A stretch of DNA of 64,000 nt from Geothrix paludis (GCF_022808815.1 NZ_JAKZLC010000006.1:62001-126000); one strand, 5' to 3'. Counted from the stretch's first letter, positions 1-64,000 are shown. Notes: generated from the sequence alone by a model not told the origin. Translations and numbers: made by a program.

Positions 1-243
1 CACGGGAAACACCCAGCCGCCTTCGTCGCGGCCGTCGATGGCCGCGGGCAAATGGATCCACCGGGCCTTGGCCGCGCCGTCGGTCCACAGCGGGTACTGG
101 GGGGCGTAGGCCAGGTTCCGGGCTGCCACCACGCCCGGAGCGGCGTAGAGGCCGGTCTGGGAGAGCAGGCGGGGCGGGGCTGGGGCCTTCGCGGCCCCCG
201 ACAGGGCGCCGAGGGCCAGGAGGGCCGGAAGGAGGGGGCGCAC
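1..243 (-). CDS. Secreted protein, N-terminal part (runs off the window)
   Basis: Only the first 81 codons are present; the gene continues beyond base 1. From a GTG at 243 it reads a hydrophobic signal-like stretch rich in Leu and Ala, then a segment containing LLSQTGLY and PQYPLWTDGAAKARWIHLP, and ends at WVFPV. This Trp/Pro-rich pattern resembles extracellular proteins that accompany cytochromes c, but I cannot name the family. It lies 14 bases behind the stop of the cytochrome c gene and is probably its operon partner. The start is uncertain: no strong ribosome site precedes the GTG and CTG codons upstream are in frame. Confidence 0.6.
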   Translation of the reverse strand, partial: MRPLLPALLALGALSGAAKAPAPPRLLSQTGLYAAPGVVAARNLAYAPQYPLWTDGAAKARWIHLPAAIDGRDEGGWVFPV

Positions 244-257
244 GGCAGGGCTCAGGT

Positions 258-815
258 TCAGTGCATGGGGATGGGCGTGGGCGCGGGCGCCTCGGGGGCG
301 GGCACCTTGTTCTTCACGGCCGGGATGGACTGCAGGTAGGCGAAGATGGCCTTCAGGTCGGCCTCGTTGACTTTCTGGAGGTTCTGGATGGGCATGGGCG
401 GCAGGATGGCGCGGCCCTGGCCCAGGTGGCGGGCGGAGCGGACCATCCGGAGGAACTGGGCCTCGGTCCAGCTGCCCAGGCCCGTCTCCTTGTCCGGCGT
501 CAGGTTGGCGGCATAGCTCACGCCCCAGGGACCGCTGAAGGCCGTCATGGTCAGGGAGCCTGCCCAGCCCCAGGGGGCCTCGGTCAGCTTCGGGGCCGGG
601 GGCATCTTCAGGCCTTCGGGGTGGCCGGAGAGCATGCGCGTCATGTCCGGCTCGGGGCCCTTGGGGCCCATCTTCAGGGGCGTGTGGCAGTCGTGGCAAC
701 CCGCGATGGTGACCAGGTAGCCCCCATGCTGGATCTGCTTGGTCTGGGCGGGAGTGGCAGCCTGGGCCAAGGTAAGGCCCAGGAGGGCGTAGGGGAGGGC
801 GCGAAGCAGGGTCAT
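258..815 (-). CDS. Secreted mono-heme c-type cytochrome
   Basis: A 185-residue protein that should carry electrons in the periplasm. Residues 1-20 form a signal peptide (MTLLRALPYALLGLTLAQAA). One heme-binding motif, CHDCH, is at about residues 40-44 (GCHDCHTP), and several methionines downstream (for example in PPMPIQN) could supply the axial ligand. The C-terminal tail is Pro/Ala-rich. The start is well supported: AGGTGATCC lies directly before the ATG, and this ribosome site falls inside a leader hairpin (820-861). A downstream secreted protein gene follows after 14 bases. The electron partner is unknown. Confidence 0.85.
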   Translation of the reverse strand: MTLLRALPYALLGLTLAQAATPAQTKQIQHGGYLVTIAGCHDCHTPLKMGPKGPEPDMTRMLSGHPEGLKMPPAPKLTEAPWGWAGSLTMTAFSGPWGVSYAANLTPDKETGLGSWTEAQFLRMVRSARHLGQGRAILPPMPIQNLQKVNEADLKAIFAYLQSIPAVKNKVPAPEAPAPTPIPMH

Positions 816-819
816 GGAT

Positions 820-861
820 CACCTCATCAGGGAAGGGGTCGGGTCGAATCCCGATGAGGTG
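820..861 (-). promoter_or_regulatory. Leader-RNA hairpin that sequesters the cytochrome c ribosome-binding site
   Basis: On the minus strand CACCTCATC (861-853) plus GGGA (852-849) can pair with TCCC (833-830) plus GATGAGGTG (828-820), leaving one bulged T and a 15-base loop. That is 13 base pairs. The 3' arm contains the GAGGTGA ribosome site of the cytochrome gene, whose ATG starts at 815. The pairing is seen directly; a regulatory role (thermosensor, protein- or ligand-responsive leader) is inference. Confidence 0.6.
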
Positions 862-884
862 TTTATCGCACTCTCGAGCGATTG

Positions 885-948
885 TTTATAGGTTTTTTCC
901 ACCCTTAAGAAAGAATTAGCAAGGCTTTAAGAAGGTTTTAAGAAAAGC
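885..948 (-). promoter_or_regulatory. Promoter with four 11-bp direct repeats (OmpR/PhoB-type operator)
   Basis: Read on the plus strand, TTAAGAA occurs at 905, 927 and 938, and a degenerate copy TTAGCAA at 916, so four copies repeat with an exact 11-bp period (905, 916, 927, 938). On the minus strand, the direction of the cytochrome gene, a TATAAA -10 box lies at 890-885 and the nearest repeat covers the -35 position. Direct repeats one helical turn apart that replace the -35 box are the classic site of OmpR/PhoB/PhoP-family response regulators. The regulator is not encoded nearby. Confidence 0.65.
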
Positions 949-957
949 AGGTCCGGG

Positions 958-2304
958 TCAGGCGCCGGCGTCCATGTCCTCCAGCTCCAGGGGCCGGTCC
1001 ACCCGCAGCCGGAAGCGGCCGCGGCCCGTCTTCTCCATCTGGACGCAGGCCCCGCGCTCCGCCAGACGGCGGTGCAGGAGAACCAGGCGGGCCTCCAGGT
1101 TGTCGCTCTGGTCCGGCAGGCGCACCCGCGGGTCCGCCCGCAGCTCGCGGTTGCTGAACTGGGTGCGGCCCAGGGCCAGGTGGTCCTGGAGGAGCGTCCA
1201 CAGGATGTTCCCCGCCACGCCCTTGATGAGGTAGTCATCCCCCATGAAGACGCTGTCGTTGGCGGCGTAGTGGCGCACCCGCAGGGGAGGCCCCTCGGGC
1301 CGGGTTTCCCGGGCGGCGCCGGGCTGGGCCTCGTCGCCCAGTTCGAGCTCGGCCAGGAAGAGACGGAAGAGGCCGCCCACCTGGGTGGCCAGGGCCACCA
1401 GGGCATCCTCATCCGCGTGGGTGAAGCGCATCTCCGTGGGGCTCTCCACAAAGAGCACGCCCAGAGGCTCGTGGGCTCCGGGGATGGGCACGGCCAGCTG
1501 GCTGCCAGGGGCCGCCAGGCCGGGGAAGGGGATCTCGGTCTCCAGCCGGTCGCCCATGCCCTGCCGCTCGGCCCCCTCCCGCATGGCGAGGCCGTAGGCG
1601 TACTCGGAGGTGACGTGGGAGATGCGGATGGGCGTCCGCTCCCGGGCGGCCACGCCGATGACGCCGTCGCCCACCGGGATCTCCGAGCCCACGCCCGAGG
1701 TCGCGTACCCCCGGCTGGCCACGGTGTAGAGCCGGTCGCGCCGGGGATCCAGCATCATCACCAGGGCCTGCTCGATGGCGAAGTGGGCCTGGAGGCCGTC
1801 CAGCAGCGCATCCAGGAGGGACTCGGCATCGGGGCTGGTGGGCAGCCGCTCCATGCAGGTGCGCAGGGCCAGGAGGGGATCCACGGCGGGGGACGGGGCG
1901 GGCAGCGTGCTCCCCGGCACCACCTCCGCCCCTTCGATGCGGTAGATGTCGGAGCCCAGCAGGCGGAATACGCCGCTCATGCCGGTGTGGGACGCGATGC
2001 CCGCCAGCTTGGCCTTCATGGACTCGAAGACGGGGCCCCGGGTCTCCGTGCGTTCATAGACGAGGTGGAGCCGGTACTGCTGGGCGGTCTGCGGGTGGAT
2101 GAGGCCCAGGGTGACCCGAGGGTTCGCGAGGAGGTTCTGATGGGTGCGGTTGAAGAACTGGTAGGAGAGGGCCACGTGTCCCTCGTCGAGGTACTGGCCC
2201 TGGGACATGTAGGCCACATTGGGGGTGCCGTCCGCGGCGCAGGTGGAGACCACGCCGGGGATGACCCCATCCAGACAGTCGCGGAGGGCACGGACGGGGA
2301 TCAT
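958..2304 (-). CDS. Pyridoxamine-oxidase-fold (FMN) plus GAF domain sensory protein
   Basis: 448 residues in three parts. Residues 1-130 look like a pyridoxamine 5'-phosphate oxidase-like split-barrel, as in general-stress FMN-binding proteins (VSTCAADGTPNVAYMSQ, RVTLGLIHP). Residues about 150-320 form a GAF domain (VASRGYATSGVGSEIPVGDGVIG, LAVPIPG). The last 90 residues look like a winged-helix or effector-type tail rich in Arg. Such proteins are thought to sense redox or small ligands; the ligand here is unknown. The start ATG overlaps the stop of the preceding gene by four bases, so the two are translationally coupled and probably act together. Confidence 0.75.
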   Translation of the reverse strand: MIPVRALRDCLDGVIPGVVSTCAADGTPNVAYMSQGQYLDEGHVALSYQFFNRTHQNLLANPRVTLGLIHPQTAQQYRLHLVYERTETRGPVFESMKAKLAGIASHTGMSGVFRLLGSDIYRIEGAEVVPGSTLPAPSPAVDPLLALRTCMERLPTSPDAESLLDALLDGLQAHFAIEQALVMMLDPRRDRLYTVASRGYATSGVGSEIPVGDGVIGVAARERTPIRISHVTSEYAYGLAMREGAERQGMGDRLETEIPFPGLAAPGSQLAVPIPGAHEPLGVLFVESPTEMRFTHADEDALVALATQVGGLFRLFLAELELGDEAQPGAARETRPEGPPLRVRHYAANDSVFMGDDYLIKGVAGNILWTLLQDHLALGRTQFSNRELRADPRVRLPDQSDNLEARLVLLHRRLAERGACVQMEKTGRGRFRLRVDRPLELEDMDAGA

Positions 2305-2843
2305 ACGGCCCCCGGCGTCAGGGGTGGGGTCGGGATCAAGGACGGGATCAGGGCCGGGGCCAGCGGTGTGCCGGCCTGGGCCCCCGGCGTCGCGTTGAAG
2401 AGGACCGAGGGCGTGAAGGCCACGGCCACCAGGGCCTCGTCAGGACAATCGAGCAGGGTCCGGACCATGGCTTCCGTGAAGCCCAGGAAGACCAGCGACT
2501 GGGCGAAGGCCGCGCGGTAGGCCGTGACGCAGGCGAGATCGCCGTCGGCCAGGGGCTCGATTCGCGCGTCCTGCCCCTTGACCTGGATGGTGCGGTGCGT
2601 GGAGGGTTCGCTGAAAACCACGGCCAGGGCCCCGCTCCGCCCGGCGTCCCGGACGAGATCCACGGCCTGGGGCCCGGCGAAGAACAGCCGGAGGCGGCCC
2701 GCGGCCGAATCCACGCGGCAGCCGAAGGCGCGGCAGAGGCTGGGGACGCCCGCCGCGCTCGCCGAACCCGCGTTGATGGAGACGCCCCCCGTGACGAAGC
2801 GGGTCAGTTCGGGACCGAGGATGAGGGAGGGATGGGTCGGCAT
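2301..2843 (-). CDS. Pyridoxamine 5'-phosphate oxidase-like protein
   Basis: A 180-residue protein with no signal peptide. The middle (LRLFFAGPQAVDLVRDAG, ALAVVFSEPSTHRTIQVKG) matches the strand-helix pattern of the FMN-binding split barrel of pyridoxamine-oxidase-like proteins. The C-terminal 30 residues are Pro/Thr-rich and low in complexity. It is the first gene of a two-gene unit, with its stop inside the ATGA start of the GAF protein. The resemblance is to the fold; I see no residue pattern that would prove true PNPOx activity, so a heme- or flavin-binding stress role is more likely than vitamin B6 synthesis. Confidence 0.6.
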   Translation of the reverse strand: MPTHPSLILGPELTRFVTGGVSINAGSASAAGVPSLCRAFGCRVDSAAGRLRLFFAGPQAVDLVRDAGRSGALAVVFSEPSTHRTIQVKGQDARIEPLADGDLACVTAYRAAFAQSLVFLGFTEAMVRTLLDCPDEALVAVAFTPSVLFNATPGAQAGTPLAPALIPSLIPTPPLTPGAV

Positions 2844-2948
2844 GGGTGGATGATTTTATCCAATCTCCATCGGGCGGTGGTGGGGATGAACAGGATCCTG
2901 GTCTCCGCTCTGGCCTGGGGCTTCCCGATGCTCTGGTATTCTTTGCGC

Positions 2949-3383
2949 GTGAACCCCGCCCCTGCCCCACGAAGCGCGAAATCCCCTGCGTGCTGGCGCC
3001 CCCAGCTCGAAACCGGGCTGGGAACCATCGACCAGCAGCACCGGGAGCTCTTCGAGGCGCTGGCCCGGCTGGCCGGCGACCTCGAGGCCGGAGCGTCGGG
3101 AGCCCTCCTGGACGAGCCGCTGGCCGCCCTGGCTCGGCACCTCATCAAGCACTGCCAGACCGAAGAGAGCCTCATGAAGGAGGCGGGATTCCCCGGCCGC
3201 GTCGCCCACGCGAACCAGCACCAGGAGGTGGTCCTCCAGGTGCGCGACCTCCAGTACCGGCGGATGAAGGGCCAGGCCGTCGGCCGGGAGGCCTTGGCGG
3301 ACCTGGGGGCCTGGCTCGAGCAGCACATCGGTGAGGCGGACCAGGCCATGGCGGGGTACCTGAAGGCGCTACATCCGGTCTAA
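2949..3383 (+). CDS. Bacteriohemerythrin
   Basis: A 144-residue four-helix O2-binding protein. The di-iron ligand pattern is complete: TIDQQHRELFEAL, HLIKHCQTEESLM, HANQHQEVV and WLEQHIGEADQAM give the His/Glu/Asp set. Cytosolic bacteriohemerythrins bind O2 for storage, sensing or delivery. I chose the GTG at 2949 because it places the first ligand at the usual distance from the N terminus and because a -10-like TATTCT (2937-2942) ends six bases before it, suggesting a leaderless message. The ATG at 2886 is in frame and would add 21 mostly hydrophobic residues. Confidence 0.85.
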   Translation: MNPAPAPRSAKSPACWRPQLETGLGTIDQQHRELFEALARLAGDLEAGASGALLDEPLAALARHLIKHCQTEESLMKEAGFPGRVAHANQHQEVVLQVRDLQYRRMKGQAVGREALADLGAWLEQHIGEADQAMAGYLKALHPV

Positions 3384-3392
3384 GCCGTTGTA

Positions 3393-3622
3393 GGCTACCG
3401 GGCCGCCGATGTTTTCCGCTGGCCCGAGTCCAGCTAGGCGCACTTGGTGGGCGCCGACCCACTTCTCGCCGGCCTCGAACCGCCATCGGCTGGCCCCGGC
3501 CATGACGGCGCCGGGCCGACATCAAGTCGGCCCTTCGCCGATGGCCTACCGGGCCGCCGATGTTTCTCGCTGGTCCAAGTCCAGCTGGGCGCACTTGGTG
3601 CGCCTAGCTGGACTCGAACCAG
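3393..3622. repeat. Two direct repeats carrying inverted copies of the tRNA-Arg 3' end
   Basis: A 57-58 bp unit occurs at 3393-3449 and 3543-3600 on the plus strand (both run GGC, TACCGGGCCGCCGATG and end in GGCGCACTTGGTG). Each ends in an inverted copy of the last 25 bases of the tRNA-Arg body: 3419-3443 matches it at 23 of 25 positions and 3570-3594 at 22 of 25. The second copy faces the tRNA's own sequence (3598-3622) across a three-base loop, making a 25-bp imperfect hairpin. A T-arm-like GGTTCGAGGCC also lies on the minus strand near 3470-3480. This explains most of the gene-free stretch 3384-3595. Confidence 0.75.
3513..3533. terminator. Hairpin between hemerythrin and tRNA-Arg
   Basis: GGGCCGAC (3513-3520), loop ATCAA, GTCGGCCC (3526-3533): eight perfect base pairs followed by TTCG on the plus strand. 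There is no long T-run, so it is at best a weak intrinsic terminator. It lies between the two direct repeats. Confidence 0.4.
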
Positions 3623-3672
3623 CGACCTGCGGCTTAGAAGGCCGCTGCTCTATCCACCTGAGCTATAGGCGC
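3596..3672 (-). tRNA. tRNA-Arg (anticodon TCT)
   Basis: On the minus strand the 7-bp acceptor stem GCGCCTA/TAGGCGC, the D arm TAGCTCAGGTGGATAGAGCA, anticodon stem GCGGC/GCCGC with loop CTTCTAA, and T arm CTGGTTCGAGTCCAG are all present, with discriminator A and an encoded CCA (3598-3596). The anticodon TCT reads AGA/AGG arginine codons, which are rare in such GC-rich DNA. The tRNA stands alone and its 3' end is part of a long hairpin with downstream DNA. Confidence 0.95.
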
Positions 3673-3760
3673 GCGAGGGATAGTCTAGCGGGACTCTGAC
3701 GGGGATCCGCGGCTGTGCCATGGGGCGGATCCCGCGCGGTGGGCTCAAGCGGCCGACGGG

Positions 3761-5908
3761 CTAGTGCGCTTGGCGGATCGTCGGTGCGCCACTGGGGGCC
3801 AGGAGGGCCAGCTGTTGGGAGAACTGGGGACCTTTGTAGCCGAGGGCCTGGGCTTTCAGGAAACAATCCCGCCCCTTGGCCTGGTTTCTGGGGACACCCG
3901 GGAAGTCCCCGTTGAGGTAGCGATCGCCCATCATGGCCCAGGCTTCGGGGATCTCGTATTTCAAGCAGAGATCCAGGAAGGCCTGTTCCTTTGGATCGGG
4001 AACCTTGCCGGGTTGGAGGCGCTGGAGGCTCTGCATGCCTACAGCGCTCCCCCGGCCCTGCCAGCTCGAGATCAGCAGGGCGGCAAGGTAGTACTTCGTC
4101 GCCTCGTGAGGGTCCGGAGCCTTTGTGGACCCTTCTGGATCGAAGCTCCCCGCGAGCTTCAGGTAGTAGGGCACATTGGCGGAGCGATGGTCGCTGTTCA
4201 GCACGCGGGTGGCTGAAAGCCAGAGCTGGCGGGCCTTGGCAAGGTCACCGCGGCTCGCGCACCGGTCCGCGGCGATGTCCATGGCCACGGGATCCTCTTC
4301 CAGGATTTTCTGATCGAGCTCTGCCTGCCCGTAGACGGAGGAGGCTTCGCCATAGACTGCGGAGCCTGCGGGGGTGCTGCTGGAGTACTCGGAGACTAGG
4401 GCCCGGTAGAACCAGAGGGTCTGGTCATGCTCATTCACATAGAGACGCTTCAGCAGGTCCTCCTGCTTGGTCTGGGTCTCGTATCCATAGCGGGAGAAGC
4501 TGGAATTGGAGTTGTAGACGGCCACCTGGGTCGTGGTGTTCCCGAACTGGTACAGGCTCAAGACCTCGGTGTTGAGCGCGGAATCGACACTGCCCAGCCC
4601 CTCTTTCTGGATGAAGGCGGTCACCTTGCCGAGGGTGGTGATCTGCCGCTTGGCGATTCCCACGAGGTAGCGCTTCCCCTCCAGCTGGCGGTTGTTGCTG
4701 AGAAGCAAACGAGCGCGATCCAGACCGCCTTCCAGATGGTCTGGACGGGCATCCGTGAACCGCTGGATCCAGTCCAGGGCGGCCGAGGGATCGGCCTGGA
4801 TCCCCTGGCCCGTCGCGTAGTACCTGGACAGGAACAGAAAGGCGTCGACCTGCCCGCATTCGGCCAGGCGGCTTGCCAGGCGGAACCGGAAGGAGGGAGT
4901 GTCACCGCCGGCTTTCAGCATGGCCAGGGCCTTCTGGGTGGCCGGTTCCCGGACCTGCGGGCTGAAATCCGACAGATCGGCGTAGAGCCGCTCGTTGGGG
5001 TTGATGTAGACCTTGGCCTGGAAGGAGGGCCACTCGAGCATCTTCTTCTGCTTGATGAAGGCTTGCAGGTTGGTCCTCAGCTCCTCTCCCGCGGGGAAGT
5101 AGGATTCGACCTTCCGTTCGAAGGCGCCATAGAGGAAGACCGAGGCCAGGAGGATCAACCCTCCCCGGCCCACCATCGGCCAGAAGCCGATGTCGAAGGT
5201 GTCCTCCAGGCGCCGGACGATGAACCAGAGGATCACAGCCAGGGCGAGCAGGCGCAGGAAGGGGAAGAGCGTGAAGGGGGCCAGCATGGCGCCGAGCATG
5301 GCGAGGATGCTCAGGGCCTTCTTGAAGTCGATGAGGGTCCCCTCCTCGAGGCGGGAGATGGACCAGGCCGTGGCGGCGGCCCAGAGCCATCCGATCGCGA
5401 AGAGGCCGAAAGGCAGGGCCAGGTAGGCGAGCCAGTACCCGCGAGCCACCACGAAGACGAGGGGGTAGAGCATGAGCTGGTAGATAGGATTCGGGCTGGT
5501 GGCGGAGTACAGCGAAGCCCCGGTGAGGTAGACCACGCCCAGGAGGAAGCCGAGCAGCAGCAGAGTGAGGAAAGGCGCCAGCAGTGAAAGCAGGAAGAGG
5601 GAGATCTGCGCCTTGCGGAACCGTTTCCAATCGACCGTGGATTCAAAGGCCCTGGTGGGATCGAAGTAGCCCTGCTTCACCAGGTTCTTGACGGGTTCGA
5701 GGCGGGCGGGCCGCCGAGGAGGCGCGTTCGGCTCCGGGTGGGGTAGCTCCGACACCTCCTCTGCCGGGGGAATCTCCGCGACCGCGGAACCGGGTTTGGG
5801 AGGGGCGGTGTCCTCCGCGAGCAGGATCTTCACCGATGCTTCAAGGGGCGGATGGCCACTGCCTGGACCTTCAGGTGGGCCGGGCGGATCAAGCTTCAGA
5901 GGATTCAA
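3761..5908 (-). CDS. Polytopic membrane protein with C-terminal Sel1-like repeats
   Basis: 715 residues. Residues 1-95 are a Pro/Glu-rich cytoplasmic head. About 100-270 carry five or six membrane segments (LLSLLAPFLTLLLLGFLLG, LALPFGLFAIGWLWAA, LSILAMLGAMLAPFTL and others). The remainder is soluble and helical, with Sel1/TPR-type units such as FLFLSRYYATGQGIQADPSA near 355 and MMGDRYLNGDFPGVPRNQAK near 665. Sel1 repeats usually mediate protein contacts at the envelope. No catalytic motif is seen. The start is a TTG with a poor ribosome site, so the N terminus is uncertain. It is transcribed divergently from the J-domain operon. Confidence 0.65.
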   Translation of the reverse strand: MNPLKLDPPGPPEGPGSGHPPLEASVKILLAEDTAPPKPGSAVAEIPPAEEVSELPHPEPNAPPRRPARLEPVKNLVKQGYFDPTRAFESTVDWKRFRKAQISLFLLSLLAPFLTLLLLGFLLGVVYLTGASLYSATSPNPIYQLMLYPLVFVVARGYWLAYLALPFGLFAIGWLWAAATAWSISRLEEGTLIDFKKALSILAMLGAMLAPFTLFPFLRLLALAVILWFIVRRLEDTFDIGFWPMVGRGGLILLASVFLYGAFERKVESYFPAGEELRTNLQAFIKQKKMLEWPSFQAKVYINPNERLYADLSDFSPQVREPATQKALAMLKAGGDTPSFRFRLASRLAECGQVDAFLFLSRYYATGQGIQADPSAALDWIQRFTDARPDHLEGGLDRARLLLSNNRQLEGKRYLVGIAKRQITTLGKVTAFIQKEGLGSVDSALNTEVLSLYQFGNTTTQVAVYNSNSSFSRYGYETQTKQEDLLKRLYVNEHDQTLWFYRALVSEYSSSTPAGSAVYGEASSVYGQAELDQKILEEDPVAMDIAADRCASRGDLAKARQLWLSATRVLNSDHRSANVPYYLKLAGSFDPEGSTKAPDPHEATKYYLAALLISSWQGRGSAVGMQSLQRLQPGKVPDPKEQAFLDLCLKYEIPEAWAMMGDRYLNGDFPGVPRNQAKGRDCFLKAQALGYKGPQFSQQLALLAPSGAPTIRQAH

Positions 5909-5959
5909 GGTCCACGTCCGTAAGGGGAATAAATAGGGATTTGGGATGAGGAGATGATC

Positions 5960-5969
5960 ATTATATAAG
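5960..5969. promoter_or_regulatory. Overlapping divergent -10 boxes
   Basis: The gap between the Sel1 protein and the J-domain operon is AT-rich in an otherwise GC-rich region. On the minus strand TATAAT lies at 5965-5960, with a weak GGTGAC 17 bases upstream. On the plus strand TATAAG lies at 5964-5969 with TTTGGG 18 bases upstream. The two -10 boxes overlap, so the promoters should exclude each other. Confidence 0.45.
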
Positions 5970-5994
5970 ACAACTCGATCGGGTCACCACCTGC

Positions 5995-6720
5995 ATGGAA
6001 TCAGAAACCTCTCCATCCACCTCTCCTCCGGGGGATGTTCCGCAGCCCTTTGCCGGGGCGATCTGGACGCTGATGGCGGCCATGACCAAGTGGGAAGCCC
6101 TCGACACCGCGGCGGCCGACAAGCGGGTGCGTGACTCGGCGCGGGCGCTGAACCTGGCCGTCCGGATGGGGGATCCGCCCGCATTCCAGGCGATGTACCC
6201 GGGGACCGGGGCCTTCGTGCAGGCCCTGGCGACCCTTCGTTCCGGCCCCCGGCCGATCAGGATGCTGGCCTTGAGGTGCGCCCTGGAGCTGGCGCTCGGC
6301 AGCTGCAGCCTCCCGTTGTCGCAGAACCTGGTACTCCGGACGGTGGCGGAGGCCCTGGGCCTGGAGATCACCGAGCTCGAAGCGGCATGCCGGGAGCGGA
6401 CGGGCGCCGGGCTCCCCCCGCTCTGGGATCCCAGCCGCCCGGAGGCGTGGCCGGCAGCGGGCGCGGGCAGGCCCGGACCCAAGGCGGGGACCGGTGCGCC
6501 CGGAGAGGGGGGACGCATCGCTTGGATCAAGGCCCTGGCCCTCCTCGGCCTGGAGGAAGGCGCGACGAAGGAGGAGATCCGGCGCGCCTTCCACCGCATC
6601 AGCAAGGTCCACCATCCCGACCACTACGCAGCCCATGGCATCGAGGCGACCCACGAGGCGGAGTTGGCCTTCCGGCGGATCAGGGAAGCCTATGACTTCC
6701 TGATGCAGGCGAAGCCATGA
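5995..6720 (+). CDS. DjlA-like co-chaperone: TerB-like domain plus C-terminal J domain
   Basis: 241 residues. The C-terminal 65 residues are a J domain: ALALLGLEEGATKEEIRRAF, then the HPD motif in VHHPDHYAA, then AFRRIREAYDFL; this should stimulate DnaK ATPase. The N-terminal 140 residues are helical and resemble a TerB/DjlA module (ALELALGSCSLPLSQ, VAEALGLEITELEAACRER). The linker is Gly/Pro-rich. There is no membrane segment, unlike classical DjlA. The stop overlaps the ATG of the next gene (ATGA), and three genes run together here. The start is near a probable transcription start, with little leader. Confidence 0.75.
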   Translation: MESETSPSTSPPGDVPQPFAGAIWTLMAAMTKWEALDTAAADKRVRDSARALNLAVRMGDPPAFQAMYPGTGAFVQALATLRSGPRPIRMLALRCALELALGSCSLPLSQNLVLRTVAEALGLEITELEAACRERTGAGLPPLWDPSRPEAWPAAGAGRPGPKAGTGAPGEGGRIAWIKALALLGLEEGATKEEIRRAFHRISKVHHPDHYAAHGIEATHEAELAFRRIREAYDFLMQAKP

Positions 6721-7619
6721 GGGACTTGTATCGGGCCCTGGGATTCCAGGGCATCGTGACCGACCTCGCGGCGCTGGAACGGGCCCTCGATCAAGGCCTC
6801 CCCTCGGCGACGCGCGAGGCCCAGGCCCGGTTCGTGCTGCTCGATCCGGTTCGGAAAGCCCAGTACGATCAGGTGCTGACGTGCGTCCAGGACTTGTCGG
6901 AGGCCCGCTCGCGCCTGGGCCTGCCCCGGGACCCCTTCCTGTCCGGGCAGGTGCGGCCTCCTTCTGCGCGCAAACCCTCCGCGCCCGGGTGGGCGCATGG
7001 GGCGCGCTGGGCTGGATGGGTTGCCGCCATTGGCCTCATGCTAGTGGGCGTGCGAGTCTGGCCGCTCCCCCGTCCAGGTGGCAGACTCCCCGTCCCTCCT
7101 CCGGAGACGACCGCAGGGCAGCCTTCCGGCCCGAAGGACCCCGCTTCTCCCCCGGCATCACCCGGTGAGTCTCCCGCCCTTCCTCCGCCGGAGCACGGAT
7201 GGCTTCAGATGGGGCCCGAGGTCCGTCCCGCGGTGCCATGGCAGATCGAGACGGACCCAGGCCAGGATTACGTCCTGAGCCTCCTTGACGCGGGCACCCA
7301 GGCTGCGGTGCTCACGGTCTACCTTCACGGCGGGGAGCCCTATCGAGGCCTCGCGCCGGAAGGTGCGTTCGACCTGACCTACACCGTGGGTCCCCACTGG
7401 CTCGGGCCTGGACGGGGGTTCAAGGGGGGTAGCTCAGTGGTCCGGGCCTCGCAGACCTACCTGGTCCAGATAGGGCCGGATGACGCCTGGGTCTGGAGGC
7501 TCCGGCTCCATCCCAACGGCTGTGACGGATCCGCGGTCGCTCCCGTGGCGCCGCTGACCACCCTTCCCCTGCTCCCGAGCTCCAGGGAGGTCCCTGCGGC
7601 CCCCCTCGATCCGCTATGA
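6717..7619 (+). CDS. Membrane-anchored protein with degenerate J-like N terminus
   Basis: 300 residues. Residues 1-60 resemble a J domain in helix order (MRDLYRALGFQGIVTDLAAL, then LLDPVRKAQYDQVL as in J-domain helix IV), but no HPD tripeptide is present, so it is unlikely to activate DnaK itself. A membrane segment lies around 98-115 (WAGWVAAIGLMLVGVRVW), followed by a Pro-rich linker and an extracytoplasmic beta-rich domain (about 155-290). It is coupled by ATGA overlaps to both neighbours, so it probably works with the upstream J protein. Function otherwise unknown. Confidence 0.65.
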   Translation: MRDLYRALGFQGIVTDLAALERALDQGLPSATREAQARFVLLDPVRKAQYDQVLTCVQDLSEARSRLGLPRDPFLSGQVRPPSARKPSAPGWAHGARWAGWVAAIGLMLVGVRVWPLPRPGGRLPVPPPETTAGQPSGPKDPASPPASPGESPALPPPEHGWLQMGPEVRPAVPWQIETDPGQDYVLSLLDAGTQAAVLTVYLHGGEPYRGLAPEGAFDLTYTVGPHWLGPGRGFKGGSSVVRASQTYLVQIGPDDAWVWRLRLHPNGCDGSAVAPVAPLTTLPLLPSSREVPAAPLDPL

Positions 7620-8218
7620 TCTGGAAAGGTCCCCCCTCTATGCTCCTCGAGTATCTTGCAACGCAGCGAATGATCCGCGCTGGGATCCTGGTCTCCTGCC
7701 TCCTCGGAGGCCTCGGGGTCCGAGCCCAGGGGGCGGGGAGTGCGGCCTCGACGCCGGCACACCAGCCGACCCTGCAGGAATGGACCCGGCTCAGAGCCCT
7801 GGTCGCAGCGCTGACCACAGAGGAGGGCACCCGCAAAGTGTTCGGCAGTCAACGGAACTTGGCGGACGCCTTCAGCTCCGAGGAGCACTTCGCGACCTTC
7901 GTGGCGCCCTGGCGGGCCCGTCTGGCTCCCCTGCCCGCGACGCGACAGGAGGCGCCGGAGGTGGACGTGGACATCCGTTCGACGGCCGAGGGGACCACGG
8001 CCTGCCTGGTGACCTTCCACCACCAGGAGCCTGCCAATGCCATCACCATCCTGAGGACTCTCTGGCAGGACGACCATCTCCTCCGGGTGGTCTTCATGAA
8101 GGGGTTCACGAACGTCCGGCTCAGCAGCCCCTACCGCAACCGCATGGACGATGAGGATTACCAGGGCTCCCGCGGCGGTGGATATCGCCTTCCGGGTCGC
8201 TCCGGTATCCGCAGGTAA
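7616..8218 (+). CDS. Exported protein of unknown function
   Basis: 200 residues from the ATG at 7616, which overlaps the previous stop; an in-frame ATG at 7670 would begin directly with a signal peptide (MIRAGILVSCLLGGLGVRAQ) and may be the true start. The mature part has a helical region (about 50-100) and a beta region (VDVDIRSTAEGTTACLVTFH). The C terminus is Gly/Arg-rich. I do not recognise a family. As the last gene of the J-domain operon it may be the exported client or partner of the membrane protein before it. Confidence 0.6.
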   Translation: MIWKGPPSMLLEYLATQRMIRAGILVSCLLGGLGVRAQGAGSAASTPAHQPTLQEWTRLRALVAALTTEEGTRKVFGSQRNLADAFSSEEHFATFVAPWRARLAPLPATRQEAPEVDVDIRSTAEGTTACLVTFHHQEPANAITILRTLWQDDHLLRVVFMKGFTNVRLSSPYRNRMDDEDYQGSRGGGYRLPGRSGIRR

Positions 8219-8225
8219 GCCGGGC

Positions 8226-8261
8226 GGGAAGGCACGGAAGCGAGAGGCGCCGCGCCTTCCC
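8226..8261. terminator. Hairpin between converging genes
   Basis: GGGAAGGC (8226-8233) and GCCTTCCC (8254-8261) form eight base pairs around a 20-base loop, exactly between the stop at 8218 and the converging stop at 8270. No T-run follows on either strand; it probably serves both directions. Confidence 0.45.
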
Positions 8262-8269
8262 GGATCAGC

Positions 8270-9103
8270 TCAGAAGTGGATCTGCAGCTGGGCCATGGGC
8301 GCGGTGACGCGCTTGTTGGTGGCGGGGGCGGGGCCGTCGTTGTTCGGGCCGCCGAACTTGTTGTTCCAGTACTCGAAGCCGGGGCCGACGTAGACCTTCT
8401 TCTTGGTGCCGAAGAGGGGGCTGATGTCGAAGAGCAGGGAGAGGTTGGCCAGAGTCTCGGGCTTGGTCTCCACGCCGAAGCCGTCCTTGCCCTTGGCGCC
8501 CTCGTAGTTGGCGTAGCCCTTGAACTCGGCGCCCACCTGGCCCATCTGGAAGGGGATGCCCCAGGCGGCGGTGAGGTAGTACGTGGTCTTGAAGTCCACG
8601 GACCGGCCCACGATGCCGTTGTAGTTCTGCTCGTGGCAGGCCAGGAGGCCCAGGTCGAAGAAGCCGTCCGTCACCTTGAAGTTGAAGGTGGGGCCGGCGA
8701 CCAGGAAGCGCTTCTTGGAAGCGAAGGCATTGTCCTTGGAATTGAAATCGAAGCCGGCAGTGAGGGAGATGTCGCGCACGGGGCCGAAGCCGAGGTCGGT
8801 CTTCGTGAGCTTGCCGAGGCTCAAGGAGCCGCGGTAGAGCGCGTAGACCTCGTTGGCGCCGCTGTTTCCGCTGGCGGTGGGGTCGTTCCGGTCGGACATG
8901 AGCATGTCCACGTTGAAGAAGTTCGTGCCGTAGGCCCAGCCGCTGACGTGGCCGAGCTGGAGGATGTTCTTCTTCACGGTGCCGTCGATGCCGGGCTCGC
9001 GGAACTGGGTGCCGGTGCGGTAGCCGATGAAGGTGTCGCTCCAGTCGGCGGCGGCCAGGGGCAGGGCGGCCGCTACGAGGAGGGCGAGGGCGAGCTTGGT
9101 CAT
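8270..9103 (-). CDS. Tsx-like outer-membrane nucleoside channel
   Basis: 277 residues with a signal peptide (MTKLALALLVAAALPLAAA) and alternating beta-strand pattern ending in a C-terminal Phe (LQIHF), the insertion signal of outer-membrane barrels. WSDTFIGYRTGTQFREPG and LGHVSGWAYGTNFFNVDMLM match the N-terminal strands of the Tsx/OmpK family, and YVGPGFEYWNNKFG the last hairpins. Tsx channels pass nucleosides and nucleobases. The gene lies 25 bases downstream of a purine permease gene and is followed by a second nucleobase permease upstream, so the three form a nucleobase uptake set. Confidence 0.85.
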   Translation of the reverse strand: MTKLALALLVAAALPLAAADWSDTFIGYRTGTQFREPGIDGTVKKNILQLGHVSGWAYGTNFFNVDMLMSDRNDPTASGNSGANEVYALYRGSLSLGKLTKTDLGFGPVRDISLTAGFDFNSKDNAFASKKRFLVAGPTFNFKVTDGFFDLGLLACHEQNYNGIVGRSVDFKTTYYLTAAWGIPFQMGQVGAEFKGYANYEGAKGKDGFGVETKPETLANLSLLFDISPLFGTKKKVYVGPGFEYWNNKFGGPNNDGPAPATNKRVTAPMAQLQIHF

Positions 9104-9128
9104 GGGTTCTCCAGGTTGGGGCGAGGTC

Positions 9129-10547
9129 CTAGGCGGACAGGAAGAGCAGCTTGAGGAGGAAGATGACCGAGAGCACGAGGATGATCGGGTTGATCTCCTT
9201 GAAGCGCCCGGTGGCGGCCTTCAGCACGGTGTAGGCGATCATGCCGAGGGCGATGCCGTTGACGATGGAGAAGGTGAAGGGCATGACCACCACCGCCAGG
9301 TAGGCGGGGATGGCGTCGGTAACGTCGTCGAAGCGGATCTCCTTGATCTCCGACAGCATGAAGAAGCCGATCATCATGAGGGCCGGGGCCGTGGCCTGGA
9401 GCGGCACCATGAGGAAGAGGGGCGAGAGGAAGAGGGCGAGCGCCAGCCAGCCCGCCACCACCAGGGCCGTGAGGCCCGTCTTGCCGCCCTCGGCCACGCC
9501 CGAGGCGCTCTCGATGTAGGCGGTGATGGCCGTGGTGCCGAACATGGAGGCGAAGGTGGTGCCCACGGCGTCGGCCATGAAGGCCTTCGACGCGCCGGGG
9601 AACTTGCCCTCCTTGTCCAGCAGCTTGCCCTGGGCGCCGATGCCCATGAGCGTGCCGATGGTGTCGAACATGTCCACGAAGAGCAGGGTGAACAGGATGA
9701 TGAAGATGTTGATCATGCCGCCCAGGGACCTGGTCCAGCTCCAGTCGTACTGGAACATCTTCGGCCAGCTGGGGATCTGGAAGAGCGTGCCCTTGGGCAG
9801 GTGGGTGAAGCCGCCGCCGAAGCTCACGGGCAGCAGGCCCACCAGGGTGATGGCCAGGATGCCCAGGAGGATGGCGCCCTTCACGCGCTTGGCCACCAGC
9901 ACGGCGATGAGGAAGAGGCCCACCACGGACCAGAAGGCCGGGGTGAGGTGGCCGTGGTCCCAGAACTTCGCGATGAAGAGGTTGTTCACGTCATGCAGGC
10001 CGAAGAGGGCCGAGGGGTCGTTCTTCAGCACCGGGAAGATCGCGTCGGGCTCGAACTTCAGGCCCACCTGGGTGACGCCGGAATCCACGAAGCCGATGAT
10101 GGCGATGAAGAGGCCGATGCCCACGGAGATGCCCTTCTTCAGCGAGAAGGGGATGGCGTCCATGAACGCCTCGCGCACCTTCATGGCGCTGAGGGCGATG
10201 AAGACGAGGCCCTCCAGCAGCAGGGCCGTGAGGGCCACCTGGATGGTGTAGCCCATGCCGCCCTGGTTGGCCGGCGCGCAGACCGTGAACGCGAAGAAGG
10301 CCGAGAGGCCGATGCCCGAGGCGAAGGCGATGGGCAGGTTCGCGTAGAAGGCGCCGATGAGGGTGGCGAGGATGGCGCAGATCACGAAGGCGGTGAAGCC
10401 CTGCGCCGGGGCGATGCCCGCCACCTTGAGGAAGGCGTTGGGGATCAGCGAGATCACATAGGCCATCGAGATGAAGGTGGTGGTGCCCGCGAGCACCTCC
10501 GTGGCCACCGTGGTGCCCTTGGCCTTCAGACCAAAAAACCGTTCCAT
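9129..10547 (-). CDS. NCS2-family purine permease (AzgA type)
   Basis: 472 residues with about 12 to 14 membrane segments. The N terminus (MERFFGLKAKGTTVATE, FISMAYVISLIPN) and ASGIGLSAFFAFTV, VDMFDTIGTLMGIG and TAYIESASGVAEGGKTG match the AzgA branch of NCS2 carriers, which bring in adenine, guanine or hypoxanthine with protons at the inner membrane. Length is normal for the family. It lies between the uracil permease gene and the Tsx-like porin gene on the same strand, consistent with an operon. Confidence 0.9.
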   Translation of the reverse strand: MERFFGLKAKGTTVATEVLAGTTTFISMAYVISLIPNAFLKVAGIAPAQGFTAFVICAILATLIGAFYANLPIAFASGIGLSAFFAFTVCAPANQGGMGYTIQVALTALLLEGLVFIALSAMKVREAFMDAIPFSLKKGISVGIGLFIAIIGFVDSGVTQVGLKFEPDAIFPVLKNDPSALFGLHDVNNLFIAKFWDHGHLTPAFWSVVGLFLIAVLVAKRVKGAILLGILAITLVGLLPVSFGGGFTHLPKGTLFQIPSWPKMFQYDWSWTRSLGGMINIFIILFTLLFVDMFDTIGTLMGIGAQGKLLDKEGKFPGASKAFMADAVGTTFASMFGTTAITAYIESASGVAEGGKTGLTALVVAGWLALALFLSPLFLMVPLQATAPALMMIGFFMLSEIKEIRFDDVTDAIPAYLAVVVMPFTFSIVNGIALGMIAYTVLKAATGRFKEINPIILVLSVIFLLKLLFLSA

Positions 10548-10575
10548 GCGGTACTCCTCGAAAGGGGTGAAGGGA

Positions 10576-11856
10576 TCAGGATTGTGTTTCGGTGTCGTTG
10601 CTAAGGCCTAGGTGGTCGAGGCCCCAGAAGAGCAGGCTGAGGACGATGGCCACCACCGTGCCCAGGGCCATGCCCTTGAGCTCCACGGTGCCCAGCTTCA
10701 CGGCCGCGCCGCTGATGCCGCTGATGAGCACCACTGAGGTGAGGATCAGGTTGCGGGACTGGGTGTAGTCCACCTGCTTCTCGATGAGCATGCGGATGCC
10801 CGCGGCGGCGATGACGCCGAAGAGCAGGATGCAGACGCCGCCCATGACGGGCACCGGGATGCTCCGGATGAGGGCCGCCAGCTTCCCGGAGAAGGAGACC
10901 AGGATGGCGATGACGGCCGTGCCGCCGATGACCCACACGCTGTAGACCTTGGTGATGGCCATGACGCCGATGTTCTCGCCATAGGTGGTGTTGGGCGTGG
11001 CCCCGACCAGGCCCGAGAGCACGTTGGAGAGGCCGTCGCCCAGCAGGGAGCGGTGCAGGCCGGGGTTCTTCATCAGATCCTTGCCCACGATGTTCCCCGT
11101 CACCACCAGGTGCCCCACGTGCTCCGCCAGGACCACCAGTGCGGCGGGCAGGATGATGAGGATGGCCTGCAGGTTGTAGGTGGGCGCGTAGAGCGTGGGC
11201 ACCTGGAACCAGGGCGCCAGGCGCACGGACTGGAGGTCCACCACGCCGAGCCCCAGCGAGATCAGGTAGCCCGCGATGACGCCCAGCAGCACGGGGATCA
11301 CCGCCAGGAACCCGCGCAGCAGGATGGAGGCCAGGATGGTCACGGCCAGGGTGGACAGCGAGACCACCAGGGCCAGCCGCAGCGGCATGCCCAGCACGGC
11401 GGGACCGGCCGTGAGCCCGGCCATGTTGGTGGCCACGGGGGCCAGCTCCAGGCCGATGATGGCCACGATGGCGCCCATGGCGGCCGGGGGAAAGATGATG
11501 TCGATCCACCGGGTGCCCGCCACGCGCACCACCTGGGAGAGCAGGATGAAGATGAGGCCGAAGACGATGAAGCCGCCCTGGGCGGCAGAGTAGCTCAGTC
11601 CTGCCGCCAGCACTGCGAAGACCGGCGAGAGGAAGGCGAAGCTCGAGCCCAGGTAGGCGGGAATGCGGCCCTTGGCCACCACCAGGTAGATCAGCGTGCC
11701 CACGCCGTTCATCAGCAGGCAGGTGGCCGGGTTCACCTTGAAGAGGAAGGGCACCAGCACCGTGGCGCCGAACATGGCGAACAGGTGCTGGAGGCTCAGG
11801 GGCGCGGTCTGCAGCAGAGGCAGGCGTTCGTCGACGTCGATGGTGCGGCGCTGCAT
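10576..11856 (-). CDS. uraA: Uracil permease (UraA type)
   Basis: 426 residues from the ATG at 11856. The N terminus (RRTIDVDERLPLLQT, LSLQHLFAMFGATVLVPFLF) and PAYLGSSFAFLSPV, FPPAAMGAIVAIIGLEL, GATPNTTYGENIGVMAITKV match UraA closely. UraA is a proton-coupled uracil carrier of the NCS2 family with 14 membrane segments. I chose 11856 because the family begins here; an in-frame ATG at 11955 with AGAGGA before it would add 33 non-conserved residues. It heads the nucleobase uptake operon. Confidence 0.9.
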   Translation of the reverse strand: MQRRTIDVDERLPLLQTAPLSLQHLFAMFGATVLVPFLFKVNPATCLLMNGVGTLIYLVVAKGRIPAYLGSSFAFLSPVFAVLAAGLSYSAAQGGFIVFGLIFILLSQVVRVAGTRWIDIIFPPAAMGAIVAIIGLELAPVATNMAGLTAGPAVLGMPLRLALVVSLSTLAVTILASILLRGFLAVIPVLLGVIAGYLISLGLGVVDLQSVRLAPWFQVPTLYAPTYNLQAILIILPAALVVLAEHVGHLVVTGNIVGKDLMKNPGLHRSLLGDGLSNVLSGLVGATPNTTYGENIGVMAITKVYSVWVIGGTAVIAILVSFSGKLAALIRSIPVPVMGGVCILLFGVIAAAGIRMLIEKQVDYTQSRNLILTSVVLISGISGAAVKLGTVELKGMALGTVVAIVLSLLFWGLDHLGLSNDTETQS

Positions 11857-12000
11857 GGGGGCCTCGGCGGGTGAGGACCTTGTGAAGGCACCGCGGGGTG
11901 GCGCCTGGCTCCGGGGCCCGGGGAGGGTCCCTTCGGTCCGGAGGCACAAGGACATTTCAATTGTCCTCTGCTTGGACGTTTGCAGTCGTCACATTATGTT
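11857..12000 (-). promoter_or_regulatory. Leader of the nucleobase transport operon
   Basis: The minus strand has a -10-like CATAAT just upstream (11998-11993) and then an inverted repeat AGGACA-N7-TGTCCT around 11948-11966. A second initiation site (AGAGGA then ATG at 11955) lies in this hairpin, in frame with uraA. The arrangement would allow translational or antitermination control, as is usual for pyrimidine genes, but I see no known riboswitch core. Confidence 0.3.
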
Positions 12001-12061
12001 TTTTCCAGGCACCATGCGCGATGCGCCCCATGCGATGGCCTGCGGGGCGGGAACAAGGGCT

Positions 12062-13600
12062 CTAGCGGGATCCCCGTCCGCGGCCCGTCGCGACGCCCTG
12101 GGGGACCTTCGCCTCCTCCCGGGGCCGCCCGGCGGCCTTCCTCAGGAACTGCTTCGTGGACATGAACTCCAGCATGGCCTCGAAGGCGTCCGCTGGCTGG
12201 GGTCGCCCCAGCAGGAAACCCTGGAGGCAGTCGCAGCCGAGCAGCTCCAGGGCGTCGCGCTGGACCTCGGTCTCCACGCCCTCGGCCACCACCGTGAGGT
12301 TGAGGCTGTGGGCGAGCTGGATCACCGCGCGCACGATGGCGTCGGAGGAGAGGGCCGGATCCTCGGACTGCAGCGCGGCGATGAAGGACTGGTCCAGCTT
12401 CAGGGTGGTGATGGGCAGGCGCTGGAGGTAGCCCAGAGAGCTGTAGCCCGTGCCGAAATCGTCGATGGCGATCCGCGTGCCGATCTCCCGCAGCCGGTGG
12501 AGCGGCGCCAGGTCCTCGTGGCCCTGCCGCATGACCAGGCTCTCCGTGAGCTCCAGCTCCAGGCACCCCGGCTCCAGGCCCGTGTCCGCCAGGGCCCGGG
12601 CCACACAGGCATCCCAGTCCCCGTTGGCGAACTGGAGGACGGAGACGTTCACGGCGAGGATCAGCGGGGAGGGGCTGATGGTCTGCCACTTGGCCATCTG
12701 GCCGCAGGCCTCGCGGAGCGCCCACTCGCCGATGGGCAGGATGAGGCGGCTCTCCTCGGCCAGGGGGATGAACTTCACGGGGGGCACGGCGCCCAGCAGC
12801 GGGTGGTTCCAGCGCATCAGCGCCTCGGCTCCTGCGAGGCGGCCGTCCATGAAGAACTGGGGCTGGTAGTACATCTGCAGCTCGCCGTTCTGCAGGGCGC
12901 TCCGCAGGCAGCTCTCCAGCTCCTGCCGCTCCAGGGAGACTTCGTTGAGGGTGCTGGTGAAGCACTCGATGCGGTTGCCGCCGCGCTCCTTGGCGCGGAC
13001 CAGGGCGGATTCCGCATGGGCCTCCAGGATGTGGGCGTCCATGCCGTCGTTGGGGAAGACGCAGACGCCGATGCTGGCGGTGAGGTCGATCTCCCGGGAC
13101 CCGGCGCGGAAGGGCACCTGGAGGGCCTCCAGGAGCTTCTGGCCCACCCGGGCGGCGGCCACCACATCCTTGATCTCCTGGAGCAGGACCAGGAACCGGT
13201 CGCCGCCCATGCAGGCGAGCGTGTCGCCCTGGCGCAGGGCCTCCTGGAGGCGCTGGCCGAGGAGGCGCAGCACCTCATCGCCCCCCGGGTGCCCCAGCAG
13301 GTCGTTGACGCGCTTGAAGCGGTCCACGTCCAGGAGGAGGACGGCGACGATGTGCCCGTGCCGCTGGGCCACCAGCAGGGCCTGGGACAGCCGGTCCGCG
13401 AAATGCCGATGGTTGGGAAGGCTGGTGACTCCGTCCAGCAGGCTCAGCTCGGACACCCGCTGCTCCAGAGCCTGGATACGCCGCTCGGCGTTCCGGAGGC
13501 GGCCGATCGCATCGAGACGGTCGATCTTGAGCATAAAGCCCTTGAGATCCAGACCGTGGGGACGCTCGTTCGGCAAATGGGCTCCGGAAGACAAATCCAT
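12062..13600 (-). CDS. GGDEF-EAL protein, probable c-di-GMP phosphodiesterase
   Basis: 512 residues. After a short coiled coil (about 30-55) comes a GGDEF domain (about 55-210) whose signature reads GGDRF (CMGGDRFLVLL) instead of GG(D/E)EF, so cyclase activity is probably lost. The EAL domain (about 230-480) keeps the catalytic set: AEALMRW, ELTESLV, DDFGTGYSSLGYLQ, KLDQSFI, AEGVET, QGFLLGRP. It should hydrolyse c-di-GMP in the cytosol. There is no membrane or obvious sensory domain. Located next to the exopolysaccharide locus, it could tune its output. An in-frame Met 22 codons further in is an alternative start. Confidence 0.85.
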   Translation of the reverse strand: MDLSSGAHLPNERPHGLDLKGFMLKIDRLDAIGRLRNAERRIQALEQRVSELSLLDGVTSLPNHRHFADRLSQALLVAQRHGHIVAVLLLDVDRFKRVNDLLGHPGGDEVLRLLGQRLQEALRQGDTLACMGGDRFLVLLQEIKDVVAAARVGQKLLEALQVPFRAGSREIDLTASIGVCVFPNDGMDAHILEAHAESALVRAKERGGNRIECFTSTLNEVSLERQELESCLRSALQNGELQMYYQPQFFMDGRLAGAEALMRWNHPLLGAVPPVKFIPLAEESRLILPIGEWALREACGQMAKWQTISPSPLILAVNVSVLQFANGDWDACVARALADTGLEPGCLELELTESLVMRQGHEDLAPLHRLREIGTRIAIDDFGTGYSSLGYLQRLPITTLKLDQSFIAALQSEDPALSSDAIVRAVIQLAHSLNLTVVAEGVETEVQRDALELLGCDCLQGFLLGRPQPADAFEAMLEFMSTKQFLRKAAGRPREEAKVPQGVATGRGRGSR

Positions 13601-13922
13601 CCTAAGGCGCTCGTGAGAACAGCGCCACGGGGAATGGATTGCCCCAAGAAAAAAGCGTTGAACGGAACCTGATTCGGAATCTAACGCCCGGTGAGGCCGG
13701 CGCGGCTGGCCAGGGCCCCTTCGAGGACCGTCGTGTACGTCCGCGAAGCTCTCAGAACCGGACGAGGCCCCACCCTCGCTGGCCGGATGGGCGGTCGCGG
13801 GGAGCGGGGCCGGGCATCCATTCGAATGGCGCGATGGAGGCCGCTTCCTGGATCAAAGATCCCTCTTCAAGGGCGAGCCGGGGGCACCGCCCTCCCGGGG
13901 CTTGGCCGGGGGTCGGGGCGGA
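13601..13922. other. 322-bp gap without a supported gene
   Basis: Upstream region of the GGDEF-EAL gene and downstream region of the beta-helix gene, both minus strand. Near 13632-13650 GGGG-C-AAT-CC-ATT-CCCC on the minus strand is a near-palindrome that could be an operator. I see no convincing promoter hexamers, RNA gene or coding pattern in the rest. Confidence 0.4.
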
Positions 13923-15131
13923 TCATGGCGGCACCCCGTTGCTGGAGAGGGTGTTGTCCGTGATGCTGTTGCCCGAGGACAGGTACTCGAGAATGCCGTT
14001 CCGCCCGTTGCTGGTCACGGTGTTGCGGGTGACGGTGGTGCCCGCGACGCCGTTCCTCAGGTAGATGCCGTACCCCACGTTGCTTTGGACGGTGTTGTTC
14101 TTCACGACATGGCCACCGGTGTTGGAGGCCTCGAGGCCGCTGCGGGGGCCCGAGCTGAGACTGCTCACGCCATTGCCGCTCATGGTGTTGCCGTCGATCA
14201 CCACGCTGTAGATGAAGGCCAGGCCGGAATAGGCGATGGGCACCCCCACCTCGATGCCGTCGCCCGCGTTGTTCGTGAAGACGCAACCCGTGATCAGCAC
14301 GTTGTTGACCGTCTGGCCGCTGTTCGGCTCGATGTCGAGGCCGTCCTCGGGAAGGGTGCCGCCGGTGTTGACGAAGCGGGAATCCCGGACGATGACGCCG
14401 TTCCCCCCGGTGATGGAGAGCCCCTGGCGGCGGTTGTGGTCCGCGGTGACGTGGCAGAGGGTCACGTCGCTGGCATCGGTCACCGTGAACCCGTCGCCCC
14501 AGCATTCCCTCGCGGTGACCCCCACCACGGCGATGTGCTGGGCGCCGCCCGTGATCCGGAGTCCCATGCCCTGCTCGCCGGTGGTGCCCGTGTGGGCGCT
14601 GCGCTCGCCCAGGAGGGTGCCTCCCAGGATGTTCACGTTCGAGACCCCGGACACCCGCAGGATGGTGTAGTTGTCCGCGCCGTTCGGGATGGCTGCCAGC
14701 ACCGCGCCGCTGTCGAGGGAGAGGGTCATGCCGCTTCTCAGGAGCAGGGAGGCGAGGGCGTTCACCCGGTAGGTTCCCGCCGGGACCGAGACCGTGCCCC
14801 CGGTGCCGCCGACGACATCGATGGCCTTCTGCAGGGCGGCCGTGTCATCGGTGGTCCCGTCGCCCTTGGCGCCGTAGGGCGCATCCTTGACGTTCACGAC
14901 CAGGGAGGATGTGGGCGTGGGGGTGCAGCTCGCCGTCGGCGGCGCGACCCCCCCCGTCGCTCCGGAGGATCCACTTCCGTGGCACGTGCACAGGAGGAGT
15001 CCCCCGCCGACCGCCAGGCCCCCGACCACGCCTTTCCACTTGGGTGGCAGGTAGACCCCTCGGGAAGCGGATCCGGCCTGGCGGCGCCCTCGGATCCCGG
15101 GGCCTGGGGGTGGAAGGGGATGGGGCTGCAT
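13923..15131 (-). CDS. Secreted right-handed beta-helix protein (pectate-lyase fold)
   Basis: 402 residues. A membrane-targeting segment near 20-40 (GGLAVGGGLLLCTCHGSG) may end in a lipid-modified Cys. Then the N-terminal cap typical of polysaccharide-acting beta-helices, DAPYGAKGDGTTDDTAALQK, and about ten parallel beta-helix turns (NNAGDGIEVGV, NNTVQSNVGYGIYLRNG, NSITDNTLSSNG). Such proteins bind or cleave acidic polysaccharides, or epimerise them; no catalytic residues can be assigned. ATG 15131 was chosen because AGAGG sits six bases before it. It is a close paralogue of the protein at 42926-44113 and is divergent from the wza-like gene. Confidence 0.75.
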   Translation of the reverse strand: MQPHPLPPPGPGIRGRRQAGSASRGVYLPPKWKGVVGGLAVGGGLLLCTCHGSGSSGATGGVAPPTASCTPTPTSSLVVNVKDAPYGAKGDGTTDDTAALQKAIDVVGGTGGTVSVPAGTYRVNALASLLLRSGMTLSLDSGAVLAAIPNGADNYTILRVSGVSNVNILGGTLLGERSAHTGTTGEQGMGLRITGGAQHIAVVGVTARECWGDGFTVTDASDVTLCHVTADHNRRQGLSITGGNGVIVRDSRFVNTGGTLPEDGLDIEPNSGQTVNNVLITGCVFTNNAGDGIEVGVPIAYSGLAFIYSVVIDGNTMSGNGVSSLSSGPRSGLEASNTGGHVVKNNTVQSNVGYGIYLRNGVAGTTVTRNTVTSNGRNGILEYLSSGNSITDNTLSSNGVPP

Positions 15132-15192
15132 GGAGGGCCTCTGGATGGGAACCATATCATCCACTAACTCGCTCAAGCGTGCTGATTTTCCT

Positions 15193-15222
15193 TGCGAGCT
15201 TCTGGTAAATAGCGATATATCT
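15193..15222 (+). promoter_or_regulatory. Candidate sigma-70 promoter of the export operon
   Basis: TTGCGA (15193-15198) and TATATC (15217-15222) are separated by 18 bases (17 if ATATAT is used) in the AT-rich part of the divergent gap 15132-15341. It would drive the wza-wzb-wzc-like genes with a leader of about 110 bases. Confidence 0.45.
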
Positions 15223-15341
15223 ATCAGCTCCTCTCGGAGACTGCCGTGTGTCCACAAGACCCGTCTAGTGCCCGGATTCAAACCGTCGGTTCTGCACCCT
15301 CCGCCTCGCGGCATCCCGCGGTTCCAGGCCGGGGGACGGAG

Positions 15342-16490
15342 ATGCGCCCCCGGGTCAAAGCCGCCCCGAAGGCCGCCCCGGCCCTCGCTCTGGGGGCCGC
15401 CCTTGGCGCGATCCTGCTGCTCAGCGCATGCAGGGCGCCGGGCATGAAGCTGCGGGAGCAGCCCTCCCGGCCGGAAACCACCCGGGTCGACGGGATGACG
15501 GTCTCCCTGCAGCCGCTGAACCTCACGGCCGTCCAGGCCCAGGAGCGGCCGGCCGGCGAGGCGCTCGCGCTGGAGGGCCTGCTCATGCAGAATCCCCCGG
15601 TCTACCTGGTCGGTCCCCAGGACATCCTGCTGGTCACCGTCTGGGATCACCCCGAGATCACCCTTCCCCTGGGTCAGTACCGGCAGGACACCGCCGCCGG
15701 CACCGTGGTGGATGAACATGGGGACCTGTTCTTCCCCTACGTCGGGAAGTTCCATGTCGCGGGCCTTTCCGTGGGCCAGGTCCGGGACAAGCTCGCCGCG
15801 CTCCTGAACAAGGTGCTGCAGAACCCGCAGGTGGACGTGAAGGTGATCGCCTTCCGATCACAGAAGGTCTATCTGGGCGGAGAGGTCCGGAACCCGGGCG
15901 TCTATCCCGTCAACGATGTGCCGCTCACCCTGACCGAGGCCCTGAACCGCGCCGGCGGGCTCCTCCCCACGGCCGACGACAGCCGCATCCTCCTCTCCCG
16001 GGGCCAGAAGACCTGGACCCTGAATTTCCAGGCCCTGCTTTCCCAGGGCAACCGGGTGAGCCAGGTCCTGCTGCAGAACGGGGATTCACTCCAGGTTCCG
16101 CACCTGAACGACGCCCCCATCTACATGATGGGCGAGCTCCTGCGGCCGGGGACGACCCCCCTGGTCCACGGCCAGCTCTCGCTGGCGAAGGCCATCCAGG
16201 ACTCTGGCGGCATCCAGGGGCAGACTGCGGACCCCAGGTGCATCTACGTGATCCGCCAGGGTTCGTCGCTCAATGCGGTGGATGTCTTCCACCTGGACGC
16301 GCGCAATCCGACGGCCATGATCCTCGCGGATCGGTTCCCGCTGCGGCCCCGGGACATCGTCTATGTGGACAAGGGCACGGTGGTGCGCTGGGGCCAGGTC
16401 GTGAACCTCGTCCTGCCGGCCTACAGCGGCCTGCTGCAGACCGCCGTCAGCGCCAAGTACCTGGGCTCCTCGTCGAACACAAGACCATGA
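15342..16490 (+). CDS. Polysaccharide export outer-membrane lipoprotein (Wza type)
   Basis: 382 residues. Signal peptide with lipobox LLLSAC gives a lipidated Cys30. The Poly_export domain starts at YLVGPQDILLVTVWDHPE and continues VDEHGDLFFPYVGKFHVAGL; SLBB repeats follow (VYLGGEVRNPGVYPV, IYMMGELLRPGTTPLVHG). The C terminus (VVNLVLPAYSGLLQTAVSAK) matches the Wza membrane-spanning helix. Wza forms the outer-membrane pore for capsule or exopolysaccharide. The start at 15342 is chosen because it begins the signal peptide. Its stop overlaps the next start (ATGA). Confidence 0.9.
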   Translation: MRPRVKAAPKAAPALALGAALGAILLLSACRAPGMKLREQPSRPETTRVDGMTVSLQPLNLTAVQAQERPAGEALALEGLLMQNPPVYLVGPQDILLVTVWDHPEITLPLGQYRQDTAAGTVVDEHGDLFFPYVGKFHVAGLSVGQVRDKLAALLNKVLQNPQVDVKVIAFRSQKVYLGGEVRNPGVYPVNDVPLTLTEALNRAGGLLPTADDSRILLSRGQKTWTLNFQALLSQGNRVSQVLLQNGDSLQVPHLNDAPIYMMGELLRPGTTPLVHGQLSLAKAIQDSGGIQGQTADPRCIYVIRQGSSLNAVDVFHLDARNPTAMILADRFPLRPRDIVYVDKGTVVRWGQVVNLVLPAYSGLLQTAVSAKYLGSSSNTRP

Positions 16491-16966
16491 AGACTGGTTG
16501 TACCCCCGCCATTCACCACATCCTCGTCATTTGTGAAGGCAACCACTGCCGGGGCCCCATGGCCGAGGCGATGCTGCGCGCCGCCCTGCCTCCCGACATC
16601 CAGGTGGCGTCCGCCGGACTGAACGCCCTGGAGGGCCTCTCGGTGGATCCCGAGGTGTCCCGGCTGATGGCGGAGGCGGGCCTGGATGTCTCCGGCCATA
16701 TGGGCCGGCAGCTGACCGAGGAGATGCTGCTGGCGGCGGACCTCGTCCTGGTGATGGACCTTCCCCAGAAAGCCTGGTGCGAAAAGATGACCCCCAGCCT
16801 CCTAGGCCGGACCTTCCTCCTGGGGCACTGGCGCCCTGAAGGGACCCGGGAGATCCAGGATCCCTTCCGCCAGGGATCCGAGGCTTTTCGCACTGCCTGT
16901 GAGAACATCCGCCTATCCGTGTCAGACTGGCTGCCCCGCTTGGCACATGAGCAGAGGTCTGCATGA
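16487..16966 (+). CDS. Low-molecular-weight protein-tyrosine phosphatase (Wzb type)
   Basis: 159 residues. The phosphate loop is CEGNHCRGP (Cys16 nucleophile, Arg22), with the general acid Asp125 in DPFRQG, both as in LMW-PTPs; the usual Ser of CRSP is Gly here. Wzb enzymes dephosphorylate the tyrosine-rich tail of the Wzc kinase and allow cycling of polymer export. It is coupled by four-base ATGA overlaps to the wza-like gene before and the wzc-like gene after, which strongly supports the assignment. Confidence 0.9.
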   Translation: MKTGCTPAIHHILVICEGNHCRGPMAEAMLRAALPPDIQVASAGLNALEGLSVDPEVSRLMAEAGLDVSGHMGRQLTEEMLLAADLVLVMDLPQKAWCEKMTPSLLGRTFLLGHWRPEGTREIQDPFRQGSEAFRTACENIRLSVSDWLPRLAHEQRSA

Positions 16967-19179
16967 ACAGCCCCCTCGCCACCGGCATTCGACCCTCCCG
17001 GCTGGATCCGGAGGAGCCCCGCGCTCGCCCCCTGAAGCGGCTGCACGAGCCCGAGGAGATGGGGATCGTCGAATGGCTCGCCAACCTCTGGGAGGGGAAG
17101 CACCTCATCCTCGCGGCGCTCGTCGTGTTCGTCGGGCTGGGTGGTCTGTACGTCTGGCAGGCGGCCCCGGTCTACCAGGTCCAGGCATTACTGCAGGTCC
17201 AGGCCAAGCGGACAGGCCCCTCGGACCCGGCCTTCGCGAAGATGGAGGGCCTGCTCTCCGCGCCTTCGGATACGCCGAGCGAGGTCGAGATCCTCCAGAG
17301 CAATCTGGTGCTGGGCCGGACGGTGGAGGCCCTCAGCCTCGACCTTCGCGCCCGCCCGAAGCTGTTCCCCGTCATTGGCGCCGCCCTGAACCGCGGGAAC
17401 CCCGAGGCCCCCAAGGTCGAGCTGGAGTCGTTCGACATGCCGGACGACCTGCGCGGAACGGTGTTCGGCCTCCGCGCCCTGGGAGACGGCGCGTTCCAGC
17501 TGGATTCCCCGAAGGGCGCCCCTCTGGGCAAGGGCGAGGTGGGCCAGCCCCTGTCGGTGTCGTACGTGGGGGAACCCCTGAAGCTGGTTGTCCGCTCGCT
17601 CCGGGCCAAGCCCGGGCAGGTCTTCACGGTCGAGCGGAGGCCGGTGACCGACGGGATCGCCTCGCTGCGCGCCAACCTCGACGTGGCGGAGAAGGGCAAG
17701 CTCACGAACGTGCTGGGGCTGACCTTCACCAGCACCAATCCGGCCCTCGGCGCGAAGATCCTGAACGAGATCATCGACCAGTACATCCACCACAAGGTCG
17801 AGGGGAAGAATTCCACGACCATGAAGACCCTGGAGATCCTCAAGGAGCAGCTGCCCCAGGTGAAGGCCAAGCTGGACGATTCCGAAAACCGGCTCAACCA
17901 GTTCCGGACCCGGACCGGATCCGTGGATCTCGCCCGCGAAGCAGACGCCTACCTCCAGCAGAGCACCAACCTCAAAACGCAGGTGTCCTCCCTCCAGCAG
18001 AGGCGCCAGGAACTTCTCCGGACCTACCGGGAGGACGCCGACGTGGTGGCCACCCTCGACAAGCAGATCACCCAGCTCAAAGCCGAGAACGGGCGGATCG
18101 AATCGAAGGTCCGCACCCTGCCGGGAGCCCAGCAGGAGGTGGTGCGCCTGTCCCGCGAAGTGGCGGTCAACACGGAGCTCTACACCGCGATCCTGAACAA
18201 CATCCAGCAGCTGCGGATCGCCAGCGCCGGCGAGGTGGGGGGCATCACGGTGGTGGATTCCGCCACGGCGGATCCCAAGCCCGTGGCGCCCCGGAAGACC
18301 CTGCTCATGGGGCTGTACACCTTCCTCGGCCTCCTGGTCGGCCTCGGCCTCGCCATCCTCCGCAAGGCCATCAATCCGCGCATCGAGGATCATCGCCTCG
18401 TCGAATCCAAGCTCGGGCTGCCGGTGCTGGTGACCATCCCCCACAGCAAGGCCCAGGAGGCCCATAGCCAGGCCATCCGGAACGGCGAGGACGGCCTGCA
18501 CCTGCTGGCGGCGCTCAATCCGGACGATCTGGCCACCGAGAGCCTCCGCAGCCTGCGCACCACCCTCCATTTCTCACGGAAGAACGCCTCCTGTCAGACG
18601 ATCATGATCACGGGCCCGTCGCCGAACATCGGCAAGTCCTTCGTGGCGGCGAATCTGGCCGCGGTGCTGGCCCGGTCCGGAAGCCGGGTGCTGGCGGTGG
18701 ACGCAGACCTCCGGAAGGGCGCCCTGCATCGCCAGTTCTGGTCGAAGGATCGCGCGGGCGGGCTGTCCGACGTGCTGGCCCGGACCGCGGAATGGGAGAC
18801 GGTGGTCCACAAGACCGCGGTGCCCCGGCTCTCCCTGATGATGTCCGGATCCATCCCCATGAACCCCTCCGAGCTTCTGATGGCGGAGACCTTCGACTCC
18901 TTCCTGGCCCAGGCCTCGAAGGCCTACGACTACGTGATCCTGGACGCCCCGCCGGTGCTGGCGGTCACGGATGCCATCATCATCGGTGCACGGGTCGACG
19001 GGGTGCTTCTGGTGACGAAGTACGGCTCGCATTCCCTGGACGAGATGCGGACCTGCCTGACCCAGCTCGAACGCCAGGACCTGCCGGTGATGGGATGCGT
19101 GTTCAATGACGTCCAGCCGCTCGGGGTCGCGGGGAACCACACGCACTACCGCTACGCCTACCACTACCGGTACGAGTGA
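16963..19179 (+). CDS. Polysaccharide copolymerase with BY-kinase domain (Wzc type)
   Basis: 738 residues. A first membrane helix (about 47-66) starts the Wzz domain; a long periplasmic coiled-coil part (about 280-420) follows and a second membrane helix lies near 450-470. The cytosolic kinase has Walker A GPSPNIGKS (551-559), Walker A' VLAVDADLR (576-584) and Walker B YVILDAP (657-663). The tail ends HTHYRYAYHYRYE with five Tyr, the autophosphorylation cluster. It regulates chain length and export with the phosphatase encoded immediately upstream. Confidence 0.93.
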   Translation: MNSPLATGIRPSRLDPEEPRARPLKRLHEPEEMGIVEWLANLWEGKHLILAALVVFVGLGGLYVWQAAPVYQVQALLQVQAKRTGPSDPAFAKMEGLLSAPSDTPSEVEILQSNLVLGRTVEALSLDLRARPKLFPVIGAALNRGNPEAPKVELESFDMPDDLRGTVFGLRALGDGAFQLDSPKGAPLGKGEVGQPLSVSYVGEPLKLVVRSLRAKPGQVFTVERRPVTDGIASLRANLDVAEKGKLTNVLGLTFTSTNPALGAKILNEIIDQYIHHKVEGKNSTTMKTLEILKEQLPQVKAKLDDSENRLNQFRTRTGSVDLAREADAYLQQSTNLKTQVSSLQQRRQELLRTYREDADVVATLDKQITQLKAENGRIESKVRTLPGAQQEVVRLSREVAVNTELYTAILNNIQQLRIASAGEVGGITVVDSATADPKPVAPRKTLLMGLYTFLGLLVGLGLAILRKAINPRIEDHRLVESKLGLPVLVTIPHSKAQEAHSQAIRNGEDGLHLLAALNPDDLATESLRSLRTTLHFSRKNASCQTIMITGPSPNIGKSFVAANLAAVLARSGSRVLAVDADLRKGALHRQFWSKDRAGGLSDVLARTAEWETVVHKTAVPRLSLMMSGSIPMNPSELLMAETFDSFLAQASKAYDYVILDAPPVLAVTDAIIIGARVDGVLLVTKYGSHSLDEMRTCLTQLERQDLPVMGCVFNDVQPLGVAGNHTHYRYAYHYRYE

Positions 19180-19200
19180 CGAACCCCGACGGGGCCGTCA
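19177..19200 (+). terminator. Hairpin at the end of the wzc-like gene
   Basis: TGACG, CCCC, loop GAC, GGGG, CGTCA: the stem includes the stop codon of the wzc-like gene. No T-run follows. The rest of the gap to 19314 is GC-rich with further short GCCGCC/GGCGGC inverted repeats and no gene. Confidence 0.4.
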
Positions 19201-19314
19201 CTCGCCGCCAGAGGCCGCCGCGGGCCGCCGCGCGGCGGAGGTCCTCCGTGAACCAAGTTGCATGAATCAGGGCGCAATGGGTCATTCGAAGATTCCCCGT
19301 TCAGATGACCCATC

Positions 19315-21138
19315 TCATGAGTCTGATGGGGTCTTCGCCAGCGCTAGGCTATCGATGGCCTTTGCGAGAGTGGATAGCCGAAGGTGATCGAACAGGCCCG
19401 CGAGCTCGAGGTCCACGCCGAACGTGCTCTTGATCTGGATGAGCAGTCCAATGCCACTCATCGAGTCGCCCCCCAGGTCGAAGAAGTCATCCTCGACGCC
19501 GACCGTATCCCGCTTCAGCAGATCGCACCATATCGTCGCGAGGGCCTGCTCGGTCTGGGTGCGGGGCTTCCCACCTTTTTCGGCGCCAGCAGTCTCGCCG
19601 GTCCAGGGCGGCAGGGCCTTCCGGTCGACCTTTCCGTTTGGCGTGAGCGGGAGGGCATCCAGGAAGACGAAGTGGGCCGGAATCATGTATCCCGGAATCC
19701 GTTCCTTGAGGAACGACCGCAGCTCCGCGACATCCGGCCTACCGTCGTCACGGGCGACCACATACGCGAGGAGTTGCTTGACCCCGGACTCGTCCTCGCG
19801 CGCGAGGACCGCGCAGGACCATACCTTCGGTTGTGCCGCGAGGGCCGCTTCGATCTCGCCAAGCTCGACCCGGTAGCCGCGGATTTTGACCTGGTCGTCG
19901 ATCCGGCCCAGGTATTCCAGGATTCCATCCGCCCGGTACCTTGAGAGGTCTCCAGTCTTATACATGGTGGCGCCTGGAATGCCGCTGAAGGGGTCGGGCA
20001 GGAAACGCTCGGCCGTGAGTTCCGGCCGGTTCAGGTAACCGCTCGCCACGCCAGCACCACCAATGTAAAGCTCGCCCATCTCGCCGGGCGGAACCGGCCG
20101 CAGACTGGGATCGAGCACATACAGCGACGTGTTCGCGATCGGTCGCCCGATGGGCACAGGTCCGCTGGTGGGATCTTCCGGCCGCACTTCGTGAACACAG
20201 CAACCGACGACTGTCTCGGTAGGGCCATATTCGTTGATGATCCGCGTGTCAGGCGCCAGATCGCGCCAGAGTTGGAGGCTTTCGGCCAACAGATTCTCGC
20301 CACCAACCACGAAGACCCTCACCATGCCCGGCACATGGGTCGGGCTGACCTGCTTGTTCAGCAGTTCCAGGTGCGACGGCGTGATCTTGACGAGACCGTG
20401 GCCCCCGGCTCGCTGCAACGCTGTCACCAGATTCTGCGCGCCGGCATCCTCCGGCAGGAGCTCGACCGTACCGCCCGCCAGCAGCGGCGTGTACAGGCTG
20501 GTCACCGTGAGGTCGAACGACACGGAGGAATGAACCGGAACCCTGTGGCCGGGCCCGACGGCATAGGCCTGAATCGCCCACCACAAATAATTGACCAAGC
20601 CGCTATGAACGATCATCGCGCCTTTGGGTCGGCCGGTCGATCCAGAGGTGTACATGACATAGGCTAGATGGGACGGATGGGCGACGGGCGCAGGATTGTC
20701 GGGGGCTTGGTGTTCGATCAGCGGCCAGCCGCTGTCCAGGTAGATCACCTCGACGCTCAGTGACCCGAGCACCGGACGGCACTTCTCCTCGGTCAGCAGC
20801 AACCGCGTTCCGGCATCGCCGATCATGAAGGACAGCCGTTCCGGTGGGTAGGTCGGATCCAGAGGGACATAGGCACCGCCTGCTTTCCACACCCCAAACA
20901 ACGCCACGACCATCTCCGGGGAGCGCTCGAGACAGACCCCTACGAGCACGTTCGGACCCACGCCGCGCTCGCGGAGGTGGTGCGCCACCTTATTCGCGCG
21001 TTCATTCAATTCCCGGTAGCTGACCTGTCGCGCTCCGAAAGCGAGGGCGACGGCATCGGGGGTCCGGGCCGCCTGCTGCTCGAACAGCTCGTGTGTGCAA
21101 ACGGGTGGGAATTCGGCGCGCGTATGGTTGCTTGTCAT
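19315..21138 (-). CDS. Stand-alone NRPS adenylation-carrier didomain, Asn (or Asp) predicted
   Basis: 607 residues. Adenylation domain about 15-500: YTSGSTGRPKGA (A3), INEYGPTE (A5), YKTGDL (A7), GRIDDQVKIRGYRVEL (A8), PLTPNGKVDRKALP (A10). The carrier domain ends the protein, with LGGDS giving the phosphopantetheine Ser559. Aligning by eye to GrsA, the ten pocket residues read DLTKVGEVGK, nine of ten identical to the published Asn code and eight of ten to the Asp code. No condensation or thioesterase domain is present, so the aminoacyl thioester must be used by other proteins. It is translationally coupled (ATGA) to the acyl-CoA-dehydrogenase-like gene upstream. Confidence 0.88.
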   Translation of the reverse strand: MTSNHTRAEFPPVCTHELFEQQAARTPDAVALAFGARQVSYRELNERANKVAHHLRERGVGPNVLVGVCLERSPEMVVALFGVWKAGGAYVPLDPTYPPERLSFMIGDAGTRLLLTEEKCRPVLGSLSVEVIYLDSGWPLIEHQAPDNPAPVAHPSHLAYVMYTSGSTGRPKGAMIVHSGLVNYLWWAIQAYAVGPGHRVPVHSSVSFDLTVTSLYTPLLAGGTVELLPEDAGAQNLVTALQRAGGHGLVKITPSHLELLNKQVSPTHVPGMVRVFVVGGENLLAESLQLWRDLAPDTRIINEYGPTETVVGCCVHEVRPEDPTSGPVPIGRPIANTSLYVLDPSLRPVPPGEMGELYIGGAGVASGYLNRPELTAERFLPDPFSGIPGATMYKTGDLSRYRADGILEYLGRIDDQVKIRGYRVELGEIEAALAAQPKVWSCAVLAREDESGVKQLLAYVVARDDGRPDVAELRSFLKERIPGYMIPAHFVFLDALPLTPNGKVDRKALPPWTGETAGAEKGGKPRTQTEQALATIWCDLLKRDTVGVEDDFFDLGGDSMSGIGLLIQIKSTFGVDLELAGLFDHLRLSTLAKAIDSLALAKTPSDS

Positions 21139-22286
21139 AAGGACCGCCCCACGATTTCTTTCATGACCTCATTGGTGCCGCCATAAATTCGCTGTGCCCG
21201 GCTATCGCGCCACATGCGGGCGATCGGGTATTCCTCCATGTACCCGTATCCCCCATGAAGCTGGACGCACTCGTCGATGATTCGGCATTGGCAGTCGGTC
21301 AGCCAGTACTTGGCCATCGCCGCGCTCACCGGGTCCAGCCGCCCGGCGATGTGCTGTTGGATGCAGTTGTCCACGAACACACGCCCGATGCTAGCCTCGG
21401 TCTTGCATTCCGCCAGCTTGAACCGCGTGTTCTGCAGGTCGATGAGCGGGTTGCCGTAGATCCGCCGCTCCTTCGCGTAGCGTGTCGTCATTTCCACCGC
21501 GCTTTCCGCGGAGGCGACGGCGGCGAGCCCGATCGACAGCCGCTCGTAGGTGAGCTGCTCCATGAGTTGCAGTAGCCCGCGGCCTTCGCCGGCGCCAAGC
21601 AGGTTCCTGGCGGGGACCCGCACTCCGTCGAAGAACAGCTCGCACGTGTCCAGAGGGTGCCGACCGACCTTTTGCAGGATCTGGCCAATCCGGTAGCCGG
21701 GGAGGTTTTCGGTCTCGACGACCAGCAAGGACAGCGCCTTCATGCCGGTGGCCTTGGGGTCCGTCCGCACGGCGAGACACACGAGACCCGCATGCCATCC
21801 ATTGGTGATGAAGGTCTTGGAACCGTCGATGACGTAGTCATCGCCCTCCCTGCGGGCGAGGGTCCTGAGGGACGCCAGGTCGGACCCAGAGTCGGGTTCC
21901 GTCATCCCGATCGCACCGACGAGGGTTCCGTTGGCCATGCGGGGGAGCCATGCCCGTTTCTGCGCTTCGCTGCCATAGGCCAGAATGTAGTGGGCCACGA
22001 TGCTCTGGACCCCGGCGCCGAACGGAATCCCCGCGCGCGCCAACTCCTCCACGACGACGGCTTCATGCGCGAAAGTCCCGCCGCCCCCGCCGTAGGCTTC
22101 AGGCACGTCCGGCAGCAGCAATCCCGCTTGGCCGGCTTTGATCCACGCGCCGGAATCCGGGCGGCCCTGCGCCGCCCAGAGGGCCTGGTGCGGGACGAGG
22201 TCGTGCTCGACGAAGTGCCGGACCGTCCGCCGGAAGATCCGTGTATCGTCGGTCATCCACGGGGACTCGTAACCGAGTGCTGTCAT
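21135..22286 (-). CDS. Acyl-CoA-dehydrogenase-like flavoprotein, probable aminoacyl-carrier oxidase
   Basis: 383 residues, full length for the family, with GMTEPDSGSDLASL and FITNGWHAG (FAD site) and the C-terminal IYGGTNEVMKEIVGR. The Glu of the medium-chain type (YEGT) is Gly here; instead TYERLSIG supplies Glu248 at the position used by isovaleryl-CoA and prolyl-carrier dehydrogenases. Its partner gene, an adenylation-carrier protein, overlaps by ATGA. By analogy to prolyl-carrier oxidases (PltE type) it may desaturate the carrier-bound amino acid; that is inference. The start has TGAGGTGAT nine bases upstream. Confidence 0.85.
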   Translation of the reverse strand: MTALGYESPWMTDDTRIFRRTVRHFVEHDLVPHQALWAAQGRPDSGAWIKAGQAGLLLPDVPEAYGGGGGTFAHEAVVVEELARAGIPFGAGVQSIVAHYILAYGSEAQKRAWLPRMANGTLVGAIGMTEPDSGSDLASLRTLARREGDDYVIDGSKTFITNGWHAGLVCLAVRTDPKATGMKALSLLVVETENLPGYRIGQILQKVGRHPLDTCELFFDGVRVPARNLLGAGEGRGLLQLMEQLTYERLSIGLAAVASAESAVEMTTRYAKERRIYGNPLIDLQNTRFKLAECKTEASIGRVFVDNCIQQHIAGRLDPVSAAMAKYWLTDCQCRIIDECVQLHGGYGYMEEYPIARMWRDSRAQRIYGGTNEVMKEIVGRSL

Positions 22287-22305
22287 CGAATGGGATCACC
22301 TCAGA

Positions 22306-22333
22306 AGAATAAAGGTCATATCATGTTCGACAA
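22306..22333 (-). promoter_or_regulatory. Candidate promoter of the dehydrogenase-NRPS operon
   Basis: Minus strand: TTGTCG (22333-22328), 16 bases, TATTCT (22311-22306), then the ribosome site TGAGGTGAT before the ATG at 22286. The 208-bp gap 22287-22494 also serves the divergent GNAT gene, for which I see only the AGGTG ribosome site. Confidence 0.5.
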
Positions 22334-22494
22334 CGGATTGCTACAAGCTTGTCGACCGACGCTGGGCATCACCGGAAGCCCATGACGTGCGGGCTCCGTT
22401 CCTGACCTTTCGAGATGCCGCCTTCGCCCCGGAACAGCCACCCGGTGGAATCACCCCCGGAATCAACTCATTCATTCAAACCATCAGGTGTGGC

Positions 22495-23625
22495 ATGCAC
22501 ATTGAAATCACCCCCTATACGGCTGCACACGAAGAGGCCGTGCGGGCGTTCAACACACGACTCGCCGCGGCAAACCTCGACCCCAACCTGTATACCTTTC
22601 ATTTCACGGAATCTCATGTTCCCAAGTGGCTGCCCCGGCGGGAAGGATTCGATCTGTACCAGGAATATTTCGTGGCTGTCGATGAACAAGGAGGCATGCA
22701 CGGCGGTTACGGGTTGAAACATCAGCCCTTCCTGCTGAAGGGGGAATATCTGGTCATGCAGGATTACCAGAACCCGATTTCCGAAGGCATCGCCGACCGA
22801 ACCTACGCCATGGTCGGGGCGAAATTGTACTGGGATGCCCTTCGCAGCCATCCTCACATGTGGGGGCTGGGCATTGGAGGCCTCCATATTCCCATGGCGA
22901 AATTTCTGCTTTCAGCCGGATGGCAGACGACCCCGGTCCCGTTCTGGTTCAGGGTCGTTCATCCCAATGCATTCCTGCGTAACATCACCATCTTGCGGAA
23001 CACCCGCCTTCGGCGGACCGTCTTCGATGTCCTCAGGTTCAGTGGCCTGGGCTGGCTGGGCATCAAGACGCTCTTCGGCCTGAGACGCAGCCATCGTCCC
23101 TCGGCTGATGTGTCCTACGAGATTGTTCCCGAGTTCTCTGAATGGACCGACGCCATCTGGGATAGCTGTAAAAACGACTATTCACTGATCGCGGTGCGCG
23201 ATCACCAGATCTTGAATGCCCTGTACCCAGCCACCAACCCACGATTCATACGCCTGAAGGTCATGCGGGACCGACAGACCGTGGGCTGGGCGGTATTGCT
23301 CAATACTCAGATGTCCGGGCACAAGCAATTTGGTGATATGCGAGTGGGCACCCTGGTCGATTGCCTCGCCAAGCCCGCCGATGCCCGGGATGTCGTCGCC
23401 TGCTCCAGGAAGGTTCTCGAAGATGGCGGGTCAGACCTGGTCATCTCGAATCAGGCCAGCCAGGCTTGGTGCCTGGCGTTGCGAACCGCGGGCTTCATGG
23501 AAGGCCCCTCGAATTTCCCGTTTTTCATGTCCCCCAAGCTGGCTGCCCTGCTTCAACCCCTTGAGGAGAGCGCCGCAGGCTTCCACCTCAATCGCGGCGA
23601 CGGCGATGGACCTGTACATCTCTAG
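22495..23625 (+). CDS. GNAT-fold acyltransferase
   Basis: 376 residues from the ATG at 22495 (AGGTG five bases upstream). The N-terminal half reads like a GNAT domain (MHIEITPYTAAHEEAVRAF, EYFVAVDEQGGMHGGYGLK, LGIGGLHIPMAKFLLSAGWQ) and the C-terminal half has a second, weaker one (DMRVGTLVDCLAKPADARDV, WCLALRTAGFMEG). Tandem GNAT folds occur in Fem-like and aminoacyl-transferring enzymes. It is divergent from the carrier-protein operon, and I infer it moves the carrier-bound acyl group onto a sugar amine of the polysaccharide. Plain acetyl transfer is the alternative. Confidence 0.6.
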   Translation: MHIEITPYTAAHEEAVRAFNTRLAAANLDPNLYTFHFTESHVPKWLPRREGFDLYQEYFVAVDEQGGMHGGYGLKHQPFLLKGEYLVMQDYQNPISEGIADRTYAMVGAKLYWDALRSHPHMWGLGIGGLHIPMAKFLLSAGWQTTPVPFWFRVVHPNAFLRNITILRNTRLRRTVFDVLRFSGLGWLGIKTLFGLRRSHRPSADVSYEIVPEFSEWTDAIWDSCKNDYSLIAVRDHQILNALYPATNPRFIRLKVMRDRQTVGWAVLLNTQMSGHKQFGDMRVGTLVDCLAKPADARDVVACSRKVLEDGGSDLVISNQASQAWCLALRTAGFMEGPSNFPFFMSPKLAALLQPLEESAAGFHLNRGDGDGPVHL

Positions 23626-23676
23626 CATTGACGCTCGAGTCTTGGATCCCTCACCGAGCCACCCCGCACGGGGCCG

Positions 23677-23694
23677 AACCAGCAACCGCTGGTT
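23677..23694. terminator. Bidirectional hairpin
   Basis: AACCAGC, loop AACC, GCTGGTT: seven perfect base pairs between the converging stops at 23625 and 23722, followed by G-rich sequence on the plus strand. No T-run. Confidence 0.45.
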
Positions 23695-23721
23695 GGGGGG
23701 AAGGACCAGAGGCTCCGCGCG

Positions 23722-24855
23722 TTATGGGTGGATGGGGGCCAGCTCCATGAACGCCAGGATGTCTGCTGTCACACGGCGGACGTCGTAGGTCTCCTCGGCG
23801 ATCCGCCGGCCTTCCGCCCCGAAGCGGGCGATCAAGCCCCGGTCCTTGGCCAGCTTCGCCATGGCCTCGGCGAGCGCGTCGCTGTTCCGCACCGGGACGA
23901 GGAAGCCGTTGCCTCCATCCCGGACGGTGGCCCGGCAGCCGGGGGCGTCCGTGGTGACGACGGCCCGCCCCATGGACATGGCCTCGAGCACGGATCGGGG
24001 CGTCCCCTCCCCGTAGGACGGCAGCACCAGGACGTGGGCGGCGGCCAGGGCCGGGCGGACATCCCCGGTCTCGCCGAGGTATTCCACGATGCCTTCGCGG
24101 GTCCAGGCCTCCACCTGCCCCGCCTTGATCGCGTTCGGATTGCTGTCCAGGGGACCCAGGATCTGGAAGCGTGCCCCCAGGTGCCGGCCCGAGAGGATCC
24201 GGCAGGCCTGGACGTACTCGTTCAGGCCCTTGTCTCGCAGCAGCCGTCCCACGAATAGGAAAGTCACGGATCCGAGGGGGAGCGGCGACTGGACATAGTG
24301 GTCCAGATCCACGCCGGAGCCGTTGACGATCCGCCAGGGGTGGCCCTCCGGCAGCATCCCTTCGTTCCGGAAGAAGGCGAGGTCGTCCTCGTTCTGGAAG
24401 AGGACTCCCCGGCACTGGCGGAGGGCCCGCCGGTAGAAGGCCTTCACCAGGCGCCGGACCGCCCGCTCGCGGAGTCCCGAGGGGGTGCCCTGGAGCGTAG
24501 TCCCCCGGCCGGTGATCATGGCAAAACGCTGGCGGACTCCCGCCTGGCGCGCGGCCAGGGTCCCGAAGGCCACGGCCTTCACCTCGTAGGCCAGGAGGGC
24601 TTCGAGGCGCAGGTGGCGGAACAGGTTTCGCAGGCGGACGAGGCTGGCCAGGTCCCGGAGGGGATTCAGGCCCGTGCGGTCGAGGGTGATGGGAACGTAG
24701 GTGGCGCCGAGCGCCGCCAGGCTCGCCTGGATCTCGGCGGTGCCGCCCGGGGCGATGCCGTAGACCTCGTGCCCCGCCCGGGCCATCTCCGAGATGAGGT
24801 GGCCGCGGAAGTTCACCAGGTCTCTCGCCTCGCCTCCCAGCACTCCGATCCGCAT
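23722..24855 (-). CDS. Glycosyltransferase family 4
   Basis: 377 residues in the GT-B fold. The N terminus (MRIGVLGGEARDLVNFRGHL) is the acceptor domain; the C-terminal domain has FLFVGRLLRDKGL and the E-x7-E motif in GEGTPRSVLEAMSMGRAVVT that binds the nucleotide sugar. It is the last gene of a three-gene unit behind the HexNAc dehydrogenase and 4-epimerase, with its ATG sharing one base with the epimerase stop (TGATG). A natural inference is that it adds the uronic acid (or HexNAc) made by those two enzymes. Confidence 0.88.
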   Translation of the reverse strand: MRIGVLGGEARDLVNFRGHLISEMARAGHEVYGIAPGGTAEIQASLAALGATYVPITLDRTGLNPLRDLASLVRLRNLFRHLRLEALLAYEVKAVAFGTLAARQAGVRQRFAMITGRGTTLQGTPSGLRERAVRRLVKAFYRRALRQCRGVLFQNEDDLAFFRNEGMLPEGHPWRIVNGSGVDLDHYVQSPLPLGSVTFLFVGRLLRDKGLNEYVQACRILSGRHLGARFQILGPLDSNPNAIKAGQVEAWTREGIVEYLGETGDVRPALAAAHVLVLPSYGEGTPRSVLEAMSMGRAVVTTDAPGCRATVRDGGNGFLVPVRNSDALAEAMAKLAKDRGLIARFGAEGRRIAEETYDVRRVTADILAFMELAPIHP

Positions 24856-25885
24856 CAGAGCCGGGCCGCCTGGGTCGCGAACCAGGGGACCAGCTCATCC
24901 AGGCCCTGGGCCACGGAATGGGTGGGCTCGTAGCCCAGGTGGGCCCGGATCTTGGAGAGGTCCGCCTGGGAATGCCGGATGTCACCTTCGCGGGGCGGAC
25001 CGTACAGGGGGTCGCGGCGCTCGAACCCGGGATGCACGGCGGCGAGGCGCTCCACGATCATCCAGTAGAGGTTCGTGAGGGACGTGGTGCCGCCGTAGGA
25101 GACGTTGAAGACCTCGCCCAGGGCGCTCTCGGGGGCCACGCTGGCCAGGAGGTTGGCCTGGACGGCGTTGGCCACGAAGCAGAAGTCCCGGCTGGTGTCG
25201 CCGTCGCCGTGGATGGTGCAGGTCTCTCCGTCGGCCAGGGCCTGGAGCCACTTGGGCATGACCGCCGCGTAGGGTCCGTTGGGATTCTGGCGGGGACCGA
25301 AGACGTTGAAATAGCGGAAGCCGAGGGTCTTGAATCCGTAGGTCCGGGCGAAGATGGCGGCGTACTGCTCGCCGATGACCTTGGTGAGGGCGTAGGGGGA
25401 AAGGGGATGCCCGGTGCGCTCCTCGACCTTCGGCAGGCCGGCGTCGTCCCCGTAGACGGAGCTGGAGGAGGCGTACGCCATCCGCCGGACGCCGGCGTCC
25501 CGGGCGGCCACGAGCATGTTGAGGAGGCCGTCCACGTTGGACTGGTGGCTGGCGATGGGATCCTTGATGGAGCGGGGCACGGAACCGAGCGCGGCCTGGT
25601 GGAGCACGACCTCGCTGGCTTCGCAGGCCTGCCGGCAGGTGTCCAGGTCCCGGGTGTCCCCTTCGATGAAGGTGAACCGCGCCCACGCCGCCGGGGAAAC
25701 CCCCTGGCGCACGTTCTCCAGGTTCCAGGGCTTCCCCGTGGAGAAGTTGTCGAGCCCGACCACGGTCTGGTCCAGCTCCAGGAGCTTCTGGAGGACGGAT
25801 GAGCCGATGAACCCGGCCACGCCGGTCACGAGCCACCGCTTCGGGTGGGCCCTGAGGTCCTCGCAGAGCGCCTGGTACAGGCTCA

Positions 25886-25889
<4 letters not shown>
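24855..25889 (-). CDS. UDP-N-acetylhexosamine(uronic acid) 4-epimerase (WbpP/TviC type)
   Basis: 344 residues of the extended SDR family. VTGVAGFIGSSVLQKLLEL is the NAD site, SSSSVYGDD and the YALTK catalytic pair follow, then FGPRQNPNGPYAAVMPKWL and GDGDTSRDFCFVANAVQANL. The whole chain tracks WbpP of Pseudomonas, including the N-terminal arm. These enzymes interconvert UDP-GlcNAc/UDP-GalNAc and, better, UDP-GlcNAcA/UDP-GalNAcA. It is coupled by ATGA to the dehydrogenase upstream, as in Vi-antigen loci where TviB and TviC act in sequence. Confidence 0.92.
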
Positions 25890-27160
<1,271 letters not shown>

Positions 27161-27254
27161 GATGCTCCACTCCCGGTGACCTAGATGGTTGACCTTTCGA
27201 GTCGTCCAATGGCTGGTGCGACGAGGCGATTATTTCTCAATCAGATGCTGGTGG

Positions 27255-27386
27255 CTAATGGATTTTTGATAAACCCTTGGACAGCCAGGTCCCCTGTTCG
27301 TGGATCTCATGGATCCGGCCGGAGCGGTAGGCGTACGTCATGTCTGAGACGTCCAGGCGTTCCGGGGGGCGACGGACCGGTGTCAT
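27255..27386 (-). CDS. Possible 43-residue protein coupled to the deacetylase fusion gene
   Basis: A 43-codon frame starts with an ATG inside the stop of the preceding gene (ATGA, the same coupling seen throughout this locus) and ends TAG. It is charged and has YAYRSGRIHEIHEQGTW. I do not recognise it. It may be a real small protein or the remnant of a longer gene; composition alone cannot decide. The rest of the gap to 27161 is AT-rich upstream DNA of the dehydrogenase operon with no clear promoter. Confidence 0.3.
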   Translation of the reverse strand: MTPVRRPPERLDVSDMTYAYRSGRIHEIHEQGTWLSKGLSKIH

Positions 27387-29539
27387 CCACGTCCTCCCGC
27401 GGCGACTTCGTGGATGGGTGGGTGCGGCAGGCCGGCGCGAGTCCGGGCCGCCAGCTCGCCCATGGTCATGGGCGCGACGCCATAGCGGTCCCGGAGAGCC
27501 ACATGGCACCGCAGCAGCTCCTCGAGGTTGGCCAGGTTTTCCTGCAGCCGGGTTCCGAAATTGTGGGGGTGCCACCAGAGGTGGAAGCTCTCTCCGGCCC
27601 GGGCCGCCGCGGTCATGGCCTTCTTGATGCGCCGCAGACGCAGGCCCTCCAGGCGTTCCAGGGAGGGGTGGATCGGGCGGAGGAATCGGCTGGAGGGGCA
27701 GTTGACCAGGCCCGCCTCTTCGCCGGGTATGAACCCGTTGGAGCCCGAGAGATTGACATAGTGGTCCACCAGGCGCGCCACGCGCCGGGAGGCGGAGTTC
27801 CCTTCGTCCACGGACTCTCGGTACATCCAGGCCTTCTCGTTGCCGCGGAAGCAGGTGAACCCGGCCTCGGCGCAAACGGGCAGGTAGTCCGAGTTGTACT
27901 GGTTCCGCGGGAACACGAAGCTGACGGGGTGGACCGTGAGGCGCTGGATGGCGGCGATGGAAGCCTCCAGGTCTGCCCGGAACTGGGCCTTGGTCTGCCC
28001 CTTCTCGAGGCAGTAGAAATGGGAGAAGGTGTGGCTCCCGAGCTCCATGCCCTCGCAGTCGAGAATCTGGCGGATCATGGACAGCCCGAAATGGTAGGGG
28101 TCGGAGCGCTCGTCGGCTCCGATCTCATCCAGGGCCAGGTAGGGATTCAATCCCTCGCGGTCGTAGGTGGGTCGCAGGTCAGGTAAGTACTCGAGGAGCT
28201 CCTCGCGCCGCTCGAAGAGCGTCATGCCCACCGCGGCCCAGGTGGCTTTGATGCCATACCGCCTGAACAATGCAAGCATGGCCGGGATGGCTTCGCGTTC
28301 CCCCAGGATGTGGTCCCCGTAGGTCTGGATGGATTGCTTGTCGCGGAGGCCCCAGAGGAGCTCGAAGTCCAAGGAGATGACAAAGGCAGGTGCCTGCTTC
28401 GGCAGGAGCTTCCGGGTCGTCGCCGACGTACGGCGGACCAGGTCCTCCCACCGCTCGATGATGCGTTCCTGGTCGTAGCGGGTGACCATGTGCTCCCGGC
28501 CGATCGCACCCATGCGGTCGCGCGCGGGGGCATCCAGGGCCATCGCGGCCAGCATCTGGTTCGCCAGGGCAGCCGGATCGCGCGGGGGAACGATCCACCC
28601 AGAGCGGCCCGGGGCGACCAGCTCCCGAACCCCCCCGACATCCGTCGCCACGACAGGAAGGCCTGATGCCAGTGCCTCCATCACGGCGTTGGGAAGGCCT
28701 TCCCAGGCCGAAGAGAGCACGAAGGCATCCGCTGCCTTCATGAGCCGCGCCACGTCGGTGCGCTTCCCGAGGAAGCGTACGGCCTGTCCCACCCCGCGCC
28801 TCTCCGCGTCCGCCCGGAGGGCGTCGATCTGCTCACCCCCTCCCGCAATGGCCAGGCGGAACCGGGGGTTGGCCGCTGCGCACCGCGCCGCCGCCTCAAG
28901 CATGGTGGGGTAGTCCTTCGCCGGATTTAGGGTTCCGACGGCGAGCCACAGGAATGCCTCCGGGGCGACGCCGAGGTCGGTCCTCACCTCTTCCCGGGGA
29001 ACGGGTGAGGGGTAATCCGAGGTGAACATCCCATTCGGAATCACCAGGGTCTTCCTCGGCGTGAGGACCTTCCGCGAGACCATGTAATTGATTCCCGCCT
29101 GGGAATTCGAGACGGTCAGATCGACCAGCGGTTCCGTGATCCGGTAGACCTTTGCACGAAGCGAGGTCTTGGTGAAGGCGGTCCGGAGGGAGCCGATGAT
29201 GACCGGGACGCCCGCCAATCGACCGCACACGCGGCCGATGACGTCGGAATGGTAGCTGAAGCAGATCAGCACCGAAGGCTTCCAGGCGCGCAGCTGGCGG
29301 AGGAGCCGCAGCGTCATGCGAACCGGAATGAGAGGGTGGTCCTTGAGCGTCCGGTGAGGCTCGCACGTCAGCTGGCGGATGCCAGAGGCCTGAAGTTCCT
29401 CCTCGAAGTCATTGCCAGGAAAAAGAGAGAGGATGCCCACCTTCCAGCCCCTTCGGCGCAAGGATGTGGAGATTCGGACCAGTTGGGTTTCGGCCCCCCC
29501 GCGGCCCAATTGATCGGTGAGAAACACGATGTCGTACAT
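27383..29539 (-). CDS. Fusion: family-4 glycosyltransferase plus polysaccharide deacetylase
   Basis: 718 residues. Residues 1-370 are a GT4 enzyme (FLTDQLGRGGAETQLVRIST, VIPNGMFTSDYPSP, WEGLPNAVMEALASGLPVV with E-x7-E). Residues about 385-700 are a NodB-like deacetylase: FVISLDFELLWG holds the metal and base Asp pair, GSHTFSHFY gives the His-x3-His metal site, and FVFPRNQYNSDY and HLWWHPHNFG are later motifs. One chain could both add an N-acetylhexosamine and expose its amine. The ATG directly follows the stop of the upstream GT gene (TGAATG), so the genes are co-expressed. Confidence 0.88.
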   Translation of the reverse strand: MYDIVFLTDQLGRGGAETQLVRISTSLRRRGWKVGILSLFPGNDFEEELQASGIRQLTCEPHRTLKDHPLIPVRMTLRLLRQLRAWKPSVLICFSYHSDVIGRVCGRLAGVPVIIGSLRTAFTKTSLRAKVYRITEPLVDLTVSNSQAGINYMVSRKVLTPRKTLVIPNGMFTSDYPSPVPREEVRTDLGVAPEAFLWLAVGTLNPAKDYPTMLEAAARCAAANPRFRLAIAGGGEQIDALRADAERRGVGQAVRFLGKRTDVARLMKAADAFVLSSAWEGLPNAVMEALASGLPVVATDVGGVRELVAPGRSGWIVPPRDPAALANQMLAAMALDAPARDRMGAIGREHMVTRYDQERIIERWEDLVRRTSATTRKLLPKQAPAFVISLDFELLWGLRDKQSIQTYGDHILGEREAIPAMLALFRRYGIKATWAAVGMTLFERREELLEYLPDLRPTYDREGLNPYLALDEIGADERSDPYHFGLSMIRQILDCEGMELGSHTFSHFYCLEKGQTKAQFRADLEASIAAIQRLTVHPVSFVFPRNQYNSDYLPVCAEAGFTCFRGNEKAWMYRESVDEGNSASRRVARLVDHYVNLSGSNGFIPGEEAGLVNCPSSRFLRPIHPSLERLEGLRLRRIKKAMTAAARAGESFHLWWHPHNFGTRLQENLANLEELLRCHVALRDRYGVAPMTMGELAARTRAGLPHPPIHEVAAGGRG

Positions 29540-30721
29540 TCAGGCACCGGCGGGGAAGGGACGGGTCGATGGGGCGCGACGCAGGGATGCCAGCGCGGCT
29601 TCCGTGCTGCGGACGAGCGTCTCGGTGCTGAATTCCGAGCACATCCGCACGCGCTGGGCCAGGCCCTTCGCGGTGCGGGACGCTGGAGGTTCCCCCAGGA
29701 GGCGCGAGATGGCCCCCGCCAGGGCCCGATCATCGCCAGGCTCCACGACGGCCTCGGGGTCACCCACCAGCCGCTCGGAATCGCCCGCCCGGGTCGCGAC
29801 ACAGGGGATGCCGCAAGCCATGGCCTCGCCCAGGACATTGGGAAAGCCCTCGTCGGTCGAGGACAGGGCGAGTACGGTCAGGGCGTTATAGACGGCGGGC
29901 ATGTCTGTGCACGCACCGGGCCACAGGACGCGGTCGCTGAGGCCGAGGGACTCGGCCTGCCGCTTCAGGGACTCCGAATAGCCCGCCGGCCCGCTGCCCA
30001 CGCAGACGAAGCGGGCTCCAGGCCAATCACGGACAATCCGTGCCGCCGCGCGCAGGAAGGTGGGGTGGTCCTTCACCGGTTCCAGGCGGCCCACGATGCC
30101 GATGAGCGGTGCCTCCGCGGGCACGTTCCAGGCCCGGCGCTGCTCCAGGCCGCTGGGCAAAGCCGGTGTGAACCGGGTGACATCGAATCCGTTGGGGATG
30201 ACCAGCATCCGGGGCGCCCGCATGCCCATGGCCTGGTGACTGGTCCGTCCCGCCTCAGAGTTGAAGATGATCAGATCCGTGAACCGGGACAGGCGGGCCG
30301 AGATCCTGAGCAGCCACCGGGACCGGCCATCCAACAGCGAAAGGTCGCTGCTGGCGCGGCGGATGCCCCAGACCACTGGCCTGCCAAGAAGGCGCCCCAG
30401 CAGCAGGGCCGGCAGGTTGGCGTCCATGTACCCATGGAGAACGTCCGGCTGGATCCGCCTCAGCAGGGCCAGCAGGCGGGGAAGCGCGGTCAGGTACCCC
30501 GCACCACCCCTGCGCTTGTGGAGGCAATGCCAGGTGCTGTCCGGAATCTCCTCCACCTCGCCCCACAGGTGGTTCTCGCCGTGCGCCTCGGGGCCATAGA
30601 ACACCACGACGTGGACCTCGAACCGGCTCTTGTCCATCCCCCGCACCAGCTCGCACAGCTGCCGCTCGGCCCCGTGCGCGATCAGGGAAGGGATGAGGAA
30701 CGCGACGCGGGTCCGGATCAC
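29540..30721 (-). CDS. Glycosyltransferase family 4
   Basis: 393 residues. RVAFLIPSLIAHGAERQLCE is the usual N-terminal strand and loop; HGYMDANLPALLLGRLLG, VIPNGFDVTRF, GIVGRLEPVKDHPTFLRAAA and DEGFPNVLGEAMACGIPCV (E-x7-E) are GT4 blocks. The start is a GTG at 30721, which overlaps the stop of the deacetylase gene (GTGA); the N-terminal strand begins right after it. It likely transfers a sugar from a nucleotide donor to the growing lipid-linked repeat unit at the cytosolic face. Confidence 0.88.
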   Translation of the reverse strand: MIRTRVAFLIPSLIAHGAERQLCELVRGMDKSRFEVHVVVFYGPEAHGENHLWGEVEEIPDSTWHCLHKRRGGAGYLTALPRLLALLRRIQPDVLHGYMDANLPALLLGRLLGRPVVWGIRRASSDLSLLDGRSRWLLRISARLSRFTDLIIFNSEAGRTSHQAMGMRAPRMLVIPNGFDVTRFTPALPSGLEQRRAWNVPAEAPLIGIVGRLEPVKDHPTFLRAAARIVRDWPGARFVCVGSGPAGYSESLKRQAESLGLSDRVLWPGACTDMPAVYNALTVLALSSTDEGFPNVLGEAMACGIPCVATRAGDSERLVGDPEAVVEPGDDRALAGAISRLLGEPPASRTAKGLAQRVRMCSEFSTETLVRSTEAALASLRRAPSTRPFPAGA

Positions 30722-31482
30722 GAGGCCCCCCTCGTTCGTTGCCTCCGAGTCATGGTCAGGATCTTCCGCGAGAGGCCCACCATCCGGTCCAGTGGGGAGA
30801 GGCGCCGGCCGCCAAGGGCCCTCGCCTCGCCGAGGGAGATCATTCTCGGTCGCAGCTGCTCCAGTCGCTTCCGGAAGAGGGGCATCCCCCCCTTGGAGAG
30901 AAGGCCGAGGTGGTAGCAGAAGGTCCACACCCCCCAGGGCATGGGCCGCATCATCGCGTACTGCTGGGGGATCCACACGGTTCCCTGGTTGTCCTGATAG
31001 GGGCCGAAGGCCAAGCCATCGCTGATGGTCCGGATCCCGAGCTCCCTCAGCGCGGCCACGGTGACCAGATCGAAGGAATGGGAAGGCGCGATCCATGCGT
31101 CTGGCCGGACCCCTTCGCGGGCGAAGATCTCCATGCCGAGCTTCAGTTTGTGAAGCTGTTCCTCGTAGGGGAGGCCGGCGAATTCGCTCTTCGATGGGAA
31201 GCCCAGGATGCCTGACTCCGAATTCACGCTGAGGTGCTGGTACCCGTGGAGGCCGATGGCCCATCCCCGCGCCTGCCAGCCACGCACCCGGTCCCAGAAG
31301 TCGGGTGCCGGCGGATCGACCATCAGCTTCGGGTCCTGATTGTCGGGAACCACCGCCAGGATCGGCTTCACACCCTGTGCGACCAGGATCTCTTCGACGG
31401 CATTCCAGGTCGACCAATCCATGGTCGGGCAGATGTCGTCGAAGCGGAGCAGATAGCGTGAACCGTCGAAGTGGGTGCTCAT
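30718..31482 (-). CDS. DUF2334-like polysaccharide deacetylase
   Basis: 254 residues. RYLLRFDDICPTMDW has the paired Asp, LHGYQH the His motif and APSHSFD a later metal/active-site block of the NodB-like fold. It is a paralogue of the protein at 31715-32503 (both have GVKPILAVVPDN and KLMVDPP). The ATG at 31482 was chosen by comparison with that paralogue. The reading frame is open further upstream into sequence resembling a glycosyltransferase C terminus, so this protein may once have been the deacetylase half of a fusion like the one at 27383-29539. Confidence 0.8.
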   Translation of the reverse strand: MSTHFDGSRYLLRFDDICPTMDWSTWNAVEEILVAQGVKPILAVVPDNQDPKLMVDPPAPDFWDRVRGWQARGWAIGLHGYQHLSVNSESGILGFPSKSEFAGLPYEEQLHKLKLGMEIFAREGVRPDAWIAPSHSFDLVTVAALRELGIRTISDGLAFGPYQDNQGTVWIPQQYAMMRPMPWGVWTFCYHLGLLSKGGMPLFRKRLEQLRPRMISLGEARALGGRRLSPLDRMVGLSRKILTMTRRQRTRGAS

Positions 31483-31718
31483 CGAGGGTGCTCCGGCCGG
31501 CTGGACGGGGAGGAGGTTTCTTGAGAAGAGGTCGAGCAAGGCCTTCTCGATATCCCGGGCCAGGGCTTGGTCGCTGAACCGTGTCGAGATCCGGGCCCGG
31601 CGATGTGGAGGTCGAACCGGTCCCGGTCCATCGCCCGCACCCACTGCGTCAGCCGCCGCTCGGCGACACCTGCCGCCAGGGCATTGATGAGGAACAGCAC
31701 ACGAGGTTTCCGAGTCAT
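31479..31718 (-). pseudogene. Collapsed family-4 glycosyltransferase (N- and C-terminal ends only)
   Basis: From the ATG at 31718, which overlaps the upstream stop (ATGA), the first 43 residues are a perfect GT4 start (RVLFLINALAAGVAERRLTQ, WVRAMDRDRFDLHIAG). Immediately after, near 31600, another frame continues ISTRFSDQALARDIEKALLD, typical of a GT4 C-terminal helix. About 290 residues, including the donor-binding E-x7-E domain, are missing. This is best explained by an internal deletion with a frame change. The residual 79-codon frame still ends in TGA overlapping the next ATG, so it may still pass ribosomes to the deacetylase gene. Confidence 0.75.
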
Positions 31719-32503
31719 TGGGCCATCGCCCTTCGTTCGCGCAGACGCCGCCGGGCGGTCCAGAGGGGCCCCATGATGCGGTGCGTCCAGACGTATTCCG
31801 AGAACCCTTGCCAACGGTCGGACAGAGAGAGCCTCCGCCCCGCGTAGTCCTGGAGCACGGAGGGGACATCCGTCAGACGGGACGCATAGGTGCGGAGGGA
31901 TTCGACAAACATCTCCAGCCGTTGCGGAGTCCAGTGGTTGTGGTGGTTGCACACGGTCCAGATACCCGCGGACCTGGGCTGGAAATCCCAAAGCTGCTGG
32001 GGTATCCAGGTGATGCCGTTGGCCTCGGTGAAAGGCCGGGGCCAGAGGCCGTCACTGATGCGGGTCAAGCCGAGGTCCGCGAGGATCGCCACAGTGGTGC
32101 GGTCGAAGGAATGGGAAGGCGCCACCCAGGCCTCGGCCCGGACGCCCTGCTGGGCGAAGATCGCCAGCCCGGATTTCAGCTTGGCCTCCTGCTCCGCCCG
32201 CGGAAGACCCGCGAACTCGCTCTGCGGAGTCAGCTTCAACATCCCGGGGTTCCTGTTCACGTAGACGTGCTGGTACCCGTGGATCGCGATGGTGTAGCCC
32301 ATGGCCTGCCAGCGGCGGACACGGGCCCAGAAGTCCGCCTGGGGGGGGTCGACCATCAGTTTGCGGTCACGGTTATCGGGCACCACCGCCAGGATGGGCT
32401 TCACTCCGAACTGGACCAGACGAGCCTCGATGGCCTCCCACATGGCCCAGTTCATGGTCGGGCAGATGTCGTCGAAACGCACCAGGTAGCGGCTATCGGT
32501 CAT
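31715..32503 (-). CDS. DUF2334-like polysaccharide deacetylase
   Basis: 262 residues with RYLVRFDDICPTMNW, HGYQHVY and APSHSFD as in NodB-like deacetylases of the DUF2334 type. It has no signal peptide, so it should act in the cytosol, on lipid-linked or nucleotide-linked sugars. The start at 32503 is firm: AAGGAG nine bases upstream. It is the first gene of the minus-strand operon 32503 to 27255 (deacetylase, GT remnant, deacetylase, GT, GT-deacetylase fusion). Confidence 0.82.
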   Translation of the reverse strand: MTDSRYLVRFDDICPTMNWAMWEAIEARLVQFGVKPILAVVPDNRDRKLMVDPPQADFWARVRRWQAMGYTIAIHGYQHVYVNRNPGMLKLTPQSEFAGLPRAEQEAKLKSGLAIFAQQGVRAEAWVAPSHSFDRTTVAILADLGLTRISDGLWPRPFTEANGITWIPQQLWDFQPRSAGIWTVCNHHNHWTPQRLEMFVESLRTYASRLTDVPSVLQDYAGRRLSLSDRWQGFSEYVWTHRIMGPLWTARRRLRERRAMAQ

Positions 32504-32624
32504 GCGGATCGTCTCCTTCACCACGGATTCGATGGCCAAAACGGAAGCGGCAATCGGTTGGGAAGGCTGCCGGTGTCCATAGAACAGGATTCTCCAACAA
32601 GACTTCATCTACAATACATTCGGA

Positions 32625-32630
32625 TGTCAA
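32625..32630 (-). promoter_or_regulatory. Candidate -35 box (TTGACA) for the deacetylase operon
   Basis: TTGACA at 32630-32625 on the minus strand lies in the AT-rich divergent gap 32504-32711, preceded by a T-run. No good -10 hexamer at 16-18 bases is visible; TATTGT and TAGATG nearby are too close. The plus-strand gene has only a clear ribosome site (GAGGAAGG). Confidence 0.25.
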
Positions 32631-32711
32631 AAATCGATAGAATGACGTTTTGTAGTCGTGTCTATCCCTGGCCTCAGCCAGCCCCTCACCCCCTGCACGA
32701 GGAAGGAACGC

Positions 32712-33845
32712 ATGAAGATCTGCTTTTTCATCTGGGGCCTTCGAGCCGCCGGTGCGGAGCGGGTGCTCTCCTTTCTCGCGAATGATTGGTCGGCGGGGGG
32801 GAGGCGGGTCGTGGTCCTGACCATGGAGGATGATGGGAAGGCGCCTTTCTACCACCTGGGCCCTGCCATCGAGGTGAGACCCCTGAATCTGCTGGGAGAA
32901 AGCCACAGCCTGCTCTCGGGGCTCTTCAACAACCTCCGCCGGCTCCGCAGCATTCGCAAGGCGATCCGGGAGGCCCAGCCCGACGTGCTGATCGCCTTCA
33001 TCGACAAGGCCAACATCCTGGCGGTCCTGGCGTCGCGGGGGCTGGGCATCCCCGTCATCATCTCGGAGCGCACGGATCCCTCCAGGCGATCGCTCGGATG
33101 GCGCTGGGGCCTCCTGCGCGATCTGGCCTACCCCCGAGCCGACACAGTCGTCTTCCAGTCGCAGGCTGTGCTGGAGTGGTTTCCCGCCGGGGTCCGCCGG
33201 AAAGGAGTGGTCATTCCCAACCCGGTGCCCCCGCCACCACCCATTCAGGAGGGGGATCCCGGGAAGGCGTCGTCCCACCGTCTCGTGGCCATTGGAAGGT
33301 TGTTTCCCGTCAAGGGGTTCGATCTCCTCCTGAGGGCCTTTGCCCTGGTCCGGGAGAGGGCGCCCGGATGGACATTGGAGATCTGGGGCGAGGGGCCTGA
33401 GCGGAAGGCGTTGGAGGCCCAGGCCCTGGGCCTGGGTCTGTCCGGGTGCACCCGCCTTCCGGGCCTGACCGAGGATCCCTACGCGGTCCTGCGCGGGGCG
33501 GACCTGTTTGTCATGCCCTCCCGCGCCGAAGGATTCCCGAATGCCCTGGTGGAGGCGATGGCCTGCGGGCTTCCTGTGGTGTGCACGGATTTCGGGGGCG
33601 CCGCGAGGGAGATCATTCTGGACGGGGTGAATGGGCGCCTGGTGCCGCCCGAGGATCCCTCGGCCCTGGCCGAGGCCCTGGTCGCCCTGATGTCGGACCC
33701 CGCGGGCCGGGCACGCCTCTCGGCACGAGCCGGCGAGGTGGTGCAGCGGTTTTCGGGCGAGCGGGTCTTGGCCCTGTGGGAGGGCGCCATCCAGCAGGCC
33801 AGGGGCCGGAAGGTCCCCGCGGGAGGTGTCGCATGTCCAATGTGA
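32712..33845 (+). CDS. Glycosyltransferase family 4
   Basis: 377 residues. MKICFFIWGLRAAGAERVLS begins the acceptor domain; VIISERTDPSRRSLG is typical of GalNAc/GlcNAc-transferring GT4 enzymes such as PglJ/PglH-like ones; AIGRLFPVKGFDLLLRAF and RAEGFPNALVEAMACGLPVV (E-x7-E) complete the donor site. GAGGAAGGAACGC precedes the ATG. The 3' end overlaps the asparagine-synthase-like gene by 13 bases, so the two are co-translated. Confidence 0.88.
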   Translation: MKICFFIWGLRAAGAERVLSFLANDWSAGGRRVVVLTMEDDGKAPFYHLGPAIEVRPLNLLGESHSLLSGLFNNLRRLRSIRKAIREAQPDVLIAFIDKANILAVLASRGLGIPVIISERTDPSRRSLGWRWGLLRDLAYPRADTVVFQSQAVLEWFPAGVRRKGVVIPNPVPPPPPIQEGDPGKASSHRLVAIGRLFPVKGFDLLLRAFALVRERAPGWTLEIWGEGPERKALEAQALGLGLSGCTRLPGLTEDPYAVLRGADLFVMPSRAEGFPNALVEAMACGLPVVCTDFGGAAREIILDGVNGRLVPPEDPSALAEALVALMSDPAGRARLSARAGEVVQRFSGERVLALWEGAIQQARGRKVPAGGVACPM

Positions 33846-35548
33846 TCTTCGCCTGCTGGCGTGGTCCCCAGGGCGCGCTCAACGAGGGCGACCTGAGGCG
33901 TGTGGCGGACCGGATCACGCCCTCCAACGTGACCGGCCACCCCCATCGGGTGGTGATGGGGACCCAGGAGGGACTGTGCCTCACGGGGCCCGTGGGGGCG
34001 GCCACGGCGAGGGGAACCTCGGCTCATCTGGGAGCTTTCGCGGGTTCCTGGCCGGCTTGGCACGAGCCTGGGTCTCCTATGCCGGATGGGACCTTCGCCC
34101 TGGTCCGATCCGATGGCGGGCGGGTGGAGCTGTGCAGCGATTTCGCGGGGTCCAGGACGCTCTGGTACGTCCTCACGGAGACCCGCTTTCTCGCCTCGAC
34201 ATCCCAGCGGGCGCTGGTCGCTCTCATGGAGGGCCTGGAGTTCAACCGGGCGGCCTTCGCGTGGTTCCTGTCCTCGAGCACGCTCGGCCCCTCGGACGGC
34301 TGGGACCGGCGCATTCACCGCCTGCCCCAGGACGCTCGCCTGGTGCTGGATCGCCAACGGTGGACCCTGGACCTTCGCACCACCCCGATCGAGTTCAACC
34401 CCAGGCCGATGAACGCCGCGGCCTGCCGGGAGGAGCTGCTGGGGATCATGCGGGCGGCCATCCAGCGATTCGATTTCACCTCCGCGCGCTGGGCCCTGCC
34501 CCTGTCGGGAGGCTATGACAGCCGGTTCATCCTCGGGGTCCTGGTGGAAGCCGGGACGCGGCCCCCCACCATGACCTGGGGACTCGCATCCTCCCTCCAC
34601 CAGCCCGGCAATGATGCCTTCATCGCCCGGAGGATCGCCTCGCACTATGGCCTCACCCATGACTACTTGCTATCGGAGCGGTCGGAGGATCCGCCAGCGG
34701 CGGTCGTGGATCAGTTCCTGGCCGCCAGCGGGGGCGCCACGGACCAGCTCTTTCCCTACCTGGATGGCCTGCGCATGTGGGCCTCCTTCGCGGCGAGCGG
34801 AATCTCGGGGGTGATCCGGGGTGACGAGGGTTTCGGCTGGATCCCCGTGAGGACCGTGCAGCACGCGAGGACCTCCGTGGGCCTGACCATGCTGGGGGAT
34901 TTCCTGACGGAGGCCGAGGCCGAGGAGCTCGCGGATGGCGCACAGCGACTCCCGGAAGCGCTGGAACACCGAGTTGGCGAATCCATCCCCGCCTACCGGG
35001 ACCGCCTCTACCATGGCCACCGGATCCCCGTCGGCCTCGCCGCATTGAATGATGTGAAGGCGCCCTTCGTGGAGATCGCGAGCCCGCTCCTGTCTCGCGA
35101 GGTGCTCTCCTTCGTCCGCCAGATGCCAGACGATTTGCGCACCAGCAAGGCGGCATTCAGTCAGATCGCGAGGGCCGCGGGCCCGCCGGTGCCCTATGCG
35201 ACGATGGGCGCCGATGACGACCGTAGCGACTTCATACATTCGGAACCCTACCTGCGCTGGCTCCGTGAGGAACTCGAAAGTGGGACCGTCGAAGCCCTGC
35301 TTCCGGCTTCCTGGAGGGCCCGCCTCCTGGACCACCTCTCGGAGACTTCCTTTGCGCCGACCTCCAGCCGAACGGTGAGGGCCGCCCTCAAGCGGGTCAT
35401 CCCCACGGCCTGGATCCGGGCCGTCAAAGCCCGGATGGGACCTGAGCTTCCGTCGTGGGGGTTCCTCGCGCTGCGCACGGCGCTGGCCAGCCGCCTGGTG
35501 CGCCTACTCGAATCGGATGCCAAGGCGATGAGGGACGCTGCTCGGTGA
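33833..35548 (+). CDS. Asparagine-synthase-like protein without the glutaminase cysteine
   Basis: 571 residues. The C-terminal half is an AsnB-type synthetase with PP-loop LSGGYDSR (Leu224 to Arg231) for ATP adenylation of a carboxylate. The N-terminal half has the remains of the Ntn glutaminase (CSDFAGSRTLWYV, ASTSQRALVALM), but residue 2 is Ser and not the catalytic Cys, so glutamine cannot be split. Related proteins amidate GalNAcA in O antigens (WbpS, WbtH), and Cys-less relatives such as beta-lactam synthetase use another amine. With a GalNAcA pathway next door, amide formation on the uronic acid is likely (inference). Confidence 0.8.
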   Translation: MSNVIFACWRGPQGALNEGDLRRVADRITPSNVTGHPHRVVMGTQEGLCLTGPVGAATARGTSAHLGAFAGSWPAWHEPGSPMPDGTFALVRSDGGRVELCSDFAGSRTLWYVLTETRFLASTSQRALVALMEGLEFNRAAFAWFLSSSTLGPSDGWDRRIHRLPQDARLVLDRQRWTLDLRTTPIEFNPRPMNAAACREELLGIMRAAIQRFDFTSARWALPLSGGYDSRFILGVLVEAGTRPPTMTWGLASSLHQPGNDAFIARRIASHYGLTHDYLLSERSEDPPAAVVDQFLAASGGATDQLFPYLDGLRMWASFAASGISGVIRGDEGFGWIPVRTVQHARTSVGLTMLGDFLTEAEAEELADGAQRLPEALEHRVGESIPAYRDRLYHGHRIPVGLAALNDVKAPFVEIASPLLSREVLSFVRQMPDDLRTSKAAFSQIARAAGPPVPYATMGADDDRSDFIHSEPYLRWLREELESGTVEALLPASWRARLLDHLSETSFAPTSSRTVRAALKRVIPTAWIRAVKARMGPELPSWGFLALRTALASRLVRLLESDAKAMRDAAR

Positions 35549-35628
35549 ACCCCGGATCAGGTTGCAAAGGCTTTTAGTAAAAACACGTAAATAATAGAAT
35601 TGTAAAATGTTATTAACACGTTGACGCC

Positions 35629-35659
35629 TTGACAGGAAACGAGAACATGGAACTATGAC
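35629..35659 (+). promoter_or_regulatory. Candidate promoter of the flippase operon
   Basis: TTGACA (35629-35634), 19 bases, TATGAC (35654-35659), inside the AT-rich 219-bp gap 35549-35767. The spacing is long and the -10 box weak. AGAGGTGG provides the ribosome site before the ATG at 35768. The first half of the gap (35570-35620) is very AT-rich with GTAAA repeated three times but no regular spacing. Confidence 0.35.
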
Positions 35660-35767
35660 GAAAACCAGTGGAACTGGTCGGCTGGCTGAGCATTCGACGG
35701 GGTTCGTCACCCTGTCGAATCAGAATCTGAGATCCCTGAGACGCCCAATCTAGAGGTGGATTCCTAC

Positions 35768-37144
35768 ATGGTGGTGGTCGCATTGCGACGAGTCTGGGCC
35801 CGCCTTCCCCTGGCCGCGGCCAACCGGGGCGTGCTGAAGGCTGTGCTGACCGTCGGGTTCTTCGCGGTGGGCGTCAAGGTGGTGTCCGTCGTGAAGGAAT
35901 CGGTGGTCGCGGCCGCCTTCGGGACTTCCAACGCCTTCGACGCCTTCGTGATCGCCACCCTGGCGCCCTCGGTGGCCGTCGGCCTCATCTCCAATTCCTT
36001 GAATGCCGCCCTGATCCCCACCTACATCGATGTCCGCACCAAGGAGGGGCCCGCCTCGGCGGGACGGCTCTATGCCACGGTGCTGCTGCTCAATCTCGCG
36101 CTGCTGACAGTCCTCTCCCTGGCGGTGGCCCTGACCTCGCCCCGGTGGCTGCCCATCATCGCCTCGGGGTACTCACCCGAGAAGCTGGCCTTGGCTCAGC
36201 GGCTGGTCTACTGGTCCATGCCCATGGTGGTGGCGACGGGGTTGTCCACGACCTGGGGGGCGATCCTCAACGCGCACGAGAAGTTCGGCATCGTGGCCAT
36301 GGCCCCGGCACTGAATCCACTCGCGATCCTGGTTGCCCTGGCGGTGGCCTACAAGGTCTGGGGCATTGGCGCCCTGCTGGCCGGAACCCTCCTCGGAGCC
36401 GCCTTGGAAGCGGGGGTGGTCGGCGTCACCCTTTTCCGAAGGGGACACTCCCTCCTGCCCCACTGGCATGGGATGACCGGGCATGTCCAGGCTGTCCTCG
36501 CGCAGTATGGGGCCACCATCAGCGGGGCCTTCCTGATCACCTCTATGTCGCTGGTGGACCAGGGCATGGCTTCGATGCTCGGCCCCGGGAGCAACAGCGC
36601 CTTGAGCTACGGGATGAAGATCCCCACGGCCTTCGCGGGCCTGGGCATGGCGGCCTTGGGCACCGCCGTGCTGCCGCGATTCTCGCAGTTCGCCAGCGAG
36701 GAGAACTGGCTGGAATTCCGCCGGACCCTCTGGAAGTACCTTCTCATCGTGGGGGCCTTGAGCATCCTCTTGGCCTGCCTGCTTGCGGGAGGGTCCACCC
36801 TGATCACGACCATCCTCTACGAGCGGGGTCGGTTCTCGGCCCAAGATACCGGGCTCGTGTCCCGAATCCAGATGTTCTATCTGCTGCGCCTGCCGATCCC
36901 GATCACCGCCACCTTGCTGGTGCGGGCCCTCAATGCCATGCGCGCCAACCAGATCCTCGCCGCGATCGCGGTCCTGCAGGCGATCCTGAACGCGGTCCTT
37001 GACTGGGTCTTCATGCAGCGGATGGGAGCTCCGGGAATCGCGGCTTCATCCCTGGGGGTCTCCCTGGTGGCCTTCACCTGTGTCTCGGTGTCCGTCTGGT
37101 GGCTGCTAGGCAAGCGGTGCAAAGGAGCCTCGAGCCATGGCTGA
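35768..37144 (+). CDS. MurJ/MviN-type lipid-linked oligosaccharide flippase
   Basis: 458 residues with 12-14 membrane segments. VVSVVKESVVAAAFGTSNAFDAFVIA and LISNSLNAALIPTYIDV match the N-terminal lobe of MurJ; ALPRFSQFA-like (TAVLPRFSQFASEENWLEF) and ILYERGRFSAQDT are further family blocks. In this locus it replaces a Wzx flippase and should turn the repeat unit across the inner membrane. ATG 35768 was chosen over GTG 35756 because AGAGGTGG is well placed. The stop lies eight bases inside the next gene. Confidence 0.85.
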   Translation: MVVVALRRVWARLPLAAANRGVLKAVLTVGFFAVGVKVVSVVKESVVAAAFGTSNAFDAFVIATLAPSVAVGLISNSLNAALIPTYIDVRTKEGPASAGRLYATVLLLNLALLTVLSLAVALTSPRWLPIIASGYSPEKLALAQRLVYWSMPMVVATGLSTTWGAILNAHEKFGIVAMAPALNPLAILVALAVAYKVWGIGALLAGTLLGAALEAGVVGVTLFRRGHSLLPHWHGMTGHVQAVLAQYGATISGAFLITSMSLVDQGMASMLGPGSNSALSYGMKIPTAFAGLGMAALGTAVLPRFSQFASEENWLEFRRTLWKYLLIVGALSILLACLLAGGSTLITTILYERGRFSAQDTGLVSRIQMFYLLRLPIPITATLLVRALNAMRANQILAAIAVLQAILNAVLDWVFMQRMGAPGIAASSLGVSLVAFTCVSVSVWWLLGKRCKGASSHG

Positions 37145-38309
37145 AGGGGGCGCACGGATCTTCGTCGGTGGGGACATCTGCCCGATCGGGCGCATGTCCG
37201 ATCCCTTTGGCAGGGGTGAATCCGACCTCGTCTTCGGCGATGTGCTCGACCTCATCCGAGGGTGCGACTTCGCCGTGGCGAACCTGGAGTGCCCGCTCGC
37301 CGAGGAGAGCCGTCGGCCGGTGCCGAAATCCGGGCCCAACCTCCGCGCGCTTCTCGGGTCAGCGGAGACCCTGCGTCGAAGCGGGTTCGGCGCCGTGGGC
37401 CTCGCCAACAACCACATCATGGATTTCGGAGAGGCCGGCTTGAAGGACACCCTGGCCGCCTGTGCCTCGGCGGATCTCGCCACCTTCGGAGCCGGCGCGT
37501 CCTTGTCGGAAGCCCGCAAGCCGCTCATCGTCACGCGGAAAGGCGTGCGCATCGCCTTCCTGGCCATCGCGGAAGATGAGCGCTGCCTGGCGACGAGCTC
37601 GCGCCCGGGGGCGAACCCCGCGGACCCGATCTGGGTCGTCCGAACCTTGGCCGAGCATCGGGGCCAGTTCGATCGACTGGTGGTCCTCCTGCACGGAGGA
37701 AACGAAGGCTTCCAGTACCCGGCGCCCTGGTTGAGGGAGACCTGCCGGTTCCTGGTGGAGCAGGGGGCCGATGTCGTGGTCTGCCAGCATTCCCACTGCG
37801 TCGGCTCCATGGAGGTCCATCAAGGCGGAACGATTCTCTATGGGCAGGGGAACTTCATCTTCGATTACGCCGATCACGGTCCGCTGGGCGGTCAGGGCCT
37901 GGGGTTGGTCCTCACCTTCCAGGATGGACAACCCGCGAAGGTGGCGTTGCATCCGATCGAGCAGGTCCCCGGTGGGAGTGGCATCCGGCGATCCTCCGAA
38001 CGGGAGGCCCAGGCCCTCCTGGAGACCTTGCGGGCTCAGTCGGACGTGCTGGGAGATCCGGAACGGTACGGCCAGGTGTGGAACGCCTTCTGTGATCAGC
38101 GTCGCGCTGGGTTCCTGACGCGACTTTTCGGGTTTGGAAGATGGCTCCAGCGATTGAACCGTCGCGAATGGCTGTTCCGCCACTTGACCCCGGCTGATCT
38201 GCTCAGGATCTACAACCTGGTCAGTTGCGAAAGCCATCGGAGCGCCCTTCGGACCTCCCTCGATAACCTGATTGATCGGACGACTCCGCCGGAGGAGGGC
38301 CGAGGATGA
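37137..38309 (+). CDS. CapA/PgsA-like metallophosphatase-fold protein
   Basis: 390 residues. The family blocks are all present: FVGGDICPIGRM, VANLECPLAEE, GLANNHIMDFGEAGL, LLHGGNEG, CQHSHCVGSMEV and YGQGNFIFDY; they form the metal site of the calcineurin-like CapA fold. CapA proteins assist poly-gamma-glutamate synthesis or export and are frequent in polysaccharide loci with unknown substrate. No signal peptide or membrane anchor is seen here, unlike in Bacillus CapA. Coupled to the flippase before it and to the polymerase gene after it (ATGA). Confidence 0.85.
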   Translation: MAEGGARIFVGGDICPIGRMSDPFGRGESDLVFGDVLDLIRGCDFAVANLECPLAEESRRPVPKSGPNLRALLGSAETLRRSGFGAVGLANNHIMDFGEAGLKDTLAACASADLATFGAGASLSEARKPLIVTRKGVRIAFLAIAEDERCLATSSRPGANPADPIWVVRTLAEHRGQFDRLVVLLHGGNEGFQYPAPWLRETCRFLVEQGADVVVCQHSHCVGSMEVHQGGTILYGQGNFIFDYADHGPLGGQGLGLVLTFQDGQPAKVALHPIEQVPGGSGIRRSSEREAQALLETLRAQSDVLGDPERYGQVWNAFCDQRRAGFLTRLFGFGRWLQRLNRREWLFRHLTPADLLRIYNLVSCESHRSALRTSLDNLIDRTTPPEEGRG

Positions 38310-39634
38310 CGGTACGCCGTGCGGCCGGGCTTCCGGACCCAGGCCCGGCCCGATCCTGGGTCGCGGAGCTGTTCCAGGATGGAGAGGCGCAGAACTATGA
38401 ATTGCGTGGGACCTGGGCCTTCGTGACCTGGGGGGCGATGATCACCATCGCCCTCGTTCCCTTCACGAACGTATTCGTTCCGATGACGGGCCGTCAGTAT
38501 TCGATGATGAGCGTGACCCAGCTGTTCTTCTGGGCTTGCCTCCTGCTCTCGCCGAGGGTTCTCAAGCGGGGCTTTTCACCCGTCCTTGTCTGGCTGGGGG
38601 TTCTGTTCGCCACCCGGTACGTCTACGGTTCGCTGCTGTCGACCCTCCCGAACCAGATGGCTGATTCAACCCGCAACATGATCCGGCCCATGCTCTGGGC
38701 CTGGATCCTGGCTGCCGTCATGAGGGAGGACCGACTGAGGAAGCGGGCCTGCGACATCTTCGTTCTGGGTTGCACCTTGGCGGGAATCCTTCATCTGATG
38801 GGCATCGGGATCGGCGCCCCGATCGTTGAAGCGCTCGGGGAGCAGCGCGTTTCCGCCTTTGAGCTGAACCCGAATGTGCTTGGCGTCATCTACGCGACGG
38901 GCTTCGTCATTGCCATCGCCCGGGTGATCCAGCCCCGCACGGGCTATGGGTGGGTGGCGCGGCTGTTGTTCCTCGGGGCGGGCATCATCGTGATCCTGGG
39001 CCTTCTCCTGACGGGCTCACGCACGGCTGCCATCTTCGCTGCCATCGGAGTCGTGACGGTGGTGGCCATCGAAGCGCGGCGTGCGCGATGGTCCCTGCCC
39101 GCGGTTCTGGTGTCGATGATCTTCATGGGCTTGCTCGTGGGCGGAGGTCTGGCCAAGTCCATCATCGAGAAGCGATCCGAACACGCGGTGAACGCCGACA
39201 TCAGCGGCGAGGACCGAGCCCGGATGGCGCCGGTGCTCATCGAGCAGTTCCTCCGCTCCCCGCTGTATGGCTTGGGCCCCGAGAATTACCGCGTGGAGCT
39301 CGGGCATCGGTCCAAGACGGGGGACTCCGACGTGGGCATCGTGGCCCACAACCAGATGGCCATGTTCGCGGTGGAAATGGGACTCTTCGGCCTCATCCCC
39401 TTTCTGATCATTTGCGGTCTGCTCCTCAGCCAAGCCTGGCGTGTCCGCGCGATGGAGGGGGGCCTGCCTTTCGCCCTGGCCCTTCCCTGCATCATCACGG
39501 CCTGCACCACCGCGAACATCGCCTTTCACTGGCATTTCTACTTCATCGCGGGGCTGGTGGCGGGTGCCTACGGCGCTCACCAGAGGCTCCAGACCTCACT
39601 CCAGACATCCACTGCCATGGAGGACGAGCCATGA
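38306..39634 (+). CDS. O-antigen ligase/Wzy-type polymerase
   Basis: 442 residues with about ten membrane segments. The large periplasmic loop and signature region LRSPLYGLGPENYRV followed by AHNQMAMFAVEMGLFGLIPF match the Wzy_C/O-antigen ligase domain (His in the HN motif). It should join lipid-linked repeat units in the periplasm (Wzy) or attach the chain to an acceptor; in a locus with Wza and Wzc the polymerase role is preferred. Both ends overlap neighbours by ATGA. Confidence 0.85.
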   Translation: MTVRRAAGLPDPGPARSWVAELFQDGEAQNYELRGTWAFVTWGAMITIALVPFTNVFVPMTGRQYSMMSVTQLFFWACLLLSPRVLKRGFSPVLVWLGVLFATRYVYGSLLSTLPNQMADSTRNMIRPMLWAWILAAVMREDRLRKRACDIFVLGCTLAGILHLMGIGIGAPIVEALGEQRVSAFELNPNVLGVIYATGFVIAIARVIQPRTGYGWVARLLFLGAGIIVILGLLLTGSRTAAIFAAIGVVTVVAIEARRARWSLPAVLVSMIFMGLLVGGGLAKSIIEKRSEHAVNADISGEDRARMAPVLIEQFLRSPLYGLGPENYRVELGHRSKTGDSDVGIVAHNQMAMFAVEMGLFGLIPFLIICGLLLSQAWRVRAMEGGLPFALALPCIITACTTANIAFHWHFYFIAGLVAGAYGAHQRLQTSLQTSTAMEDEP

Positions 39635-40653
39635 TCGTCGGATTGAGTGATCGGATGTGCCGGACCCCGGCGGATTGGCGGGGGGAGTTCGAAAAGGCCT
39701 GCGCCGCACTTGGTTTGGAGACGCGTGGCGTGCCGGTGGATGGCCACGCCTGGATGGAGGCAGTGAGAGGCGTCGATCTCTTCGTGTGGCGCCCGACGAT
39801 GGGCGACCCGAGCGAAATGGCGGAGATCCGGACCAAGATTCCGCTCATCGAGGCCATGGGAATCCCCTGTTTCCCCAATTCCCTCATGCTCTGGCTCTAC
39901 GACGACAAGATCCGGGAGACGCTGTTCCTGAAGGCCCACGGCCACCCGGTACCGGAGACCTTCATCAGCTTCAGCGAAGAGGAAGCGCGGACGTACTTGG
40001 ACGGTGCGGCCTACCCCCTGATCGCCAAGACGCACATGGGGGCCTCGGCGAGCGGTGTGGTCCGCCTAGGGGATCGTGCCGCGGCCCTGAAGCTGCTGAA
40101 GGGCATCTTCCGGCCACAGAGCCTCATGGAAAAGGTGATGGCGAAATACCATTACCTGCCGCGCCTGGAGAAAGGGGACCTCCTGCTGGCGAGGAAACTC
40201 CGGTACCTGAACGCCTGTCCCAGTTACATCTATGCCCAGGAATTCATCAAAGCCGATTCGGACTGGCGCCTCACAACCCTGGGCACCGACCTCCTGTCGG
40301 TGTTCGTCCGAAGGAACCGGCCTGCTGATTTCCGGGCCAGCGGAAGCGGTCTGTGGGAGATGGTCGAGCCTGAGGATCTGCCCACGGAGGCCTGCGACCT
40401 CGCCCTGGAAATCAGCAACCGGCATGGTTTCACCTCCATGGCCTACGATTTCATGCGGGGGCCGAAGGGCTGGGTCATCGGAGAGATCTCGATGACCTTC
40501 GTGTTGAATGACGTCTACACCACCACGCTCTTCCGCCGAACCCCCGCGGGGTATGCCAAGCAGGCGCCGATCCCCATCGGAGTCATGCACCTGTCCGCCC
40601 TGATGGAAGCCCGAGAGCAGGGGACGGCGATCCCTCACTGGCCCATGAGCTGA
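39631..40653 (+). CDS. ATP-grasp ligase-like protein
   Basis: 340 residues. The first 110 form a pre-ATP-grasp domain; KIRETLFLKAHGHPVPETFI and YPLIAKTHMGASASGVVRLG are the nucleotide-binding lysine and glycine-loop segments of RimK-like ATP-grasp folds. The C-terminal acidic motif is GEISMTF, lacking the usual Asn of the ExN pair. ATP-grasp enzymes join a carboxylate to an amine or thiol through an acyl phosphate. As the last gene of the flippase-CapA-polymerase operon, it may add an amino acid or amine to the uronic acid. Substrate unknown. Confidence 0.75.
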   Translation: MIVGLSDRMCRTPADWRGEFEKACAALGLETRGVPVDGHAWMEAVRGVDLFVWRPTMGDPSEMAEIRTKIPLIEAMGIPCFPNSLMLWLYDDKIRETLFLKAHGHPVPETFISFSEEEARTYLDGAAYPLIAKTHMGASASGVVRLGDRAAALKLLKGIFRPQSLMEKVMAKYHYLPRLEKGDLLLARKLRYLNACPSYIYAQEFIKADSDWRLTTLGTDLLSVFVRRNRPADFRASGSGLWEMVEPEDLPTEACDLALEISNRHGFTSMAYDFMRGPKGWVIGEISMTFVLNDVYTTTLFRRTPAGYAKQAPIPIGVMHLSALMEAREQGTAIPHWPMS

Positions 40654-40688
40654 GCGGATGTTCCGGAACGGTTGGAGGCGAACCGGTT

Positions 40689-41285
40689 TCAGACCCGCTC
40701 TGGAGCGAGGAGGCCGAGGGTGGCCAGGATCACCTTGAGGTTGCGCCAGACGCCTGCCTTCGCGGCATAGTCGAGGTTGATCCGGATCTTGTCGGGAAGG
40801 ATCGTCTCGATGTAGTGGGCCTCCGGATCCTCGAGACCGTCCAGAAGATCGCTTTCGTTCCGGTACGCGATCGAGGCCAGGTCGGTGATGCCCGGCCGGA
40901 GGTCCAGCACCCGCCGCTGGGTTTCGGTGTAGAGCGCCACGAACCGTGGGACTTCGGGCCGGGGGCCCACGAACCCCATGTCGCCCATGACCACGTTGAT
41001 CAATTGCGGGAGTTCGTCGATTTTCCAGCGCCGCAACCAGGCTCCCGTCCGTGTCACCCGGGGGTCTCCGCTCACGGTGAGGGGGCGTCCGATGCGATCC
41101 GCGTCCACGACCATCGTCCGAAATTTCCAGATCCGGAACGGGCGCCCCCCGCGACCCACCCGCACCTGCCGGTAGAAGACCGGGCGGCCATCCACGAGCC
41201 AGATGAGGGCCGCGATGAGGAGCAGCCCGGGAGATAGCAGGACCAGCCCGAGGATCGCGCCCAGGAAGTCGAAAAGCCGCGTCAT
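40689..41285 (-). CDS. Initiating sugar-phosphate transferase (PglC-type, monotopic)
   Basis: 198 residues, the short PglC form. A single N-terminal re-entrant helix (FDFLGAILGLVLLSPGLLLI) is followed by VFYRQVRVGRGGRPFRIWKFRTM, the GDPRVTRTGAWLRRWKIDELPQL block with the catalytic Asp-Glu, and DMGFVGPRPEVP. It places the first sugar phosphate on undecaprenyl phosphate and starts the repeat unit. Its ATG lies only five bases from the end of a MITE-like insertion, so its normal ribosome site and upstream coupling were probably changed. Confidence 0.92.
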   Translation of the reverse strand: MTRLFDFLGAILGLVLLSPGLLLIAALIWLVDGRPVFYRQVRVGRGGRPFRIWKFRTMVVDADRIGRPLTVSGDPRVTRTGAWLRRWKIDELPQLINVVMGDMGFVGPRPEVPRFVALYTETQRRVLDLRPGITDLASIAYRNESDLLDGLEDPEAHYIETILPDKIRINLDYAAKAGVWRNLKVILATLGLLAPERV

Positions 41286-41290
41286 GGTCA

Positions 41291-41625
41291 GGGCCTGTCT
41301 TCAAAGTGGATGCGAGCCGCGACGGGTCCAGCCGCGTGATCCAGGAAGGCGGCGGCCGCAGGGCGATGCGGGACATCGTTCAAGGCCACCAACGCACCTG
41401 GGCGCGCGGCTGGGCCCGTCCCCCTCTCCCTATCGCAGGCCCCAGGCGGGGCCTGCTCCTGCCCGGCGTTCCGCCGGGCAGAGGGCGGAACCGGCGAGGG
41501 GCGGCGCCCGGCGCGATACTGCGTCAAGCTCCTCGTCAATAGTGCCGCTATTGCCATCGTCGCTTTCCTTGTCTCGCTTGGGCGGCGCCCCTCGCGCGGC
41601 CACACCCCACTTTGAAGACAGGCCC
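41291..41625. mobile_element. MITE-like element with 19-bp perfect terminal inverted repeats
   Basis: GGGCCTGTCTTCAAAGTGG at 41291-41309 recurs as its exact reverse complement at 41607-41625, ending a 335-bp block that codes for no protein. Inside are strong hairpins (GGCCCCAGGCGGGGCC; CTGCCCGGCG-TTC-CGCCGGGCAG near 41455-41480). Both ends, read outward, give HFEDRP before a stop, like the last codons of some IS transposases, so it may be a shrunken IS. The target duplication is not clear (TCA/TAG flanks). It separates the aminotransferase and initiating transferase genes of one operon. Confidence 0.8.
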
Positions 41626-42782
41626 TAGGCCTGGTTCGAACCAAGGAGGCCTTCCAGGGCCTCGCAGACGTCCGAGACATCCCGATCGGTCATCCCTGGA
41701 TGCAGGGGGAGGCTCAGCATCCGGCTGAAGGCGTCCGCGGCCACGGGGCAATCCTCTGGCCGGTAGCCGTACTTCTCCCGGTAATACGGGTGCATGTGCA
41801 CGGGGAGGTAGTGCACGGAGGTCCCGATGTTGCGTGTCTTGAGGCCTTCGATGAGGGCGTTCCGGTCGATCCTGAGTTGATCCGGCCGAAGGCGGAGCAC
41901 ATAGAGGTGCCAGCTCGACTCCACGTCCGGACGCTCAACGGGGAGTTCCAGGCAGGTGAGCCGCCCAAGCCGATTCCCGTAGGCGGCCACCACCTCCCGG
42001 CGGCGCCGCTGGAACCCCTGCAGCCGGTCCAGCTGGTGGAGACCGAGCGCCGCCTGGATATCCGTCATGTTGTACTTGAACCCCGGCAGGACGACCTCGT
42101 AGTACCAGGAGCCGCTCCGGTCGAAGCGTTTCCAGGCGTCGCGGTTCATCCCGTGATGGCCGTAGATGTGTGCCTTCTCGACCAGCGCCGCATCTCCCGT
42201 CAGGCAGCCGCCCTCGGAGGTGGTGATGTTCTTGGTGGCGTAGAAGCTGAATGCCGCGAGGTTGGACCGGGAGCCCACCAGGCGGCCCCGGTAGCGGGCA
42301 GAGATGGCGTGGGCGGCGTCCTCCAGGACCTGGAGGCCATGGCGGTCGGCCAGCGCGAAGATGGCGTCCAGATCCACGGGATGCCCGGCGTAGTGGACCG
42401 GGAGGATGGCCTTCGTCCTGGGCGTGATGGCCCGGGCCGCGGCTACCGGATCCAGATTGAGGGTGTCCGGAGACACATCCACGAGGATCGGCTTCGCCCC
42501 GACGTGTTCGACGACATTCGCCGTGGCGCAGAAGGTCATGGAGGGGACGAGCACCTCGTCACCGGGCCCGACACCCAGGGCCAGCAGGCCCACATGGAGG
42601 CCCGCGGTGCAGGAATTGAAGCCCGCCACGGCCGGCGCGCCGAAGTAGCCCTTCAGCTTGGTTTCGAACGCCTTGGTTTTCGGACCCGTGGTGATCCAGT
42701 CGGACCTCAGGGTATCCATCACCTCGTCGCGTTCCTCGTTCCCGATGGAAGGCGGGCTGAAAGGCAGGAATACATCCCTCAT
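41625..42782 (-). CDS. DegT/DnrJ/EryC1 sugar aminotransferase
   Basis: 385 residues. NSCTAGLHVGLLALGVGPGD, PVHYAGHPVDLDAI, DAAHAISARYRG and FSFYATKNITTSEGG (PLP-binding Lys) are the family blocks. It transfers an amino group from glutamate to a nucleotide-linked 4-keto (or 3-keto) sugar. With the WbpM/PglF-like dehydratase and the PglC-like transferase in this locus it would make a 4-amino-4,6-dideoxy sugar. Its TAG stop shares its last bases with the MITE, so the native C terminus (now ending GSNQA) may be slightly altered. Confidence 0.9.
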   Translation of the reverse strand: MRDVFLPFSPPSIGNEERDEVMDTLRSDWITTGPKTKAFETKLKGYFGAPAVAGFNSCTAGLHVGLLALGVGPGDEVLVPSMTFCATANVVEHVGAKPILVDVSPDTLNLDPVAAARAITPRTKAILPVHYAGHPVDLDAIFALADRHGLQVLEDAAHAISARYRGRLVGSRSNLAAFSFYATKNITTSEGGCLTGDAALVEKAHIYGHHGMNRDAWKRFDRSGSWYYEVVLPGFKYNMTDIQAALGLHQLDRLQGFQRRRREVVAAYGNRLGRLTCLELPVERPDVESSWHLYVLRLRPDQLRIDRNALIEGLKTRNIGTSVHYLPVHMHPYYREKYGYRPEDCPVAADAFSRMLSLPLHPGMTDRDVSDVCEALEGLLGSNQA

Positions 42783-42925
42783 AAAATCCCCATAGAATGC
42801 GATTTCAGTATCGGATTATTCTGGTTCCGTGCATAGATAAATAAGGCAATTGAGTGGCACGACACGTCTTGATGGACCCCCGCGACGGGGCTACCATCCG
42901 CACAGACATCCGACAGGCCGCCGCC

Positions 42926-44113
42926 ATGCATGCGATGAACACACCTTCTCCCCTGCTCCGAGTGCTGCTGGCTGGCCTTCTAGGTGCCACCATCGGTACG
43001 GCGGGGGGGCCCGGTCGACGACCCACGGGCCTGCCCGGCCATGGGTGCGTGCCCGCGCCGAGATCCACCCTGGTCGTAAATATCCGGGACGGCAGAATGG
43101 GGGCCCGGGGCGACGGTATCACCGACGATACCCAGGCCATCCAGCGGGCCGTGGACGTGGTGGCCGGCACGGGTGGGACCGTGCGCATCCCCAAGGGGAC
43201 CTACCTTGTCAATGCGCTCGTGTCGGTGCGCCTGAGAAGCGACACGACGCTGGCCCTGGCTCCTGGGGCCGTCCTGAAGGCCATCCCGAACGGTTCGGCG
43301 CATTCCGCCATCCTCCTGGTTTCCAGGGCGGAGCGGGTGACCATCACCGGCGGCACGCTCCTGGGTGAGCGGGCGGGCCACACTGGCCAGGGAGGTGAGT
43401 GGGGTCACGGGCTGTCCCTCGCGCAGGCCCGGCAGGTGGTGGTGGCGGGGGTCACCGCCAAGGAATGCTGGGGAGACGGATTTTATGTGTCCTCCAGCCA
43501 GGAGGTGACTTTCTGCGGTGTGATCGCGGACCACAACCGGCGCCAGGGGATGTCGATCACCAGCGGAAAGGGAATCGTGGTCCGGGACTCCACCTTCAAG
43601 AACACCGCGGGCACCCTTCCGGAGGACGGTCTGGATATCGAGCCCAACGCCGGCGATACGGTGGACAACGTCCTCATCACGGGTTGCACGTTCGTGGACA
43701 ACGCCGGATACGGCCTCGAGATCGGAGTGCCCCAATCCCACACGGGCCGTGCCTGGATCTCTCATGTCGTGGTGGATGGCAGTATCAGCACGGGCAACGG
43801 GGCGCACACGCTCAGTCCCTCACCAAGGGCCGGCATCGAGGTCTCCAATTGTGCCGGAGTGCGGATCACCAACAATCGGGTGGCGAAGAACGGTCTCGGC
43901 ATCCTCCTGAGGAACGGGGCGGACCGCTGCACCCTGACGGGGAACGCCATCACAGGCAATGCCGGAGATGGGATCCTCCAGTACCTCTGCAAGGGGAACA
44001 CCATCAGCGGAAACACCGTGACGGGCAACCTGGGCCGCGGGATCAACTCCTCCGATTCGTCCGTGGAGGGCGTCTCTCGCAACACCTTGTCGGGGAACGG
44101 ACAGGAGCGCTGA
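42926..44113 (+). CDS. Secreted right-handed beta-helix protein, paralogue of 13923-15131
   Basis: 395 residues. A signal peptide begins at the ATG 42926 (MHAMNTPSPLLRVLL then AGLLGATIGTAGG); GTG 42854 is a longer alternative. The N-terminal cap GARGDGITDDTQAIQRAVD and successive turns such as NNRVAKNGLGILLRNG and GNTISGNTVTGNLGRG define the pectate-lyase fold. Long identities with the first paralogue include ADHNRRQG, GTLPEDGLDIEPN and NVLITGC. It probably binds, cleaves or epimerises the exopolysaccharide in or outside the periplasm. Transcribed divergently from the aminotransferase. Confidence 0.75.
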   Translation: MHAMNTPSPLLRVLLAGLLGATIGTAGGPGRRPTGLPGHGCVPAPRSTLVVNIRDGRMGARGDGITDDTQAIQRAVDVVAGTGGTVRIPKGTYLVNALVSVRLRSDTTLALAPGAVLKAIPNGSAHSAILLVSRAERVTITGGTLLGERAGHTGQGGEWGHGLSLAQARQVVVAGVTAKECWGDGFYVSSSQEVTFCGVIADHNRRQGMSITSGKGIVVRDSTFKNTAGTLPEDGLDIEPNAGDTVDNVLITGCTFVDNAGYGLEIGVPQSHTGRAWISHVVVDGSISTGNGAHTLSPSPRAGIEVSNCAGVRITNNRVAKNGLGILLRNGADRCTLTGNAITGNAGDGILQYLCKGNTISGNTVTGNLGRGINSSDSSVEGVSRNTLSGNGQER

Positions 44114-44118
44114 CGGGA

Positions 44119-44135
44119 CCCAGGGCGAGCCTGGG
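44119..44135 (+). terminator. Hairpin after the second beta-helix gene
   Basis: CCCAGG, loop GCGAG, CCTGGG begins five bases after the stop at 44113. G-rich sequence follows, without a T-run. Confidence 0.4.
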
Positions 44136-44228
44136 GGGTACCGTTCCACCCGGTGCGATCGGTGGAAGGCCGCGGCACCGGCCTCCGCCGCGATCCGCAA
44201 CAATGGAACGTCTTTCCGTACGCAGCAA

Positions 44229-44274
44229 CTCCTTGGTCATCTGGCGGGACTGCTGCACCGCGATGACCAAGGAG
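44229..44274. terminator. 13-bp perfect inverted repeat between converging genes
   Basis: CTCCTTGGTCATC (44229-44241) and GATGACCAAGGAG (44262-44274) flank a 20-base loop, 17 bases from the stop of the pectate-lyase-like gene. It could end transcription from both sides or be a binding site. Confidence 0.5.
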
Positions 44275-44291
44275 GCTGGTTCCCGCCTTGC

Positions 44292-46244
44292 CTAGAAACT
44301 CAAGTCGTTGATGAGGGCCTGATCATAAGCATCGAGTCCACCCACGCGACATCCGGCATTGGCCTTCACGTAGTTGGCTCCATCCAGGGCGCTGGTCGCC
44401 GTGATCCGGGCCGCGGAGGGCACGGTGAATGGAGAGGACATGTTGTTGCCAATGCTGGATCCATCCTTTGAGAAGTTTCCACTGGAATAACACTGGGCCG
44501 GGGCGCCACTGCTCGTGTCAACGTGAACGGCGGCTGTGTTGCCGGGATTGACGGCGTTATACATATAGTTCCCAAGCACATTGGCCTTCGCGCCCCAGTA
44601 GATTTCAATGCCGTAGTTGGATGAGTATTTCCATCCGACGTTGTTGATGACTTCCGCGCAGATCCCAGGAGCGGCGGTTCCGTTGGCATCATCCCAACCA
44701 ATGGCTGGAATGCGATAGTAACCGTTCGAAATCAGGTTGTGGTAGAAGGTGATATTGTAATTCCCACCACCGATCAGACAGGGATAGTTGGGGCTCCCTG
44801 GCATCCCCGCTCCGATGATGCAGTTCTGGATCGTGAAGTCATGGTTCCCGTGCCAGATGTCGATCCCTTCATCCCCGTAGTTCGAGAAGGAGCAATGATC
44901 GATAACCACATTGTAATTGTCAGGCTGGAATTGGATGCCTTCACCATTACTTCCGGCAATACCGCATCGGTTCCGGATTCCCTTTACAATAATATTATTG
45001 CAGCTGGAGAATACCATTTGGTAACCAGTGAAGGTGATGCCCGGAGCGGGTGCCGTGGTTCCGTCGATGGTGACATTGGCGCAGGAGCTGAAGTTGATAG
45101 GGCTCGATACGGGAAGGGTCCCCGCCACGTCGAACACGATGGTCCGGTTTGAACCAGCAGCGGCGCGCAAGCTTCCGGCCCCCGAATCGTTGAGGTTGGT
45201 GACGTGGACCACCTGCTGCCCAGCGCCTCCGGTGGTGGCGTAGCCGAACCCCGGCCATCCCGTCTGGACACCATTCACAGCGTTCACCGTGAGGGTCGCT
45301 GCGCTGGAGGTCACGCTGCCCGAGGCATTGGTCACCACCACCGTGAACGCAGCGCCGCTGTCCGCGGTGCTGGTGGCCGGCGTGGTGTAGCTGGCGGAGG
45401 TGGCGCCGCTGATCACGGTCCCGTTCTTGCTCCACTGATAGTTCAAGGTGGCGGTGCCGGTGGCAACGACGGTAAAGGTGGCCGTTTGGCCCGCGTTCAC
45501 CGCAATGCTCAGGGGCTGAGTCGTGATGGCGGGGGCCACGGACGGCGCGAGGGTTCCCTGCACCGTGACGGTGGTGGACCCGTTGACGCTGACGCTGGCC
45601 GCATTGGTGGCCACAGCCTTGATTGTGTGGGTGCCGCCTGTGGCCGGGGCCGTGTAGAGCATGTGGGCCCCGTCACCGTTGGGAGTGAGGGCGCCAACCG
45701 TGGCATTGCCGTTGGAGACGTTATCCACGAACCAGGTGATGGTCTGGCTGTCGGTGCCGGACACCGCGGCGTAGTAGGCCTGCGTGGCGCCGGTGCTGAT
45801 GGTCGCGCCGGAGGGACTCAGCGTCACGGTGGCCGTGTTGGTGGGTTTGCGGACATGCACCTGGGTCTTGGCAGACTTGGTGGTATCCAGAACGCTGGTG
45901 GCGGCCAGCGTGTAGTTGCCTTCAACCGTGGGGGCCGTGTACGTGACGGCGTTTCCGGTGCCGGCGATCGTACCCACATCGCTATTGCCGTTCGGGATGT
46001 CATTCACCGTCCAGGTCACGGCCATGTTGGTGGCGCCCTTGACCTGGGCCGTGACGGGCACGGTGTCACTGGTATTGACATCGGCCGGGACACCGACCAA
46101 AGCGACGGTCACGGGATCCGCCGGGGTAGCCGTGCTCGCATTTCCTGCGCTGTTGCCGCCACTCCCAGAGCATGCGGCCGTCAGAATCAGCGTTCCGACA
46201 ATGGCCACTCCCTGAAGCGTGGTGAAAAAGTTTCTGACCTGCAT
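44292..46244 (-). CDS. Lipoprotein with Ig-like domains and pectate-lyase-type beta-helix
   Basis: 650 residues. LILTAAC at residues 19-25 is a lipobox. Two bacterial Ig-like repeats follow (TVALVGVPADVNTSDTVPVT and TVTLSPSGATISTGATQAYY), then a third Ig domain (about 240-325, NAGQTATFTVVATGTATLNY). From about 335 the chain is a PL1-like beta-helix (GFGYATTGGAGQQVVHVTNL, SLRAAAGSNRTIVFDVAG, NVVIDHCSFSNYGDEGIDIW). It probably cleaves or binds a uronic-acid polymer at the surface. A consensus sigma-54 promoter (46268-46283) precedes it, and GGAGG lies five bases before the ATG. Confidence 0.85.
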   Translation of the reverse strand: MQVRNFFTTLQGVAIVGTLILTAACSGSGGNSAGNASTATPADPVTVALVGVPADVNTSDTVPVTAQVKGATNMAVTWTVNDIPNGNSDVGTIAGTGNAVTYTAPTVEGNYTLAATSVLDTTKSAKTQVHVRKPTNTATVTLSPSGATISTGATQAYYAAVSGTDSQTITWFVDNVSNGNATVGALTPNGDGAHMLYTAPATGGTHTIKAVATNAASVSVNGSTTVTVQGTLAPSVAPAITTQPLSIAVNAGQTATFTVVATGTATLNYQWSKNGTVISGATSASYTTPATSTADSGAAFTVVVTNASGSVTSSAATLTVNAVNGVQTGWPGFGYATTGGAGQQVVHVTNLNDSGAGSLRAAAGSNRTIVFDVAGTLPVSSPINFSSCANVTIDGTTAPAPGITFTGYQMVFSSCNNIIVKGIRNRCGIAGSNGEGIQFQPDNYNVVIDHCSFSNYGDEGIDIWHGNHDFTIQNCIIGAGMPGSPNYPCLIGGGNYNITFYHNLISNGYYRIPAIGWDDANGTAAPGICAEVINNVGWKYSSNYGIEIYWGAKANVLGNYMYNAVNPGNTAAVHVDTSSGAPAQCYSSGNFSKDGSSIGNNMSSPFTVPSAARITATSALDGANYVKANAGCRVGGLDAYDQALINDLSF

Positions 46245-46267
46245 TAGAACCTCCGCAGCTAACCAAC

Positions 46268-46283
46268 AGCAACGGAGGTGCCA
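46268..46283 (-). promoter_or_regulatory. Sigma-54 (RpoN) promoter
   Basis: Minus strand TGGCACCTCCGTTGCT matches the -24/-12 consensus TGGCAC-N5-TTGCW at every defined position. Transcription should start near 46257, giving a 13-base leader that already contains the GGAGG ribosome site of the pectate-lyase-like lipoprotein gene (ATG at 46244). The adjacent gene upstream encodes an NtrC-family activator, its likely regulator. Confidence 0.85.
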
Positions 46284-46400
46284 CCGCGAACCAAGGGGAT
46301 CACAACTTGTTAAATCGCGTGTTGCGAGGACTAATCACAATGAAACAAAGCAGGGACCACCCCCCTGGAAAGGCTCACGTCTGAACTTCAGATCTGAATT

Positions 46401-47756
46401 CTAGAATCTGGACGGTTCGGGCCCGTAAGTCTTGAGTTTTTGGTAGAGGGTGCTCCGGGGGATATTGAGTCGCTTGGCAGCCCGGTCCACATGGCCGCCT
46501 TCTTCATTGAGGACCTGGATGATGTAGTGCTGCTCCAGCTCCTTCAGGGTCAGGTTGGTGGGCCCCACGGATCCCTTGCCGTCGGGGCTGGAGGCGAAGT
46601 CCAGGTCCTGCGCTTCGATCATGGGGGACTTGGCGCCCATCAAGGCCCTCTCCAGGACGTTGCGCAGCTCGCGGATGTTCCCGGGCCAGGAATGATGCTT
46701 GAGTTTCATGAGGGCGCCCTGGGAGAGATGCATCTGCTCCCGCCCGCAATCGTGGGTCAGCCGGTTCAGGAGGACCTGGCCGAAGGCGGGGATGTCCTCG
46801 GCCCGCTCGCGCAATGGAGGTACAAGGATCTGGATGGCACTGATGCGGTAGAAGAGGTCCGACCGGAAGAGCTGCTCCTGGACAAGCCGCTCCAGCGGCT
46901 GGTGGGTGGCCGCGATCAGGCGGAAATCCACCTTCCGGTCCTGGAGTCCACCCAATCGTCGGAAGCGCTTTTCTTCCAGCGCTTTAAGGACTTTGGGTTG
47001 AATCTGTGCATCCATGTCCCCGATTTCATCCAGGAAGACGGTGCCGCGGTGGGCGGCTTCGAGCAGGCCGACCTTGACCCCGATCGCTCCCGTGAAAGCC
47101 CCCTTCTCGTACCCAAACAGCTCTGATTCCAGGAAATCCTTGCTGAGCCCTCCACAATTGAGCTCGAGCATCGGCTCTGAAGCCCTGGAACTGTTCCGGT
47201 GGATCCATCGGGCCAGCTCGCTCTTCCCCGTGCCTGTCTCGCCCAGGATGAGAATGGGGCTCTCGGTCGCAGCCGCGAGATGGGACTGCTCCTCCAGCTT
47301 ATGGATGGCAAGGCTCTCCCCGATGAAGGGATCCACCGCGCGCTGGGGTTGATCCGCCGAGTCGCGAGCCAGCTGCTTCCTGCGGTTCTTCTGGTTTTCA
47401 AGCGCCCGCTCGATCACCACGAGAAGGGCGGGAAGATCCAGGGGCTTCACCAGGAATTGCTCGGCCCCAAGCTGGATGGCTCGAACGGCGAGTTCGATGC
47501 TTGCGTACCCGGTGAGGAGGATGATGGGAACTCCGGCATCGATGGCCTTGAGCTTCGGAAGCAGCTCGATGGCGTTCCCATCCGGCAGGGAGTAATCCAG
47601 CGTGACGGCATCATAGACATCCGCGCGGTACCTGATCTCCGCTTCAGCGCAGGTCTCCGCATCATCCACGGTGAAACCGCGGAGCTCCAGGTAATCCCGG
47701 ATCGCAAAGACAATGACTTCGTCATCGTCCACGACCAGAATCTTCGCCTTCGCCAT
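46401..47756 (-). CDS. NtrC-family sigma-54-dependent response regulator
   Basis: 451 residues. Receiver domain 1-120 with VVDDDE and phospho-acceptor Asp54 (VTLDYSLPDG) and Lys104; AAA+ domain about 143-370 with Walker A GETGTGKS (172-179), the sigma-54 contact loop GAFTGA (219-224), Walker B FLDEIGD and arginine finger region; C-terminal Fis-like helix-turn-helix (HVDRAAKRLNIPRSTLYQKL). It should activate sigma-54 promoters after phosphorylation by the kinase encoded seven bases upstream. The lipoprotein gene next to it has such a promoter. Confidence 0.93.
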   Translation of the reverse strand: MAKAKILVVDDDEVIVFAIRDYLELRGFTVDDAETCAEAEIRYRADVYDAVTLDYSLPDGNAIELLPKLKAIDAGVPIILLTGYASIELAVRAIQLGAEQFLVKPLDLPALLVVIERALENQKNRRKQLARDSADQPQRAVDPFIGESLAIHKLEEQSHLAAATESPILILGETGTGKSELARWIHRNSSRASEPMLELNCGGLSKDFLESELFGYEKGAFTGAIGVKVGLLEAAHRGTVFLDEIGDMDAQIQPKVLKALEEKRFRRLGGLQDRKVDFRLIAATHQPLERLVQEQLFRSDLFYRISAIQILVPPLRERAEDIPAFGQVLLNRLTHDCGREQMHLSQGALMKLKHHSWPGNIRELRNVLERALMGAKSPMIEAQDLDFASSPDGKGSVGPTNLTLKELEQHYIIQVLNEEGGHVDRAAKRLNIPRSTLYQKLKTYGPEPSRF

Positions 47757-47763
47757 GGAACCC

Positions 47764-48924
47764 TCAAGGTTGACTGGCTGCTCGCAAAGGATAGGACAAT
47801 TCCGAGGGCAGCATGAAGCTGATCCTCATCCTTCCCTCGGCTCCAGGACCTGCCGTCAGGGTTCCTCCATGGGCCTCGAAAACCCGCCGGGCTCCTGGCA
47901 GTGTGAGCCGGCCTATGCCGGAAACGCGGAAATAGAAAGGTTCGAACAGACGGGCCGTATCGATGTTTTTCATCTTCGTATCAGAAAAATCCAGATGCCC
48001 GGAGATCACGGTCCTGCGTCCAGGATGGCTGCTTGTGACGTCGAGTACCACGTGGCCGCCTGGTTCCTCCTGCTGCAGGACCAGGCCAATCATGCGGGTG
48101 AAGGCCGACTGCAGACCCTGCTTGTCGGCATTGACCGCTGGCAAGGAGCCTTCGATGTGGAGCTGAAGATCAAGGCCGTTTTTCGCCGCCAGGGGAAGAT
48201 TGTGCTCGATGGCTTCCCGCAGCAAGGGCTCGAGCGCGAGCATGGTCCAGGAAAGCCCCTGCGGGTAGCCGTACTCTCTCAACTCCACGATGAAGGCGCT
48301 CATCCGGTCCAGGCTTCTCCGGATGTTGGCTCCGTACTTATTCATCCCGCCCACGTCCGCGAACCTTGCCTCGAAGGCGTCTAGGCTCGCCGAGATCCCG
48401 AATATGAAGCTTCCGAGTTCATGGACGAGCCCCGGCACAAAAGACGCCGCCGAAGGTGAGCGAGGCGTGGCGCGCGACTCGGATTTCTGGCGATCCATGC
48501 TCACGATGATCTGGACATGTTCAGCCAGCAATCTCAGCCCCACCTGTTGGGCCTCGGAAAGAACAAGCGGTTCCGCCGACAGCACGCACAGGCTGCCGAC
48601 GACCAGGCGCCGATCATCGACCAGAGGCAGGGCCTCGACAACCAGAAGCCCGTGCTTCTCCAGCAGGCGGGCCCTCGATTCGGGGTCGGGTCCTTGGGAT
48701 GAGGCCGGCTCAAGATCCGCGAGCTGTTCGCTCGTGAGGCCGCTGCCATCACGGTACCAGGCGCCGCCTTCGTCCTGCATGACCAAGGCCACCTGCGCGC
48801 CCGTGAGTGCCGCCGCAATGAGCACCGAATCCCGCAGCAGGTTCTCAGAATGGGACTCCGTGAAACCATGCCGAGGCGGGATATTGGGCCGGAATTGGAT
48901 CGGAAATGGACCGTCGGAATTCAC
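47764..48924 (-). CDS. GAF-domain sensor histidine kinase, divergent
   Basis: 386 residues from the GTG at 48924, chosen because GGGAGG lies five bases before it. A GAF domain spans about 26-146. The dimerisation helix carries the phospho-acceptor His168 (LVHELGSFIFG). The ATP-binding domain is worn: the Asn box is weak, but GIGRLTLPGARRVFEAHGG keeps the G2-type region. No membrane segment is seen, so it senses a cytosolic signal. It forms a two-gene unit with the NtrC-family regulator (seven-base gap). Confidence 0.8.
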   Translation of the reverse strand: MNSDGPFPIQFRPNIPPRHGFTESHSENLLRDSVLIAAALTGAQVALVMQDEGGAWYRDGSGLTSEQLADLEPASSQGPDPESRARLLEKHGLLVVEALPLVDDRRLVVGSLCVLSAEPLVLSEAQQVGLRLLAEHVQIIVSMDRQKSESRATPRSPSAASFVPGLVHELGSFIFGISASLDAFEARFADVGGMNKYGANIRRSLDRMSAFIVELREYGYPQGLSWTMLALEPLLREAIEHNLPLAAKNGLDLQLHIEGSLPAVNADKQGLQSAFTRMIGLVLQQEEPGGHVVLDVTSSHPGRRTVISGHLDFSDTKMKNIDTARLFEPFYFRVSGIGRLTLPGARRVFEAHGGTLTAGPGAEGRMRISFMLPSELSYPLRAASQP

Positions 48925-48992
48925 ACGGCCTCCCTTCGGGATCGCTTCGAGGGACAGATTGGCACCCCTTGATAACGTATGGAATGGCCTGA

Positions 48993-49409
48993 TTGATTCA
49001 ATGGGTGGATCAAGGGCCGTCGGCAAAGGAGACCCTCAGCGCCATCCGGGTGCCCGTGATGAACTTCCGTTCCGGCATCACGCCCAAGTACCGCGGGCAG
49101 GGAGGAGGATACTGGGCCCTCGTCAACGGCGATCCCGACCACGCGGGCGTGACGGTCCACCTCGTGGACGCGGGCGTCGACACGGGCGATGTGATCTATC
49201 AGGCACGGTTCACCCCCAGCCGCCGGGACAACTTCGCCACCTATTTCTACCTGCAGGCGGCCACCTTCCCCCCCATCGCCGTGAAGGCCGTGGAGGATGC
49301 ACTGCGCGGGGACCTCAAGCCCTTCCGACCCAGCCTGCCCTCCGAGCTGCGAGATCACCCCACCCTCTGGGCCTACCTGGCGCGGGGCCTCCAGGATGGA
49401 GTCTGGTAG
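48993..49409 (+). pseudogene. Truncated formyltransferase
   Basis: About 130 residues match the middle and end of formyl-transferase-fold sugar or methionyl-tRNA formyltransferases: NFRSGITPKYRGQGGGYWAL and VTVHLVDAGVDTGDVIYQAR. The N-terminal half (folate-binding part) is absent; homology begins near 49020 with no proper start codon. In addition, the catalytic His of the N-x-H motif is Arg (NFRSG). Most likely this is a decayed sugar N-formyltransferase of the polysaccharide locus. Confidence 0.7.
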
Positions 49410-49422
49410 GGATCCCAGAGGG

Positions 49423-51435
49423 TCAGTTGAACAGGGGGACTTCCTCGAGCACGGGCGGGGAGGGGCCCGAGGCGGCCTCGGCATAGCGCCCGAGGCCCTG
49501 CGAGGAAGGCTGGTAGCTAGGCACGAGCTGCTTGAAGCAGCGGAGCATCTCCCGCTGGCGCTGGCCCTCGGGCAGGTGGATGGCATCCCGGAGCTTCTGC
49601 AGGGAGACATCCAGGAGCCAGGGATCGGGAGGGGGCTGCATGGCCTCGAAGACCTTGGCCTGGGGGTCCCCATCCCCCTGCTCGCCATCCGTGAAGAGCT
49701 CCTCGAAGAGCTTCTCCCCGGGCCGCATGCCGGTGAACTGGATGTCGATGTCGATGCCCGGGTTCAGGCCGGAGAGGCGGGCCATGTCCATGGCCATGTC
49801 CACGATCCGCACGGGCTCGCCCATGTTGAGGACGAAGACCTTCCCCGTCTCCCCGAGGACGCCCGCCTGGAGGACCAGCTGGCTGGCTTCGGGGATGGTC
49901 ATGAAGTACCGCGTCATGTCCGGATGGGTGACCGTGAGGGGGCCGCCGGTCCGGATCTGGTCGCGGAAGAGGGGGATCACGCTGCCCCGGCTGCCGAGGA
50001 CGTTCCCGAAGCGGACGCTCACGAATCGGCGGTCCGCCGGGGCCTCGTCCGCGGCCTGCATGACCAGGGATTCCGCGATCCGCTTGGACACCCCCAGCAC
50101 GTTCGTGGGGTTCACCGCCTTGTCCGTGGAGATGTTGACGAAGATCCGGACGTCCCCCGCGAGGGCCGCCCTCAGGACGTTGAGCGTGCCGAAGATGTTG
50201 TTCTCGATGGCCTCTTCCGGGTTCCGCTCGAGGAAGGGGACATGCTTGTGGGCCGCCGCGTGGAAGACGATGGCCGGGTTGCAGGACTCGAAGGCCCGCT
50301 GGAGCCGGAGGGGGTTCCGGATGTCGCACAGCTCCACCGCGAGGTTCATGCCGGGGAACTGCTTGCGCAGCTCGCGCTCGACCTCCCACAGGCTGTTCTC
50401 CCCCCGTCCCAGCAGCACCAGCCGTCCGGGCCGGAAGGGGGCCACCTGCCGGGCCAGCTCGCTGCCGATGGAGCCGCCCGCGCCCGTGATGAGGACCACG
50501 GAACCCTCCACCTCCTGGCTGATGGCGCTGAGGTCCAGGGTCACGGGCTCCCGCCGGAGCAGGTCCTCGATGGCGATGTCCCGCAGCTCGGGCTTCCAGG
50601 GGCGGTCCCCGATGAGGTTCGAGATGCCGGGGACGGTCTTCACCCGCACGCCCTGGATCTGGAGTACCTCGCTCAGCTGCTTCAGCTTGGCGCCGGGCAC
50701 GCGCGGCATGGCCAGGATCACCTGGGTGGCCTGGCGCTCCTTGATGAAGACCGGCAGGAGGTGGCTGTGCCCGAGGACAGGAATGCCGTGGATCCGGACC
50801 CCCTGCTTTTCGAGGGCGTCGTCCACGAACCCGACCACCTCGCATTGGAGCTGGGGGTTCGCGCGAAGCTCCTGGCAGAGCAGGGCGCCCGCCCGGCCCG
50901 CCCCGACGATGAGGGTCCGGTGGACGGCCTGGTCGCGATTCCCGGCGGGATCCAACCGGCCCCGCGTGGCGAACTTGCGCTGTGACAGGCGGTGGTAGCC
51001 GGCCACGAAGACGAGCCGGAGGGCGAGCCACATGGGACAGGTGATGAGCCCCGCCACCAGGAGCAGGTTGTGCGAATCGAGGTCGAGGCCCAGGCGATCC
51101 TTGAAGGCGGAGGCCAGGACGAGGATGGACACCATGACGATGGTGCCGAAGATGAAGGATTCGGCCTCCTCGATCCCCAGCAGACGGAAGTGCTGGCTGG
51201 TGTACCGGAAGGCGAGGTTCACGGCCATGGCGAAGACCACCCATGAGGCGGCGCCGTACAGGGTCGGCAGATCCTGGTGGACCAGGCTGGTGGCCACGAC
51301 CCAGGCGAGCGCCGCCACCCCGGTGTCCAGGACCAGCTTGCAGGCCTGGCGGATGGCTGGTCGCTTCAGGAGGCCAAGAGGCCCAGGCGCCTCGTTGGCC
51401 TCATTGTCAGGGGACTGCGGAGTGTTTTCATGCAT
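49423..51435 (-). CDS. UDP-GlcNAc 4,6-dehydratase of the WbpM/PglF/CapD type
   Basis: 670 residues. Four membrane helices in 30-160, then a CoA-binding-like Rossmann domain (LIVGAGRAGALLCQEL), then the SDR catalytic domain from about 310: VVLITGAGGSIGSELARQV, FHAAAHKHVPFLERNPEEAI, NISTDKAVNPTNVLGVSKR, RFGNVLGSRGSVIPLF. These membrane enzymes make the 4-keto-6-deoxy sugar that starts bacillosamine, QuiNAc or FucNAc synthesis. The product is the expected substrate of the DegT aminotransferase at 41625-42782. Confidence 0.93.
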   Translation of the reverse strand: MHENTPQSPDNEANEAPGPLGLLKRPAIRQACKLVLDTGVAALAWVVATSLVHQDLPTLYGAASWVVFAMAVNLAFRYTSQHFRLLGIEEAESFIFGTIVMVSILVLASAFKDRLGLDLDSHNLLLVAGLITCPMWLALRLVFVAGYHRLSQRKFATRGRLDPAGNRDQAVHRTLIVGAGRAGALLCQELRANPQLQCEVVGFVDDALEKQGVRIHGIPVLGHSHLLPVFIKERQATQVILAMPRVPGAKLKQLSEVLQIQGVRVKTVPGISNLIGDRPWKPELRDIAIEDLLRREPVTLDLSAISQEVEGSVVLITGAGGSIGSELARQVAPFRPGRLVLLGRGENSLWEVERELRKQFPGMNLAVELCDIRNPLRLQRAFESCNPAIVFHAAAHKHVPFLERNPEEAIENNIFGTLNVLRAALAGDVRIFVNISTDKAVNPTNVLGVSKRIAESLVMQAADEAPADRRFVSVRFGNVLGSRGSVIPLFRDQIRTGGPLTVTHPDMTRYFMTIPEASQLVLQAGVLGETGKVFVLNMGEPVRIVDMAMDMARLSGLNPGIDIDIQFTGMRPGEKLFEELFTDGEQGDGDPQAKVFEAMQPPPDPWLLDVSLQKLRDAIHLPEGQRQREMLRCFKQLVPSYQPSSQGLGRYAEAASGPSPPVLEEVPLFN

Positions 51436-51460
51436 GATGCACTCATAATGAAGGAATTTA

Positions 51461-51488
51461 ACAATAATGCCTCTTGAGCTGTAAGCAA
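51461..51488 (-). promoter_or_regulatory. Candidate promoter of the dehydratase gene
   Basis: Minus strand TTGCTT (51488-51483), 16 bases, TATTGT (51466-51461), in a strongly AT-rich 80-bp stretch directly upstream of the ATG at 51435. Confidence 0.45.
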
Positions 51489-51639
51489 TAGGTTAAAAAA
51501 AATGTTTATGGCCTCTCCTCCAAGCCGGGGCTCCGAGCGGGGGCGGCCAGCGGGGTGGATCCGGGTCAGGCGGGCCTGAGGCCTGGGTTCAGATGGTCCA
51601 GTCGGGGCCGGGTTCCATCAGGCGCCCCACCCAGGCCTT

Positions 51640-51790
51640 CGACCCACCCGGTCGGACTCGAACCGCATCCCGCTGCGCGGTCTGCCGGTCCCGCTCCCGG
51701 CCCTCCCCCGGAGGGCCTTCGCGGTCCCACTCGACGCTGGACCCCGGCCACGCGCGCGTGGCCGGGGTGGGTTCGAGTCCCGCAGGGACT
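51640..51790. repeat. tRNA T-arm fragments and stacked palindromes downstream of tRNA-His
   Basis: GTGGGTTCGAGTCCC (51767-51781, plus strand) is a 15-base inverted exact copy of the T arm of the tRNA-His. Another T-arm-like piece, CGGTTCGAGTCCGACCG, lies on the minus strand around 51649-51665. Between them a 26-bp perfect palindrome with arms CCCCGGCCACGCG fills 51742-51767, and AGTCCC-GCA-GGGACT follows at 51776-51790. No gene is visible in 51541-51791. Confidence 0.65.
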
Positions 51791-51791
51791 T

Positions 51792-51835
51792 CCCCAATTG
51801 CAAAGGCCCCGCGAGCGGGGCCTTTGCAATTGGGG
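51792..51835 (-). terminator. 44-bp perfect palindrome overlapping the tRNA-His 3' end
   Basis: Arms of 21 bp (CCCCAATTGCAAAGG then CCCCGC) with a two-base loop (GA on the plus strand). The last five bases, 51831-51835, are the discriminator and CCA end of the tRNA-His. It can form a very stable hairpin in the primary transcript and is probably its terminator or a processing signal, although no T-run follows. Confidence 0.75.
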
Positions 51836-51908
51836 CGGCTGATGGGACTCGAACCCACGACACCTGGAATCACAATCCAGTACTCTAACCAACTGAGCTA
51901 CAGCCGCC
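51831..51908 (-). tRNA. tRNA-His (anticodon GTG)
   Basis: Minus strand: extra G at -1 and acceptor GCGGCTG paired with CAGCCGC then C73 opposite G-1, the hallmark of tRNA-His. D arm TAGCTCAGTTGGTTAGAGTA, anticodon arm CTGGA-TTGTGAT-TCCAG, T arm GTGGGTTCGAGTCCCAT, and an encoded CCA (51833-51831). Confidence 0.96.
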
Positions 51909-52014
51909 GTCGGACCATTCAGATTATCCGGGGCGGTCCTGAAAGGCCAGCGGGAACCTTCATGGGACTGCGGTCATCGAAAGGCATGCCGGGGATCCGG
52001 CAAGTGAGGAATCC

Positions 52015-53520
52015 ATGAATCGTCAGATGAAGCAGATCTTGGGGTTGTCGGCCTTCGCGGCCGGCTGCATGGCCCTGGGGATGGGCCTGAGCTACGGCTG
52101 GCAGGCCCAGGCGCAGGAGGAGAAGCCGGTGACGGTGGAGGCGCGGGGAGCGGATCGCCTCCCGCCCATCGCGGAGGTGGCCGAGAAGCTGAACCCCACC
52201 GTGGTGGCCATCACCAACACCAGTTTCGTGAAGAACCAGCGCTTCCAGCACCCCCAGGTCGGGGGCGATGACTTCTTCGACTTCTTCTTCGGCCCCGGCG
52301 GGCCGCAGCAGCGGCGGTCCCCGAGGGGCGGCGAGGACGAACAGCGCGCGGTCTCCGGTGGCTCCGGGGTGATCATCAGCCCCCAGGGCGAGATCCTCAC
52401 CAACTACCACGTCATCGCCAGCATGGGCGGCGCCGCGGACAATTCCCTGGAGGTGAAGACCAGCGACGGGAAGAGCTACAAGGCCACGGTGCTGGGCAAG
52501 GACAAGGAACTGGACATCGCCCTCATCAAGATCGACGCCGCCCACCTGCCCTTCGCCAAGCTGGGCGAGTCGGATTCCCTGAAGATCGGCGAGTGGGTGG
52601 TGGCCATCGGCAACCCCTTCGGCCTGGAGCACACCGTCACCCAGGGCATCATCAGCGCCAAGGGCCGGAAACTGGACACCGGCGTCAGCTCCTTCCTCCA
52701 GACCGACGCCGCCATCAACCGCGGCAACTCCGGCGGCCCCCTGCTGAACCTCAAGGGCGAGGTCATCGGCATCAACACCGCCATCAACCCCGCGGGCCAG
52801 AACATCGGCTTCGCCGTGCCCATCAGCCAGGTGAACCGCATCATCAAGGACCTCCGCAGCGGCAAGCCCGTGAGCCGCGGCTACCTGGGAGTGGGACCCC
52901 AGGATCTCGATCAGGCCTACCAGGACGCCCTCGGCGCCAAGGAGGGTGTGGTGGTGAGCACCGTGGAGAAGGGCCAGGCGGCGGACAAGGCGGGCCTGCA
53001 GCGCCTGGATGTCATCACCGCCGTGGACGGCCAGCCCGTGCGCAGCCAGGACGAACTGGTGAGCGTGATCTCAGGCCGCCGGGCGGGCGATACCGTGAAG
53101 CTCAGCGTCTGGCGTGACGGCAAGACCCTCACCCTGACGGCCACGCTGGGGGACCGGAAGGCTCTGGAGGAACAGCGCCGCCGCGACTCCGGCGAAGAGC
53201 CCGAGGATGAGGGCGGCCAGAAGTCCCAGGGCGACGCGAAGGGCATCAACCTGGAAAAGACCTACGGCTTCACCGTGGAGCCCATGGACCTGAAGCATCG
53301 GCTCAAGGGCGTGGTGGTGACCTCCGTGGATCCCCGCTCCCCGGCGGCCGAGCGCGGCCTGGCCCCCGGCCTGGTTATCACCGAGGTGGGCCGGCAGCCC
53401 GTGAACAACCTGGCCGAGTTCAACGCCCAGGTGAAGAAGGCCGGCGGCAAGACCCTGCTTCTCTTCATCCAGAGCCCCAACGGGGCCCAGAAGATCACCC
53501 TGGCCATCCCGCCCCGCTGA
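52015..53520 (+). CDS. degP: Do-like periplasmic serine protease (HtrA/DegP)
   Basis: 501 residues. A signal peptide covers about 1-33. The trypsin-like domain has His132 (TNYHVIAS), Asp167 (ELDIALIKI) and Ser239 (RGNSGGPL). Two PDZ domains follow (from about 275, GYLGVGPQDLDQAYQDALGA; and about 415-500, GVVVTSVDPRSPAAERGLAP). A Gly/Asp/Phe-rich loop at 80-110 corresponds to the LA loop. It degrades or refolds misfolded envelope proteins. The gene stands alone between tRNA-His and a strong hairpin. Confidence 0.95.
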   Translation: MNRQMKQILGLSAFAAGCMALGMGLSYGWQAQAQEEKPVTVEARGADRLPPIAEVAEKLNPTVVAITNTSFVKNQRFQHPQVGGDDFFDFFFGPGGPQQRRSPRGGEDEQRAVSGGSGVIISPQGEILTNYHVIASMGGAADNSLEVKTSDGKSYKATVLGKDKELDIALIKIDAAHLPFAKLGESDSLKIGEWVVAIGNPFGLEHTVTQGIISAKGRKLDTGVSSFLQTDAAINRGNSGGPLLNLKGEVIGINTAINPAGQNIGFAVPISQVNRIIKDLRSGKPVSRGYLGVGPQDLDQAYQDALGAKEGVVVSTVEKGQAADKAGLQRLDVITAVDGQPVRSQDELVSVISGRRAGDTVKLSVWRDGKTLTLTATLGDRKALEEQRRRDSGEEPEDEGGQKSQGDAKGINLEKTYGFTVEPMDLKHRLKGVVVTSVDPRSPAAERGLAPGLVITEVGRQPVNNLAEFNAQVKKAGGKTLLLFIQSPNGAQKITLAIPPR

Positions 53521-53538
53521 ACCTGCCTGTGACCCGAT

Positions 53539-53567
53539 CCGGAGCCCCGGTCCACCCGGGGCTCCGG
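53539..53567 (+). terminator. Terminator hairpin of the degP gene
   Basis: CCGGAGCCCCGG, loop TCCAC, CCGGGGCTCCGG: twelve perfect base pairs, 18 bases after the stop. No T-run follows. A -10-like TAAACT (53578-53583) for the next gene comes directly after. Confidence 0.7.
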
Positions 53568-53612
53568 CCGTTCAGGGTAAACTCGAAGGTTCAACCAGGG
53601 TAAGGATCAATC

Positions 53613-54869
53613 ATGGGCCTGCGCCTCCTTCTTGTGGACAGCGACCGGAGCTTCCTCAAGGAGCACAAGGTCAGCCTGGAGGCGGCCTTCGATCTGGAGG
53701 TGGCCAGCTCGCCGGACGGCGTGGTGGAGCGCCTGGAGCGGGGCGGCTTCGCGGCCGCGCTCATCTGCGTCGAGGTGGCGGACAACAAGGGCTACGCGCT
53801 CTGCTCGACCCTCCGCCGGCAGCCGGCCCTGGGCGCGCTGAAGATCGCCCTCATCAGCGCCAAGGCCACGGAGGAGGAGTACCGCAGGCACCAGAGCCTC
53901 AAGGGCCGGGCGGACGTCTATTTGCGCAAGCCCATCGCCCCCAGCGCCCTGGTGGCGGCCCTCTCGCCCCTGGTGCCCGCCCGCGCGGTGGATCCGGACA
54001 ATCCCCTGGGCGACTTGGCGGACGTGGAGGGGGGCGACGACTGGCTGGACAACCTGCGGGGCGCCATGGCCCCGTCGACGCCGAAGCCGGCGCCGGTGCC
54101 GGCGCCGTCGCCCAGCCCCGAACCGCCGCCCCCCGCTCCCGTCCCCACCGCCGCGAAACAGAGCCGGTCCACGCGGCCCCCGGACACCACTCGCGCCCAC
54201 CTGCTGGAGGAGCAGGTCGTCGCCCTGCGCGAGGAGCTGCGGGTGCGGGACCAGCAGCTCCGGGAGGCCGAGGATTACCTCCATGAGCGCATCGGGGCCG
54301 CCACCCTGAACCTCGATGAAATCGCGGCCCGGGACCGGGATCTCGCCGCGGCCCGGCAGGAGGCCGAGGACGCCCGGACGACCTCGGACCGGCTCCAGAA
54401 GGACCTGGCAGCGATGAAGTCCGCCATGCAGGTCCAGGAGCGCGAGCAGACGGAACTCAAGGCCCGCCTGAAGCAGGCGGAGGCCAAGCTCGCCGCCAGC
54501 GTCGCCGGCGCCGAGGAGCGGGAGCAGGAGCTACAGTCCTGCCAGGAGACGCTCCAGCAGCGCGAGAAGGAGGCCCTCCGGCTCACGTCCCAGGTGGCGG
54601 GGCTGCGCCAGCAGCTCGACGAGACCCTCGTCCAGCACGACGGCGAGCGGCTGGAGCTGATGAACGGGATGGACCAGAAGGAGGCGGAGCTGGCCCGCCT
54701 GAAGCAGGAGTTGGCGGAACAGCGGGAGGCCCACGCGGTGCTCGAGCGGGAGAAGCAGGCCGCCTACGGCCAGCTTTCCGAGCACCGGGACCGCCTCCGG
54801 AACCTGGACACCCTCCTCCGGGAAGTCCAGGACCACCTGCGGCGGGGATCCGACCTCGCCAAGGGCTGA
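53613..54869 (+). CDS. Pseudo-receiver plus coiled-coil protein (FrzS-like architecture)
   Basis: 418 residues. Residues 1-115 fold like a response-regulator receiver (LLLVDSDRSFLKEHKVSLEA, ending YLRKPIAPSALV with the conserved Lys), but the phospho-acceptor region reads ALICVEVADNKGY, with no Asp at the expected place, so it is probably not phosphorylated. A Pro/Ala/Ser linker (about 150-190) leads to a long coiled coil (195-410) rich in Glu, Leu and Arg. Myxococcus FrzS, a motility protein, has this order of parts. The link to movement is inference, supported by the chemosensory operon 7 kb away. Confidence 0.7.
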   Translation: MGLRLLLVDSDRSFLKEHKVSLEAAFDLEVASSPDGVVERLERGGFAAALICVEVADNKGYALCSTLRRQPALGALKIALISAKATEEEYRRHQSLKGRADVYLRKPIAPSALVAALSPLVPARAVDPDNPLGDLADVEGGDDWLDNLRGAMAPSTPKPAPVPAPSPSPEPPPPAPVPTAAKQSRSTRPPDTTRAHLLEEQVVALREELRVRDQQLREAEDYLHERIGAATLNLDEIAARDRDLAAARQEAEDARTTSDRLQKDLAAMKSAMQVQEREQTELKARLKQAEAKLAASVAGAEEREQELQSCQETLQQREKEALRLTSQVAGLRQQLDETLVQHDGERLELMNGMDQKEAELARLKQELAEQREAHAVLEREKQAAYGQLSEHRDRLRNLDTLLREVQDHLRRGSDLAKG

Positions 54870-54877
54870 GGATCCCG

Positions 54878-56200
54878 ATGTCCCTCCTCGCAGCCCTCGT
54901 CTGCGTCGCCCTCCTCCTGCTCAGCGCGTTTTTCGTGATGGCGGAGTTCGCGGCGGTGCGCGTACGGCCCACGCAGCTGGAGGCCCTGGCGGACGCCGAT
55001 TCCCGCGCGGCCTCCGCGCTGGAGGTCCATCGCGCGCTGGGCCATCATCTTTCCTCGATCCAGGCCGGCATCGTGCTTTGCGCCCTGGCCCTGGGCGCCG
55101 TGGGAGAGGAGCTGTTCAGCCACCTCTTCCGCGCCCTGTTCGGCCACCTGCCCTGGCCGGCGATGGTCGCGCCCGTGAGCTCCGGCCTCGCCCTGCTGGT
55201 GATGACCACCCTGGACGTGGTGCTGGCGGAGCTGGTGCCCCGGAGCCTGGCCATCCGCGCCGCCCTGCCCTGGGCCCTTCGCACCGCCGCCCCCCTGCTG
55301 GCCTGGTCCCGCCTGGTGCGCCCCCTGACCTGGGTCCTCATCCGCCTGAGCCACCTGGTGCTGCGGGCCGTGGGCATCCATCCCGAAGCCGGCGTGGAGG
55401 ACCTGGTGCCCTCCGAGGCCGAGTTCCGCCGCATGCTCGAGCGCAGCCAGGCGGAAGGCCGCCTGGACCTTGACCGCAAGGAGCTCATCGAGAACCTGTT
55501 CGACTTCAGCCGGCGCACCGTGAAGGAGATCGCCGTGCCCCGGGCGCAGGTGGTGTCCTTCGACCTCCACCAGGACCTGGAGGCCAACCTGGCCCTGGCC
55601 CGCACCACCATCCACACCCGCATCCCGCTGGTGGAGGGCGATCTGGATCGGGTGGTGGGCGTCGTGCACCTCAAGGAGCTGCTCTGGGCCATGCAGGACG
55701 GCCCGGCGCCCGTGGACCTGCGGGCCCTGGCCCGGCCGGCCTTCTTCGTGCCGGAGATGAAGCCCATCCAGGGCCTGCTGCTGGAGTTCCAGCAGCGCAA
55801 GCAGCATCTGGCCTTGGTGGTGAACGAGCACGGCGGCGTGGACGGCCTGGTGACGCTGGAGGACGTGCTGGAGGAGCTGGTGGGCGAGATCCAGGACGAG
55901 TTCGACCGCGAGGCGATCCAGTTGCGTAAGACCCGGGGCGGGGCCTGGCTGGCCCAGGGTGACGTCATGCTGGAGCAGCTGGTGGATCACCTGGGGCTGG
56001 ACCTCCAGGCCGAGGCGGGCTCCGTGAGCCTGGGCGGCTTCTTCCAGGAGCGCCTGGGCCGGGTGCTGCGTCCGGGCGACGAGCTGCGGCTCCAGGGCTG
56101 GCGCATCCGCGTGCTGTCCATGCGCGGCCTGGCCCCCGGGCAGTTCCTGCTGAAGCCCCTGCCGGCGGAGCACGGCGCCACGGAAGACGCCGATGCCTGA
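54878..56200 (+). CDS. CNNM/CorC-type membrane protein (DUF21, CBS pair, CorC_HlyC)
   Basis: 440 residues. The DUF21 membrane domain (1-190) has AFFVMAEFAAVRVRPTQLEA and LDVVLAELVPRSLAIR; two CBS domains follow (about 215-335; AVPRAQVVSFDL, IPLVEGDLDRVVGVVHLKEL, NEHGGVDGLVTLEDVLEELV), then a CorC_HlyC domain (about 350-430). Such proteins are implicated in Mg2+ or Co2+ export and are often misnamed hemolysins. It starts eight bases after the coiled-coil gene and overlaps the nucleotidyltransferase gene by eight bases. Confidence 0.88.
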   Translation: MSLLAALVCVALLLLSAFFVMAEFAAVRVRPTQLEALADADSRAASALEVHRALGHHLSSIQAGIVLCALALGAVGEELFSHLFRALFGHLPWPAMVAPVSSGLALLVMTTLDVVLAELVPRSLAIRAALPWALRTAAPLLAWSRLVRPLTWVLIRLSHLVLRAVGIHPEAGVEDLVPSEAEFRRMLERSQAEGRLDLDRKELIENLFDFSRRTVKEIAVPRAQVVSFDLHQDLEANLALARTTIHTRIPLVEGDLDRVVGVVHLKELLWAMQDGPAPVDLRALARPAFFVPEMKPIQGLLLEFQQRKQHLALVVNEHGGVDGLVTLEDVLEELVGEIQDEFDREAIQLRKTRGGAWLAQGDVMLEQLVDHLGLDLQAEAGSVSLGGFFQERLGRVLRPGDELRLQGWRIRVLSMRGLAPGQFLLKPLPAEHGATEDADA

Positions 56201-57035
56201 GCCCCTCGATGGGTTTCTTCTGGCCGCGGGCCTGGGCACGCGCATGGGCCCCCTGAGCGCCTGCCTGCCCAAGCCGGCCTGGACCCTGCGGGGGAGGCCG
56301 CTCCTGCAGTGGGGGGCCGAGGCCCTGCGCCGCGCCGAGACCGCGCGGATCGCCTGCAATGCCCACCTGCACCCGGAGCGCCTGCGGGCCGTGGCCGACG
56401 GGATCGAAGTCTGCGACGAGCCGCAGCTGCTGGGCAGCGCCGGGGGACTGCGCCACGCCCTGGGGCGCGTGGCGGCTGAGCTGCTGGTGTGGAACGCCGA
56501 CATCTGGGCCGACGAGGTGCCCTTCGATCTGTTGCGGACCCGGCACCGCGAGGGCCATGGCGGGGTTAGGGCGACGCTCAGCTGGCTCCTGGTGCCCCAC
56601 CCCGGCGGGGACTGGAACCCCGTGTGGATGGATCACGAGGGCCGGGTCCTGCCGAAGGGCGTGACGGGTCCCTGGGGTCCCTACCACTTCACCGGGGCCG
56701 CCGCCTGGTCCCCGGAGGCCCTGGCCCTGCTGCCGGAGGGCCCCAGCGAGGTGAACGACCTGAGGCCCCGGCTGCCCTTCCACCACGGCGTCGTGGTCGA
56801 GCCCTTCCCCTGGCGGGAGGTGGGGACGCCCCGGGCTCTCATCGAGGCCGCCGCGGACCTGGCGCCCGACCAGGAGGGACGGATCCCGGGCTGCTACCTG
56901 CACCCGACGGCCCGCCCGGCGGGGCAGCTCACCCGCTGTGTCCTGGGACCCGGTGCGGCGCCTCCGGCGGCTGTCACGGACGAGGACGCCCTCTGGTTCG
57001 AGGAGGATGGTAATCAGGTGCGGCTGGGGCTCTGA
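56193..57035 (+). CDS. Sugar-1-phosphate nucleotidyltransferase (MurU-like)
   Basis: 280 residues. FLLAAGLGTRMGPLSACLPKP is the nucleotide-binding signature with the catalytic Arg and Lys; LGSAGGLRHAL and LLVWNADIWAD provide the base- and metal-binding loops, and YHFTGAAAWSPEAL resembles the sugar-binding region of MurU. MurU couples UTP to MurNAc-1-phosphate in cell-wall recycling. Its partner kinase AmgK is normally adjacent; here an AmgK-like gene follows at 58516, beyond an opposite-strand hydrolase gene. The C-terminal 40 residues are unlike MurU. Confidence 0.78.
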   Translation: MPEPLDGFLLAAGLGTRMGPLSACLPKPAWTLRGRPLLQWGAEALRRAETARIACNAHLHPERLRAVADGIEVCDEPQLLGSAGGLRHALGRVAAELLVWNADIWADEVPFDLLRTRHREGHGGVRATLSWLLVPHPGGDWNPVWMDHEGRVLPKGVTGPWGPYHFTGAAAWSPEALALLPEGPSEVNDLRPRLPFHHGVVVEPFPWREVGTPRALIEAAADLAPDQEGRIPGCYLHPTARPAGQLTRCVLGPGAAPPAAVTDEDALWFEEDGNQVRLGL

Positions 57036-57038
57036 GGG

Positions 57039-58406
57039 TTACTCCTCCTTCAGGTCGAAGTCCGCGACGCGGCCCTCGCCGTCCAGCGTGAAGGTCCACG
57101 CCACCACCACGCCCGAGGTGTGGAAGACGCGGTAGGTCCGGAGGCGCCGCCCCTCCCGCCGCTCCTCGCCGAGGAAGACCATCCGCTGGACCGGGCCATA
57201 GGGTGGCAGCTGGAGATCCAGCCACCCGGCAGCTTCGGGCAGGCTCTTCGCGGCCTCGCCGCTGAAGGCCGAGGCCTCGGCGCGGCCCTGGGCCAGGGCC
57301 GCCATCAGGGCGGCATGGCGGGTGGTGAGGGCGGGGTCCGGATCCGCCGGCGCCGCTTCCAGGGCCAGGGGGCCGGGGCCCAGCAGGCGCGCCGCGATGG
57401 CGCGGGCCAGCACCGGGGCGAGCCGCTGCTGGTTCGTGAGGACGATGACGCCCAGCCGCTCCTGGGGGAGGTAGATCACGTCCGCCAGGGCGGGGCCACC
57501 GCTGTGGCCACCCCAGGGCCGCCCCGCCAGGGTGCCCACGGCCCAGGCCGCGCCGAAGGAGGCCGGATGGCCGTCGTTCAGGCGGAAGGGCTTCCACAGG
57601 GTCTCCCGCCCGGCACCGAGGAGCTTGCCCTGGTCCAGGGCCAGGAGAAAGGCGGCCAGGTCCCGCAGGCTCACGAAGGCGCCCCCGGCGGCATAGGTGT
57701 GGGGCGGGTAGCGGAACCAGTGGAGGCGCTGGCGGTCTCCCTGCCACTGGTACACGCGGGCCCGGCCGGGGATCACCTCCGCCGTGCGGGTGAGGCCCGC
57801 CTCCGTGGCGTCCTCGAAGGCGCAGCCGGCAGTTCCAATGCGCTGCCAGATGCGCGCCCGCAGCAGTTCCTGGAAGGGGCGGCCGCCGGCCTTCTCCAGG
57901 ATCAGGGCCAGCACGGAGAAGTCGTCGGATCCGTAGGCGGAGACCGCCCCGGGCGCGGCGGCCAGGGGCTCGGCCAGGGTGCCCTTCACGGCCTGCTCCA
58001 GAGTGATCGGTCCGCCCATGGCCATGACCGGCTTCAGGCCCGAGGCGTGGGCGGCCAGCTGCCGCACCGTGACGGCCCGCCAGGCAGGCGGCACGTCGCC
58101 CAGGTAGGTGGAGATCGGCGCGTCGAGGCGGAGCCTGCCCTCCTCCACCAGCTGCATGAGCAGGACGCCCGTGAACAGCTTGGTGCTGGAGGCGATCTGG
58201 AAAGGGGTGTCGGGCGTGACGGGGCTCCCGGACTCCAGGCTGGCGGTGCCGTAGGCGGCCAGCTTCTCGATCCGGCCCTGGCGGAGGATGGCCACCGCGG
58301 CACCGGGAATGTGGGCGTGGGCCATGTGGCCGCGGACGAGGGCATCCACGGCGTCCTCCGCCCGCAGGGGGAGGAGGAGGGCCAGCAGGCAGGCGAGCAG
58401 GCGCAT
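57039..58406 (-). CDS. Beta-lactamase-family serine hydrolase (class C fold)
   Basis: 455 residues from the ATG at 58406 (GGAG five bases upstream), which begins a signal peptide (MRLLACLLALLLPLRA). The catalytic SxxK is in IASSTKLFTG; YGSDDFSVLALIL is the YxN-like position; a HSGG motif (WGGHSGGPALADV) stands in for KTG. It should be a periplasmic esterase, D-peptidase or penicillin-binding enzyme; lactamase activity is not implied. The extra C-terminal domain (about 360-455) is small and unrecognised. Placed between the MurU- and AmgK-like genes, a role in peptidoglycan turnover is plausible. Confidence 0.82.
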   Translation of the reverse strand: MRLLACLLALLLPLRAEDAVDALVRGHMAHAHIPGAAVAILRQGRIEKLAAYGTASLESGSPVTPDTPFQIASSTKLFTGVLLMQLVEEGRLRLDAPISTYLGDVPPAWRAVTVRQLAAHASGLKPVMAMGGPITLEQAVKGTLAEPLAAAPGAVSAYGSDDFSVLALILEKAGGRPFQELLRARIWQRIGTAGCAFEDATEAGLTRTAEVIPGRARVYQWQGDRQRLHWFRYPPHTYAAGGAFVSLRDLAAFLLALDQGKLLGAGRETLWKPFRLNDGHPASFGAAWAVGTLAGRPWGGHSGGPALADVIYLPQERLGVIVLTNQQRLAPVLARAIAARLLGPGPLALEAAPADPDPALTTRHAALMAALAQGRAEASAFSGEAAKSLPEAAGWLDLQLPPYGPVQRMVFLGEERREGRRLRTYRVFHTSGVVVAWTFTLDGEGRVADFDLKEE

Positions 58407-58515
58407 GGGGGCTCCGGGAATGGGGGGTCTACGACAGGGATCGTGTGGGGTTGAGCCCCCCATTCCCGGCCAGGAACGCCATGCTCCGATCACCCTCTGG
58501 GATTACCCTGAAGGG

Positions 58516-59499
58516 ATGGACCCCCGCCTCGCCCGCGCCCTGGCGCGCTGGAACCTGTCGGATCCGCATCCCCTTGCCGGGGACGCGGGTGCGCGCCAGT
58601 ACACGCGGGTGGCCCATCCCCAGCTGGGCACGGCGCTGGTGGTCCTGCATCCCCTCGACACCCCCGACAAGCCCGACGACAGCTACTTCGAGTTCCGGGC
58701 CCTGCAGGCCTATCTGGATCCGGTGCTGCGGGTGCCGACCATCCTCCAGTGCGACGACGGGGACCGCTGCCTGCTGGTGGAGGACCTGGGCGACACCTCC
58801 CTGGAGCGCCGCCTGGTGGAGCATCCCGAGGAGGAGCTGCGCTGGGCCGAGCAGGCGGGCTGGCTCCTGGCCACCCTGGCCGGCCCTCTCACCTTGGGGG
58901 CCCCCGCCCACGCCTTCTTCATGGGCCGCGTCTTCGACCAGGCCAAGTTCGCCTTCGAGTGGGAGTACTGCCGCGTCAACTTCTTCCATGACTTCCTCCA
59001 GAAGGATCCGCCCCGCTGGCTGGACCGCATGATGGAGGAGGCCCACGCCAGCCTGGAGACCCGGGCCCACTTCTTCGCCCACCGCGACTTCCACGTGCGC
59101 AACCTCATGGTCCACGGGGACCGGCTGGTGGTCATCGACTTCCAGGACGCCCGCCGGGGCGCCGCCACCTACGACCTGGCCAGCATCCTCTACGACGGCT
59201 ACTGGGACTGGTCCCGGGAGGCCGGACGCGCCCTGGTGGGACCCCTCCAGACCGAGCTGGGCTGGAATCACGAGGCCCTGCTGGAGGAGCTGAACCTCAG
59301 CGCCCTCCAGCGGAATCTCAAGGCCCTGGGCACCTTCGGCCATCAGCTCGTGCACCGCCACAAGTGCCACTTCGCCCCGGCCATCCCCCGCACCCTGCGG
59401 CACCTGCGCGGCCACTTCCAGCGCATGAACCACCAGGATGGCGTCCTGGCCGCCGAGCACATGCTGCGCCTGGCGGAGGACCGGCTGCTGAAGGGCTGA
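58516..59499 (+). CDS. AmgK-like anomeric sugar kinase (aminoglycoside phosphotransferase fold)
   Basis: 327 residues. The N-lobe starts DAGARQYTRVAHPQLGTALV; LLVEDLGDTSLERRL is the hinge, and the catalytic loop FFAHRDFHVRNLMVHGDRLV gives His-x-Asp and Asn, followed by the metal Asp in VIDFQDARRG. AmgK phosphorylates MurNAc/GlcNAc at C1 for recycling; the MurU-like gene lies 1.5 kb upstream. The ATG at 58516 follows a -10-like TACCCT (58504-58509) by six bases and carries GAAGGG directly before it. Confidence 0.82.
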   Translation: MDPRLARALARWNLSDPHPLAGDAGARQYTRVAHPQLGTALVVLHPLDTPDKPDDSYFEFRALQAYLDPVLRVPTILQCDDGDRCLLVEDLGDTSLERRLVEHPEEELRWAEQAGWLLATLAGPLTLGAPAHAFFMGRVFDQAKFAFEWEYCRVNFFHDFLQKDPPRWLDRMMEEAHASLETRAHFFAHRDFHVRNLMVHGDRLVVIDFQDARRGAATYDLASILYDGYWDWSREAGRALVGPLQTELGWNHEALLEELNLSALQRNLKALGTFGHQLVHRHKCHFAPAIPRTLRHLRGHFQRMNHQDGVLAAEHMLRLAEDRLLKG

Positions 59500-59556
59500 G
59501 TCACAAGCCGCCCCCGGCGCCCTGGGAGGCTGGTGAAGCGGGTTATGCTCTTGGCC

Positions 59557-61521
59557 ATGTCCTCCGTGGAGCGCGAGTCCAACCCCCTGATGCAGGCCCG
59601 GAAACTGGTCAGGGGCAAGGCGCTCTCCCAGCAGGATCTCCAGCTGCTGAAGGAGATCCTCCTGTTCACGGAAGGGGAGCTGGGACCCCTGCTGGACTCG
59701 GGTTCCAGCCAGGCGGCGCCCGCGCTGGCCGCGCCCCAGCAGGCGAAGCTCCAGCGCTCCCTGGGCCTGTTCCTGGTCTTCCTCAACCACCTCTCCGGCC
59801 CGAAGCAGGGGAAGGACCGCGTGGCCATGGGGCTGGTCCTGTCCCATGCCCTGAACGAGCTGAAGGCCCTCGCCCAGGAGGCCCACCTCGAGGTCCTCCA
59901 GACCCACAAGGAACCGGCCTGGGTGGTCTACCTCCTGGACCTGGTCGCCTCCCTCCGGACCATGGCCACCTCCTTCGGGCCGGAGGACCCCTTCCAGCTC
60001 CTGGATGACTGGGCGGCCTTCCTGCAGGAGCGCCGGGACAGCTTCAAGGAGCTGCTGGCGGTCCTCGTGGACGGGCCCGGGGGCGAGGAGCGGGTGTCCC
60101 AGCTCAACAGCCGCATGAAGGCCCTCAACCGGGCCCTCCAGGGCGCGGAGGGCCGGCCCATCGAGGCCATCCACCGGCTGGTGGACCTCCTGGAGACCTT
60201 CGTGCCCCGGGAGACCCTCTCGCGGGTCGAGCCCCTGCTGCTGGTCCAGCACGTGCTGGACACCCTCCGCCTGATCCTCCTGTGGCCCCTGGACCAGGGG
60301 ATCAACTGGGGGGCCCTGGAGCAGATCCGGGGCAGCCTCACCTGGCTCTGGAACCACCTCGGCTGGTCGCTGCCCCGCTATGACAGCGGGCGGCTGGAAT
60401 CCATGCTGACCCAGGAGGTCCGGGCCACCCTCAAGGGGGTGCGCGGTTCCCAGCCCAAGGCCTTCCGCGTGCTCGCCCACAGCCTGGCCTCCCACCTGAC
60501 CATCCTGGGCCTCGTGGATCCGATCCCGCCGGCGGGGAACATGACCGAGCAGGAGCGCTACGCGGCCGTGCCCATCTATTTCGTCGTGGAACGGGAGCTG
60601 GCGCGGCTCGGGGACCAGCTGGGCCGGAGCAAGATCATGGAGGGCCTCCCGAAGGGGACGGAGGAGACCCTGCTGCTGTCGGCCTTCCTTCAGCAGGCGG
60701 TGTTCACCCTGAGCCAGGACCTGACCAGCATCCACGAGCTGCTGCACGAGGCCCTGGCCCAGGCGGACGCCGACCACCTCGCGCTCACCCTGGACCACCT
60801 GAAGAGCGGCCTCATCAACCACCAGCGGCAGCTGATGGCCGACCTGGTGAGGACCTTCTCCGCGGAGCTGCGGCAGAGCATGTTCCCGAATTCCCCCACG
60901 CTGAAGGACGAGGGCGACCAGCTGCGCCAGCGCCTCTACCGCCTGTGGGAGCAGCTCGCCCGGCTCCTGCCCAAGCTCCGCGCCCAGGTCCGCGAGAAGG
61001 ACTACCTGCGGCTTTCGCTCACGCTCTTCCAGGCCCACAACCACGTGAACGCCTTCCGCCGGAGCCCGGAGTTCTTCCTCATTCGGGCCCGCGACCGCTC
61101 GGAAATGGACCGGCTGACCGCGGCCTTCGGCCGCATCCTGGACGCCCAGAGCGACCTGGAGTTCGCGCTGGTGAGCGGGACCGAGCTGGTGGAGGAGCTG
61201 TTCGGCTACCTGGAGGAATTCCTGGGCCGCATCAACGCCCGGATGCCCCTCATCAGCCATGACCTCATGGTGGCCAAGGAGGCCTTCCGCCTCAGCCAGC
61301 AGCTGCAGGAATCCCAGGGAGCGGGCCCGGGCCGGACGCGGCTGACCAAGATCCTCATCCAGTCCACCAAGAAGCTGGGCGTCCGCGACCCCCAGACCCT
61401 GTCCCTGCTGCGGCGCTGGGTGCGCTCGGAGCGGGGCCGGCGGGAGACGCCGGATCCCATCGACGCCCTCAGCTCCCACCTGGAGCGCCTGGTCACGCGC
61501 CTGGAAGCGGCGATGGGTTGA
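59557..61521 (+). CDS. Large all-helical cytosolic protein, unrecognised
   Basis: 654 residues from the ATG at 59557; GTG 59533 and ATG 59545 are in-frame alternatives. No signal peptide, membrane helix or catalytic motif is visible. It is almost wholly helical, Leu/Gln/Arg-rich, with segments such as PLMQARKLVRGKALSQQDLQ at the start and STKKLGVRDPQTLSLLRRWV near the end. Codon use matches the flanking genes, and the frame is open for the full length, so it is a real gene. It lies between the AmgK-like gene and a chemosensory operon. Function unknown. Confidence 0.75.
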   Translation: MSSVERESNPLMQARKLVRGKALSQQDLQLLKEILLFTEGELGPLLDSGSSQAAPALAAPQQAKLQRSLGLFLVFLNHLSGPKQGKDRVAMGLVLSHALNELKALAQEAHLEVLQTHKEPAWVVYLLDLVASLRTMATSFGPEDPFQLLDDWAAFLQERRDSFKELLAVLVDGPGGEERVSQLNSRMKALNRALQGAEGRPIEAIHRLVDLLETFVPRETLSRVEPLLLVQHVLDTLRLILLWPLDQGINWGALEQIRGSLTWLWNHLGWSLPRYDSGRLESMLTQEVRATLKGVRGSQPKAFRVLAHSLASHLTILGLVDPIPPAGNMTEQERYAAVPIYFVVERELARLGDQLGRSKIMEGLPKGTEETLLLSAFLQQAVFTLSQDLTSIHELLHEALAQADADHLALTLDHLKSGLINHQRQLMADLVRTFSAELRQSMFPNSPTLKDEGDQLRQRLYRLWEQLARLLPKLRAQVREKDYLRLSLTLFQAHNHVNAFRRSPEFFLIRARDRSEMDRLTAAFGRILDAQSDLEFALVSGTELVEELFGYLEEFLGRINARMPLISHDLMVAKEAFRLSQQLQESQGAGPGRTRLTKILIQSTKKLGVRDPQTLSLLRRWVRSERGRRETPDPIDALSSHLERLVTRLEAAMG

Positions 61522-61558
61522 AGGCATCCAGGGGGGTGGCTGGGCCGGGCTCCCTGAC

Positions 61559-61575
61559 CGGTCAATCATTGACCG
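61559..61575. promoter_or_regulatory. Palindrome upstream of the chemosensory operon
   Basis: CGGTCAA-TCA-TTGACCG, seven perfect base pairs around three bases, within the 248-bp gap 61522-61769. The gap then becomes AT-rich (61610-61665), the likely promoter area of cheY, though I cannot pick hexamers with confidence. The palindrome is of the size expected for a dimeric repressor site. Confidence 0.4.
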
Positions 61576-61769
61576 CCATGGACAGATTCTGATCTAAGAG
61601 CGGGATTCCGGATTCGTCGACCCTTAATGTGTAACACGTATCATATGTATTGATAGATTTGCTGGCCGGGATTGGCCGCCGATTTGCAATCCCGGCTGTA
61701 GTAGCTGCCGGTTTTCGAACAGCGCCGGGACGCCCTGACGCCCCGGTCCTTCTCGTGTTGAGGGGCCCC

Positions 61770-62144
61770 ATGACCCAACGGAAAAAAATCCTGCTCGTCG
61801 ACGACTCCAGCACGGTGCTCATGGTCGAGCAGATGATCCTCAAGAACAGCCCCTTCGACATCCTGATCGCGCGGGACGGGGAGGCCGGGTTCGAGACGGC
61901 GCTGAAGGAGCGGCCCGACCTGATCCTGATGGACGTGATGATGCCGCGCATGGACGGCTTCGACGCCCTGCGGGAGATCCGCGCCCATGAGGAGATCAAG
62001 GACATCCCCGTGATCATGGTGACCACCCGCGGCGAGGGCGTGAACATCGAGACCGGCTACACGGTCGGCTGCAACGACTACGTCACCAAGCCCATCAACG
62101 GATCCGAGCTGCTAAGCAAGATCAACAACCTCATCGGTTCCTGA
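61770..62144 (+). CDS. CheY-like single-domain response regulator
   Basis: 124 residues. ILLVDDSSTVLMVEQMIL has the acidic pair, LILMDVMMPRMDGFDAL the phospho-acceptor Asp, and VTTRGEG and YVTKPINGSELL the conserved Thr and Lys. No output domain. GAGGGG lies ahead of the ATG. As the first gene before a coiled-coil GAF protein, cheD and cheA, it is probably the CheY of this chemosensory system. Confidence 0.92.
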   Translation: MTQRKKILLVDDSSTVLMVEQMILKNSPFDILIARDGEAGFETALKERPDLILMDVMMPRMDGFDALREIRAHEEIKDIPVIMVTTRGEGVNIETGYTVGCNDYVTKPINGSELLSKINNLIGS

Positions 62145-62197
62145 CGCCTGGAGCCTTCCCGGTCCCGAACAACCGCAGCCGATTGCTGGAGCTTTCC

Positions 62198-62956
62198 GTG
62201 GCCAACGAACCCAACCAAGAATCCTACGTCCGCCGCGTGCTGGAGGAGACGCGCGAGTACGAGCGCCGCCTCCGCGAGGACAACGAGGGGCTGAGGGAGC
62301 TCGTCGCCACCCTCGAGTGCGAGCGGGTGGCGCTCCAGAAACGGGTCGAGGAGCTGGAGGCTGGCGCCAACCAGCAGATGAGCGAGTTGAGCGCCCTGCG
62401 GGAGCGGCTGACCGCCCAGGTGAACGCGAACCAGAAGTCCACTGAGCAGCAGCTGGCCATCGAGCAACAGAACACCAACCTGGCGAACCTCTACGTGGCG
62501 AGCTACCGGCTCAACAGCGCCCTGGACCGGGCGGAGCTCGTGGACGCCATCCGGGAGATCGTCATCAACCTGGTGGGCTGCGAGGAATTCGCGCTGCTCG
62601 AGCCGAACGGTGCCGGCGGATGGCAGATCTGCGACTCCATGGGCCTGCCCGAGGACTTCCTGGCCAGCATGACCCGCCCCGACGGGGTCCTGGCCGGCCA
62701 CCTGAAGTCCCGGAAGATGCACGTGACGGATCCGGCGGTCCTCAGCATGGATGAGTTGGACGTCTCCAGGCCCTCGGCCAGCATCGTCATGAGCGTCGGG
62801 GACGAGACGGTGGGAGCCGTCGCCATGTACCGCCTGCTGCCCCAGAAGTCCGGCCTCGAGCCCCTCGACCGGGAGCTCTTCGACCTGCTGGCCGCGAACG
62901 CGGCCATGGCCCTCTACCGGCTGAAGCTTCAGGAATTCGTGAAGGGCGGGAAGTAG
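62198..62956 (+). CDS. Coiled-coil plus GAF-domain protein
   Basis: 252 residues from the GTG at 62198 (GGAG eight bases upstream); a TTG at 62183 is an alternative. Residues about 5-90 are a coiled coil (ERRLREDNEGLRELVATLEC). About 100-245 form a GAF domain (LNSALDRAELVDAIREIVIN, CEEFALLEPNGAGGWQI, VMSVGDETVGAVAMYRLL). No output domain is attached. Between cheY and cheD, it may be a soluble signal input to the CheA kinase. Confidence 0.75.
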   Translation: MANEPNQESYVRRVLEETREYERRLREDNEGLRELVATLECERVALQKRVEELEAGANQQMSELSALRERLTAQVNANQKSTEQQLAIEQQNTNLANLYVASYRLNSALDRAELVDAIREIVINLVGCEEFALLEPNGAGGWQICDSMGLPEDFLASMTRPDGVLAGHLKSRKMHVTDPAVLSMDELDVSRPSASIVMSVGDETVGAVAMYRLLPQKSGLEPLDRELFDLLAANAAMALYRLKLQEFVKGGK

Positions 62957-62991
62957 CCACCCCCCGACGCTTGACCGCACCAAGGAGACCC

Positions 62992-63492
62992 ATGCCCCAC
63001 TCGCCCACCCCTGGCTGGATCCCGGCGGATGCCGCCAGCGGTGGTGTATCGGTCTACCTGCATCCCGGGCACCTGCACGTGTCCCTCGTGCCCTGCACCA
63101 TGACCACGATCCTGGGTTCCTGCGTGGCGGTCTGCCTCTGGGATCCCGTCTCGCGGGTCGGGGGCATGAACCACTTCCTGCTCGCCCACCATCCGGCGGG
63201 AGAGCCCGATTCGGCGCGCTACGGCGATTCGGCCACGGACCTGCTGATCGGCGCCGCGGCCCGGGCGGGCGGATCCCTCGGGCGGCTCCAGGCCAAGCTC
63301 TTCGGCGGGGCCTGCGTGCTGGGATCGGCGGCCCCCGGCGCCAACCACCTCGGGCTCAAGAACGTGCAGGTGGCCCGGGAGCGGCTCGCCGCCCACGGCA
63401 TCCGCGTGGTGAGCGAGGACGTGGAGGGCGCCCGCGGCCGGAAGATCCACTTCCAGACCCTGGATGGCGCGGTGCTGGTGAGGACGCTCTAG
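62992..63492 (+). CDS. cheD: Chemoreceptor glutamine deamidase CheD
   Basis: 166 residues. TTILGSCVAVCLWDPVSRVG holds the catalytic Cys and GGMNHFLLAH the His of the CheD family; AKLFGGACVLGS and RKIHFQTLDGAVLV complete the pattern. CheD deamidates receptor glutamines and binds CheC-type phosphatases. The ATG at 62992 has AAGGAG six bases upstream. It directly precedes cheA. Confidence 0.93.
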   Translation: MPHSPTPGWIPADAASGGVSVYLHPGHLHVSLVPCTMTTILGSCVAVCLWDPVSRVGGMNHFLLAHHPAGEPDSARYGDSATDLLIGAAARAGGSLGRLQAKLFGGACVLGSAAPGANHLGLKNVQVARERLAAHGIRVVSEDVEGARGRKIHFQTLDGAVLVRTL

Positions 63493-63500
63493 GAGGCCGC

Positions 63501-64000
63501 ATGGACATCGATCTCAATGCCATCCGCGCCACGTTCTTCGCCGAGACCGGCGAGCACCTGAACGAGTTCGAGGGGGCCCTGATCGAGCTGGAGCGGCAGC
63601 CCGGGGACAAGGCCCTGGCCAAGACCATCTTCCGGATCGCCCACACCATCAAGGGGGACGCCTCCATGGTGGGCTACACGGCCATGACGGAATTCGCCCA
63701 CGGGCTGGAGAGCCTGCTGGAGAAGATCTCCGGAGGGGCCCAGCCCTTCACGCCCACCCTGGCCACCATCCTCCTGCGCTCCGTGGACGCCCTCCGGGCC
63801 CTGGCGGGGGCCGAGGATCCGAGCCTGATGCCGGCCGGCACCCGGGAGCTCCTGAACGAGCTGGAAGGCGCCTCGCACGGGGGTGGAACGGCGCAGCAGG
63901 AGCCCCAGGCCGGAGCCGAGCGGCGATCCCGGGCCCGGGACACCGCCAAGACCCTCCGGGTGAAGGTGGCCAAGCTGGACCGGATGCTGGACCTGGTCGG
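63501..64000 (+). CDS. cheA: Chemotaxis histidine kinase CheA, N-terminal part (runs off the window)
   Basis: The first 166 codons are present. The Hpt domain (1-110) has the phosphorylated His in IFRIAHTIKGDASMVGY, then FAHGLESLLEKI. A linker rich in Gln/Ala/Gly leads to KTLRVKVAKLDRMLDLVG, the start of the CheA dimerisation/P3 domain. AGGAGG lies before the ATG, eight bases after the cheD stop. Confidence 0.93.
   Translation, partial: MDIDLNAIRATFFAETGEHLNEFEGALIELERQPGDKALAKTIFRIAHTIKGDASMVGYTAMTEFAHGLESLLEKISGGAQPFTPTLATILLRSVDALRALAGAEDPSLMPAGTRELLNELEGASHGGGTAQQEPQAGAERRSRARDTAKTLRVKVAKLDRMLDLV

Follow-up and report, generated by a model that had tools for sequence, protein, structure and literature searches.

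Genes at the locus

The window analysed here, a 64,000-nucleotide stretch of the Geothrix paludis genome, carries three adjacent genes (P0001 to P0003) set between the export genes and the sugar genes of a polysaccharide locus (Table 1). An initiating transferase, a flippase, a polymerase, Wza and Wzc are all present, and the locus is a Wzx/Wzy-dependent polysaccharide locus, in agreement with an earlier sequence-only reading of this DNA, which had placed the three genes inside an exopolysaccharide locus.

Table 1. Features of the window, with the basis of each assignment
Position	Strand	Feature	Basis or remarks
15246..19179	+	Export genes: Wza-like SLBB protein, low-molecular-weight phosphatase-like ORF, Wzc-like tyrosine autokinase	Pfam, NCBIfam; phosphatase-like ORF by eye
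19315..21138	-	P0001, adenylation (A) and peptidyl-carrier (PCP) didomain	607 aa; Pfam, NCBIfam; code by GrsA alignment and literature codes
21135..22286	-	P0002, acyl-CoA dehydrogenase (ACAD)-like flavoprotein	383 aa; Pfam, NCBIfam, PDB comparison, clade tree
22287..22494	.	Divergent intergenic region common to ACAD and GNAT genes	208 bp, read directly
22495..23625	+	P0003, remote tandem GNAT, proposed carrier-coupled acyltransferase	hhalign; carrier neighbourhoods
23722..24855	-	GT4 glycosyltransferase	Pfam
24855..25889	-	TviC/WbpP-like UDP-HexNAc(A) C4-epimerase	NF011728, E 4e-123, 411 bits, below equivalog cut-off of 760
25886..27160	-	TviB/WbpO-like UDP-HexNAc C6-dehydrogenase	NF011729, E 7e-136, 453 bits, below equivalog cut-off of 592
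27383..29539	-	GT4-polysaccharide deacetylase fusion; may supply a free sugar amine	Pfam
31715..32608	-	DUF2334 protein, deacetylase-like	PF10096, E 1e-42
35756..39634	+	MurJ/Wzx-like flippase, PGA_cap protein, Wzy_C polymerase/ligase	Domain matches
40689..41285	-	Initiating sugar-phosphate transferase (Bac_transf)	Domain match
41625..42782	-	DegT-family sugar aminotransferase; may supply a sugar amine	PF01041, E 5e-125
49423..51435	-	CapD/PglF-like nucleotide-sugar 4,6-dehydratase	PF02719, E 5e-111

The stop codon of P0002 overlaps the start codon of P0001 in an ATGA, read directly, and the two genes are a translationally coupled pair. All three genes recur in the same order in two other species of the genus (G004 and G008) at 94-98% identity, taken over the first 500 residues in the case of P0001, and for this reason they are not chance ORFs. 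Comparison of the window with G008 shows a block at 19243-27247 of 89% identity beside a Wza-Wzc region of only 75%, so that the three genes, the neighbouring GT4 and the TviC/TviB uronic-acid genes appear to have been kept as one unit. P0003 was found in none of the other 74 genomes of the family that were searched. A scan with an ACAD sequence pattern spanned 85,000 genomes; among the matches listed, the complete three-gene set is confined to three near-identical loci in three species of one genus.

The adenylation-carrier didomain and its predicted substrate

In P0001, Pfam finds AMP-binding (E 7e-88), AMP-binding_C and PP-binding domains only, with no condensation, thioesterase (TE) or reductase domain, and release in trans is therefore needed. 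The motifs expected of a stand-alone A-PCP protein are intact, as is the carrier serine (GGDS). Read by alignment to GrsA, the ten positions of the specificity code are DLTKVGEVGK. The MAFFT alignment itself gave DLTKVGEVCK, with a gap placed after the YGPTE motif; when the residues are counted on from this invariant motif without the gap, the ninth is G. As a control on the procedure, the GrsA reference segment (in what we take to be its correct form) returned its known code, DAWTIAAICK.

The classical code for Asn is DLTKLGEVGK. A survey of A-domain codes places DLTKIGEVGK in its Asp/Asn section, compatible also with beta-cyanoalanine, which in albicidin is a residue made from Asn (PMC12283262), while in a pyoverdine synthetase the code DLTKIGHV is assigned to Asp (PMC3207962). 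The code of P0001 is thus of the Asn type, with no indication of proline, and activation of Asn is a well-supported prediction. A Dlt-like role for P0001 was dropped as it does not reach the equivalog cut-offs of the DltA models (307 bits against 476 and 293 against 560). The only phosphopantetheinyl transferase found in the host is of the AcpS type; a search with a distant Sfp-type query, which could miss a divergent enzyme, gave none of the Sfp type.

The dehydrogenase and its relatives

P0002 carries all three Acyl-CoA_dh domains of Pfam. Its Glu248, in a YERL motif unchanged in five aligned relatives, aligns with the catalytic Glu of human long-chain acyl-CoA dehydrogenase (LCAD; Gln in the 8w0z chain), the position also used in isovaleryl-CoA dehydrogenase (IVD), while the MCAD-type position is Gly (YGGTNE). 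Two structural claims of the sequence-only reading, an A-carrier didomain lacking condensation and release domains and a coupled ACAD-like enzyme with its Glu at the isovaleryl-type position, are hence confirmed by the Pfam domains, the ATGA overlap and this alignment. Against solved structures, P0002 scores 352 bits with 2pg0, 314 with human LCAD and 144 with the prolyl-ACP dehydrogenase 4irn; with the prolyl-PCP dehydrogenase model NF045652 it reaches 185 bits, the cut-off being 650. By sequence comparison, then, P0002 is closest to LCAD-like enzymes.

For relatives sharing at least 58% identity with P0002, the gene neighbourhoods were examined. In a 32-row tree, P0002 and such relatives form a clade of nine rows with support of 99/99, and seven of the nine adjoin A-carrier proteins. 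These seven come from five lineages, the window's own included, and from two phyla; the A domains beside them all have Asn- or Asp-type codes, and in 62% of bootstrap trees a single branch separates the seven from all other rows. The other two members (G127 and L047, the latter a short contig) have no A-PCP neighbour, and one ACAD relative at 55% identity adjoins a CoA-transferase-like gene. Taken together, the clade and its neighbourhoods suggest that pairing with A-carrier proteins of Asx type is a trait of the clade, and the association in seven of nine members makes oxidation on the carrier probable, much as had been proposed from the sequence alone for an amino acid loaded there.

The release enzymes beside the ACAD/A-PCP pair vary, and include a hexapeptide acyltransferase, a TE and a C-A-PCP-TE protein. 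In G012 and G065 the pair, whose A-PCP is of Asn type, stands outside polysaccharide loci and is accompanied by a hexapeptide (NeuD/PglD-like) acyltransferase and a gene for a phosphopantetheinyl transferase (Pfam-verified in G012, where it adjoins the pair, and by eye only in G065). G095 encodes an Asp-type A-FkbM-PCP-TE protein adjoining polysaccharide genes, and a Chloroflexota MAG (L046) an Asp-type A-FkbM-PCP together with a C-A-PCP-TE, the second protein being read by eye. The open-access literature searched yielded no report of an Asx-carrier dehydrogenase. Natural examples of oxidised Asx are very few; a review of 2014 knew phomopsin A as the sole source of dehydroaspartate (PMC4282715).

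A remote GNAT family associated with carrier proteins

Neither alone nor as a family of nine does P0003 match any entry of Pfam, NCBIfam or the PDB, direct comparison with GNAT profiles included. Profile-profile comparison with hhalign, however, aligns the family end to end (Prob 99.7, E 4e-26, 326 columns) with a distant protein set, A5, of which 10 of 11 members match the GNAT domain PF13527 (best 2e-10). The A5 proteins retain a CoA-diphosphate loop, ERQRQGLGG, where relatives of P0003 have an ADRTYAMVGA-like sequence instead, and P0003 itself lacks the CoA-binding pattern Q/R-x-x-G-x-G/A. These alignments make P0003 a remote tandem GNAT whose CoA loop is degenerate. The GNAT label given earlier to this divergent protein therefore stands through the hhalign result, though it was not readable from the sequence alone, and the start is moved from GTG 22387 to ATG 22495, which homologues back. 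A model of P0003 folded without relatives had a pLDDT of 38 and was not used. Two genomes (G505 and G530) encode polyketide synthases (PKSs) in which a distantly related GNAT is fused directly after the last carrier domain.

Relatives of P0003 were sampled within one phylum, Acidobacteriota, at 25 loci in other genera. All of these have the family without the ACAD/A-PCP pair, and the idea that P0003 is an exclusive partner of that pair was dropped. In 19 of the 25 a carrier profile finds a carrier protein, one each, within 4 kb of the P0003 relative; over the other 230 kb of the same loci, and over 0.99 Mb of control loci, the profile finds none. Since the profile was trained on carriers including those of ten of these loci, ten of the 19 count by construction and nine were found independently. 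The remaining six loci are without a nearby carrier. This association suggests that the P0003 family probably strips a group from a carrier, and the coupling of the family to carriers is well supported by gene neighbourhood. The role of transfer enzyme assigned to the GNAT in the sequence-only reading gains support in this way and extends to a wider family.

The genes accompanying these carriers differ. An ACP lies with an AMP-ligase and an SDR (reductase) beside the P0003 relative in G380, G387 and G266, and with FkbH in about eleven genomes (G203, G268, G236, G543, G611, G648, G777, G785, G677, G674 and G746), the FkbH label being Pfam-verified for G268 and given by similarity or by eye in the others. 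In G645 an ACP and an A domain adjoin the relative, and further loci have other loading genes. Both G236 and G543 have DegT and CapD genes flanking the P0003 relative. At 11 of the 25 loci the relative adjoins an unnamed protein that weakly resembles DUF2334, and the window too has a DUF2334 gene. For this recurrent deacetylase-like neighbour the DUF2334 match is weak and comparison with solved structures gave no useful match.

Proposed pathway and alternatives

We propose, with confidence and doubt about equally balanced, that the three genes form a carrier-coupled decoration module for the Wzx/Wzy exopolysaccharide, in which Asn-S-PCP is oxidised on the carrier and P0003 moves the resulting group to a sugar amine. 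P0001 would use ATP to load L-asparagine on its own carrier domain, the substrate being predicted from the code and the loading reaction being established for the family. P0002 would then oxidise the carrier-bound aminoacyl group, most simply by abstraction of the alpha-proton by Glu248 and transfer of the beta-hydride to FAD; the coupling of the two genes is consistent with such a step. The product would be 2,3-didehydro-asparaginyl-S-PCP or a species arising from its collapse, namely a 2-imino- or 2-oxo-succinamoyl group or, via attack by the side-chain amide, an aminomaleimide. Being an unstable enamine, a free 2,3-didehydro-aminoacyl thioester would undergo tautomerisation, and what P0003 transfers may thus be the imine, 2-oxosuccinamoyl or aminomaleimide. 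P0003, with its degenerate CoA-diphosphate loop, would take the acyl group from the carrier and not from CoA, as the neighbourhoods and the fusions in distant relatives suggest, and would place it on a sugar amine, plausibly a 4-amino group supplied by CapD and DegT or else one freed by the deacetylase-like proteins. Against this, the ACAD could act on CoA thioesters, given the two clade members without an A-PCP and the neighbour of the 55% relative. Further points against the proposal are that the one phosphopantetheinyl transferase found in the host is of the AcpS type, that the full gene set is known from three near-identical loci of a single genus, and that six of the 25 P0003 relatives lie away from any carrier. 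That the three genes work as one system, as first suggested, is favoured by their being kept together in two other species, although elsewhere the parts have other release and loading partners.

Several other readings of the genes deserve consideration. The ACAD/A-PCP pair might make a small, diffusible Asn metabolite unrelated to the polysaccharide, for example an aminosuccinimide or aminomaleimide released when the side-chain amide attacks the thioester, the pair having arrived by an accident of insertion and P0003 serving some other end. Such a role would suit the pairs of G012 and G065, outside polysaccharide loci and with a hexapeptide acyltransferase (in G012 also a phosphopantetheinyl transferase), as well as the small non-ribosomal peptide synthetases (NRPSs) with FkbM and TE domains in G095 and the Chloroflexota MAG. 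We nevertheless consider it unlikely, since the genus keeps all three genes round one divergent intergenic region along with GT4 and TviC/TviB, the P0003 family is carrier-associated and the G095 pair, too, adjoins polysaccharide genes. It is rather improbable that Asn is simply moved unoxidised to the polysaccharide while the ACAD works elsewhere, for instance on a CoA ester. Amino-acid amides are known in bacterial polysaccharides and some ACAD relatives have CoA-type neighbours, but the ATGA overlap ties the ACAD to the A-PCP, and in four further lineages, spread over two phyla, members of the clade again have Asx-type A-PCPs beside them.

The remaining alternatives concern the transferase and the amino acid. 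The remote GNAT homology of P0003, and the six of 25 relatives without a nearby carrier, would fit an ordinary CoA-dependent sugar N-acetyltransferase whose carrier neighbourhoods merely reflect common polysaccharide loci. The rest of those same loci is without carriers, though, and the degenerate CoA loop, the PKS fusions of distant relatives and the presence alongside of FkbH, AMP-ligase and A-domain modules, all of carrier-loading kinds, combine to make this very unlikely. Loading of proline, its oxidation on the carrier to pyrrole-2-carboxyl and transfer to a sugar as in clorobiocin would involve enzymes of the same classes, and 4irn is indeed among the homologues of P0002. However, with an A code of Asn and not Pro type, a score far short of the NF045652 cut-off and a much better match to an LCAD-like enzyme than to 4irn, we regard this as extremely unlikely, and the analogy with prolyl-carrier, pyrrole-forming systems drawn in the sequence-only reading is abandoned.

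In its fullest form, the decoration module would yield a glycan whose Asn-derived acyl group, whether didehydro, keto/imino or aminomaleimide, is formed on a carrier by an Asx-specific ACAD and attached by a member of a carrier-dependent GNAT family with interchangeable loading modules (FkbH and ACP; AMP-ligase, ACP and reductase; A domain and ACP). We offer this tentatively, judging it somewhat less probable than not. If true, it would amount to a plug-in arrangement by which polysaccharides receive a variety of acyl groups; it would connect surface polysaccharides with chemistry of the NRPS type and would make substituents of the polymer predictable from sequence. The most general part of the finding is the carrier-associated GNAT family, a testable and so far unannotated acyltransferase family across many Acidobacteriota genera, with differing acyl-loading genes.

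Comparison with known systems

In the open-access literature searched we found neither the combination of an Asx code, an LCAD-type dehydrogenase and the P0003 GNAT family, nor anything relevant to the whole system or to carrier-FkbH pairs in O-antigens. Its elements do, however, have precedents. Oxidations of carrier-bound amino acids are already known, and RedM-RedO-RedW, PltF-PltL-PltE and AnaB-C-D likewise combine an A domain, a carrier and an ACAD-like flavoenzyme acting on a carrier-bound amino acid; in clorobiocin the pyrrole product is moved from the carrier to a sugar. The window differs from these pyrrole systems in its Asn-type code, its LCAD-like ACAD, its unnamed GNAT-related transferase and, presumably, in decorating a polymer instead of a small molecule. 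P0002 shares domain architecture and catalytic Glu position with 2pg0, human LCAD (8w0t) and IVD (1ivh) but, in contrast to LCAD and IVD, is encoded with an A-PCP and has a carrier-bound amino acid as its predicted substrate.

Sugars decorated with carrier-bound acyl groups are known from the tetronate of Vibrio cholerae O1, the clorobiocin pyrrole and the butirosin side chain. In V. cholerae O1, the RfbK carrier, the RfbL ligase, RfbN and RfbO supply the acyl group for an amino sugar, so that there, too, a dedicated carrier and activating enzyme lie within a polysaccharide locus; the group is tetronate instead of an amino acid, and A-PCP and ACAD are absent. Dlt D-alanylation likewise activates an amino acid and loads it on a carrier for a cell-surface polymer, whereas in the window the carrier is fused to the A domain, an oxidase is present and the DltA models are not matched at their cut-offs. 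LuxI, HlyC and FeeM are GNAT-fold enzymes with an acyl-carrier donor. P0003 resembles them in fold class and in its proposed donor, while acceptor and acyl group differ and Pfam and PDB show no sequence match. Lastly, the adjacency of P0003 relatives to FkbH and ACP genes suggests that the same transferase family serves FkbH/ACP glyceryl loading modules, in place of which the window has an A-PCP and an ACAD.

Carrier-associated relatives of P0003

A further predicted amino-acid loading module, besides that of the window, is encoded in another genome, G645, where a relative of the tandem GNAT protein P0003 accompanies carrier, adenylation and other genes (see table). Distant kin of P0003 also form the tandem-GNAT domain that follows KR-ACP at the C-terminus of type I PKS proteins in two other genomes (L186 in G505, L187 in G530). 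This domain is perhaps a release domain absent from Pfam descriptions.

A protein of around 310 residues, weakly similar to the deacetylase-like family DUF2334, adjoins P0003-type GNATs in 11 of the 25 loci from other Acidobacteriota genera; Pfam gave no confident match for it. In the window itself, two adjacent DUF2334-type genes (30718-32608) share around 70% DNA identity, which suggests that the pair arose by tandem duplication.

Features in the window and in related loci
Feature	Location	Strand	Basis
P0003 relative, ACP, A-domain protein, formyltransferase-like protein, luciferase-like flavin monooxygenase	L212 9575-14877 (G645)		
DUF2334-like GNAT neighbour	L148:10585-11511; equivalents in 10 other loci		
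Second group for acyl activation: genes for a hexapeptide acyltransferase, an AMP-ligase, and asparagine-synthase-like and NAD-synthase-like proteins	L037 9890-15503 = G000 contig C6 51890-57503		by eye
Asparagine-synthase-like protein	window 33446-35548		weak PF00733 match
Repeat-rich, pectate-lyase-like protein	window 13923-15755	-	by eye
Repeat-rich, pectate-lyase-like protein	window 42854-44113	+	by eye

Genomic setting of the module

The asparagine-synthase-like protein of the window (33446-35548) and the Asn-type A domain are encoded in one common polysaccharide locus, and the second acyl-activation group of the host genome (G000) sits upstream of the window. The polysaccharide genes are flanked on both sides by related pectate-lyase-like proteins in opposite orientations; window positions 43100-44029 are 68% identical in DNA to the stretch of the congeneric G004 that matches the 13923-15755 region.

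Despite the NRPS-type carrier of the host, the only phosphopantetheinyl transferase found in its whole genome is AcpS-type (C2:225719). In G012, a gene for an Sfp-type enzyme lies next to that for the adenylation-carrier didomain.
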